From positions 1 through 34,167 of IMG/VR virus record IMGVR_UViG_3300007513_001452: a stretch of DNA of 34,167 nt; one strand, 5' to 3'. Positions 1 through 34,167 of the stretch are shown piece by piece. Positions within the stretch are counted from its first letter, which is position 1, and every line of letters begins with the position of its first letter. The notes under the pieces are model-generated. The model was not told the origin of the DNA, ran no database searches, and was given only the letters and a program-made list of their open reading frames with translations. A program made the translations under genes and the position numbers. Source of the stretch: a virus.

Positions 1-261
1 CTCGCTGCCGGAGTTTGTGCCGAACAAGCAAGAATGATATTGCCGTTGAGCATGATGACAGAATGGTATTGGACGGGGAGCCTGTATGCATTCGCAAGGG
101 TGTGCAATCTTCGGTGTGCGAAAGATACTCAGAAAGAAACGAGATACATAGCAGACAGAATCAGCAAACTAATTAAACCACATTTTCCACATAGCTGGGA
201 ACATCTTACTAATAGGGGAAGCGTCAATGACACCGAAGACAACACTACAGCAGCAACCTGA
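1..261 (+). CDS. thyX: Flavin-dependent thymidylate synthase ThyX (C-terminal part, cut by window start)
   Basis: The frame is open from base 1 and ends at 261, so only the last 86 residues are visible. ThyX makes dTMP from dUMP with FAD, NADPH and methylene-tetrahydrofolate. The visible part matches the C-terminal ThyX pattern: an EQAR-MILPLSMMTEWYW block followed by a run with LRC and an ETRYIAD-type helix, where the family has its 'ARxVLP...TEWYW...LRxxxxAQxEIR' region. The last roughly 20 residues overlap the next gene by 35 nt in another frame. The adjacent ribonucleotide reductase fits a dNTP-supply unit. The call rests on pattern recognition of a fragment; the catalytic RHR motif lies outside the window. 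Confidence 0.82.
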   Translation, partial: LAAGVCAEQARMILPLSMMTEWYWTGSLYAFARVCNLRCAKDTQKETRYIADRISKLIKPHFPHSWEHLTNRGSVNDTEDNTTAAT

Positions 262-2158
262 TATGTCCATTTTACAGGAGTATATTCATAGATCAAGATA
301 TGCGCGATGGTTGCCTGAAGACGGAAGACGCGAAACCTGGGGAGAAACTGTTGACCGATATGTGGATTTCTTTGAGAATCATATAAAGGAAAATACAAAG
401 GGTTCTATCAAGGGCATACGGAACGATATTCGTAGTGCAATCTTTAATATGGAGGCAATGCCCTCCATGCGCTCATTGATGACTGCTGGCCCGGCATTGG
501 AACGAGAGAATATTGCCGGATATAATTGTGCATTTATTGCTGTTGATTCTCCCCGTGCATTTGATGAAACTCTTTATATTCTTATGAATGGAACTGGGGT
601 CGGATTTACCGTAGAGACATTTCAGGTAGAGAAGATGCCAATGATTGCAGAGGAATTTTATGATACGGACACCACAATTGTTGTTGCCGACAGTAAGTTG
701 GGCTGGGCCAAAGCACTCAAAGAATTGGTGGCAATGCTCTATACAGGACAGGTTCCTAATATTGATACCTCTCATGTTCGTCCTGCGGGTTCCCCGTTGA
801 AGGTATTTGGAGGAAGGGCATCCGGTCCAGAACCTCTGTTAGAAACCTTTACTGCATTTATTAATACATTCAAAGCCGCAACGGGAAGACGATTGACCAC
901 TCTAGAATGCCATGACCTTATGTGCTGGGTGGCATCCTGTGTCGTGGTTGGTGGTGTTCGTCGTGCAGCATTGATTTCTCTTTCTGACTTGACGGACGAG
1001 CGAATGCGCCATGCCAAGACAGGGCAATGGTTCACCACAGAGAAGCATCGCTCATTTTCAAACAATTCGGCAGTCTATAAGGAAAAGCCTGACATTGGTG
1101 TCTTTATGGCAGAGTGGCTTTCCTTGTATAATTCAAAGAGCGGGGAGCGCGGCATTGTCAGTCGTGCAGCATTGAAGAAGAAGGTCATGGAAAATGAACG
1201 AAGAGATCCCGAACATGATTTCGGAGTCAATCCTTGTGGAGAGATTATCCTTCGACCAAAGGGATTCTGTAATTTGTCCGAGGTAGTGATTCGCTCTACG
1301 GACACAATGGCAGACTTGGAGCGAAAGGTTCGCATTGCGACCATAATTGGAACTCTTCAATCCACGCTGACCAAATTCAAGTATCTTTCTTCTGCATGGA
1401 CAAAGAATGCCGAAGAGGAACGGTTGCTCGGAGTCAGTCTTACTGGGATTCAGGATAATAAAATTACAAACGGAAAAGTAAAGGGCCTGGACGGAACTCT
1501 GGATATTCTCAAGCAGGTTGCCATTGATACAAATAAAGAATGGGCAGCAAAGCTGGGAATCCCACAGTCCACGGCAATCACGACCGTCAAGCCATCGGGA
1601 ACTGTCTCGGTTCTGGTGGATTCGGCCAGCGGAATTCATTCTCGATATGCCCCGTATTACATTCGGAATGTTCGTGCCGACAAGAAAGACCCGGTGAGTC
1701 AATTCATGATTGACTTTGGGGTTCCTGTAGAAGATGATGTTATTGCACCTGACCACAATCATGTTTTTTCTTTTCCTGTTGTGGCACCAAAGGATTCTGT
1801 AGTCACGGAAGATAGGACTGCCCTAGAACAATTAGAAATTTGGTTGACATACCGAAGGCATTGGTGCGAACACAATCCTTCGGTCACAGTTTCGGTGAAA
1901 GAGCATGAATGGATTGAAGTGGGCGCATGGGTCTATGAACATTTTGATGAATTGGGTGGTATTTCTTTCCTTCCTTTTACGGACCATATATACAAGCAGG
2001 CACCATTTATACCAATTACAAAGAAGGAATACGATGAACATAACTCAAAGATGCCAGAAAGTTTGGAATGGATTGCGCTCGGTGCCTATGAACAATCCGA
2101 CCAGACCACGGCATCTCAAACGCTTGCGTGTACAAGTGGAGCCTGTGAGATAATCTAA
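227..2158 (+). CDS. nrdJ: Adenosylcobalamin-dependent (class II) ribonucleoside-triphosphate reductase, monomeric type
   Basis: Reduces ribonucleotides to deoxyribonucleotides using a radical generated from coenzyme B12, giving oxygen-independent dNTP supply for phage DNA. The product is 643 aa, shorter than the about 739-aa Lactobacillus enzyme. The active-site set is visible: C101 in YNCAF, NPCGEI with C337 and E339, C348 in the FCNL segment, and the C-terminal redox pair C635-TSGA-C640 near the very end. The glycine-rich stretch NGTGVGF and the VKPSGTVS segment are also typical. The ATG at 227 is preceded by AGGGGA and overlaps thyX by 35 nt, implying coupled translation. The organisation (C-terminal CxxxxC, no separate small subunit) favours the monomeric RTPR family over the dimeric NrdJ family. 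The host must provide or import cobalamin. Confidence 0.95.
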   Translation: MTPKTTLQQQPDMSILQEYIHRSRYARWLPEDGRRETWGETVDRYVDFFENHIKENTKGSIKGIRNDIRSAIFNMEAMPSMRSLMTAGPALERENIAGYNCAFIAVDSPRAFDETLYILMNGTGVGFTVETFQVEKMPMIAEEFYDTDTTIVVADSKLGWAKALKELVAMLYTGQVPNIDTSHVRPAGSPLKVFGGRASGPEPLLETFTAFINTFKAATGRRLTTLECHDLMCWVASCVVVGGVRRAALISLSDLTDERMRHAKTGQWFTTEKHRSFSNNSAVYKEKPDIGVFMAEWLSLYNSKSGERGIVSRAALKKKVMENERRDPEHDFGVNPCGEIILRPKGFCNLSEVVIRSTDTMADLERKVRIATIIGTLQSTLTKFKYLSSAWTKNAEEERLLGVSLTGIQDNKITNGKVKGLDGTLDILKQVAIDTNKEWAAKLGIPQSTAITTVKPSGTVSVLVDSASGIHSRYAPYYIRNVRADKKDPVSQFMIDFGVPVEDDVIAPDHNHVFSFPVVAPKDSVVTEDRTALEQLEIWLTYRRHWCEHNPSVTVSVKEHEWIEVGAWVYEHFDELGGISFLPFTDHIYKQAPFIPITKKEYDEHNSKMPESLEWIALGAYEQSDQTTASQTLACTSGACEII

Positions 2159-2159
2159 T

Positions 2160-2339
2160 ATGGCAACAAATATCTCTGATCTTGACAAAGAAGAAATTAC
2201 AGAACTTAACATCGAGTGCATGGAATGTGAGATGGTATATTCTGTCTTTGTCAATCCAGAGGGATTTTTGGAACAAGCCAGACATTGCCCTTTTTGTGGA
2301 GAGTATAATGTAGAGTATGACAGGGGGGATGTTGATTGA
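2160..2339 (+). CDS. Small zinc-ribbon protein, function unknown
   Basis: A 59-aa acidic protein with two CxxC knuckles (C20/C23 in CMEC and C43/C46 in CPFC), which would coordinate one zinc ion. It starts one base after the reductase stop, and its own stop overlaps the TTG start of the next gene, so it sits inside a tight nucleotide/recombination operon. The spacing of 19 residues between knuckles resembles treble-clef or rubredoxin-like ribbons found in many small phage proteins. No enzymatic motif is visible. Roles in protein-protein or nucleic-acid contact are possible, but nothing in the sequence decides. Confidence 0.75.
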   Translation: MATNISDLDKEEITELNIECMECEMVYSVFVNPEGFLEQARHCPFCGEYNVEYDRGDVD

Positions 2340-2926
2340 CGGTTCTTGCCGGAATAGATTACTCGATGACTTCCCCTGCTCTGTGTGTCTTTGATACGAG
2401 AGATGGGAAATATTGTTTCGAGAATGTCGGTGTCTATTTTCGGTCAAATCTGGCAAGGTTTGAATTGTTCAAAGAAGGAAATGTCAATGGAGAAAATCAC
2501 AAACCTTTCAAGTGCGACATGGACCGATATGATGATATTAGCGATTGGGCTGTATCTATCTTGGATGGTGCGGGTGTCGAGAAGGTATTTTTAGAAGGAT
2601 ATTCATTTGGTTCAACTGGGAAGGTTTTTCACATTGCCGAGAACACGGCTATTTTGAAATATAATTTATGGGATTTAAATATAGATATTGAGATTTTGGC
2701 ACCCACGACGATCAAGAAGTTTGCGACAGGTTCGGGGCGTGCATCCAAGGAAAATATGTATGAGAAATTCTGCGAAGAGAATCCTTCGGCGGGGCTGCGG
2801 GAAACTTTGACTCCCAGGTCTTCAAATGTAATAAATCCGGTAAATGATATAGTGGATGCCTATTATATTTTAAAGTATGGGATATTTAATAATGGGAAAT
2901 CTGAAAAAAATGACCCGCCGGGTTGA
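2336..2926 (+). CDS. RuvC-like Holliday junction resolvase / RNase H-fold nuclease
   Basis: A 196-aa protein with the RNase H-fold acidic signature of RuvC-type resolvases: D8 in AGIDYS, E87 in FLEGYS, and the pair D171/D174 in NDIVDAYY near the C-terminus. In this family the acids bind two metal ions and cut branched DNA, which phages need before packaging and for recombination-dependent replication. The start is TTG at 2336, with a G-rich Shine-Dalgarno (AGGGGGG) ending about 7 nt upstream; no ATG lies in this frame nearby. It overlaps the zinc-ribbon gene by 4 nt. Its stop codon is embedded in the -35 box of the promoter at 2923. The family is clear; the exact substrate is inferred. Confidence 0.85.
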   Translation: MTVLAGIDYSMTSPALCVFDTRDGKYCFENVGVYFRSNLARFELFKEGNVNGENHKPFKCDMDRYDDISDWAVSILDGAGVEKVFLEGYSFGSTGKVFHIAENTAILKYNLWDLNIDIEILAPTTIKKFATGSGRASKENMYEKFCEENPSAGLRETLTPRSSNVINPVNDIVDAYYILKYGIFNNGKSEKNDPPG

Positions 2927-2950
2927 CATTGGGCGTTTGGTGCTTATAAT
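2923..2950 (+). promoter_or_regulatory. Sigma70-type promoter followed by a small 5' hairpin
   Basis: TTGACA at 2923-2928 and TATAAT at 2945-2950 are separated by 16 nt. Both hexamers are perfect consensus. The -35 overlaps the stop codon of the resolvase gene. Just downstream is CCCC-ATGA-GGGG (2954-2965), which would form a short hairpin at the very 5' end of the transcript. The -10 region and its surroundings (TTATAATAGGCCC) recur at 27199-27226 with the same 16-nt spacer. It should drive the small ORFans from 2978 onward, probably early and with host RNA polymerase. Confidence 0.88.
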
Positions 2951-2977
2951 AGGCCCCATGAGGGGGAAACTGTAGAC

Positions 2978-3145
2978 ATGGACCGCGACCTATATAATAA
3001 CATAAGGAATTTAATTAAAGATATTAAAAAGCAATTAGGAAATGACAATCCCGTGGCGGACTTCGTGGCAGCGGCGGTGGTTGAGAAATTAAATAGAGAT
3101 AAATTAAATATTTTTATTGAAGAAAAGGATATAGTTAAAAAATGA
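2978..3145 (+). CDS. Small hypothetical protein (55 aa)
   Basis: First gene after the promoter at 2923. The ATG at 2978 lies about 20 nt after the expected 5' hairpin, with GGGGGAAAC upstream. The 55 residues are charged and mostly predicted helical, with a lysine-rich N-terminal half (IKDIKK) and an alanine/valine patch (ADFVAAAVVEK). No known motif is visible. The stop TGA overlaps the next ATG (ATGA), so it is translationally coupled to the next small gene. It is a typical early phage ORFan; function unknown. Confidence 0.6.
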   Translation: MDRDLYNNIRNLIKDIKKQLGNDNPVADFVAAAVVEKLNRDKLNIFIEEKDIVKK

Positions 3146-3306
3146 AGCAGCAGGTCGGAGTAATTGTTCTAGGGGAAGGGATGAACGTAGAACCTTTCAA
3201 GCAGAGGTTTCGGGATCATTATGAGGATGTAGACCCGAAGGTTCGTAAGCCAATCAAATTGGCATTTGTAGAGAACGATGGTGCAATAGAGGTATGGGAG
3301 GAGTAG
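3142..3306 (+). CDS. Small hypothetical protein (54 aa)
   Basis: Begins in the ATGA overlap with the preceding gene and ends 4 nt before the next. The 54-aa product starts with a beta-like segment (QQVGVIVLGEG), then a basic/aromatic stretch (FKQRFRDHYED) and an acidic tail (VWEE). No signal peptide, membrane segment or known motif is visible. It belongs to the transcript from the 2923 promoter. Function is unknown. Confidence 0.58.
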   Translation: MKQQVGVIVLGEGMNVEPFKQRFRDHYEDVDPKVRKPIKLAFVENDGAIEVWEE

Positions 3307-3310
3307 TGTC

Positions 3311-3907
3311 ATGAAGACGTTGAAAGAGTCTATTCATGATGAAGAAATAACTTGGAATCATGTGATTAATGCCAAGACCAGAGACGAACTAAATGAAGTT
3401 TCTTTGGGTCGGGTGTATCAGCATATCAAGAAGGAGAAGTTGAGTTCATGGGCAATTCTTACTTCCTATCGGGATGAGAATAAGCCATCAAAAAACAAGT
3501 CAGACTTCAAGAGACTCCAGCAGCAGATTCGCTCTGCAAATCTTGGTTTCTTCAAGTTGGTCGGGCACGGGCAGGAAGAGGATGATGATGGAAACATTCA
3601 ATCCGTCAAGGAACCTTCTTTGTTTGTTCCCGGCATTAGTTATGATTTGGCAACCAAGTTGATGGATGAATACAATCAATTTGCAATTGTGTTTTCGGGG
3701 CCAGAGACGAATGATAAGATTTCTCTGGTAGAAAAGGGAGGAAAGCAGACGGATCTTGGCGGGTTCAAGCCCCAGAAGATTGCACAGTTTTATTCCAAGG
3801 TGAAAGGAAAGTCATTTGTTTTTGAATTGAAAGCCTCGACCATTAACGCGGCAAGGCTTTTGGTATTATCCGGTCGAGATATACCGGGTATAGATTACCC
3901 TATATAG
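3311..3907 (+). CDS. DUF3293-like protein of unknown function
   Basis: A 198-aa soluble protein. The central part reads WAILTSYRDEN, then N/L-rich helices (DFKRLQQQIRSANLGF), a glycine step with an acidic insertion (GHGQEEDDDG), EPSLFVPG, and later a Q-A segment (EYNQFAIVFSGPE). This order (Tyr/Asn start, paired Leu helices, EPS, fQxA) is what I recall of DUF3293 domains found in bacteria and phages, but it is a pattern match without an alignment. The N-terminus (MKTLKESIHDEEI) and basic C-terminal part are extra. GGAGGAG precedes the ATG at 3311. It is third in the small-gene transcript. Confidence 0.5.
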   Translation: MKTLKESIHDEEITWNHVINAKTRDELNEVSLGRVYQHIKKEKLSSWAILTSYRDENKPSKNKSDFKRLQQQIRSANLGFFKLVGHGQEEDDDGNIQSVKEPSLFVPGISYDLATKLMDEYNQFAIVFSGPETNDKISLVEKGGKQTDLGGFKPQKIAQFYSKVKGKSFVFELKASTINAARLLVLSGRDIPGIDYPI

Positions 3908-3995
3908 TATAGAGTAATCATTTAGTATGGTGCGTGAGTAGTGTTGGCATATTTGCGTACCTTTTTGAAAGCCAACGTAATGGAGAAACACTAAT

Positions 3996-4214
3996 ATGGC
4001 ATTTGCAACAAACTCTAAGACACGCAAGGTTGTGGACTATTTGGCAGAGGGACGGACCCTCACGCCAGCACAGGCAGAGGCTCGGTTCGGTATCAAGAAC
4101 ATGAGTGCCACCATGTCCACGATTCGGGACACGGTAGAAGCCTATGGTAACTGGGAAGTCACCAAGGATACTGCCAAGAATGGTTCCACCAAGTACGGCA
4201 TCGTCCGTGCCTAG
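3996..4214 (+). CDS. Stand-alone winged-helix/HTH protein
   Basis: A 72-aa basic protein consisting almost only of a helix-turn-helix: TRKVVDYLAEG, then LTPAQAEARFGIKN (helix-turn) and MSATMSTIRDTVEA (recognition helix), ending in a wing-like GSTKYGIV. Small proteins with this 'LTxxQAxxRFGIxNxxAT...R' pattern are common in T4-like marine phages; I know of no assigned function. A DNA-binding regulator is likely. It has GGAGAAAC upstream, an 88-nt leader that contains a GTTGGC...GCCAAC inverted repeat (3943-3948/3971-3976), and a strong terminator directly behind it, so it is a compact monocistronic unit. Confidence 0.75.
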   Translation: MAFATNSKTRKVVDYLAEGRTLTPAQAEARFGIKNMSATMSTIRDTVEAYGNWEVTKDTAKNGSTKYGIVRA

Positions 4215-4232
4215 TCTTAGGTAAACCAAACT

Positions 4233-4278
4233 GAATTGGGAGGGGGCTTTCGAGCCTCCTCCCAATTCGTGTTTTTTG
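4233..4278 (+). terminator. Strong intrinsic terminator before the glycan island
   Basis: A 16-bp stem (4233-4248 pairing with 4253-4268, one G-U pair) closes on a TTCG tetraloop and is followed by GTGTTTTTTG. This is a textbook rho-independent terminator and the strongest one in the window. It ends the winged-helix transcript, and the first glycan gene starts only 16 nt later. Confidence 0.95.
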
Positions 4279-4293
4279 ATTTGGAGAAAAATT

Positions 4294-5259
4294 ATGTCTG
4301 ATGACAATGAATTTGAACTTAAAATTGCTCCACCCGAAGAGAGAGAAGCTAAGGGAGGAAGTGAATTAATTTACAATCGTGTGTTGGATCGTCTTGATGA
4401 TGAGATTAAAGATGAATTCGTTATCATCATGCAAAGGGTTCGTGACCATCATTTGGATAATGATAAAAAGAAAATTCTTTGGCTGGAAGATCTTCCTGAA
4501 GACCCTGAGTCGCAACATCTAAAAGATCCTGAATCAAGAAAGCAATATTCTAAATTTGTTTTTCCGACTAATTGGGCCATGTGGGATTTTCATCAAAAAT
4601 TGGGGGTTCCTTACGAGGATTCTATTGTTATTCCGAATTGTATTGAACCAATTCCATTACACGAAAAGCCAAAGACAGACCAGAAGAAAATTATTTATTT
4701 TTCAACTCCTCATCGTGGATTGAATATTCTTGAATCTGTTGTTCGATTTATGGAAGATTCGAGAAATGATTTTGAGGTTGATGTATATTCTAGTTTTAAA
4801 ATTTACGGGAGAGATGAACAGGATGAATTGCCGGAGTTTCAGGATCTTTATGGAAGACTCGATGAACTTAAAAGCGTAACTATGCATGGGTCAGTTTCCA
4901 ATGACGAGATCCGAAAGGCATTGACTGAGACTCATATTCTTGCATATCCATCTAATTATAGGGAAACTTCTTGCCTTGTTGCCATCGAAGCAATGGCTGC
5001 CGGGTGTCTTGCAGTTGTTCCTAACTATGCTGCCCTGGCCGAAACCTGTAAAGATTTTTCCTATATGTATCAATGGCATCCGTCAATTCAAGAACATGCG
5101 GCGTCACATTATCATTATCTTTGTCATGCCTTGAATAATTTTTGGACGGACACAACCCAGGGAATATTGGATTTACAGACAGTTCATTATAATTATTTTT
5201 ATAGCATGGATATGTGTATGAATAAGTGGAATAGTCTTTTGACGAGTCTCAGGGATTAG
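4294..5259 (+). CDS. Glycosyltransferase, GT4-like (GT-B fold)
   Basis: A 321-aa putative retaining glycosyltransferase that would move a sugar from a nucleotide-sugar donor. The C-terminal donor half shows IIYFSTPHRGL (Rossmann strand), MHGSVSNDEI, and the EX7E-like pair E224/E232 in RETSCLVAIEAMAAG, which is diagnostic for GT4. The N-terminal acceptor domain is short and charged. The start is placed at ATG 4294, with TTGGAG 8 nt upstream; an earlier in-frame ATG at 4276 lies in the terminator U-tract and is unlikely. It is the first gene of the island, where base composition drops in G+C. Donor and acceptor cannot be read from sequence. Confidence 0.82.
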   Translation: MSDDNEFELKIAPPEEREAKGGSELIYNRVLDRLDDEIKDEFVIIMQRVRDHHLDNDKKKILWLEDLPEDPESQHLKDPESRKQYSKFVFPTNWAMWDFHQKLGVPYEDSIVIPNCIEPIPLHEKPKTDQKKIIYFSTPHRGLNILESVVRFMEDSRNDFEVDVYSSFKIYGRDEQDELPEFQDLYGRLDELKSVTMHGSVSNDEIRKALTETHILAYPSNYRETSCLVAIEAMAAGCLAVVPNYAALAETCKDFSYMYQWHPSIQEHAASHYHYLCHALNNFWTDTTQGILDLQTVHYNYFYSMDMCMNKWNSLLTSLRD

Positions 5260-5261
5260 TG

Positions 5262-5783
5262 ATGTGGGTGATTAAGGATGTCATTGAGAAAGAAAAACTT
5301 ATTGGTGTCTATAATAAATTAATCAATGAACCTTCTTGGTATTTGTCTCGCGGAAGTAATAGAGGAGATATCACAGCCGGAACCTTTCCGGGCATGAATA
5401 TATTAAATGGTGATGATGTTATTAGTTCTCATTGGTTGAATTATTTTGAATCTTTGTTACCAGATATAGATAATAAATGTAAAGACCAGTACGGATTTGG
5501 GTTGCCTGAAAATTTATTGAGAATTCATTTGGTTGCAAAGCAGGAAAATGCCAATGCAGAATTTCACATAGATATAGACAACCCGAAGGCAATGTCATTG
5601 ATTGGAATGTTAAGCCCTGTCTGGGAAGATTCGTGGGGAGGGGAGTTTTATTGCAATGATGAGAAGGTTAATCATTCTCCTGGTAGTTTTATTTTGATTA
5701 AGAGTAATCAATTGCATAATGGATTAGGCCCAAGAGTAAAGACTCCATATTGGAGAATTATTGTTAATTATATTTTGATATAG
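5262..5783 (+). CDS. 2-oxoglutarate/Fe(II)-dependent oxygenase
   Basis: A 173-aa double-stranded beta-helix oxygenase of the prolyl-4-hydroxylase-like type common in marine phages. Visible ligands: H102-x-D104 in EFHIDID, the distal H152 in NQLHNG, and R165 in YWRIIVNY for the 2OG carboxylate; WGGEFY is a family hallmark. Such enzymes hydroxylate proteins or small molecules. Inside a glycan cluster it may hydroxylate a sugar, an acyl group or an acceptor side chain; that part is inference. Start ATG 5262, with a GTG directly before it at 5259 as an alternative; AGGGA precedes. It nearly abuts the first glycosyltransferase. Confidence 0.85.
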   Translation: MWVIKDVIEKEKLIGVYNKLINEPSWYLSRGSNRGDITAGTFPGMNILNGDDVISSHWLNYFESLLPDIDNKCKDQYGFGLPENLLRIHLVAKQENANAEFHIDIDNPKAMSLIGMLSPVWEDSWGGEFYCNDEKVNHSPGSFILIKSNQLHNGLGPRVKTPYWRIIVNYILI

Positions 5784-5793
5784 GGAATTTGAA

Positions 5794-6696
5794 ATGAGAG
5801 CAATTGTAACAGGTGGTATGGGATTTATTGGAAGTAATTTGGTTGATTGTTTGATTGATGATGGCCATTCAGTTGTCGTGTTGGACAATATGTCAACGGG
5901 TCGCGTGGAATATGGAAACAAGAGTGCCGAGTTTCATCATGTGGATGTATGCGATTCTCTTCTGGATTACATTGATTTGTTCCGGGGCGTTGATGTGGTT
6001 TATCACATGGCTGCCAAGACAAATGTTTTGGAGTCAATTGAAAATCCATTGGAATATGATGAAACAAATGTGAGAGGGCTGTTTAATGTTCTTGATGTTT
6101 CTCGGCGGTCTGGAGTAGGGAGAGTTGTGTTTAGTTCTTCTTCTGCTGTCTACGGAAACGGCGACACCTATAGGTTGTCGGAAGTTAGTTCTTACCCAAA
6201 GCCCATAAGTCCATATGGGTATGGAAAACTCATGGGAGAATTGCATTGTAAGATGTTCAATGAGGTGTATCGTCTTAATGTGATTTCTTTGAGATATTTC
6301 AATGTCTATGGAGAGCGCCAGCCGACAGACGGAACATATTGCCCGGTAATTTCTGTGTTTGCAAGGCAGCGTCTTGAGGGCCATATGATGACCATTCGAG
6401 GAACTGGCGAACAGCGTAGAGATTATGTCCATGTTGGGGATGTAGTCAATGCAAATATGCTCGCGGCAGAATATGGTAATATTGATGCCGGGGTATATAA
6501 TATTGGAACAGGAATTGGAACTTCTGTGAATGATGTTGCCGATATGATTGGTGGCGAGAGAATTAATGTTGTTCCTGCAAAAGAACCCTATCGCTCTATT
6601 GCAGACAATAGTGCCGCCAAAAGAGGCTTGGGGTGGGAACCTACAGTAGACCTCAAAGATTGGATTGATGTCTATAAGGAAAAGATTGGATTGTAA
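5794..6696 (+). CDS. NAD-dependent nucleotide-sugar epimerase/dehydratase (GalE-like)
   Basis: A 300-aa extended short-chain dehydrogenase. TGGMGFIG (residues 6-13) binds NAD; SSSSAVYG (114-121) carries the catalytic Ser, and Y141-GYG-K145 the YxxxK pair; VYNIGTG is the usual substrate-domain motif. The C-terminus ends in LGWEPTVDLKDWI, typical of UDP-glucose/GlcNAc 4-epimerases and related 4,6-dehydratases. GalE/WbpP-like 4-epimerase activity is the best guess; a dehydratase would normally have the TDE motif, which I do not see. It supplies a nucleotide sugar for the glycosyltransferases that follow, with a 1-nt overlap into the next gene. Confidence 0.88.
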   Translation: MRAIVTGGMGFIGSNLVDCLIDDGHSVVVLDNMSTGRVEYGNKSAEFHHVDVCDSLLDYIDLFRGVDVVYHMAAKTNVLESIENPLEYDETNVRGLFNVLDVSRRSGVGRVVFSSSSAVYGNGDTYRLSEVSSYPKPISPYGYGKLMGELHCKMFNEVYRLNVISLRYFNVYGERQPTDGTYCPVISVFARQRLEGHMMTIRGTGEQRRDYVHVGDVVNANMLAAEYGNIDAGVYNIGTGIGTSVNDVADMIGGERINVVPAKEPYRSIADNSAAKRGLGWEPTVDLKDWIDVYKEKIGL

Positions 6697-7616
6697 TGAT
6701 TGATCGACTTGCAGTATTTATTCTGACATATCATAATCATAATCGAGAACAACTTGATAGGTGTCTGTGGTCTATTGAACAACAGGAGGGTATTGACTTT
6801 GAGCCTATTATCGTTGTGAACTCTACGGACGAAACCTATTTTCCGAAAGTGAAGGAATGGTTTGGGGATGATTATTCTGTCGTAGAAACCGAGAGCGATG
6901 GATACACGGGGAAGGGAACCAACTCTGTTCTTGAGTATTATCGGAACTCGTTGATTTCTGAATTCTCTCATATGTGTATTATTGATGGGGATGATTACTA
7001 TTACCCAATGGCATTTGATTTGATAAATCAGATACATGAAAAGTCAAATTTTGATTTCCTGAGCGGCATGGCATTCCATCCAGATTCCTTGAGAACCACG
7101 CCACCAAACGACCAACGCCCGGAAGTATCTTACAAAGAAGGCCGCTGGGTTTGGACTTTTGGCGACCTTCGGGTTTCTGTATATCCCTATTTGTTTTGGA
7201 TAAATGAAGGAAAACGAATTCCGGGGGGAGAGATAACATTATGCCTTTCTAACAAAGCCGCCGGAAATGAAACTCTGAAATGTCTTGAAGGTCCGAATCG
7301 TGTGGACGATTATTTCTTTCTTTTGAATGGAATTATTGCTCATATGAACAAAGAACTTGTTTTTGTCAGCACAGATTGTAATGACATATATATTTACGAT
7401 TGTACGGGAGACAGTATTACTCAGGGGGATCATAAATTTGACTCTGAGTTGGGTTGGCCGTTCGATACTGATGGGCTTGTTTTGTCGGAATCAACAAAGG
7501 AAAAATATAAGGTTCTTGAAGGAATTACGAGACAACATTTGCCCTATGTAACAATGCCACAGGTATGGAGCATAGATCAAAAAGTTGAATATTTAAAGGA
7601 AAATGATTTGTCATGA
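6696..7616 (+). CDS. Glycosyltransferase, GT2-like (GT-A fold), divergent
   Basis: A 306-aa protein beginning with RLAVFILTYHNHNREQLD, the GT2 N-terminal nucleotide-binding strand, then IIVVNST and a metal-binding DGDD at 97-100 (IIDGDDYYYP). The middle (SYKEGRWVWTFGD) and C-terminal part are not standard GT2, so the acceptor half is unusual. The start overlaps the previous stop by one base (TAATG), and the end overlaps the next gene by 4 nt. It is soluble, with no transmembrane segment. It probably transfers a sugar from an NDP donor to a cytoplasmic acceptor. Confidence 0.75.
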   Translation: MIDRLAVFILTYHNHNREQLDRCLWSIEQQEGIDFEPIIVVNSTDETYFPKVKEWFGDDYSVVETESDGYTGKGTNSVLEYYRNSLISEFSHMCIIDGDDYYYPMAFDLINQIHEKSNFDFLSGMAFHPDSLRTTPPNDQRPEVSYKEGRWVWTFGDLRVSVYPYLFWINEGKRIPGGEITLCLSNKAAGNETLKCLEGPNRVDDYFFLLNGIIAHMNKELVFVSTDCNDIYIYDCTGDSITQGDHKFDSELGWPFDTDGLVLSESTKEKYKVLEGITRQHLPYVTMPQVWSIDQKVEYLKENDLS

Positions 7617-8380
7617 ATACGCATTTTAAAATTATCATTCCGGCATATAATGTAGAAGATTGGATTGAGAATGCATTGATAAGTGTCATGAATCAAGATT
7701 ATGATGACTTTGAGTGTATTATTACCAACGATTGTTCTCAGGATAAGACTTCAGAAATAGTTCGTGATTTCATTTCTGATAACGAAGCCCAGGAATATTT
7801 TGTTCTTTATGAAAATGCAGAACGAAAATATGCGCTGTATAATATACATATGATGATTCAGGAAATGAATGCCGAGGATGAAGATGTGATTGTATGTCTT
7901 GACGGTGATGATTGGTTGAGCGGCGACAAGGTTCTCCCTCGATTGGATGAAATTTATGAAGAAGAAGATTGCTGGTTGACATACGGAAGTTATATGAGGT
8001 ATCCAGATGGTTGGGATTCTTCTTTTCATGTGTCTGAATATCCTCTGGAGATTAGAGAGTCTGGAGACTTCCGAAAAGATTTACAATGGAGAGCAAGTCA
8101 TCTCCGCTCGTTTAAATATAAGATTGCAAAACGATTAGAAGAATCAGATTTTCTCGATAAGGGCGGAAATTATTATCAGATGGCTTGGGATCAGGCTGTA
8201 ATGTTTCCGCTGATGGAAATGGCGTGTGAAAAGGTTCATTTTGTGCCGGAAACTCTTTATGTATATAATGATGATAATCCTATTAATGTGCATAAGATAG
8301 ATAGACAAAAACAAATTGAAGTGTCCGAAGAGATTCGAGCCAATCATGCCAAAAAAGAATCTTTGATTGGGGTAATATAA
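7613..8380 (+). CDS. Glycosyltransferase family 2
   Basis: A 255-aa GT-A glycosyltransferase with a classical GT2 layout: FKIIIPAYNVEDWIENAL, SVMNQDYDDFECIITND (the donor-base pocket), and the DxD metal site in CLDGDDW at 97-101. A C-terminal acceptor region with aromatic residues follows (FVPETLYVYNDDNP, a motif often seen at the end of GT2 domains). It lies back to back with another GT2-like gene, suggesting successive additions to one chain. There are no membrane segments, unlike GT2 enzymes of capsule synthases. Confidence 0.9.
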   Translation: MNTHFKIIIPAYNVEDWIENALISVMNQDYDDFECIITNDCSQDKTSEIVRDFISDNEAQEYFVLYENAERKYALYNIHMMIQEMNAEDEDVIVCLDGDDWLSGDKVLPRLDEIYEEEDCWLTYGSYMRYPDGWDSSFHVSEYPLEIRESGDFRKDLQWRASHLRSFKYKIAKRLEESDFLDKGGNYYQMAWDQAVMFPLMEMACEKVHFVPETLYVYNDDNPINVHKIDRQKQIEVSEEIRANHAKKESLIGVI

Positions 8381-8381
8381 A

Positions 8382-9299
8382 ATGAAAATTTTCTTTGACC
8401 ATGTTGATTGGAATTCTTCTGCCGGGCCGCATTGGTTTGCCGCAAAACTGGCGGTTGCAATGTCAAAAAAGGGCCACGAGATTACACACGATAATCCAGA
8501 TGTTCAATTGGCATTTGTTGAAATGACACAGCAAATGGATGGGGTTCCTTTGGTTCAGCGTCTTGATGGGATTTGGTATAACACCAAAACAAATTACAAG
8601 GCAATGAATGAACAGATTAAAAAAACATATGATGTCGCAGACGGAGTTGTTTTTCAGTCTAAGTTTGATCGAGATTTTATCATTCATCATTTTGGAGAAC
8701 CTAATAGATATGAAATAATTCATAATGGTGCAGACATGAATAATATTGAAAATATTCCAGAAGCAACTGGTTTGGATGCATATGAATCTATTTGGTGTTG
8801 TGCGTCAGATTGGAACAATGGGGATGGAACGCCGAGACATAACAAACGATTGAATGAAAATCTTAGATATTTTCAGGAACATTCTGGAGAAAAGGATCTT
8901 CTTTGTGTTGCCGGAGATGTTGGAAATATAGATAATCCAGATCCACAGAAAATTGTTTTTCTTGGAAATTTGGCGGTTCATAAATTAATTTCTCTTTATA
9001 AAAAGGCAGATTGGTTTGTTCATCTTGCAGCGCAAGACCATTGCCCAAACGTTGTGGTGGATGCAAAATCCTCTGGGTGTAGAATTGTATGTTCTGGCTC
9101 TGGGGGAACTCCAGAGATTGCAGGAAAAGATGCAATTATTATTGTTGACGAAAATGAGCATGGATATGATGCATGGGACTATAATGTTCCGACTACTTTG
9201 GATTTTTCACGAAGTATGAACGGTCATTATGAAGTGGACTTGTCAATAAATTTTGTGGCAGATAGGTATTTGGAGTTTTTGGAGAAGCAAATAAAATGA
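8382..9299 (+). CDS. Glycosyltransferase, GT4-like (GT-B fold)
   Basis: A 305-aa GT-B enzyme. The N-terminal domain has KIFFDHVDWNSSAGPHWFAA, then a conserved VVFQSKFDRDFI and IIHNGADMN (the 'NGvD' segment of GT4). The donor domain includes IVFLGNLAVHKLISLYKKADWFVHLA and DHCPNVVVDAKSSGC, which takes the place of the usual E-x7-E loop (the first Glu is not conserved), followed by GGTPEIAG. One base separates it from the preceding gene, and its stop overlaps the next start. It is clearly related to GT4, with an atypical catalytic loop. Confidence 0.85.
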   Translation: MKIFFDHVDWNSSAGPHWFAAKLAVAMSKKGHEITHDNPDVQLAFVEMTQQMDGVPLVQRLDGIWYNTKTNYKAMNEQIKKTYDVADGVVFQSKFDRDFIIHHFGEPNRYEIIHNGADMNNIENIPEATGLDAYESIWCCASDWNNGDGTPRHNKRLNENLRYFQEHSGEKDLLCVAGDVGNIDNPDPQKIVFLGNLAVHKLISLYKKADWFVHLAAQDHCPNVVVDAKSSGCRIVCSGSGGTPEIAGKDAIIIVDENEHGYDAWDYNVPTTLDFSRSMNGHYEVDLSINFVADRYLEFLEKQIK

Positions 9300-9901
9300 G
9301 AATGTTAAAAGATTATGAAACCTATGATGATTATGTGGAGCATCAAAAAGAGAAAACTTTGGACCCGGTGAGGCGAAAGAAGTGGTTGGGGGAAGAGTGG
9401 GAATTAAAATTAAATGGATTCACCGAGATTTTTCAAAGGTGTAAAGACATATTAAAGCCGGGGATGAAGGCTCTTTGTATTGGTGCCCGCACAGGCCAAG
9501 AAGTGGTTTCAATGATAGATTTGGGGATTGATGCAATTGGAATTGATCTTGTTCCAAATGAACCTCATGTGATTTTGGGAGACATGCATAATTTAGATTT
9601 TGATGATGCGTCTTTTGATTTTGTATTTACGAATGTTTTTGACCATTCATTGCATCCAGATAAGATGGTTTCTGAGATAGAACGAGTTTTGATTCCCGGT
9701 GGATTCTTTCTTTTACAGATGCAGGTACAGCAGGAAATTGACGCCTATGCAGAGAATGAAATAGATTCGGTTGATGGTGATATTATACCTTTATTTAAAG
9801 GTTCAGATGTATTTGTCAATACAGGAATGCCGAGAAATTTTGCCGGAATGAATTGGGAGATTTTGGTAAAGAAGAGGAAACAAGAAGATGCAGAGAAGTG
9901 A
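9296..9901 (+). CDS. Class I SAM-dependent methyltransferase
   Basis: A 201-aa Rossmann methyltransferase (Methyltransf_11-like). Motif I is ALCIGARTGQEV at 59-70, D84 in GIDLV would bind the SAM ribose, and the post-motifs FDFVFTNVFDHSLHPDKM and EIERVLIPGGFFLLQ are typical. An N-terminal helix with DPVRRKKWLGEEW precedes the core. It is likely to methylate a sugar hydroxyl or another small acceptor in the glycan pathway; the substrate is unknown. The start overlaps the previous stop by 4 nt (ATGA). Confidence 0.85.
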   Translation: MRMLKDYETYDDYVEHQKEKTLDPVRRKKWLGEEWELKLNGFTEIFQRCKDILKPGMKALCIGARTGQEVVSMIDLGIDAIGIDLVPNEPHVILGDMHNLDFDDASFDFVFTNVFDHSLHPDKMVSEIERVLIPGGFFLLQMQVQQEIDAYAENEIDSVDGDIIPLFKGSDVFVNTGMPRNFAGMNWEILVKKRKQEDAEK

Positions 9902-10544
9902 ATTGATATGCGATATTGATGAGCTAGAGGTTCCTGAAGAATATCAGAGAATATGGAATGATATTAATCTTCCTATTCAGGAAGAGAAAGGCCGAACTCA
10001 TGATTTGTCACAAGATGAATTAGCCAAGTGTCTGTCGGAACTATCACGCAGAGGATATTATTTGGTGTCCATTGCAGAGCAGTTTGGTGCAAAGAACATT
10101 GCAGAGGTAGGCACCGCCCAGGGCTGGCAATTTTATACGTTTGCTCACTATGCAGCCAAGGTTGATGGATTTGTCTGGAGTTGTGATATTCGTGATGTAC
10201 GAGATAAGGATTATGCTCAAAAATATTCAGACGTAACAGATTTTGTTTCTGGAACGAGTGAACAGATGGCAGAGACAATTAAGTTTTCTGGCGAAAAAAT
10301 TGATATGTTTTATATCGACGGCTGGCATGAACGTGGCTGGGTATTGCAGGATGTGGAACGACTAAAGGAATTTCAGTCCGATGATCCTATTTGGATTTTT
10401 GATGACTATGATGAACGGTTTGGGTGTTCTTTTGATATAGATGAAATCTGTGAACAGATACCCGACCATTATATATATCGGGTAGGAAATGCAGCCAGTG
10501 GCCAACCCAATCATCAGGTTGCCGTGTTTGGGAGGATTGAATGA
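9888..10544 (+). CDS. Class I SAM-dependent methyltransferase (Methyltransf_24-like)
   Basis: A 218-aa protein with motif I IAEVGTAQGWQFY (71-83) and an MFYIDGWHERGWVLQDVERL-type segment, in which the DGWH with a downstream aromatic/aspartate loop is the hallmark of Methyltransf_24 and cephalosporin-hydroxylase-like proteins that occur in glycan clusters. WIFDDYDERFG supplies further acids. It overlaps the previous gene by 14 nt. An O-methyltransferase acting on a sugar is the likeliest role. Confidence 0.8.
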   Translation: MQRSELICDIDELEVPEEYQRIWNDINLPIQEEKGRTHDLSQDELAKCLSELSRRGYYLVSIAEQFGAKNIAEVGTAQGWQFYTFAHYAAKVDGFVWSCDIRDVRDKDYAQKYSDVTDFVSGTSEQMAETIKFSGEKIDMFYIDGWHERGWVLQDVERLKEFQSDDPIWIFDDYDERFGCSFDIDEICEQIPDHYIYRVGNAASGQPNHQVAVFGRIE

Positions 10545-11503
10545 ATATTCTGTTTTATTCTAGTCATGATGATATTTCTGCGGGGTCGTATAGAATTTGG
10601 GTTCGGGATTTGAATGATTATTTTAATGATGTTGGAGTTTCTTCTAAAGTTGCAATTCGCGACCTTCCCGATCTTACTAATTTTGATGTTGTTATTTTTG
10701 GAAAGTCTGATTATGTGTTGGCATCAAAAATTAAAAAGTCTTATTCAAATAAAAAGATTGGTGTTATTAATCATCGCGCTGATGTCAATATTGATGTTGA
10801 TTTTATAATTGTTGGTTCTATTGAAGAACAGGCAAGTCTTTCGTATTATGATAATGTGTTTTTGTTTCCTTTGATTGAGAAAATGTATATTGATTCTTCT
10901 TTATATAAGAATCATCAACAGGCAGACACGTTAAGAATAGGGTTTCATGGCCATCCGCCACATATTTCTAAATTTGTACTGGGAATGAATGCAGCCATTG
11001 AAGAGTTATCAAAACAAATTTCTGTAGAATTTTTAGTTGCCTCGTCTGGCCCGATTAATAATACATTTCTTCCAAATGCAAATGTTATTGGAACACAATG
11101 GAATTTTGATACAATTGCAGATTCCTTATTGTCTTGTGATATTGGCGTAGTTCCGAACGCAGTAATTAGCGGGGTAGATTCAGAGGCACCAAATCAGGGA
11201 TTATTTGATACGGACTATAGTATGAGGTTTAAAAATAAATCAAACGCCGGCCGTGCATTTGTATTTCATCAGTTAGGGATTCCTGTGGTTGCTGACATTA
11301 CTCCAAGCCATTTTCATGTTATGGGAAATCCAGATTGTGGTTTTTTGGTTGCCGACAAGGCTGGGTGGTACAAGGCACTTTTGAAGTTGACTAACTATAG
11401 GACGAGGCAGGAAATTGCTGATAATGCAAAGAAAGAATTTGATAGATTATATGACCCTCACGATTGGGCTCGAAAACTTTATAGGGAAATAGAGGAGATA
11501 TAA
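10541..11503 (+). CDS. Putative glycosyltransferase, GT-B fold
   Basis: A 320-aa protein that opens with MNILFYSSHDDISAGSYR, the Rossmann strand and loop of GT-B enzymes, followed by DVVIFGKSDYV and later RIGFHGHPPHISKF, VIGTQWNFDTI, and LLSCDIGVVPNA. The segment SNAGRAFVFHQLGIPVVAD is equivalent to the donor-binding loop of GT4. No EX7E is seen, so assignment is by overall pattern. It overlaps the previous gene by 4 nt and is followed one base later by a GT-A enzyme. Confidence 0.68.
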   Translation: MNILFYSSHDDISAGSYRIWVRDLNDYFNDVGVSSKVAIRDLPDLTNFDVVIFGKSDYVLASKIKKSYSNKKIGVINHRADVNIDVDFIIVGSIEEQASLSYYDNVFLFPLIEKMYIDSSLYKNHQQADTLRIGFHGHPPHISKFVLGMNAAIEELSKQISVEFLVASSGPINNTFLPNANVIGTQWNFDTIADSLLSCDIGVVPNAVISGVDSEAPNQGLFDTDYSMRFKNKSNAGRAFVFHQLGIPVVADITPSHFHVMGNPDCGFLVADKAGWYKALLKLTNYRTRQEIADNAKKEFDRLYDPHDWARKLYREIEEI

Positions 11504-11504
11504 A

Positions 11505-12251
11505 ATGAGTCAAGGAGTTTTATATATTGCGTTTGGTGATAATTTTTTAAAGGAACTTACGTTATCTGCCGAGTCGGTTAAGCGATTTTGTCCTGATTTG
11601 CATATTACAGTATTTTCAGATAAGCCTGTTGACTCTGAATTTATTGATGAGTGTAGAATAATTGAAGTAAATCATCTAAGACCTAAGATTGATTATATAA
11701 TGCACGCCCCGTATGAGAGAACTTTGTTTTTGGATACGGATACGATTATTGATTATGACATCGGTGATATGTTTGATATTCTTGATAATTTTGATATTGC
11801 CCTGGCTCATGATTTGGCCAGAAAGCGAAAGAAGTATTCTGACACGATACCCGAATATGGTGAAATTCCTTATTCATTTTCGGAGTTGAATACGGGCGTC
11901 ATTGCATTTAAGAAGAATGAGAAGACGGACCTCCTTTGGGAGCGTTGGCGTGAAAATTTCTATAAGTGGTATGATATTGTGCCTTGGGATCAGCCGTCAT
12001 TTCGGGTTTCTTTGTGGCAGACCACATTAGAAGATGATTTAAAGTTGTATGTATTTCCAGTTGAATACAATATCCGAAGTAAAGCCAATCGAGAGAAGAA
12101 CCGGCTAATGCATGATGAGTTTGGAGATGAACATTTGACCCCCCGCATTTATCATATGCACGCAGACCCGAGAATTAATCAAGGAACGTATGAGGTTGAA
12201 AGTGTGGAACAGGCATTGGAATTTTGTAAGAAAAATTTTGTGGAGTATTGA
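11505..12251 (+). CDS. GT-A glycosyltransferase (GT8 / nucleotide-diphospho-sugar transferase-like)
   Basis: A 248-aa protein of the nucleotide-diphospho-sugar transferase superfamily. GVLYIAFGDNFLKELTLSA is the N-terminal donor strand, RTLFLDTDTII contains the metal-binding D77-T-D79, FSELNTGVIAFKKNE is the conserved 'NtGvi.f' segment of this group, and PWDQPSFR follows. This layout resembles GT8 and DUF-type transferases. The stop is followed after 1 nt by a GTG start, so it is tightly coupled to the sialyltransferase-like gene. Confidence 0.82.
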   Translation: MSQGVLYIAFGDNFLKELTLSAESVKRFCPDLHITVFSDKPVDSEFIDECRIIEVNHLRPKIDYIMHAPYERTLFLDTDTIIDYDIGDMFDILDNFDIALAHDLARKRKKYSDTIPEYGEIPYSFSELNTGVIAFKKNEKTDLLWERWRENFYKWYDIVPWDQPSFRVSLWQTTLEDDLKLYVFPVEYNIRSKANREKNRLMHDEFGDEHLTPRIYHMHADPRINQGTYEVESVEQALEFCKKNFVEY

Positions 12252-12252
12252 T

Positions 12253-13047
12253 GTGAATATTTTTGATGAATTGATACATAATAAGACAGTTGCTCTTGTG
12301 GGCCCTGCTGCGTATATGGTTGGTTCTGGTTATGGTAATGAAATAGATTCTCATGATGTTGTGGTTCGTCTTAATCGGGGAATTGAATGTGTTGAAGAAC
12401 ATTCAGAGGATGTTGGTTTTTTGACTGATGTTTTATATTCGTGTTTAATAGAAAAACCAGCCAACGCTGGAAAAGTAGATCCAGAATATCTTTTTGATTG
12501 TGGAGTGCAGTATGTTGTTACTCCCCCGAACTCCGATTTTCAAGGAGTAGCCCGTGTTACTGATTTTCATGAGTTAGTTAATCTAAAGATGGTTGATAAA
12601 ATTCTTGAAAATATTCCAATGAGAATTATTGACCATATGTTTCATACAAAATTAGCAAAGGATGTTAGCTGTAAACCTAATACTGGGTTTCTTGCTATAT
12701 ATGATTTGTTAAGATTTAATCCGTCGCGTCTTTCTGTTTATGGTTTTAGTTTTTATTTGGATGGTTTTATTTCTGGAATAAAGTCGGGCGTAGAAGAGGA
12801 ACAAAATTTAACAGAAGAACAATTTGCAAACCAATGTTTTAATTCAAAGAGACATGTGCAGAAGAATATGTGGGAATATGCCAAAAAAACTCTTATAGAT
12901 ACTCCTGTAGTTTCTTTAGATCCTGTTTTATCTTTTATTTTGAATATGGAAACATTTGACAAAGGTGAGTTTTTAAAATATGAAAATATTCATTCCAATA
13001 AAAGAGAATTCTCAGAGAGTTCCAAAAAAGAATTTCAGAACTCTTAA
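12253..13047 (+). CDS. GT29 (sialyltransferase)-like glycosyltransferase
   Basis: A 264-aa protein that resembles family GT29, which transfers sialic acid from CMP-Neu5Ac and is best known from eukaryotes. Residues 13-43 read as a sialylmotif L: VALVGPAA, GSGYGNEIDSHD, VVVRLNRG. A motif-S-like block follows at 141-155 (KPNTGFLAIYDLL) with VYGFSF just after, and H201 in KRHVQKNMWEYA could serve as the motif-VS histidine. There is no N-terminal anchor, unlike Golgi enzymes. The start is GTG 12253, one base after the previous stop; no in-frame ATG is near. The 3' end runs 68 nt into the next gene, so the last about 22 residues are dual coding or a lost-stop tail. The true donor could be any CMP-ulosonic acid. 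Confidence 0.75.
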   Translation: MNIFDELIHNKTVALVGPAAYMVGSGYGNEIDSHDVVVRLNRGIECVEEHSEDVGFLTDVLYSCLIEKPANAGKVDPEYLFDCGVQYVVTPPNSDFQGVARVTDFHELVNLKMVDKILENIPMRIIDHMFHTKLAKDVSCKPNTGFLAIYDLLRFNPSRLSVYGFSFYLDGFISGIKSGVEEEQNLTEEQFANQCFNSKRHVQKNMWEYAKKTLIDTPVVSLDPVLSFILNMETFDKGEFLKYENIHSNKREFSESSKKEFQNS

Positions 13048-13630
13048 TGGAGTTCCTCTTTACAAACACACGCTATACAAACTCAAAGAATTTGATGTTT
13101 ATGTTGATACCGATAGTGAATCTCTTGAACAAGAGATCCGTGAAGATGTCAAATGTAAACATGTAATTCCTTATCAGAGGTCTTTATCGTTAATCGGAGA
13201 TGATGTATCTGTTTGTGATTTGATTGATGATTTTGTTTTTCGCTATGGGTCTGAAGAAAATAATATTTGTCAGCTACATGTTACAAGCCCATTTTTGGAT
13301 GTCAAAATTTTAAAGAATGCCATGGCCATGCTCGACCGGGGATATGATTCTGTGGTGTCTTGTAATCAAGTTCAATCAAGATTTTGGAGAAAAGAGTCAT
13401 ATGGATATTGCCCGGTAAATCATAACCCGGTTAAACTAGAGCAGACTCAGGACTTGCCTATTTTTTATGAGGAGAATTCTGTCTTCTATATAATTAATGT
13501 TGATTTGTTTCGTAAGACAAAAATGAGAATTGGTATGAATCCCTATTTTTATCCATTAAGTTTTCCGATTAATCTGGACATTGACACAGAGGATGATTGG
13601 GAATTGGTAACAAAGGTAATAAAAAAATGA
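12980..13630 (+). CDS. CMP-sugar synthetase-like cytidylyltransferase (NeuA/KdsB family)
   Basis: A 216-aa nucleotidyltransferase that would activate a 2-keto-3-deoxy acid sugar with CTP. The N-terminus IPIKENSQRVPKKNFRTLNG is the signature loop of acylneuraminate cytidylyltransferases (R...KN...G.PL), followed by VYVDTDSESL (the 'vsTDs' motif), QLHVTSPFLD (the LQPTSP equivalent), and a C-terminal NLDIDTEDDWE that holds the metal-binding 'DIDt.eD'. The order of motifs is complete. Its position between a GT29-like transferase and an aldolase supports CMP-sialic, CMP-Kdo-like or other CMP-ulosonic sugar production. Which acid is used cannot be told. Confidence 0.85.
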   Translation: MKIFIPIKENSQRVPKKNFRTLNGVPLYKHTLYKLKEFDVYVDTDSESLEQEIREDVKCKHVIPYQRSLSLIGDDVSVCDLIDDFVFRYGSEENNICQLHVTSPFLDVKILKNAMAMLDRGYDSVVSCNQVQSRFWRKESYGYCPVNHNPVKLEQTQDLPIFYEENSVFYIINVDLFRKTKMRIGMNPYFYPLSFPINLDIDTEDDWELVTKVIKK

Positions 13631-14361
13631 GATTATTATGGCAACAGATTCCATCTACAATTATTTCTGAGATTTTTTCTTCTGTTGATAATTTTGATGG
13701 TGTAGTAATAGACACCGAGCATAGTCCTTTTAATGTGGAAACATTATTTTCTTGCATTCAGGTGGTCAAGTTATCTGGAAAGAAATGTTTTGTTCGATTG
13801 TCATATTTGGATAAAACATTGACCAAGATTTGTTTGGATGCCGGATGTGATGGGTTGATTTTTTCTACGGTTGAAACTGCATCTCAAGCAAAGGATATAA
13901 TTTCTTATTGTAGGTATCCGGGTAAAAATTATTTTATTGAGGGAGGCTCTTGCGTAAGCCATTCTCCCCCACATGGAAGACGCGGCCAGGGACTGGTGCG
14001 AGAAAATGGTTGGGGCGTGCAGCCATTGGGAGAACATAGACCAATATTGATAGGTCAAATTGAAACCGAGGTGGGGGTTAATAAAATTGAAGAGATTGTC
14101 CAAACAAATGCATTCGATATGTTTTTGATTGGGCCATATGACCTAAGTGCAAGCCTTGGTTGTGTTGGAGACTTTGAGGATTATAGATATAAAGAAGCCA
14201 TAGATAAAATAAAAGAGAGTGTTTCAGAAAGCTCTTTGGGTATTCATATTCCTAGAAATGTAGAATCTAGTATTGGTAATTATTCTAATTTTGGCTTTGT
14301 TGCCCTTGGTATGGATACCACGTTTTTACTGGAGAGAATAGAGGAGATTGGCAATGGATAA
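13627..14361 (+). CDS. HpcH/HpaI-family aldolase
   Basis: A 244-aa metal-dependent (beta/alpha)8 aldolase that joins pyruvate to an aldehyde, or cleaves the product. Start ATG 13627 is in the ATGA overlap with the CMP-synthetase gene. Visible active-site elements: H32 in DTEHSPF, R57 in FVRLS, the SPPHGRRG loop (family: YPPxGxRG), metal ligands E146 in QIETEVG and D172 in GPYDLSASLG. Classical members make 2-keto-3-deoxy acids in aromatic catabolism or sugar-acid metabolism. Next to a cytidylyltransferase, a biosynthetic role in making an ulosonic-type acid is an attractive inference. All key residues seem intact. Confidence 0.88.
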   Translation: MRLLWQQIPSTIISEIFSSVDNFDGVVIDTEHSPFNVETLFSCIQVVKLSGKKCFVRLSYLDKTLTKICLDAGCDGLIFSTVETASQAKDIISYCRYPGKNYFIEGGSCVSHSPPHGRRGQGLVRENGWGVQPLGEHRPILIGQIETEVGVNKIEEIVQTNAFDMFLIGPYDLSASLGCVGDFEDYRYKEAIDKIKESVSESSLGIHIPRNVESSIGNYSNFGFVALGMDTTFLLERIEEIGNG

Positions 14362-15391
14362 ATTTAAAGAAGAGATTATGAAAAATGCGCCGTCACCATT
14401 TCTTGAGATCGAAAATATCGAAAAGAAATTTTATCAATTGGTGATTAGTGATGAATGGAATGAATTGCAAGCCAAATTTAATGATTGCCATGATATTTAT
14501 GTTCTTGGTCATGGTGGAAATTTAGCTATTGCGGACCATGCAGCAATTGATATTTCAAGACTTAGTAATGGGACAAAAAATGCAATATGTCCCGCCAGCG
14601 GTGTTGTAGTTACTTCATATATTAATGATACCAATTGGGATCAATGGATGGTACAATGGTTGAGAAATGTAACTTCCGGGAAAACTATGGAACAAAAACG
14701 AAAATCATTGATTTTGGGATATTCTTCATCTGGAACATCTAGGGATTTGATTAAGGCATTTCAATGGGGATATTCTAATGAATTGCAATTAGGAACAATT
14801 ACATCATTTCCTTTTACAGAAAGAATACCAACTTTGACAGAGGTTGCTATGGGATGTAATTTTTATCATACTGCCGAGGTACTATCATTATTTCTTCAAT
14901 ATCAGTTGACGCATGGTTCGGGCAAAGCGTGCCCGCCAATTGGAGGCAATCGTCCAGAGGATATTGCTCATTATGATTCTGATATAGTTCCTGAAATTAG
15001 AGAGCATAGTTTTTCAGATGAGACAAAAAATATTGCATTGGATTTTGATGGAGTAATTCATAAAAACTCAAAGGGATATTATGATGGAACAATATATGAT
15101 ACTCCTGTGGATGGTGCCAAAGAAGCATTAAAGAAATTGTCGAAGACTTATGATGTTGTTATTTTTACTGTTAAGGCCAAGCCAGACAGGGGGCTGGTTA
15201 ACGGTAAGACGGGCACCCAATTGGTTTGGGAGTGGCTCAAGAAATATGATATGGATAGGTATGTGACAAAAGTTACTTCAGAAAAGCCTCGGGCTGTCGC
15301 ATACATTGACGATAAATCAATTCATTTTGATAATTGGAAAATGTGTTTAGATAATTTAGGGAGTATTGAAAATGAAAGATCCGTTACATAA
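14354..15391 (+). CDS. Fusion of SIS sugar isomerase (GmhA-like) and HAD phosphatase domains
   Basis: A 345-aa two-domain protein. Residues about 15-200 form a SIS domain: VLGHGGNLAIADHAA (51-65, the GmhA 'GNGGSAxxAxH' equivalent) and LGYSSSGTSRDL (121-132, the phosphosugar-binding Ser/Thr loop). Residues about 226-345 form a HAD domain: motif I D230-F-D232-GV, T272 for motif II, K311, and the DD pair 319-320. GmhA isomerises sedoheptulose-7-P and GmhB removes a phosphate in ADP/GDP-heptose synthesis; here similar steps may be joined in one chain, but the HAD part is nucleotidase-like rather than a clear GmhB. ATG 14354 is preceded by GAGGAG; it overlaps the aldolase by 8 nt. Confidence 0.82.
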   Translation: MDKFKEEIMKNAPSPFLEIENIEKKFYQLVISDEWNELQAKFNDCHDIYVLGHGGNLAIADHAAIDISRLSNGTKNAICPASGVVVTSYINDTNWDQWMVQWLRNVTSGKTMEQKRKSLILGYSSSGTSRDLIKAFQWGYSNELQLGTITSFPFTERIPTLTEVAMGCNFYHTAEVLSLFLQYQLTHGSGKACPPIGGNRPEDIAHYDSDIVPEIREHSFSDETKNIALDFDGVIHKNSKGYYDGTIYDTPVDGAKEALKKLSKTYDVVIFTVKAKPDRGLVNGKTGTQLVWEWLKKYDMDRYVTKVTSEKPRAVAYIDDKSIHFDNWKMCLDNLGSIENERSVT

Positions 15392-16418
15392 TAGAAAGAT
15401 TGTAGAGCGAGATTATTTATTTGATATTGATGAAGTGTGGGTGTCTTCGTCTCCTATAAAAATTTTGTGCGCTCATTTTTCACCATTTAAAAATGAACTT
15501 GAGGCGACAGATTATCCATTGTTTTTGACTAAGATGTTTCCTAATGGCACTATTCATGCAACATACGACAAGGGAGGCAGCAACTTTCTTTCTTTTGAAC
15601 TTAATGGGAACGAAGTGTCTGTTTTGGACGATATTGATTCTTCGTATGATATTATTATCGGCCGATCTTCTGTATTTAATAATATGGCAGCCAGGCATAA
15701 TCATAAAAGAGCATTAGACAATTCTGGGTTTAAGGTCAATATTAAGCCGATGGGCTTGGGCGGAAATAAAAAATATTGTGATTTTTGGTTTGATGATGGT
15801 TTTTTATTTTGCCCACCATCGCCACTTTATAGAAAAAAAGTAAAAGAAATTATTGAAGATGATAATTTTAAAAAGAAGGATTTTGTTTTATTTTCTGGAA
15901 AGATTGGAAGAGAAAAGAATCAGCTAGATTTTGTTGAAAAAGTTGATCCCGTTCTTTGTGATAATTTGACTTTTGTTTTTGTTGGCAATGATACCGCTGA
16001 CCCGGATTATGTTCAGACTTTAGCTAAATTGTGTGAACAAAAAAATATTTCTTATTCTATAATGGGCGTGGTTGATTTTATAAATCAAATGCCATACTAC
16101 ACAGCGCATAGTAAATTACATGTTATAAATTGTGACCCAAGGCCATTTGGCCAGCCATATGATCCCATTCCAAGAGTTCTTGGTGAATGTGCAATATCGG
16201 ATACCCACACTATTTGTTCAAAAACTACACTTTTTAATGATGATGTGTCAAAGTATGTTACTTCATATAACCACGAATCTTCTAATAGTTTAAATGATGT
16301 ATTTGCCAAGTCTTTAGATATTGATACATTGGGCTATCATTATGACTTAATTACTATGGAAGAGAAGTGTTGTGATATGACTTGGAGAATTTTGAAGGAG
16401 GCTGGGAGTTTGTCATGA
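15372..16418 (+). CDS. Putative glycosyltransferase, GT-B fold
   Basis: A 348-aa protein. FVLFSGKIGREKNQLDFVE is the inter-domain/donor-domain entry of GT4-like enzymes; LTFVFVGNDTADPDYVQTL, MGVVDFINQMPYYTAHSKLHVIN and PIPRVLGECAISDT follow in the expected order, with RVLGECA in place of the EX7E loop. The N-terminal half (IKILCAHFSPFKNEL) is divergent. Start chosen at ATG 15372 with a TTG at 15366 possible; it overlaps the SIS-HAD gene by 20 nt and the deacetylase gene by 4 nt. Confidence 0.68.
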   Translation: MKDPLHNRKIVERDYLFDIDEVWVSSSPIKILCAHFSPFKNELEATDYPLFLTKMFPNGTIHATYDKGGSNFLSFELNGNEVSVLDDIDSSYDIIIGRSSVFNNMAARHNHKRALDNSGFKVNIKPMGLGGNKKYCDFWFDDGFLFCPPSPLYRKKVKEIIEDDNFKKKDFVLFSGKIGREKNQLDFVEKVDPVLCDNLTFVFVGNDTADPDYVQTLAKLCEQKNISYSIMGVVDFINQMPYYTAHSKLHVINCDPRPFGQPYDPIPRVLGECAISDTHTICSKTTLFNDDVSKYVTSYNHESSNSLNDVFAKSLDIDTLGYHYDLITMEEKCCDMTWRILKEAGSLS

Positions 16419-17035
16419 AAAAAGCACTTTTGATTAGCCCGCACCCAGATGATGCTTTTATTGGATGCTCTGGTTTTGTTGTTAAAAATGAGCATAACTT
16501 TGACATTGATGTGTGTTGTTTTGCTACAAAAAATATAAATCCGTCTGAAGAGACTCGCAAATATGAAGAGCTTTCTTCTTGGAAAATTATTAACAAAAAA
16601 GTTAATGTTTCTTTTTTTGATGGTGATGATACGAAATTATTTAGGAATCAAAATAAAATCATAAGTCATATTGAGAATCTAGTCACCCAAAATGAGTATG
16701 ACTATGTGTTTACTCCATACCCAGAAGATACCCATCAGGATCATAGAACTGTTTCTGAAGCAACATTGTCGGCATGTAGGTATCAGAATAAGATATTATT
16801 TTATGAGACACCTTCGACTACCGCGTTTCATCCCAATCTTTTTGTTCAGTTGAGTGGTGATGAAGCAAACCAAAAGATGTTGGGTTCCTGTGAGTATGAG
16901 TCTCAGATTCTTGGTTCTGAGAAATATCAAATTACATTAGAAGAATACATTCAGGCTAAACTTTTGAGTAATGGTGCAATGAGTCGTGTTTGTAAATATG
17001 CAGAAGGCTTTGTTCTTTATAAGGAAGTAATATGA
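16415..17035 (+). CDS. PIG-L/LmbE-family zinc deacetylase
   Basis: A 206-aa deacetylase. The zinc site is visible as ISPHPDDAFIG (H10-P-D12-D13) and the second half THQDHRTVSEA (H107, H110), both hallmarks of the family. Members remove N-acetyl groups from GlcNAc-containing substrates (GlcNAc-PI, mycothiol and bacillithiol precursors) and also act in sugar-antibiotic pathways. In this cluster it may free an amino sugar, for example ahead of N-formylation. ATG 16415 follows GGAG and overlaps the previous stop (ATGA). It is shorter than many members (about 220-250 aa) but complete in motifs. Confidence 0.9.
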   Translation: MKKALLISPHPDDAFIGCSGFVVKNEHNFDIDVCCFATKNINPSEETRKYEELSSWKIINKKVNVSFFDGDDTKLFRNQNKIISHIENLVTQNEYDYVFTPYPEDTHQDHRTVSEATLSACRYQNKILFYETPSTTAFHPNLFVQLSGDEANQKMLGSCEYESQILGSEKYQITLEEYIQAKLLSNGAMSRVCKYAEGFVLYKEVI

Positions 17036-17622
17036 GAGTTGCGATACATCAGCCGGAACATTTTCCATATATGGGGTTTTTTCAAAAGATGGAAGCGTGT
17101 GATTTATTTGTTATTCTTGACGACGTAAAATTCAAAAAGAATAATTTTCAAAATAGGAACAAATTTTTAAATACATCGGGAGATGAAGAGTGGTTTACTG
17201 TTCCGATAGAAAAATCTGCACCATCAAAATTAATTAAGGATGTTGCGGTAAGTAATGTTCCAAATTGGAGAAAAAAAATTTCAAACAAAATTGTACAGAA
17301 TATGAAGATTGATGTTTCTTTTGTCTATGAGTCTGAGAGTCTTATAGATATAAACATGAAAAGTATAGAATGGTGTATGAATAAGTTAAAGATAGAAAAG
17401 CCCATAGTGTTTGCAAGCGAATTGGCTGCCGCTGGCTCCAAGTCTGAATTGTTGGCAAATATAATAAGAACTGTTGGTGGTACAGAATATATTAGTGGGC
17501 CTAGTGGAAAAGATTATTTGGATATGAAATGGTTTGACGGGATTGACGTTAGTTATTTTAGTCCTGTAGTTGATAATTATTATTCTGCATTGTATAATAT
17601 TATGTTAGAGAAATTGAAATGA
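17032..17622 (+). CDS. WbqC-like family protein
   Basis: A 196-aa protein that begins RVAIHQPEHFPYMGFFQKM, followed by FVILDDVKFKKNNFQNRN and WFTVPIEK, the recognisable core of the WbqC-like family found in O-antigen and glycan clusters of many bacteria. The C-terminus (GPSGKDYLD, DGIDVSYF) also fits. The biochemical role of the family is not established; association with N-acyl amino-sugar synthesis has been suggested by context. It overlaps both neighbours by 4 nt. Confidence 0.85.
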   Translation: MRVAIHQPEHFPYMGFFQKMEACDLFVILDDVKFKKNNFQNRNKFLNTSGDEEWFTVPIEKSAPSKLIKDVAVSNVPNWRKKISNKIVQNMKIDVSFVYESESLIDINMKSIEWCMNKLKIEKPIVFASELAAAGSKSELLANIIRTVGGTEYISGPSGKDYLDMKWFDGIDVSYFSPVVDNYYSALYNIMLEKLK

Positions 17623-18635
17623 AAAAAATTATCTATGTATATAGAAGGCATACTGGTGGAACATATATTATGTTGTACCAATCTTTTATAGTTCTTCGTT
17701 CATTGGGAATTCCTTCATCTGTTCTTCATGTGTCAGAAGGGTTGGAGAATATTAAAGATTCTGTTTTAATATTTTTAAAACATAAAGCAGAACAATCTCT
17801 TATTGATAAATTAAAGAATAATAATAACATAGTTATATTGATTCCGGGCGACGGAAATGTTTTTGAGATGACTTCGTATTTCAGGAATATTTGCGATGTG
17901 GATGGCGTTGTTGTTGCTAGTGATATATATAAAGCTAAATTAGAATCTTTAAGTAATACCTTTAGAATTGCGGTCATACCACATAACTATGATTATTTTT
18001 TAAATTCTGATATGTTTAAAGAAGAACGAGATAAAGAGTTTAGATTGTTTTTTGGAGGCGGGGTTTCAAGCGCAGGGCCAACTCAAGGAGATTTGGGTTT
18101 GAGGCAGTATCCTAATTTTTATGAAGATTATTTTATGCCATTGCACTACGCACTAAAAGATAATTCAATTAATAATTCTGATGTTACTTTTGATGATAGA
18201 CACAAGATTGTTTTAGATGCCGAGTTCAATCAAGATGTTTTGTCTCATATAATGTCGGATGCAAACCCATCAAAATATAATTGTCATTATGCTGTTCGCT
18301 GCCCAAAAATCGCAGATACGTCGCATTATTGGATTGCAAAGTCTGCAACAAAGGTAGTTACTGCTGCCGGGTCAGAAGCTAATATCATAACTTCATTAGA
18401 CCCTCCGGTTAGAGTTTTAATTGACGAAAGTTATCCGTATTCAATAGACACGGAAACTGATGAGTTTTTGTCTGATCCAGATCTGGTATGTATGGATATG
18501 ATTGAGTATGCTAAAACTACATATAAAACTAGGATTTGGTATGATGCTTTAGATGTGATGCGAGAAATTAAAAAGAAAGTATCAACCCAAAGCGTTACTA
18601 AAAAATATTTGTCTTTTGTTGAGGAGTTGCTTTGA
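17619..18635 (+). CDS. Unrecognised protein, possibly GT-B glycosyltransferase
   Basis: A 338-aa soluble protein, very A+T-rich at DNA level. It starts with KKIIYVYRRHTGGTYIMLYQ, has a middle GVVVASDIYKAKL and VIPHNYDYF, and a second half with RLFFGGGVSSAGP and the run WIAKSATKVVTAAGSEANI ahead of VRVLIDESYPYS. Two Rossmann-like halves and the position among glycosyltransferases suggest a GT-B enzyme, but no catalytic signature is recognisable. It overlaps both neighbours by 4 nt. Confidence 0.5.
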   Translation: MKKIIYVYRRHTGGTYIMLYQSFIVLRSLGIPSSVLHVSEGLENIKDSVLIFLKHKAEQSLIDKLKNNNNIVILIPGDGNVFEMTSYFRNICDVDGVVVASDIYKAKLESLSNTFRIAVIPHNYDYFLNSDMFKEERDKEFRLFFGGGVSSAGPTQGDLGLRQYPNFYEDYFMPLHYALKDNSINNSDVTFDDRHKIVLDAEFNQDVLSHIMSDANPSKYNCHYAVRCPKIADTSHYWIAKSATKVVTAAGSEANIITSLDPPVRVLIDESYPYSIDTETDEFLSDPDLVCMDMIEYAKTTYKTRIWYDALDVMREIKKKVSTQSVTKKYLSFVEELL

Positions 18636-19216
18636 AATTTATAAATCCAAATATAGCTTCTAGTTATAGACAGAAAGAAATGGGTCGGTTTTTATACGAT
18701 GCTGTTATAGAATCTAATGCGAAAACGATTATAGATATAGGAATATTAAACGGATATTCTACCGTTTGCTTGGCATTAGCTGCAAAAGAGACATCCGGCG
18801 TTGTTTATGCTTATGATCTTTTTGATGACTATAATTATACGAATTCTAACTATGATGTGGTTGTATCTAATCTTAAAAACTATTCTGTTTTAGACTACGT
18901 TAAGTTGGAAAAGAAGTCTTTTGATAATTGGATTGAGGATGATCCAGTTTTTGATGTGTTGCATGTTGATATTTCCAACACAGGAGAAATTGTAGAAAAA
19001 TTATATGCAAACTTTAAGAATGTCCTTGACTCGGGTAGCCGAATTTTTTTTGAAGGGGGGTCTAAGAAAAGAGATTTTCAAGATTGGATGGTTGAATATA
19101 ATATGAAAAAAATTAATGATATAAGTGTGCCGTTCAAGGTTCTTGCTGAAGATTTTTATTATGACAAAATGCTCGGCCGATATTTTTCGCCATGTATTTC
19201 TGAGTTGGGAGGTTAG
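18632..19216 (+). CDS. Class I SAM-dependent methyltransferase (Methyltransf_24-like)
   Basis: A 194-aa protein with motif I TIIDIGILNGYSTVCLALA (32-50) and the acidic YAYDLFDDY after strand 2; FDVLHVDISNTG replaces the usual 'D.iHiDgdH' segment, so the metal/acceptor site is altered. RIFFEGGSKKRDFQDW follows. The start is TTG 18632, 5 nt after GAGGAG and overlapping the previous stop; no ATG is available nearby. Probable sugar or small-molecule methyltransferase. Confidence 0.72.
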   Translation: MKFINPNIASSYRQKEMGRFLYDAVIESNAKTIIDIGILNGYSTVCLALAAKETSGVVYAYDLFDDYNYTNSNYDVVVSNLKNYSVLDYVKLEKKSFDNWIEDDPVFDVLHVDISNTGEIVEKLYANFKNVLDSGSRIFFEGGSKKRDFQDWMVEYNMKKINDISVPFKVLAEDFYYDKMLGRYFSPCISELGG

Positions 19217-19217
19217 T

Positions 19218-20405
19218 ATGTCGAAAGTTTCATTTTTGGATTTAGGAAGACAGCCAATTGCAAATGGATTTTTAACAGAAGAACAGTTTGATGCTGAATT
19301 TTTTTATAACCTTTCGGTTGGGTTTGATGAAGAAACTTGTCTTGTTACACAAATGAATTATGTTAAGCCAGAGATGATGTTTAATGATACATATGCATAT
19401 CGTGGGTCAATGTCAAAAACAATGGTAAATCATTTTGCAAAATTTAGTGAAGGTATAAAAAACTCTTTGGATTGGGAACCATCTGTACCAGCCCGACCGC
19501 CCAAGGTTTTGGAGATTGGTTCTAATGATGGAGTATTTCTTAAAAATTGGGATAAGGATACTACTTTTGCCGTAGAGCCTTGTTCTAATTTTGCAGAAGA
19601 GACAAATGCAATGGGATACAGAACCTATTCTGAATTTTGGGATAGAAATCTTGCAGAAAAAATTAGTATTGAAAATGGATATATGGATTTAATTTTTGCT
19701 GCCAATTGTATCTGTCATATACCAGACCTTGACGAAACCTTTTCCGCAGTTGCCTCGTTATTGAAACCGCATGGGATGTTTGTATTTGAAGATCCGTCGT
19801 TGGCCAGTATGATTAATAATAATTCCTATGACCAGATTTATGATGAGCATTCTCATGTTTTTTCTGTGATGGCATTGTCTAAAATTCTGAAAAGAAATGG
19901 TCTTGAGATTGTTCGAGCCGATTCATTGAGCGTTCATGGCGGATCAAATAGAATCTGGGCACAGAAGATTGGTCATAATACACGACCAGACATTGATCGA
20001 CACCTTGATTATGAGCGGGTGATTGGCTTGGATAATATTGAGTGCTTTAACCGATTTGCCGAAAGGGTTGCTCAGTCTAAGGAAGATTTGAGGAATATGC
20101 TGACTCGATGTGCGGACCAAAATAAAAAAGTAATCAGTTATGGCGCAACGTCCAAGTCAACTACAGTTTTTAATTATTGTGATACTGGAACCGATCTAAT
20201 ATCATGCATTACAGACACTACTCCAGAAAAGCAACATAAGTATTCGCCGGGTATGCATATTCCAGTTATACCTCAAGAAGATTCTGATGTGTTTGATTAT
20301 GCGTTTTTGGGTGCATGGAATTTTGCTGAAGAGATTAAGAAGAAGGAACTTTATTTTGGTGGTAGGTTTATTACTCATGTTCCTTCTGTGAGGATTGTTG
20401 AATGA
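19218..20405 (+). CDS. Sugar C-methyltransferase of the NovU/TylCIII type
   Basis: A 395-aa protein with the three-part layout of deoxysugar C-methyltransferases: an N-terminal part (LGRQPIANGF, then FHF-like NHFAKF), a central SAM domain with KVLEIGSNDGVFL (96-108) and the IYDEHSHVFS segment that carries the catalytic Tyr/His region, and a C-terminal part with VISYGATSKSTTVFNY. Relatives add a methyl group at C-3 or C-5 of NDP-4-keto-6-deoxy sugars. The usual N-terminal CxxC zinc knuckle that precedes 'LG.qP' is missing, as the protein starts only 8 residues before it. ATG 19218 follows GGGAGG. Confidence 0.85.
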   Translation: MSKVSFLDLGRQPIANGFLTEEQFDAEFFYNLSVGFDEETCLVTQMNYVKPEMMFNDTYAYRGSMSKTMVNHFAKFSEGIKNSLDWEPSVPARPPKVLEIGSNDGVFLKNWDKDTTFAVEPCSNFAEETNAMGYRTYSEFWDRNLAEKISIENGYMDLIFAANCICHIPDLDETFSAVASLLKPHGMFVFEDPSLASMINNNSYDQIYDEHSHVFSVMALSKILKRNGLEIVRADSLSVHGGSNRIWAQKIGHNTRPDIDRHLDYERVIGLDNIECFNRFAERVAQSKEDLRNMLTRCADQNKKVISYGATSKSTTVFNYCDTGTDLISCITDTTPEKQHKYSPGMHIPVIPQEDSDVFDYAFLGAWNFAEEIKKKELYFGGRFITHVPSVRIVE

Positions 20406-20839
20406 TGAATTATAAATTTGATGATGTTTCATGTTATGAGGATGATCGGGCTCAAAGAATTTTTGATGTGTTTGAAAAAACGCCGGGTCAGATCAATGTG
20501 TCTTATGTCAATTCAACAAAGCATGTCGTTGCTTGGCATAAACATAATGTCCAAACAGATTATTGGTGTTGCCTTAAAGGGTCTTTTAAGGTTGGATTGG
20601 CTTCGCCTAAAACTGGAATTCCACAAGAAGCTGGAGATTTTTATGATATTTCATTTGAGTATTTGTCTGATAAAAACTTTAGAGTTCTTGAGATTCCGCC
20701 GGGAATATATCATGGATATAAAGCATTAGAACCTAATTCTATTTTGATGTATTATTTAACTGAAAAATATAACCCAGAAGATGAGATTAGAACGCCTGTT
20801 GGATTTTTTGGTGAAACTTGGGAAACAGAAAATAAATGA
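20402..20839 (+). CDS. RmlC-like cupin epimerase (dTDP-4-keto-sugar 3,5-epimerase family)
   Basis: A 145-aa single cupin domain. WHKHNVQTDYWCCLKGSFKV is the cupin strand pair, where H-x-H and the downstream lysine/glycine match RmlC ('RGLHyQ...K...G...V'), and IPPGIYHGYKAL with MYYLTEKYNPEDE gives the usual second motif and the Tyr-containing end. RmlC epimerises C-3 and C-5 of NDP-4-keto-6-deoxyhexose. It is shorter than standard RmlC (about 180 aa). Two adjacent start codons exist (20402, 20405). Directly followed by a second sugar cupin. Confidence 0.8.
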   Translation: MMNYKFDDVSCYEDDRAQRIFDVFEKTPGQINVSYVNSTKHVVAWHKHNVQTDYWCCLKGSFKVGLASPKTGIPQEAGDFYDISFEYLSDKNFRVLEIPPGIYHGYKALEPNSILMYYLTEKYNPEDEIRTPVGFFGETWETENK

Positions 20840-21267
20840 TGAGAACTATTGATGACGTTAAGGTGATGTATTTTGATGCATTTACAGATAGTGGCGATGT
20901 TGGGTGGGGAACTTTGGTTCCTTTAGAGTTTTCAAAACATCTTCCATTTGAACCAAAGAGGCTTTTTTATGTTTATGCTGTATACACTAAGAATAAAAGA
21001 GGAGAACATGCACATTACACGACGGAGCAAATTTTAATATGCCTTCGCGGCCGTTGTGGTGTTATATGTAGGGATGGCGAAAGATCAAAAAGTGTTTTGT
21101 TAGATTCTCCTAGTGTTGGAGTATATATTCCAGAAATGATTTGGGATGAGCAGGTGTATATGTCAGAAGATACTGTTTTGTTGATACTTTCAAGCACCGA
21201 ATATAACAAACTTGATTATATAGAAGATTGGAGTTTATATTTAAAGGAGCAGAAGAATTTAGTATGA
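20836..21267 (+). CDS. FdtA/QdtA-like dTDP-4-keto-6-deoxyglucose 3,4-ketoisomerase (WxcM-like cupin)
   Basis: A 143-aa cupin of the FdtA/QdtA/WxcM group, which move the keto group of dTDP-4-keto-6-deoxyglucose from C-4 to C-3 and so open the route to 3-amino-3,6-dideoxy sugars. Diagnostic segments are KRLFYVYAVY, RGEHAHYTTEQILICLRG (with the paired catalytic His), VGVYIPEMIWDEQ, and the terminal SSTEYNKLDYIEDW. All positions fit the family in order. It overlaps the RmlC-like gene by 4 nt and the next oxygenase by 4 nt. Confidence 0.9.
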   Translation: MMRTIDDVKVMYFDAFTDSGDVGWGTLVPLEFSKHLPFEPKRLFYVYAVYTKNKRGEHAHYTTEQILICLRGRCGVICRDGERSKSVLLDSPSVGVYIPEMIWDEQVYMSEDTVLLILSSTEYNKLDYIEDWSLYLKEQKNLV

Positions 21268-21902
21268 CTACTATAATAGATATTCCGTTTCCACATATTT
21301 CTATAGATAATTTTATTCCCTCAGAGGCTTTGGTCAGAGCAGCCGCAACAAGTTTTGATGTTGTTTCCGATGAAGATTGGGTGAAATATGGGAAAGGGGA
21401 TAATCAGATTCAATACTGTTCAAAAAATCGCCAACTTACAACTCCGCCCGCGCTGCTTGTTTTGGATTACATTGCTTCTCATTTTGACCCTAATGTGATA
21501 TTCGAGGGATTTACAGATAAGACATTTCCAGACACATCTTATTATGGGGGAGGTATGATGGTAACTCCTATTGGGGGATATTTGGGTATGCATGTTGATG
21601 CCAAGGTTCATGGGTTACATCCCAAATGGGTGAGGGAATATAGTGCCGTTTTGTGTATTTCTGAAGACTATAATTCTTCTTTTGATTTATTACTTCATGA
21701 TGGAGAACGAAGCCACACAAAAGTTCCATATAAGTTTAATCGACTGAATGTGTTTAAATGTTCTGAGAATTCTTGGCATGGATTTCCTGACCCCACTAAA
21801 CACTCTGAAAGAAAAACATTAGGCGTGATGTATTGGTCAGCAAAGACTCAAGATGTTGGGGATGCGTTCCGGGCAAAGTTTAATAATGATTTGGAGTTCT
21901 AA
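21264..21902 (+). CDS. 2-oxoglutarate/Fe(II)-dependent oxygenase (P4H-like)
   Basis: A 212-aa oxygenase with H110-x-D112 in LGMHVDAK, distal H172 in SWHGFPDP and R183 in ERKTLGVMYW; the intervening LLLHDGE and YKFNRLNVF are typical of prolyl-hydroxylase-like 2OG enzymes in phages and cyanobacterial glycan clusters. It is not closely similar to the other oxygenase at 5262, so it is an independent acquisition rather than a duplicate. Hydroxylation of a sugar, lipid or protein acceptor is possible. ATG 21264 follows AAGGAG, in the ATGA overlap. Confidence 0.87.
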   Translation: MTTIIDIPFPHISIDNFIPSEALVRAAATSFDVVSDEDWVKYGKGDNQIQYCSKNRQLTTPPALLVLDYIASHFDPNVIFEGFTDKTFPDTSYYGGGMMVTPIGGYLGMHVDAKVHGLHPKWVREYSAVLCISEDYNSSFDLLLHDGERSHTKVPYKFNRLNVFKCSENSWHGFPDPTKHSERKTLGVMYWSAKTQDVGDAFRAKFNNDLEF

Positions 21903-22621
21903 TGAGAAAAATTATTATTTCTGGTGGAGATGGCTCTTTTGCTAAGGCCCTTATAGATAATAATAAAGACTATGAGTTGTATCCTCTCAGTAGAAATGAG
22001 ATGAATGTTACGAATATGAATGATATTGTGGATAATATACAGAGAATATCTCCTGACATTTTTATTCATGCGGCTGCACTTACTCGTCCAATGAAAACTC
22101 ATAACGAGTTTCCCGAGTTAAGCATTCGTTCTAATATCATAGGGACTGGAAATGTTACTTTGGCTTGTATGGAGATGGGGATAAAGTTGATTTATATATC
22201 AACGGACTATGTGTATCCCGGCAATGCTGGTAATTATAAAGAATCAGATTCTTTATTTCCTGTTAATAATTATGCTTGGTCAAAGCTGGGCGGTGAATGC
22301 GCTGTTCGCATGTATCCAAATTCTTTGATATTGAGGATGGGAATGTGTGAAACTCCATATCCACATGAAGGTGCTATTGTTAATGCAAAAAAAAGTATGA
22401 TAACAAGTCAAGATTCTGCAAAACTTGTGTTTCGACTTTTAGACCAAATAGGAATTATTAATGTGGGCGGTGAGTCTATTTGTATCTATGATTTTGTCAA
22501 AAAATTAAATCCAAAAATCAAGAAGATATACCTAGAAAATATTGATGGAGTTGATATGGCAAAGGACTGTTCCATGAATTGTGATAAATTGAAGGATTGT
22601 TTAAATGATACCCCTTTTTAA
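21902..22621 (+). CDS. RmlD-like NAD(P)-dependent nucleotide-sugar reductase
   Basis: A 239-aa extended SDR. The N-terminal SGGDGSFAKAL is a glycine-rich loop in which the usual GxxGxxG is altered (DGSFAKA). FIHAAALTRP, YISTDYVYPG and NYAWSKLGGE (YxxxK) are typical of RmlD, which reduces NDP-4-keto-rhamnose. It is shorter than RmlD (about 290 aa), with a shortened substrate half. The end overlaps the next gene by 17 nt. RmlC- and RmlD-like proteins are here but RmlA and RmlB are not in the window, so their substrate would come from the host or from the dehydratase at 23510. Confidence 0.8.
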   Translation: MRKIIISGGDGSFAKALIDNNKDYELYPLSRNEMNVTNMNDIVDNIQRISPDIFIHAAALTRPMKTHNEFPELSIRSNIIGTGNVTLACMEMGIKLIYISTDYVYPGNAGNYKESDSLFPVNNYAWSKLGGECAVRMYPNSLILRMGMCETPYPHEGAIVNAKKSMITSQDSAKLVFRLLDQIGIINVGGESICIYDFVKKLNPKIKKIYLENIDGVDMAKDCSMNCDKLKDCLNDTPF

Positions 22622-23513
22622 TATTAATAATTATGTTGTGGATACATCAAAGTTTGGCCATTCTTTGCATGGGTCTGTAGTTCAGGAACTCGAAGAAGCC
22701 ATTGCTGATTATGTTGGTGCTAAATATGCGTGTTCGGTTTCTAGTGCGACAAGTGCAATTTTTTTGGCTTTTCTAAACAAAAGCCTTACGGTTTCGGTTC
22801 CAAGTATGATCCCTCCGGTTGTGTTAAATGCTCTAATAAATTCCGGCAATCAGATTAAATTTATTGATAATACGGAGTGGGTTGGTCATTCGTATGTTCT
22901 TCATGATTTTGGAAATTATAAGATTATAGATTCCGCACAAAAAATAGTAAGAGGCCAATTTGATAAAGAGGCAAATCCAAATGATTTGATGTTTTTTAGT
23001 TTCTATCCAACAAAACCTGTCGGGGGTTTGGACGGTTGCGTGATAGTTTCGGATGATTTTGATAAAATTCAATGGTTCAAAGAAGCAACCATGAATGGAA
23101 TGAGTACAGAAACGAATAGTTGGGAAAGGGGTATAAAGTTTCCTGGGTGGAAGATGTATATGAATTCATTTCAAGCACATGTTGCCTTGCAGAATTTTTA
23201 TAAATTAGAGGAAAAAAAGAAAAGACTTAAAGAGGTCCGAGAGTATTATAATGAGGCATTTGGATTAACTAATACTAGCGAACATCTATATCGAATTGAT
23301 GTTGACGACAGAGAATTAGTCATGTCTAATTTAAATGATTCTGGCGTATCATGTGGGATTCATTATTCTTCTATGCATTTACACCCTATATATAAATTAG
23401 ATTCTGTTAAATTGGTTGGGACAGAACAAAAAGAAAAAACAACTCTTAGTATACCGTATAATGAAAAGTTGAGTGATGATGATTTGAATTGGGTGGCGGG
23501 GTGTTTGAGATGA
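22605..23513 (+). CDS. DegT/DnrJ/EryC1-family PLP aminotransferase, shortened
   Basis: A 302-aa member of the sugar aminotransferase family that puts an amino group on NDP-keto-sugars. GAKYACSVSSATSAIFLAF is the PLP-phosphate loop, D109 in IIDSAQK contacts the PLP ring, and K137 in FFSFYPTKPVGG is the Schiff-base lysine. Typical members have about 370-390 aa; the stretch between the phosphate loop and D109 is roughly 30 residues shorter than usual, and the C-terminus is trimmed. Together with the FdtA/QdtA-like enzyme, an FdtB-type role (3-amino sugar) is plausible. It overlaps the reductase by 17 nt. Confidence 0.83.
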   Translation: MIPLFNINNYVVDTSKFGHSLHGSVVQELEEAIADYVGAKYACSVSSATSAIFLAFLNKSLTVSVPSMIPPVVLNALINSGNQIKFIDNTEWVGHSYVLHDFGNYKIIDSAQKIVRGQFDKEANPNDLMFFSFYPTKPVGGLDGCVIVSDDFDKIQWFKEATMNGMSTETNSWERGIKFPGWKMYMNSFQAHVALQNFYKLEEKKKRLKEVREYYNEAFGLTNTSEHLYRIDVDDRELVMSNLNDSGVSCGIHYSSMHLHPIYKLDSVKLVGTEQKEKTTLSIPYNEKLSDDDLNWVAGCLR

Positions 23514-24517
23514 AAAAAGTTTTGATTTTTGGCGGAACGGGTTCTTTGGGAATTTCTTTGATTCGTAGGTTGTTGCCCGATAATTCGATTTACATATATT
23601 CACGGGATGAGGCAAAGCATTGGACTTTAAAGAATCGGTATAAGGATTCTAAAAATTTGAATTTTTTTGTTGGGGATATTCGCGATTCGCAAAGGGTTTC
23701 TGACGTTATATCTAAAGTAGATGCAAATATTATAATTATCGCGGCTGCATTAAAACAAGTAGATACCTGTGAAATTTCTCCTGAAGAGAGTATTAAGACT
23801 AATATTTTGGGCCCATCTATTGTAGTTAATTCTGTTATAGCAAATAAAACTAATTTATCATGTGATACCATTCTTTTTGTTAGCACAGATAAGGCGTGTG
23901 AACCCGTTAATGTTTATGGGATGTCAAAGGCAATATCAGAGAGAATTGTTACGAGCAATGAGATGTTTCATTCCGATATTAGATTTTTAGGAGTTAGATA
24001 TGGAAATGTTCTTGAGTCGAGGGGAAGTATTATTCCATTATTTAAATATCAATCATTGAATTCAGAATTTTTGACAGTCACTCATAAAGATATGACTCGA
24101 TTTGTGATGACCTTAGACCAAAGTGTAGATTTAATTTTGAATACCATTGAACATGGGTCTTCTGGTGAAATTTGGATTCCGAAATTGTCTTCTATGAACA
24201 TATTGGATTTGGCAAATATTTTTGCAAAGAAGTATGATAAGAAAATTAAAATGATACCAATTAGGCCCGGTGAGAAAATTGCAGAAAAATTAATTGGGTT
24301 GTCTGAGTCTTTAAGAGCAAGAGAAGATTTCGGGCATTATATACTTTCCCCTGCTCATTATATGATTGATTCGGAAAGTTCTAACTTTGAATATACTAGC
24401 GCCGATGACGTTTTATCTAGTGTGGCATTAGAACAATACTTAGATAATGATTTAAATATTATAGAGCAGCCTATGGAAAGTTTTATAGGAAAGAATATTG
24501 AGGAGATTAGAATATGA
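23510..24517 (+). CDS. UDP-GlcNAc 4,6-dehydratase-like enzyme (PseB/FlaA1/CapD family)
   Basis: A 335-aa short-chain dehydrogenase. FGGTGSLG (7-14) binds NAD(P), VSTDKA (124-129) supplies the catalytic TDK, Y136-GMS-K140 the YxxxK pair, and VRYGNVLESRGSIIPLF plus RPGEKIAEKLIG are hallmarks of the polysaccharide-biosynthesis dehydratases that make UDP-4-keto-6-deoxy-HexNAc. This product is the substrate of an aminotransferase of the type encoded next. ATG 23510 is in the ATGA overlap with the previous gene. Confidence 0.9.
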   Translation: MKKVLIFGGTGSLGISLIRRLLPDNSIYIYSRDEAKHWTLKNRYKDSKNLNFFVGDIRDSQRVSDVISKVDANIIIIAAALKQVDTCEISPEESIKTNILGPSIVVNSVIANKTNLSCDTILFVSTDKACEPVNVYGMSKAISERIVTSNEMFHSDIRFLGVRYGNVLESRGSIIPLFKYQSLNSEFLTVTHKDMTRFVMTLDQSVDLILNTIEHGSSGEIWIPKLSSMNILDLANIFAKKYDKKIKMIPIRPGEKIAEKLIGLSESLRAREDFGHYILSPAHYMIDSESSNFEYTSADDVLSSVALEQYLDNDLNIIEQPMESFIGKNIEEIRI

Positions 24518-25641
24518 ATTATCCGTTGTTTAAAGTGTATGTTGATGAAATGAAGATTCTAAATGATTTGTCTCCTATTTTAGCTTCGGGTTTTTTGAAC
24601 GAGGGAGTTTGTGTAGCAGAATTTAAAAATTCTCTGAGTGATTATTTTGTTCAAGAAAACGTTATTCCTTTGAATAGTTGTACTTCTGCATTAACTCTTG
24701 CCCTAAAACTCTCTGGGGTTAATTCAGATAGTGAAGTGATAACTACATCTATGACTTGTGTTGCGTCAAATACTCCTATTCATAGTTTGGGAGCAAAAAT
24801 AGTTTGGGCCGACATAGATCATAAAACTGGAAATATTTCTGTAGGTGATGTTAAAAATAAAATAACAAACAAAACAAAGGCTGTGTTGTGTGTTGATTGG
24901 GCAGGCTTGCCGTGTGATTTAGTTGAATTACATTCCTTGTGTAAGCAACATGGTATTAAATTAATACAAGATGCTGCCCATGCGTTTGGTGCAACTTATA
25001 AAGGACAATCTATTTCTCATTTTTCTGATTTTACTTGTTATAGCTTTCAGGCAATAAAGCATTTAACATGTGGCGACGGGGGCGCTCTGGTCTGTTTGAA
25101 TGATGATGATTTTGATAGAGCTAAACGATTAAAGTGGTTTGGTATTGACCGTGAAGCATCAAAGAATGAGAATGGAGAGTGGAAAGGCCAGAGATGGGAT
25201 ACTGATATTACGGAAGCCGGTTATAAATTTCATATGAATAATATATCTGCTTCTATTGGACTCTCTAATATGTTTGGATGTATTTCTAATTTAGAAATTC
25301 ATAGAAAAAATGCACAAAAATATTCTAATTATTTTTCTGATTTAGATTTTATTTGTGGGTTGGATTATCCAGAAGATTCTAATCCATCATTCTGGGTATA
25401 TACTGCTATTTTACATAAGGATATAGATCGGGATTCTTTAGTGGAAACTTTAAATAGTTTAGGAATTGATGCAGGATTGGTGCATACTCCAAATCATTAT
25501 TACTCATGTTTTGATGACAGTTTATGTAAATTGCCAGAAACAGATTATTTTCATAACCATCAAATATCTTTGCCGTGCGGATGGTGGATGAATGAGAATG
25601 ATGTTGGAAATATTGTAGATACACTTGTGGGTTCTTTATGA
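24514..25641 (+). CDS. DegT/DnrJ/EryC1-family PLP aminotransferase
   Basis: A 375-aa full-length sugar aminotransferase. LNSCTSALTLALKL is the phosphate-binding loop, D153 in LIQDAAHAFGA contacts PLP, and K182 in CYSFQAIKHLTCGDGG is the Schiff-base lysine within the family's 'SF...K.lt.g.GG'. WADIDHKTGNI is the usual D-x-D-x3-N segment. Following a PseB/FlaA1-like dehydratase it most likely makes a UDP-4-amino-4,6-dideoxy-HexNAc (PseC/PglE-like). It overlaps both neighbours by 4 nt. Confidence 0.92.
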   Translation: MNYPLFKVYVDEMKILNDLSPILASGFLNEGVCVAEFKNSLSDYFVQENVIPLNSCTSALTLALKLSGVNSDSEVITTSMTCVASNTPIHSLGAKIVWADIDHKTGNISVGDVKNKITNKTKAVLCVDWAGLPCDLVELHSLCKQHGIKLIQDAAHAFGATYKGQSISHFSDFTCYSFQAIKHLTCGDGGALVCLNDDDFDRAKRLKWFGIDREASKNENGEWKGQRWDTDITEAGYKFHMNNISASIGLSNMFGCISNLEIHRKNAQKYSNYFSDLDFICGLDYPEDSNPSFWVYTAILHKDIDRDSLVETLNSLGIDAGLVHTPNHYYSCFDDSLCKLPETDYFHNHQISLPCGWWMNENDVGNIVDTLVGSL

Positions 25642-26342
25642 AAAAAACGTGTGGTATATTATTAAATAATAGAGATTATTTTATTCCCTATGTTAATTGG
25701 TTGCAGGAGGCACAAAAGTTTTTAGATTTTGATATTTCTGGAATTCATGCAAAAAATTCTGATTGGACTTTTGGTGAAAAGTTAATGTCTTTTGATGAGC
25801 TTATAGGGGTATCTGATGTTGTTATTTCTTTGGGTTATTGGAAGATAATAAAACAAGAAGATATAAATAAAGTTCCTTACGGGATAGTTAACTTTCATCA
25901 TTCTTATAGATTGAAATTTAGAGGAAGACATACTGCAACATGGGCTTTACGGCATGGAGAAAGTGTGCATGGAAGTACAATGCACTTTATTGATAGCAGT
26001 TTAGATTCAGGTAGAATAATAGATACTGATTTTTTTGAAATTTCTGATGGTGATGATGCTGAATCGGTTTTTTTAAAATCCAATTCAATTGGTTTAAGCC
26101 TTCTAAAAAGAAATTTTAAAAATGTTATTAGTGGAAATATTGTTGATTATAAAAAACATAGTGATGAATATTATGTGTATAAACAGAAAGATTTATCTCA
26201 TCAAATAGATAGTTCATTTATTACTAATGAATCAGAATTTATTCGTCAGATTAAATCTTTAACATTTTCTGACCATCCATTGCCTTATGTTGTTGTTGAT
26301 GGTAAAACGGTTTTTTTAAAAATTGAAAGGGAAGGAAAATGA
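25638..26342 (+). CDS. Sugar N-formyltransferase (formyl_transferase family)
   Basis: A 234-aa N10-formyl-tetrahydrofolate-dependent formyltransferase. The catalytic triad is visible with exactly the spacing of GART/Fmt enzymes: N85 and H87 in VNFHHSYR and D123 in SSLDSGRIID (38 and 36 residues apart). The core sequence FRGRHTATWAL replaces 'LLPxxrGxxPi.wAl'. It is too short and lacks the Fmt C-terminal domain, and its neighbours are sugar aminotransferases, so the substrate is most likely an NDP-amino-deoxy sugar (as in VioF, WlaRD, FdtF). Overlaps of 4 nt join it to both sides. Confidence 0.9.
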   Translation: MKKTCGILLNNRDYFIPYVNWLQEAQKFLDFDISGIHAKNSDWTFGEKLMSFDELIGVSDVVISLGYWKIIKQEDINKVPYGIVNFHHSYRLKFRGRHTATWALRHGESVHGSTMHFIDSSLDSGRIIDTDFFEISDGDDAESVFLKSNSIGLSLLKRNFKNVISGNIVDYKKHSDEYYVYKQKDLSHQIDSSFITNESEFIRQIKSLTFSDHPLPYVVVDGKTVFLKIEREGK

Positions 26343-27091
26343 ATTGTAAGGTTATTCCTACATATTGTGGTTGGCGGAAGGCTTTTGGTGGGACAGAAGA
26401 TATAGATTTTTTTATTTCTAATCTTGAAAATAAAACATTTTTATACGAACTGTCTGTTGATAAGGGAGTTCCTTGTGATACTATTATTGTAAACAATTCT
26501 CCAGAAAATGAATATTTTAGTGAGTTTATTAATTCATATCATAACACCAAAACACCTAACGGATTGATGAAGATTATAGATGGAGATAATATAGGAATTT
26601 CGTTTGGTGGATATAATTTTGCTTTTAAAAATTTTAAAGAGGATTATCAAGATTATTGGATGTTTCAAGAAGACGATTTTGTCTATATTAGAGATGGATA
26701 CTATAAAGATGCTGTTTGTGTATTAGAACAAGATTTAAATGTTGGGTATGTTTGTATGTTTGGCCCCGTAGGTCCGCAACCTGCTGGTTGGCTTTCCCCA
26801 AACGACCCCGGCGACACCAGTCAGAAATATCCCGCTCATTGTAATGGCGGCTTTGGTATTTCTCGTTATAGTGATTTAATTAAGATATATAACCACTTTG
26901 GATCTCTTCCTCATTATAAAAGCATTGGAATGAAGGATCGCAGAGAACGAGGCAAGCATATTTTGCAAGGCGAAATTCCATTTACAAATGTATTTACTAC
27001 CTTTTTAAATAAGACGTTAGTTTCTATAGATAATTCTGGTCATCCTGATGGGTATCCCGATGATGAAACTAGGATGTATATAAAATGGTAA
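26339..27091 (+). CDS. Putative GT-A glycosyltransferase
   Basis: A 250-aa protein. TIIVNNSPENEYF is a GT-A-like strand, and YWMFQEDDFVYIRDG contains the probable metal-binding EDD in the position of the DxD motif. CMFGPVGPQPAG and PAHCNGGFGISRYSDL (the 'NGGFGi.R' acceptor/donor loop of several GT-A groups) follow. The family is not recognised more closely. It is the last gene of the island; the A+T-rich stretch after it carries a terminator candidate and then a new promoter. Confidence 0.65.
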   Translation: MNCKVIPTYCGWRKAFGGTEDIDFFISNLENKTFLYELSVDKGVPCDTIIVNNSPENEYFSEFINSYHNTKTPNGLMKIIDGDNIGISFGGYNFAFKNFKEDYQDYWMFQEDDFVYIRDGYYKDAVCVLEQDLNVGYVCMFGPVGPQPAGWLSPNDPGDTSQKYPAHCNGGFGISRYSDLIKIYNHFGSLPHYKSIGMKDRRERGKHILQGEIPFTNVFTTFLNKTLVSIDNSGHPDGYPDDETRMYIKW

Positions 27092-27093
27092 AG

Positions 27094-27132
27094 TGGTTGT
27101 AATTTATATTTAAAATATAAACACCAGTTTTT
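27094..27132 (+). terminator. Weak intrinsic terminator candidate after the island
   Basis: An A+T-rich hairpin (TGGT at 27094-27097 with ACCA at 27123-27126, an internal loop, then about 8 bp of TTTATATT with AATATAAA) is followed by GTTTTT (27127-27132). The stem is mostly A-T, so the strength is doubtful. It lies exactly at the end of the last glycan gene. The rest of 27133-27198 is A+T-rich and shows nothing I can name. Confidence 0.4.
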
Positions 27133-27198
27133 AATAAAATAATGAATTTAAATAAAATTATATTTAAAAAGAAAATCCTATTTATTTTTGCCGGACAC

Positions 27199-27226
27199 TT
27201 GACTTGCCCCGTTTGGCGATTATAAT
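27199..27226 (+). promoter_or_regulatory. Second copy of the sigma70-type phage promoter, with 5' hairpin
   Basis: TTGACT at 27199-27204 and TATAAT at 27221-27226 with a 16-nt spacer. The 3' part of the spacer and the -10 region (GTTTGGCGATTATAATAGGCCC) match the promoter at 2923 almost base for base. A GAGAGA-ATTG-TCTCTC hairpin (27238-27253) would sit at the 5' end of the transcript, as a hairpin does at the other copy. It drives the 383-aa gene at 27282 and probably the genes behind it. Confidence 0.88.
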
Positions 27227-27281
27227 AGGCCCAGGATGAGAGAATTGTCTCTCGACCACCTCAGATAAAGGATACACAGAA

Positions 27282-28433
27282 ATGGCAGCAAGAAGGGCAC
27301 GGTCTGCGGCACCCACTTCGGACATGGGATTTGAACCCGATGACTGGAGCGATCAGGCAGACCTTGAAGAAACGGAACTTCGGAACCGAATCGGATTTGC
27401 ATTTAATTGGTATAATTACAATTATAATCAAAAGGAAATTAAAAAGAATTATATTACATATCTGAAGTCAAATAAGTCATATGACAAAACGCAGGTGGCA
27501 GCAGTCAATGCCGTCGAACCTTTTGAAATCGGCAATGTCTATTCCTATCTGGCACGCATGGCATCCAATGGATATGTGATGTCGGAAAACGAGCAGAAAA
27601 AGTTTGACACCCGGCTGGAATCTCTGGTCGAAAAGGGAAACGCCATTCTTGCCGTAAAGAAGGAAAAGGCAGACACCAAGGCAAAGGCACCCGTCATCAG
27701 CATCCAGCAAAGGGTCCGCAATGCAACCGCCGAAATCCTCGGAGAGATTGATGGGGAAATTGACGGTTATATTGAAGACGGGTTTCCGAAACTCTCGGAG
27801 TCATTCGACCTCTATACGTTCCTTCAGAAGAATGAAGTAAAGGGAGCGCACACTCGTTTTGTCATTGCACACCTTGAGGAGCAGCTTGCCGAATTGAAAG
27901 AGTTGGCCGAGGGAACCGACGAGCAATTGGTGGAAGGGTATTCGCATATCAAGAAGACCAATCAGACCAAGCTCCGAAAGTTTGTTGCCGCTCTCATTGA
28001 CGAAGCCGAAAACTGGCTGGACAACTGCAAGGGAAATCGGAAGGTGCGGAAGCGGAAGCAGAAGTCACCGAAGGACATTGTGAAGAATCTGAAGTTCAAG
28101 AAGAAGGATGAAGACTACGCAATTGAAAGTGTCAATCCGACTACCATTCTTGATGCGTCACAGGTCTGGGTGTTCGACACCAAGACTCGATTTCTTTACA
28201 AGTATGTTTCCAATGTCGGCATGACGGTAAAGGGAACCACGCTCAAGGAATTTGATGAGTCGCGTTCCTACAAGAAGAAGATTCGCGAGTCTTATATTCT
28301 TCCGGTGTTTGCCGATGTGTTGTGCGGAGGCAAGGTTAAGCTCAGGAAGGTGCTTGACAATATCAATGCCAAGGAACTTCCGGTGACAGGACGAATCGGA
28401 AAAGAGATGGTTATTATGAGGACGGAAAAGTAA
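27282..28433 (+). CDS. Unrecognised 383-aa charged protein under a strong promoter
   Basis: I do not recognise this protein. It begins with a basic, Ala/Arg-rich tail (AARRARSAAP), then an acidic segment, a Tyr/Asn-rich stretch (FNWYNYNYNQKEIKKNY), a long helical, lysine- and glutamate-rich middle, a strongly basic block (NRKVRKRKQKSPKDIVKNL, about residues 250-270) and a C-terminal beta-rich domain (ILDASQVWVFDTKTRFLYKY). No membrane segment or signal is seen. The lysine-rich block and the T4-like setting suggest a DNA- or RNA-binding or structural role. AAAGGA lies 9 nt before the ATG. G+C is clearly higher than in the glycan island just upstream. Confidence 0.82.
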   Translation: MAARRARSAAPTSDMGFEPDDWSDQADLEETELRNRIGFAFNWYNYNYNQKEIKKNYITYLKSNKSYDKTQVAAVNAVEPFEIGNVYSYLARMASNGYVMSENEQKKFDTRLESLVEKGNAILAVKKEKADTKAKAPVISIQQRVRNATAEILGEIDGEIDGYIEDGFPKLSESFDLYTFLQKNEVKGAHTRFVIAHLEEQLAELKELAEGTDEQLVEGYSHIKKTNQTKLRKFVAALIDEAENWLDNCKGNRKVRKRKQKSPKDIVKNLKFKKKDEDYAIESVNPTTILDASQVWVFDTKTRFLYKYVSNVGMTVKGTTLKEFDESRSYKKKIRESYILPVFADVLCGGKVKLRKVLDNINAKELPVTGRIGKEMVIMRTEK

Positions 28434-29077
28434 TGGGAATCGGAAAGAAAATTATTGATTTTGAAAATGATTCTTTACGAGAAGCCTATCTTGATTATTC
28501 GCAAATTCGTATGTGTGAGATGGGAAATCAGGAATATAAAGGCGAGGAACGAATGCCAGCAAAGGAATATTATAAAAATCATCTTCATGTAAAAGAGCAT
28601 ATATCCTTTGACCTCAACAATCAATGGGGCGCTTTGGAGTATGATCTGACAGAAGAACTGCCATCAGAGTTTCATAATAGGTTTGATGTTGTTACTAATT
28701 ATGGGACAGGTGAGCATGTTCCAGATCAATATGAATTCTACACCAATTGCCATAGAGTGTGTAAGCAGAATGGATTGATTATTAATTTTATACCCCATGA
28801 AGGATTTTGGCCGGGGCATGGTCGATTTTATTTTAATCAAGATGCGGTATGGGATATGGCAGAGGTCTTTGGTTATAAGATTCTTAATTATAAAAATGTG
28901 AGATTGCATGACAATCAAGAACAAACAGAAGGAATTTTAGTGTGTTATGTTAATAGATTGAATGAGTCTGTTGATAGGGATGATTTTGATATTATTGATA
29001 TTGTAGATACGATGAATTACAGGGGGACTGGGGTTGACTACGACCACAGGCATCTTGATAGGGAATATAATGACTAA
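28433..29077 (+). CDS. Degenerate class I methyltransferase-like protein
   Basis: A 214-aa protein in which only the second half of a class I methyltransferase is recognisable: FDVVTNYGTGEHVPDQYEF (motif IV region), a strand-5 CHRVCKQNGLIINFIPHEGF and WDMAEVFGYKI. The N-terminal half lacks the glycine-rich motif I, so SAM binding is doubtful or unusual. DNA composition (A+T-rich) resembles the glycan island rather than the neighbour at 27282, and this could be an island gene that sits outside it. The start overlaps the previous stop by one base (TAATG). Confidence 0.6.
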   Translation: MGIGKKIIDFENDSLREAYLDYSQIRMCEMGNQEYKGEERMPAKEYYKNHLHVKEHISFDLNNQWGALEYDLTEELPSEFHNRFDVVTNYGTGEHVPDQYEFYTNCHRVCKQNGLIINFIPHEGFWPGHGRFYFNQDAVWDMAEVFGYKILNYKNVRLHDNQEQTEGILVCYVNRLNESVDRDDFDIIDIVDTMNYRGTGVDYDHRHLDREYND

Positions 29078-29216
29078 GTTTGAAAAAGTTTTAGCAACGG
29101 TGTCGGCAGTATATCTAAGGGGATCGAAAGATCATAGTGACCAAAAGAATACTTCCAGCGAGGAATACTTGATTGAAATGACTGCATTGATTATGGAAAC
29201 GATAGAAAGAGAATAA
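29070..29216 (+). CDS. Small hypothetical protein (48 aa)
   Basis: A 48-aa protein starting at ATG 29070, which overlaps the end of the previous gene by 8 nt; GGGAA lies a few bases upstream. The sequence is helical with no motif (KFEKVLATVSAVYLRG, then an acidic half). An in-frame ATG at 29034 would extend it into the previous gene without a ribosome-binding site, so I prefer 29070. One base separates it from the RNase H gene. Function unknown. Confidence 0.55.
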   Translation: MTKFEKVLATVSAVYLRGSKDHSDQKNTSSEEYLIEMTALIMETIERE

Positions 29217-29217
29217 A

Positions 29218-30078
29218 ATGCCTATTCTAGTTGACTTCAATCAGATTGCAATTAGCAATCTAATGATTAACTTGAAGATGGGTCATATTAATGAAGTGGA
29301 AGAGCCAATGCTTCGTCATATGATTCTGAACTCCCTGCGATTCAACAGAAACAAGTTCTTCAATGATTATGGAGAACTAATTATTTGTTGTGATGGCCGA
29401 AATACTTGGAGAAAAGATGTCTTCCCCTTCTACAAGCAGAACAGAAAGAAGACACGCGCCGCCTCCGGGTATGACTGGGGCAAGATTTTCGATGTTCTAA
29501 ATACCATTAGGGATGAGATAGACGAACACTTTCCCTATAAGGTAATTCACAACGATAGGGCAGAAGCGGATGACATCATTGCCGTCTTGGCAAAGCAATT
29601 GAAGACCCAAAAGGTCTTGATTTTATCAGGTGACAAGGATTTCATGCAACTTCAAAAATTTGACAATATCAATCAATATTCACCCGTTCAGAAGAAGTTT
29701 CTTCGGGTCAAAGACCCAAAGGAATTTCTGTTTGAACATATTGCTCGGGGAGATGTCGGGGACGGCATTCCAAATTGCCTGAGCAAAGATTCCACGTTCG
29801 TCACGGGGGATCGGCAAAAGCCTGTTACCAAGAAACGCCTTGATGAATGGATGAAGGCAGGAAAGGTAACGTCGGGTGATGTGTCATGGTTTGATAGAAA
29901 CCGTAGATTGATTGACCTTGATTATGTTCCCGATGATATTTGTGATGAGATTATTTCGCAATACGAGGCAGCCAGGCCACTTCATTCCGAAGATGAGCTT
30001 GAAGCCCGCAGGGGGCTACTTAACTATTTTGTAAAGAATCGGCTATCGAAACTTATGCCGAACATACAGGAGTTCTAA
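29218..30078 (+). CDS. rnh: T4 RNase H-type 5'-3' exonuclease (FEN family)
   Basis: A 286-aa flap-endonuclease-family nuclease that removes RNA primers and 5' flaps at the phage replication fork. The metal-binding acids are all visible: D6 in LVDFNQ, D59 in CCDGRN, E116/D118/D119 in AEADDI, D139/D141 in SGDKDFMQL, and D179/D182 in GDVGDGIPN. The arch lysine/arginine region WRKDVFPFYKQNRKKTR also fits. T4 RNase H is 305 aa, so this is full length. After GDGIPN the typical H3TH region is followed by a charged C-terminus ending LMPNIQEF. It marks the window as T4-like in replication. Confidence 0.93.
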   Translation: MPILVDFNQIAISNLMINLKMGHINEVEEPMLRHMILNSLRFNRNKFFNDYGELIICCDGRNTWRKDVFPFYKQNRKKTRAASGYDWGKIFDVLNTIRDEIDEHFPYKVIHNDRAEADDIIAVLAKQLKTQKVLILSGDKDFMQLQKFDNINQYSPVQKKFLRVKDPKEFLFEHIARGDVGDGIPNCLSKDSTFVTGDRQKPVTKKRLDEWMKAGKVTSGDVSWFDRNRRLIDLDYVPDDICDEIISQYEAARPLHSEDELEARRGLLNYFVKNRLSKLMPNIQEF

Positions 30079-30085
30079 TGTAACT

Positions 30086-30298
30086 ATGGGAAGAACGAAC
30101 CGAGATCAGATTCGCACACGGAAGAACGATTTTGCAGATGATGGTGATGACTTTGACGAACAGACAAAACGTCGAGAGAAGAAGAGAATGAAGAAGCATT
30201 CTCGCAGAGCCATCGGAAAGAATCTGAAAGATATTGTATCAAGTGGTGTATATTACGAAGACTACGATGAGGAGTTGTATGATGACGATTATGTATGA
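30086..30298 (+). CDS. Small charged hypothetical protein (70 aa)
   Basis: A 70-aa protein with a basic middle (KRREKKRMKKHSRRAIGKNL) between acidic ends; the tail is YYEDYDEELYDDDYV. No fold can be named. Its charge layout is like that of the protein at 31691 (basic front, acidic Tyr/Asp-rich tail), but the sequences do not align well by eye. GGAGTTC from the end of the RNase H gene is its likely ribosome-binding site. The stop overlaps an ATG at 30295 that starts an interrupted frame. Confidence 0.6.
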   Translation: MGRTNRDQIRTRKNDFADDGDDFDEQTKRREKKRMKKHSRRAIGKNLKDIVSSGVYYEDYDEELYDDDYV

Positions 30299-30510
30299 AC
30301 ATTGAATATAAAAACTTTATTATCAATTCCTGTGGAGAGATTGGTGTAATGAAATAGATAAAGTTTTATTATAGAACAATCTCTCCCAATCGGCTACTGG
30401 GTCCGTTAGGTTTTTTGGTTGCGGTTGGTGCCACATATTTCGATGATGATCGGGTGGAGCAGTTCCGCGCTCGCACCAGAATTATCGAAACGATAGAGCA
30501 TCGGCTATAG
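30295..30510 (+). pseudogene. Interrupted reading frame: 20 codons, in-frame TAG, then 50 more codons
   Basis: ATG 30295 overlaps the previous stop (ATGA). The frame gives MNIEYKNFIINSCGEIGVMK, meets TAG at 30355-30357, and then stays open to TAG 30508-30510, encoding LLGPLGFLVAVGATYF, followed by DDDRVEQFRARTRIIETIEHRL. Both halves look like protein. The first resembles the start of small phage proteins that begin 'MxIEYxxFxI'; that is a loose memory, not an alignment. No ATG or GTG start exists in the second half; TTG 30415 is possible. It could be a decayed gene, a stop-codon readthrough product, a sequencing error, or two small proteins. Confidence 0.4.
30311..30386 (+). repeat. Two interleaved perfect 10-bp inverted repeats (possible pseudoknot or switch)
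   Basis: Arm A (30311-30320, AAAACTTTAT) pairs with 30358-30367 (ATAAAGTTTT); arm B (30334-30343, GGAGAGATTG) pairs with 30377-30386 (CAATCTCTCC). The order is A-B-A'-B', so both stems can form only as a pseudoknot, or one at a time as alternatives. The B arm contains a GGAG that could act as a ribosome-binding site, and the TAG of the interrupted frame lies between B and A'. The purpose is unknown. Confidence 0.5.
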
Positions 30511-30515
30511 TCTAC

Positions 30516-30743
30516 ATGTTTGTTGATTTGTTGTAAACTCCGCGTCACAACGGGACAGGCAACATTGAAGACAAAATAGTAATATCAAAACTGAGAATGA
30601 TTTTGGAGTTGGGGAATAAAGTCCTCACGACACATGGGGAAGAGTCCTTGTGTGTTAATGACCAAGCCCTTCTTTCGTCCTGGGCGGCGAGTTTCCACGG
30701 GTCAGTAATCAAAAAACCGCTTATCAATACTAAAACAAAATAA
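30516..30743 (+). pseudogene. Second interrupted reading frame; possible 48-aa protein from ATG 30597
   Basis: ATG 30516 gives MFVDLL and a TAA at 30534; the same frame then continues to TAA 30741-30743. The continuation contains GTGNIEDKIVISKLRMILELG and then KVLTTHGEESLCVNDQALLS, which reads as a genuine helical protein. ATG 30597 would give 48 aa, but it has no clear ribosome-binding site and would cut a convincing helix. Gene remnant, use of a rare start (ATT 30564), or interrupted gene are all open. An opposite-strand frame at 30545-30877 overlaps but has no protein-like features. Confidence 0.4.
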
Positions 30744-30773
30744 TAGATGGTAACATTATAGTGGTGGTAAGAC

Positions 30774-30800
30774 CCCCGGGGCCAGAACATGGCTCCGGGG
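30774..30800 (+). promoter_or_regulatory. GC-rich hairpin in the leader of the P-loop kinase gene
   Basis: CCCCGGGGCC (30774-30783) pairs with GGCTCCGGGG (30791-30800) over 10 bp with one G-U pair and a 7-nt loop. No clear U-tract follows (TTATATAATA), so it is either a weak terminator for the interrupted frames or a transcript-stabilising or processing hairpin 27 nt before the kinase start. Confidence 0.55.
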
Positions 30801-30827
30801 TTATATAATATAAAAGAGAAAACTGAA

Positions 30828-31373
30828 ATGGGATTATTGACAAAGAAACCATATGATAACCAAATAACAGATGACACATCAATATTTTATAACAATCATG
30901 AATTTTCTGATGAGTTTGAATATTGGGCAGAAAATAAAGACCTCCCGGTCGTGAACATTTGTATCGGATTTCCAAAGTGTGGAAAGACTACACATATTCA
31001 GAATAGGGGACTTGTGGGAATGAATTTTCCGGGGATACCTATATCTGAATTGAGGAGGTCGGACGATGAGGGGGACAGGGTGATTCATGTAATGTCTCCG
31101 TCAGAGGTTTCGAGGAGAAGAAAACTAAATAAAATTATCAAGAACAAGGATTCTGTCATTGTGGACGGAGAGAATCTGACGGTAAAAGAACGAGAAAAAA
31201 TACTGGATAGGTTTCCTATATACTACAAGAAGATTGCAGTAATATGGGAATTGACTGATAACGAACTACTTGAACGTGGGTGTTCTCAAGAAGAACTCGC
31301 AGAAAAAGGAAAACTCTATGAAAGACCGGATGCAAACGAAGGTTTTGACGAATTCTTTTATATACTCTCATAG
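30828..31373 (+). CDS. P-loop kinase, polynucleotide-kinase-like
   Basis: A 181-aa P-loop protein with Walker A GFPKCGKT (47-54), a DGEN (113-116) at the position of the nucleotide-kinase 'DnTN', the lid-like helix after it, and a C-terminal YERPDANEGFDEFFYI, which matches the 'f..Pt..EGFdei' end of AAA_33 / polynucleotide 5'-kinase domains. Likely a small-molecule or 5'-OH nucleic-acid kinase; no phosphatase domain is attached, unlike T4 Pnk. Start chosen at ATG 30828; an in-frame ATG at 30789 lies in the loop of the hairpin and has no ribosome-binding site. The end overlaps the membrane-protein gene by 56 nt. Confidence 0.72.
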   Translation: MGLLTKKPYDNQITDDTSIFYNNHEFSDEFEYWAENKDLPVVNICIGFPKCGKTTHIQNRGLVGMNFPGIPISELRRSDDEGDRVIHVMSPSEVSRRRKLNKIIKNKDSVIVDGENLTVKEREKILDRFPIYYKKIAVIWELTDNELLERGCSQEELAEKGKLYERPDANEGFDEFFYILS

Positions 31374-31719
31374 CAACGTGCTGCTCCTGGGGGCCATAAT
31401 TGCCTTTGGGCTTTTATGTTCTCTTTACGTCACGGGTTTTGGTCTTGTCGGTGTCTTGGCAACATTGAGTGGCATTGGATATTTGGCATGGATGAATGGT
31501 CACGAATCTGGTACAATAGTGGCAGTAGAATCAACTCTGAAATATTTGATAGAGGATGGATTTCTTGAAAAAGAAGTTATAGACGAAGAGATTCAGGTAT
31601 ATAGAGTTGATAATTTGATATATACAGAAAAGTGTGAGTGTGGTGAACGGTTAATTGTGAACGAATCAGTAACAAAGGGACATAGAGAAAATGGCAAAGA
31701 TTACGAAAAAGAAGAATAA
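31318..31719 (+). CDS. Small two-helix membrane protein
   Basis: A 133-aa protein with two predicted membrane helices at about 20-38 (NVLLLGAIIAFGLLCSLYV) and 41-58 (FGLVGVLATLSGIGYLAW), then a soluble acidic C-terminal part with KCECGE (106-111). ATG 31318 has AAGGA 7 nt upstream and lies inside the kinase gene (56-nt overlap). Short, N-terminally anchored proteins of this kind are common in T4-like phages; a holin is possible from topology, but the long polar tail argues against it. Function unknown. Confidence 0.68.
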   Translation: MKDRMQTKVLTNSFIYSHSNVLLLGAIIAFGLLCSLYVTGFGLVGVLATLSGIGYLAWMNGHESGTIVAVESTLKYLIEDGFLEKEVIDEEIQVYRVDNLIYTEKCECGERLIVNESVTKGHRENGKDYEKEE

Positions 31720-31939
31720 CCTTCCGAGAAACTGGAATGCCGTGGATGCCCATTTCCGAAATTCTGCGGGGGCCATGAAAGACAGGAGGGCTGGGCGTGC
31801 TGGAGCAAGCAATAATAATCGCGATTATCTCGATTCTTATTATGAAGACATGGAGGATGATTTGGAAAATTATTTCCTTGATTCTTTTGTGGACGATAAT
31901 TCTGGTGTCGGCAGCGGTTCTGGCAGCGAAGGTGGTTGA
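31691..31939 (+). CDS. Small charged hypothetical protein (82 aa)
   Basis: An 82-aa protein with a basic N-terminus (KITKKKNNLPRNWN), a basic middle (MKDRRAGRAG) and an acidic, Tyr/Asp-rich tail (DYLDSYYEDMEDDLENYFLD) ending in a Gly/Ser run. AAGGGA lies about 9 nt before ATG 31691. It overlaps the membrane-protein gene by 29 nt. Its second half is also open in another frame with a very strong internal Shine-Dalgarno (see 31797). Function unknown. Confidence 0.55.
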   Translation: MAKITKKKNNLPRNWNAVDAHFRNSAGAMKDRRAGRAGASNNNRDYLDSYYEDMEDDLENYFLDSFVDDNSGVGSGSGSEGG

Positions 31940-31940
31940 T
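31797..31940 (+). other. Possible overprinted hydrophobic N-terminal extension in front of the sigma-like gene
   Basis: GTG 31797 is preceded by AGGAGGG (31784-31790) at 6-nt spacing, the best ribosome-binding site in this region. From it the frame of the sigma-like gene is open and encodes two very hydrophobic segments (QAIIIAIISILIM and IISLILLWTIILVSAAVLAA) before the ATG at 31941. The same bases encode the acidic tail of the 31691 protein. Either a membrane-anchored 158-aa form exists or the hydrophobicity is a frame-shift shadow of Asp/Glu codons. Confidence 0.35.
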
Positions 31941-32273
31941 ATGGACATTCCTTCATTGATAGAAGATTTTCAATATCATGGGACAACTCAAGATGATTAT
32001 GGATCATGGAATTTTTTTCGAGAGATTCCTTCTCCTATACCCAGTCCAGAAGAAATTATTATTTTTAGAGAGAGTCTTGGTAATGTGTATTCGTCTATGA
32101 GAACGTTGCCTAAAAATGATGTTGATGTTTTTATGACGAAGCATTTTGATAATTGTAAGATTAGTGAAATCTCTAATGAATATGGAGTGTCTCGTTCGAG
32201 GATATATACTTCATTAAAAAATACAAGAAAATCTATTAGACAAAATCTTCAAAACAAAGGGCAATTATTTTAA
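31941..32273 (+). CDS. Small sigma-70 region-4-like HTH protein
   Basis: A 110-aa protein whose C-terminal half is a sigma-70 region-4-type HTH: NVYSSMRTLPKNDVDVF (the 'LP...R.v..l' helix), then CKISEISNEYGVSRSRIYTSL (73-92, the EIA-like helix and recognition helix) and a basic end KNTRKSIRQNL. The N-terminal half is polar and Pro-rich (IPSPIPSPEE). It could be a phage sigma factor or sigma-like co-activator for middle or late transcription; region 2 is not present, so promoter melting would need a partner. ATG 31941 has GAAGG 8 nt upstream; a longer GTG-started form is possible. The stop overlaps the next ATG by one base. Confidence 0.7.
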   Translation: MDIPSLIEDFQYHGTTQDDYGSWNFFREIPSPIPSPEEIIIFRESLGNVYSSMRTLPKNDVDVFMTKHFDNCKISEISNEYGVSRSRIYTSLKNTRKSIRQNLQNKGQLF

Positions 32274-32455
32274 TGCCAGTATATGAATACGAATGTAAAA
32301 AGTGTGAACATACTTTTGAAGAACTCCAAAAGGTGACAGACAAGCCTCTCAAGAAATGCCCAGAGTGCGGAGCAAAGAAGGGGCTTGTCAAGTTATTATC
32401 CAGTTCGTCGTTGCAATTTAATGGCGAAGGTTGGACCCCAAAGTTTCATAACTAA
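32273..32455 (+). CDS. FmdB-family zinc ribbon protein
   Basis: A 60-aa zinc ribbon of the FmdB/CxxC_CxxC_SSSS type: MPVYEYEC with C8/C11, second knuckle C29/C32 in KKCPECG, then the diagnostic serine run LLSSSSLQF and GEGW. It is proposed to regulate or bind nucleic acid, but no function is established for phage versions. It starts in a TAATG overlap with the sigma-like gene. A second FmdB-like gene lies at 33693. Confidence 0.88.
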   Translation: MPVYEYECKKCEHTFEELQKVTDKPLKKCPECGAKKGLVKLLSSSSLQFNGEGWTPKFHN

Positions 32456-32472
32456 CAAAAGGAAATAATGTA

Positions 32473-32673
32473 ATGGGTAAGGTGAAAGAAATTCAAATGG
32501 TGTTGGATAATATTGCACATGATGTTGCTGCTGCTGGCATTCGTGGGCAACTTTTTGAGGATAGCATTCGAGAAGAGGCAAAGATTTACGGTGTTTCAGA
32601 TTATTTCATTAATCAGTATATGGAAGATGTTGAGTCTCTTAATCATATTAACAGAGACATGTATGATGGATAA
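32473..32673 (+). CDS. Small hypothetical protein (66 aa)
   Basis: A 66-aa acidic helical protein (GKVKEIQMVLDNIAHDVAAA, then FEDSIREEAKIYGVSDYFI). AAAGGAAAT precedes the ATG. No motif is recognisable, although the end (GVSDYFINQYMEDV) could be part of a helical bundle. It overlaps the start of the nucleotidyltransferase gene by 11 nt. Function unknown. Confidence 0.62.
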   Translation: MGKVKEIQMVLDNIAHDVAAAGIRGQLFEDSIREEAKIYGVSDYFINQYMEDVESLNHINRDMYDG

Positions 32674-33460
32674 TGAGATTGAAAGGTTTTTTCGTGATGA
32701 TTTTAGGGAAATTGGTTATTTAATTAAAGAAGATGTTTCTGGTAAGTTAATTTTGCCGGAGAGAAAAATACAGGACAAGTGGGCCGAGCCAGTTAATGAA
32801 ATTGTTTCTTTTTTGGTTGAAAATTTACCAAGAGAAAATCTTCATAGTATTTATTTGAGGGGGTCTGCTTCTTGTGGATGTGCAATAGAAAATGTTTCTG
32901 ATTTGGATTTTGTTTTATTGTTCAGACAGCATTATTCTGCGGACTATATAGAGGAGATTATAAACAACTACATTACTAAAAAATATCCATTTATTAAGTA
33001 TGTAGAAATTGATTGTTCGTTTATGGGGTTTCTTGATGAACAAAATAAATGGTTATTTAAAGTTTCTACGAAGCATTTATATGGAATTAACATATTAGAT
33101 ACAATTGGTGATGTTAGTCTTTTGGATGTTCCTAAGTTTGTTGATGGGTATATTTTTCATAATGCGAAAGATAAATTTAAAAACGATTTGCATATTGATA
33201 GATGTACGTCAATAATGAAGACAATTATGCGAGAGTTGTTTGGAACTGTGGCACATAAAGAAAAAGTTTGGACTAGAAGTATGTACTATTGTTTTCATTA
33301 TTTTGTAAAGAATTATCCAGATGCAGAGGACATAGCCAAAAAAATAGTATATTATGCAATTAACCCGACAAATGATGTAGATGTAGTGTTTAATATTATT
33401 GATGAAGCGAGTTCTTGGTGGACTCGTAGAATTGTTATGAATGTTGATAATGTTGTTTAG
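32663..33460 (+). CDS. Nucleotidyltransferase-fold protein (pol-beta/ANT-like)
   Basis: A 265-aa protein with the minimal nucleotidyltransferase signature: the helix-turn LRGSASCGCAIENVSDLDFVL gives G67-S68 and the metal pair D80/D82, and VEIDCSF (D117) supplies the third acid. The rest is helical, ending with a long C-terminal half that resembles aminoglycoside adenylyltransferases or other NTases that add NMP to a hydroxyl. A substrate (small molecule, protein or RNA) cannot be inferred. Two ATG codons (32663, 32666) compete. The gene is markedly more A+T-rich than its immediate downstream neighbours and similar in feel to the glycan island. Confidence 0.78.
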   Translation: MMDNEIERFFRDDFREIGYLIKEDVSGKLILPERKIQDKWAEPVNEIVSFLVENLPRENLHSIYLRGSASCGCAIENVSDLDFVLLFRQHYSADYIEEIINNYITKKYPFIKYVEIDCSFMGFLDEQNKWLFKVSTKHLYGINILDTIGDVSLLDVPKFVDGYIFHNAKDKFKNDLHIDRCTSIMKTIMRELFGTVAHKEKVWTRSMYYCFHYFVKNYPDAEDIAKKIVYYAINPTNDVDVVFNIIDEASSWWTRRIVMNVDNVV

Positions 33461-33475
33461 AAAGGAAATTTTTTG

Positions 33476-33685
33476 ATGGAAAAGCAAATGGGTCTTCGAC
33501 AACAAGTAAAAAAGGGCCTTATAAGTATTGATGAGGCACTTGTAATCTCCGAAGGATATAACGAGACTATTCGCGAATGGTTGTTGCGAAGAAAGAAGTC
33601 AAACGTTTCTGTCCGAAAGGAAAAGGAAGCAAAGAAGCCTTCAAAGCGAAAGAAGAAATCCCGCCACAAGAAGAAGAGGAGTTAG
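33476..33685 (+). CDS. Small, strongly basic hypothetical protein (69 aa)
   Basis: A 69-aa protein with a helical N-terminal half (LRQQVKKGLISIDEALVI) and a very lysine/arginine-rich tail (RKEKEAKKPSKRKKKSRHKK). Such a tail indicates nucleic-acid binding. ATG 33476 follows AAAGGA by about 9 nt (TTG 33473 also possible). It is followed 7 nt later by the second FmdB gene. Function unknown. Confidence 0.68.
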   Translation: MEKQMGLRQQVKKGLISIDEALVISEGYNETIREWLLRRKKSNVSVRKEKEAKKPSKRKKKSRHKKKRS

Positions 33686-33692
33686 TTTCAAT

Positions 33693-34040
33693 ATGCCCTG
33701 GTATGACTATCAATGCCGCTCATGCGATCATGAATTCACAGAAACTTTGGTAATGGCTGACCGAGACAAGCCCACGCGAAGAAAGTGCCCAGACTGTGGT
33801 CGAAAAACTGTCAGTAAGTTGATTGGGAACGTCATGATGGGAGATTCTGCACATCTTGAGACAATGGGATCTAAACCAGACGAGTCATACCGGGAAGTGG
33901 TTTCGCGGATCAATGAGACATCGGGAATTAAAGGAACGCGATATGAGGTTCAAGACCGAATTAGTGAAAAATCTAAGAATTTCAGGAAGTTTAATACAGA
34001 TTATGATATTAAAAAGGAAGTGGGCGATAGATTAAAGTAG
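33693..34040 (+). CDS. FmdB-family zinc ribbon protein, long form
   Basis: A 115-aa protein with an N-terminal FmdB-type zinc ribbon (MPWYDYQC, C8/C11; RKCPDCG, C32/C35) and an added 70-residue charged tail (ESYREVVSRINETSG, then basic). The SSSS run of the short family member is replaced by KLIGNVMMGD. AGGAG lies upstream. It is paralogous in fold to the 60-aa protein at 32273. Function unknown; nucleic-acid-associated regulation is a guess. Confidence 0.83.
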   Translation: MPWYDYQCRSCDHEFTETLVMADRDKPTRRKCPDCGRKTVSKLIGNVMMGDSAHLETMGSKPDESYREVVSRINETSGIKGTRYEVQDRISEKSKNFRKFNTDYDIKKEVGDRLK

Positions 34041-34049
34041 GAGAATAAA

Positions 34050-34167
34050 ATGAGTGAATTTGTCCATGAGCCACCAGTTGAATTAGATTATGAACCCATA
34101 AGCGTTACATATAAAAATGGAACGCGATACTATGAAGTCGAACCCGGAGTACGTTATCCGAGTATGA
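34050..34167 (+). CDS. Start of a probable PD-(D/E)XK exonuclease (cut by window end)
   Basis: Only the first 39 codons are present. The segment NGTRYYEVEPGVRYPSM resembles the N-terminal 'g.RyY...g..yPSvTtvL' motif of MGME1/Cas4-like PD-(D/E)XK exonucleases common in T4-like marine phages. The catalytic residues lie outside the window. GTAGGAG precedes ATG 34050. It is a tentative call from a short motif. Confidence 0.45.
   Translation, partial: MSEFVHEPPVELDYEPISVTYKNGTRYYEVEPGVRYPSM

Follow-up and report, generated by a model that had tools for sequence, protein, structure and literature searches.

The window analysed here, the whole stretch of 34,167 nucleotides of the IMG/VR record IMGVR_UViG_3300007513_001452, is a 34-kb piece of the genome of an uncultured virus. 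Among its genes are those of a B12-type ribonucleotide reductase, a RuvC-like resolvase and a phage exonuclease, together with a long run of glycosyltransferase and sugar-metabolism genes, called the sugar island below (Table 1). One promoter element (P1) follows the resolvase gene, whose stop codon TGA (2924-2926) sits within the -35 box, and a second one (P2) lies beyond the island, upstream of the gene of a phrog_11903 protein. DNA resembling the P1 region was not found in isolated phages; the isolates nearest by the phrog_11903 protein include Caulobacter phage Cr30, Stenotrophomonas phage DLP6 and Ochrobactrum phage vB_OspM_OC. Since the fragment is incomplete, the number of promoter copies reported below is a lower bound.

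Table 1. Coordinates of the features of the window and, in the last rows, of the homologous terminators of relatives.
Feature	Position	Strand	Remark
P1 -35 box TTGACA	2923-2928	+	read directly
P1 spacer, 16 nt	2929-2944	+	GTTTGG at 2935-2940, common to P1, P2 and P3
P1 -10 box TATAAT	2945-2950	+	
P1 discriminator AGGCCCC and predicted start	2951-2958	+	discriminator G+C-rich, 2951-2957; start predicted at C2957 or A2958
P1 palindrome CCCC-ATGA-GGGG	2954-2965	+	
P1 unit	2978-4214	+	
55-aa ORF	2978-3145	+	
54-aa ORF	3142-3306	+	
DUF3293 protein	3311-3907	+	weak SAM-lyase similarity
72-aa ORF	3996-4214	+	constant in relatives
Intrinsic terminator, strong	4232-4269	+	17 pairs, T tract; first island gene 24 nt downstream
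Sugar island	4294-27091	+	23-kb run
P2, TTGACT-16-TATAAT-AGGCCC	27199-27232	+	TTGACT 27199-27204, 16 nt, TATAAT 27221-27226, then AGGCCC; upstream of 27282
P2 5'-proximal hairpin TGAGAGA-ATTG-TCTCTCG	27237-27254	+	7 pairs, about -10 kcal/mol
phrog_11903 protein	27282		
Exonuclease gene	29218		further downstream of P2 than phrog_11903
PyrR-like terminator element, L029	3321-3376		homologue of window 4232-4269
PyrR-like terminator element, L032	6377-6434		homologue of window 4232-4269
PyrR-like terminator element, L033	6162-6216		homologue of window 4232-4269
PyrR-like terminator element, L034	6181-6236		homologue of window 4232-4269
PyrR-like terminator element, L129, L135 and L136	equivalent place		homologue of window 4232-4269

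The full elements read TTGACA-16-TATAATAGGCCCC at 2923 and TTGACT-16-TATAATAGGCCC at 27199, and outside the hexamers 16 of 22 positions are identical (binomial P about 8e-6). A search of the window with the pattern TTGAC-N17-TATAATAGGCC returned exactly two perfect matches, against about 1e-5 to 2.6e-5 expected from composition alone, and three matches when up to three mismatches were allowed, against 0.24 in shuffled sequences. In a generic promoter scan of the window, sites were no commoner than in shuffles, and it is therefore the shared extended element, and not the consensus score alone, that distinguishes P1 and P2. No further copy of this element was found inside the sugar island, where weaker sigma70-like matches (the best, 11/12, at 17570) occur at the frequency seen in shuffles. 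A preliminary description of this DNA had reported two near-identical promoters with a 16-nt spacer, the stop codon within the first -35 box and the lack of copies in the island, and direct reading and the pattern search bore out all three. The start predicted for P1 in Table 1 follows from the distance that usually separates the -10 box from +1, 6-8 nt.

When 2.9 million viral contigs were scanned for the extended motif, ten contigs were returned, with only three distinct sites, two of which are those of the window. The third site (P3, TTGACACCTCTTGTTTGGTGATTATAATAGGCCCCATG) is of the same type as P1 and P2 and is found in six related contigs that encode sheath, tube, portal and major capsid genes, where it lies between a tail-tube-like gene and the genes of UvsY, a UvsW-like helicase, a gp55-type late sigma factor and an SbcD-like nuclease (uvsY-uvsW-gp55-gp47). 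It is a further copy of the kind that the preliminary description had suggested looking for before early genes. In a 69.7-kb contig of this structural type, P3 is the only strong site of its kind, at the uvsY end, and TATAAATA is present before the genes of gp18, gp22 and gp23. No sequence is shared between the P3 contigs and the window. Contigs of both the window type and the structural type, both with the motif, occur in sample 3300013114, and from this co-occurrence and the shared element we infer that they probably belong to one phage. Beside P3, in L122 (8811-9314) and L048 (5366-5869), a second tail-tube-like gene lies downstream of the major capsid gene; L048, the companion structural contig, also carries an aspartate carbamoyltransferase gene (597-1598, minus strand; TIGR00670, 304.6 bits) downstream of uvsY-uvsW-gp55-gp47.

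Relatives were gathered with three proteins of these contigs, namely the resolvase, the first glycosyltransferase and the UvsW-like helicase, and they keep promoters of this kind at corresponding places. A promoter with a 16-nt spacer directly follows the resolvase stop in L029, L032, L033 and L034; L135, L136, L138 and L140 have one in the equivalent position ahead of the first glycosyltransferase. Seven near-clade loci among L058-L066 have one ahead of uvsY, and G011, G012 and G013 have one ahead of phrog_11903. The resolvase identity of relatives with a promoter at the P1 position is 63-90%; in phages at a greater distance, the spacer of the uvsY promoter mostly measures 17 nt. Across the relatives the boxes are kept while the spacer and the discriminator drift, the latter to ATGGG or ATACA. 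The orthologous promoters were taken as the best matches in defined stretches, a choice that favours consensus hexamers. Copies within a lineage may drift in step, as suggested by a promoter identity of 0.68 within lineages against 0.48 for orthologues between lineages (permutation of lineages, P 0.007), a comparison on a small sample of four lineages, three of which depend on sample-based links for at least one copy. In L030, tRNA genes behind the resolvase (5641-5713 and 6859-6932) replace the P1 promoter.

P1, P2 and P3, the three near-identical copies found so far, are very probably early promoters of the T4 type that use host sigma70 and carry an extended element specific to the phage. 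P1 and P2 belong to an uncultured phage of the T4 superfamily, and P3 probably to the same one. The promoters look functional and are of a kind already known, here in an uncultured phage group. The early, sigma70-type character given to these promoters in the preliminary description is supported by the near-consensus boxes of P1 and P2, at a spacing within the 16-18 nt of T4-type early promoters, by the conserved position, by the P3 copy, by their placement before non-structural genes and absence from late operons, and by the existence of distinct TATAAATA late promoters. Previous studies of T4-like phages agree with this assignment. Near-consensus sigma70 boxes before non-structural genes are likewise seen in the early promoters of T4, RB49, RB69, 44RR and Aeh1, together with a phage-specific extended consensus, C-rich positions -3 to -1 and separate TATAAATA late promoters with gp55 (PMC1524935, PMC2988021). 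Early consensuses are phage-specific among T4-like phages, and those of RB69, RB49 and 44RR favour C at -3 to -1 (Nolan 2006, PMC1524935); the element here has CCC immediately before the expected start. In contrast, the -35 box is TTGAC(A) here and GTTTAC there, the spacer has 16 nt, far fewer copies were seen, and the TGn extended -10, typical of T4 itself, is missing from its usual place, with TG shifted one base too far upstream at P1 and CG instead of TG at P2. However, the conservation of the GT-rich stretch varies among T4-like phages (PMC1524935), and therefore TGn does not define the class. A T4 middle promoter, with a MotA box TGCTTTA centred at -30 replacing the -35 box, was discarded in view of the perfect TTGACA of P1, and a T4 late promoter because TATAAATA at -13 to -6 is absent from P1 and P2.

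As early promoters of this type, P1 and P2 would be recognised by host RNA polymerase through TTGAC(A), the 16-nt spacer and TATAAT, with transcription starting at about A2958 and A27233, respectively, and the GTTTGG of the spacer and the AGGCCC discriminator would form the extended early-promoter consensus of the lineage. P2 would then serve phrog_11903 and the DNA-metabolism genes that follow it, and uvsY-uvsW-gp55-gp47 would be read from P3. Such a conserved consensus would describe a group of uncultured T4-superfamily phages, and a lineage-wise drift of the extended element would be relevant to the question of how early promoters stay alike within a phage.

It had also been proposed that the two promoters bracket the island from outside, which is true here and in G011, G012 and G013, but the terminator ends the P1 unit earlier. 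Because this strong terminator stands before the sugar island, P1 most likely drives a short accessory operon of small genes that closes there, so that the island would by default not be read from P1. A terminator-like hairpin lies at the same place in near relatives. The first genes of the unit vary, since L032 lacks the gene at 3311, L033 and L034 have a different small gene and L030 has the tRNA genes. The 72-aa gene does not vary, nor does the first glycosyltransferase. The protein encoded at 3311-3907, present in some relatives only, matches DUF3293 above the cut-off and SAM lyase weakly, below the cut-off; its predicted structure has a pLDDT of 42.5, too low to be used, and searches of PDB and NCBIfam gave no relative. 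The gene is possibly an early anti-restriction gene.

The relatives G011, G012 and G013 share a common frame of reductase, resolvase, P1, small genes, terminator, glycosyltransferase, variable island, P2 and phrog_11903. The first glycosyltransferase is conserved and the rest of the island varies between relatives, with a size of about 11 kb in G011, about 10-11 kb in G012 and about 19-20 kb in G013. One pair was informative, G012 and G013 (islands at 31586-41562 and 4725-23280, respectively), in which the surroundings of P1 are identical, the left flank is 92% and the right flank 98% identical, and the islands are different. On the left, similarity breaks off where the first glycosyltransferase ends, about 1.5 kb past P1. 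The right break is about 105 nt ahead of P2 and coincides with the stop of the last island gene. In this pair, the promoters thus stay in place next to the exchanged DNA and are not its breakpoints. They also place the borders of a hypervariable sugar-gene island relative to transcription units.

These breaks also bear on the possibility that P1 and P2 form a mobile regulatory cassette of the PeSL type, whose promoter and stem-loop copies provide recombination homology and would have carried the island in. PeSL cassettes, as far as they are described in the titles of the original reports and in one citing paper (Arbiol 2010; Comeau 2014; via PMC4503421), are repeated early promoters beside a palindrome in phages of the T4 superfamily, and the likeness extends to the near-identical copies on either side of a variable island, again in a T4-like phage, to the exchange of the small genes directly behind P1 between relatives and to the greater promoter identity within lineages reported above. 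However, both breaks lie away from P1 and P2, which argues against such a cassette. By the same partial description, an early promoter with an adjacent conserved stem-loop or terminator and an exchange of modules with breakpoints at the cassette would be expected, whereas here the stem-loop is not conserved, neither P1 nor P2 has a T tract, the copies are few and the breakpoints of the one informative pair fall outside the promoters. We therefore consider the cassette unlikely.

The terminator behind P1 is itself variable. In the window it is plain, while in L029, L032, L033, L034, L129, L135 and L136 it has a longer stem with an asymmetric bulge (AAGTAA), and its loop reads CAGAGA or CAGTGA. 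Covariation supports this structure, since 93% of the cells are paired and eight pairs have changed on both sides; the covariation score is 0.456, whereas shuffles gave 0.242 and sliding gave no more than 0.201. In its apical part the element is similar to the PyrR binding site (Rfam RF00515), though its 21.5 bits fall short of the gathering score, 54; a PyrR element was not listed in the Rfam search of L032, and no phosphoribosyltransferase (PF00156, which covers PyrR) was found in the phage contigs. We treat this PyrR-like loop as a lead only. Along this line, P1 would head a gated leader for the island, composed of an early promoter, exchangeable accessory genes and, in place of a plain stop, an attenuator whose PyrR-like loop, present in relatives, was lost in the phage of the window, and the extended element would evolve in concert, read by a phage or host factor. 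We give this arrangement as little weight as the mobile cassette; if true, read-through into the nucleotide-sugar and glycosyltransferase genes would follow the supply of pyrimidine nucleotides.

Regarding the hairpins, the preliminary description had them recur with the promoters and protect the 5' ends of the mRNAs. The promoter element does recur at 27199, but the hairpin does not, and P2 is followed by a different one (Table 1). At P1, the four-pair stem can form only in an RNA that begins no more than 4 nt past the -10 box, and since 6-8 nt is expected, its 5' arm would be largely promoter DNA, likely untranscribed, and the hairpin is probably not formed in the RNA. Protection is thus unsupported at the first site and only possible at the second. 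Good hairpins near the expected 5' end are also present in the relatives L032 and L062, but no strong hairpin is apparent by eye after P2 of G012 and G013, the P2 hairpin is not conserved, and the fold of +1 to +45 at 13 promoters was no better than in shuffles (Stouffer z -0.71). A general role of leader hairpins in stabilising early mRNAs therefore seems rather improbable, slightly more so than the cassette or the gated leader.

The rrn P1 promoters of Escherichia coli have a 16-nt spacer and a G+C-rich discriminator. The 16-nt spacer, constant in the near clade, and the GGCCC after the -10 box could accordingly be read as an imitation of host stable-RNA promoters that ties firing to host growth rate, but the discriminator drifts in relatives and the extended motif had only two matches in 84,980 prokaryote genomes, near the chance number, coding-like and in unrelated MAGs, with no host promoter of this motif among them, which makes this imitation about as improbable as protection by hairpins. 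A GGGCC/GGCCC inverted repeat flanking the promoter, absent at other sites, was seen by eye at a few.
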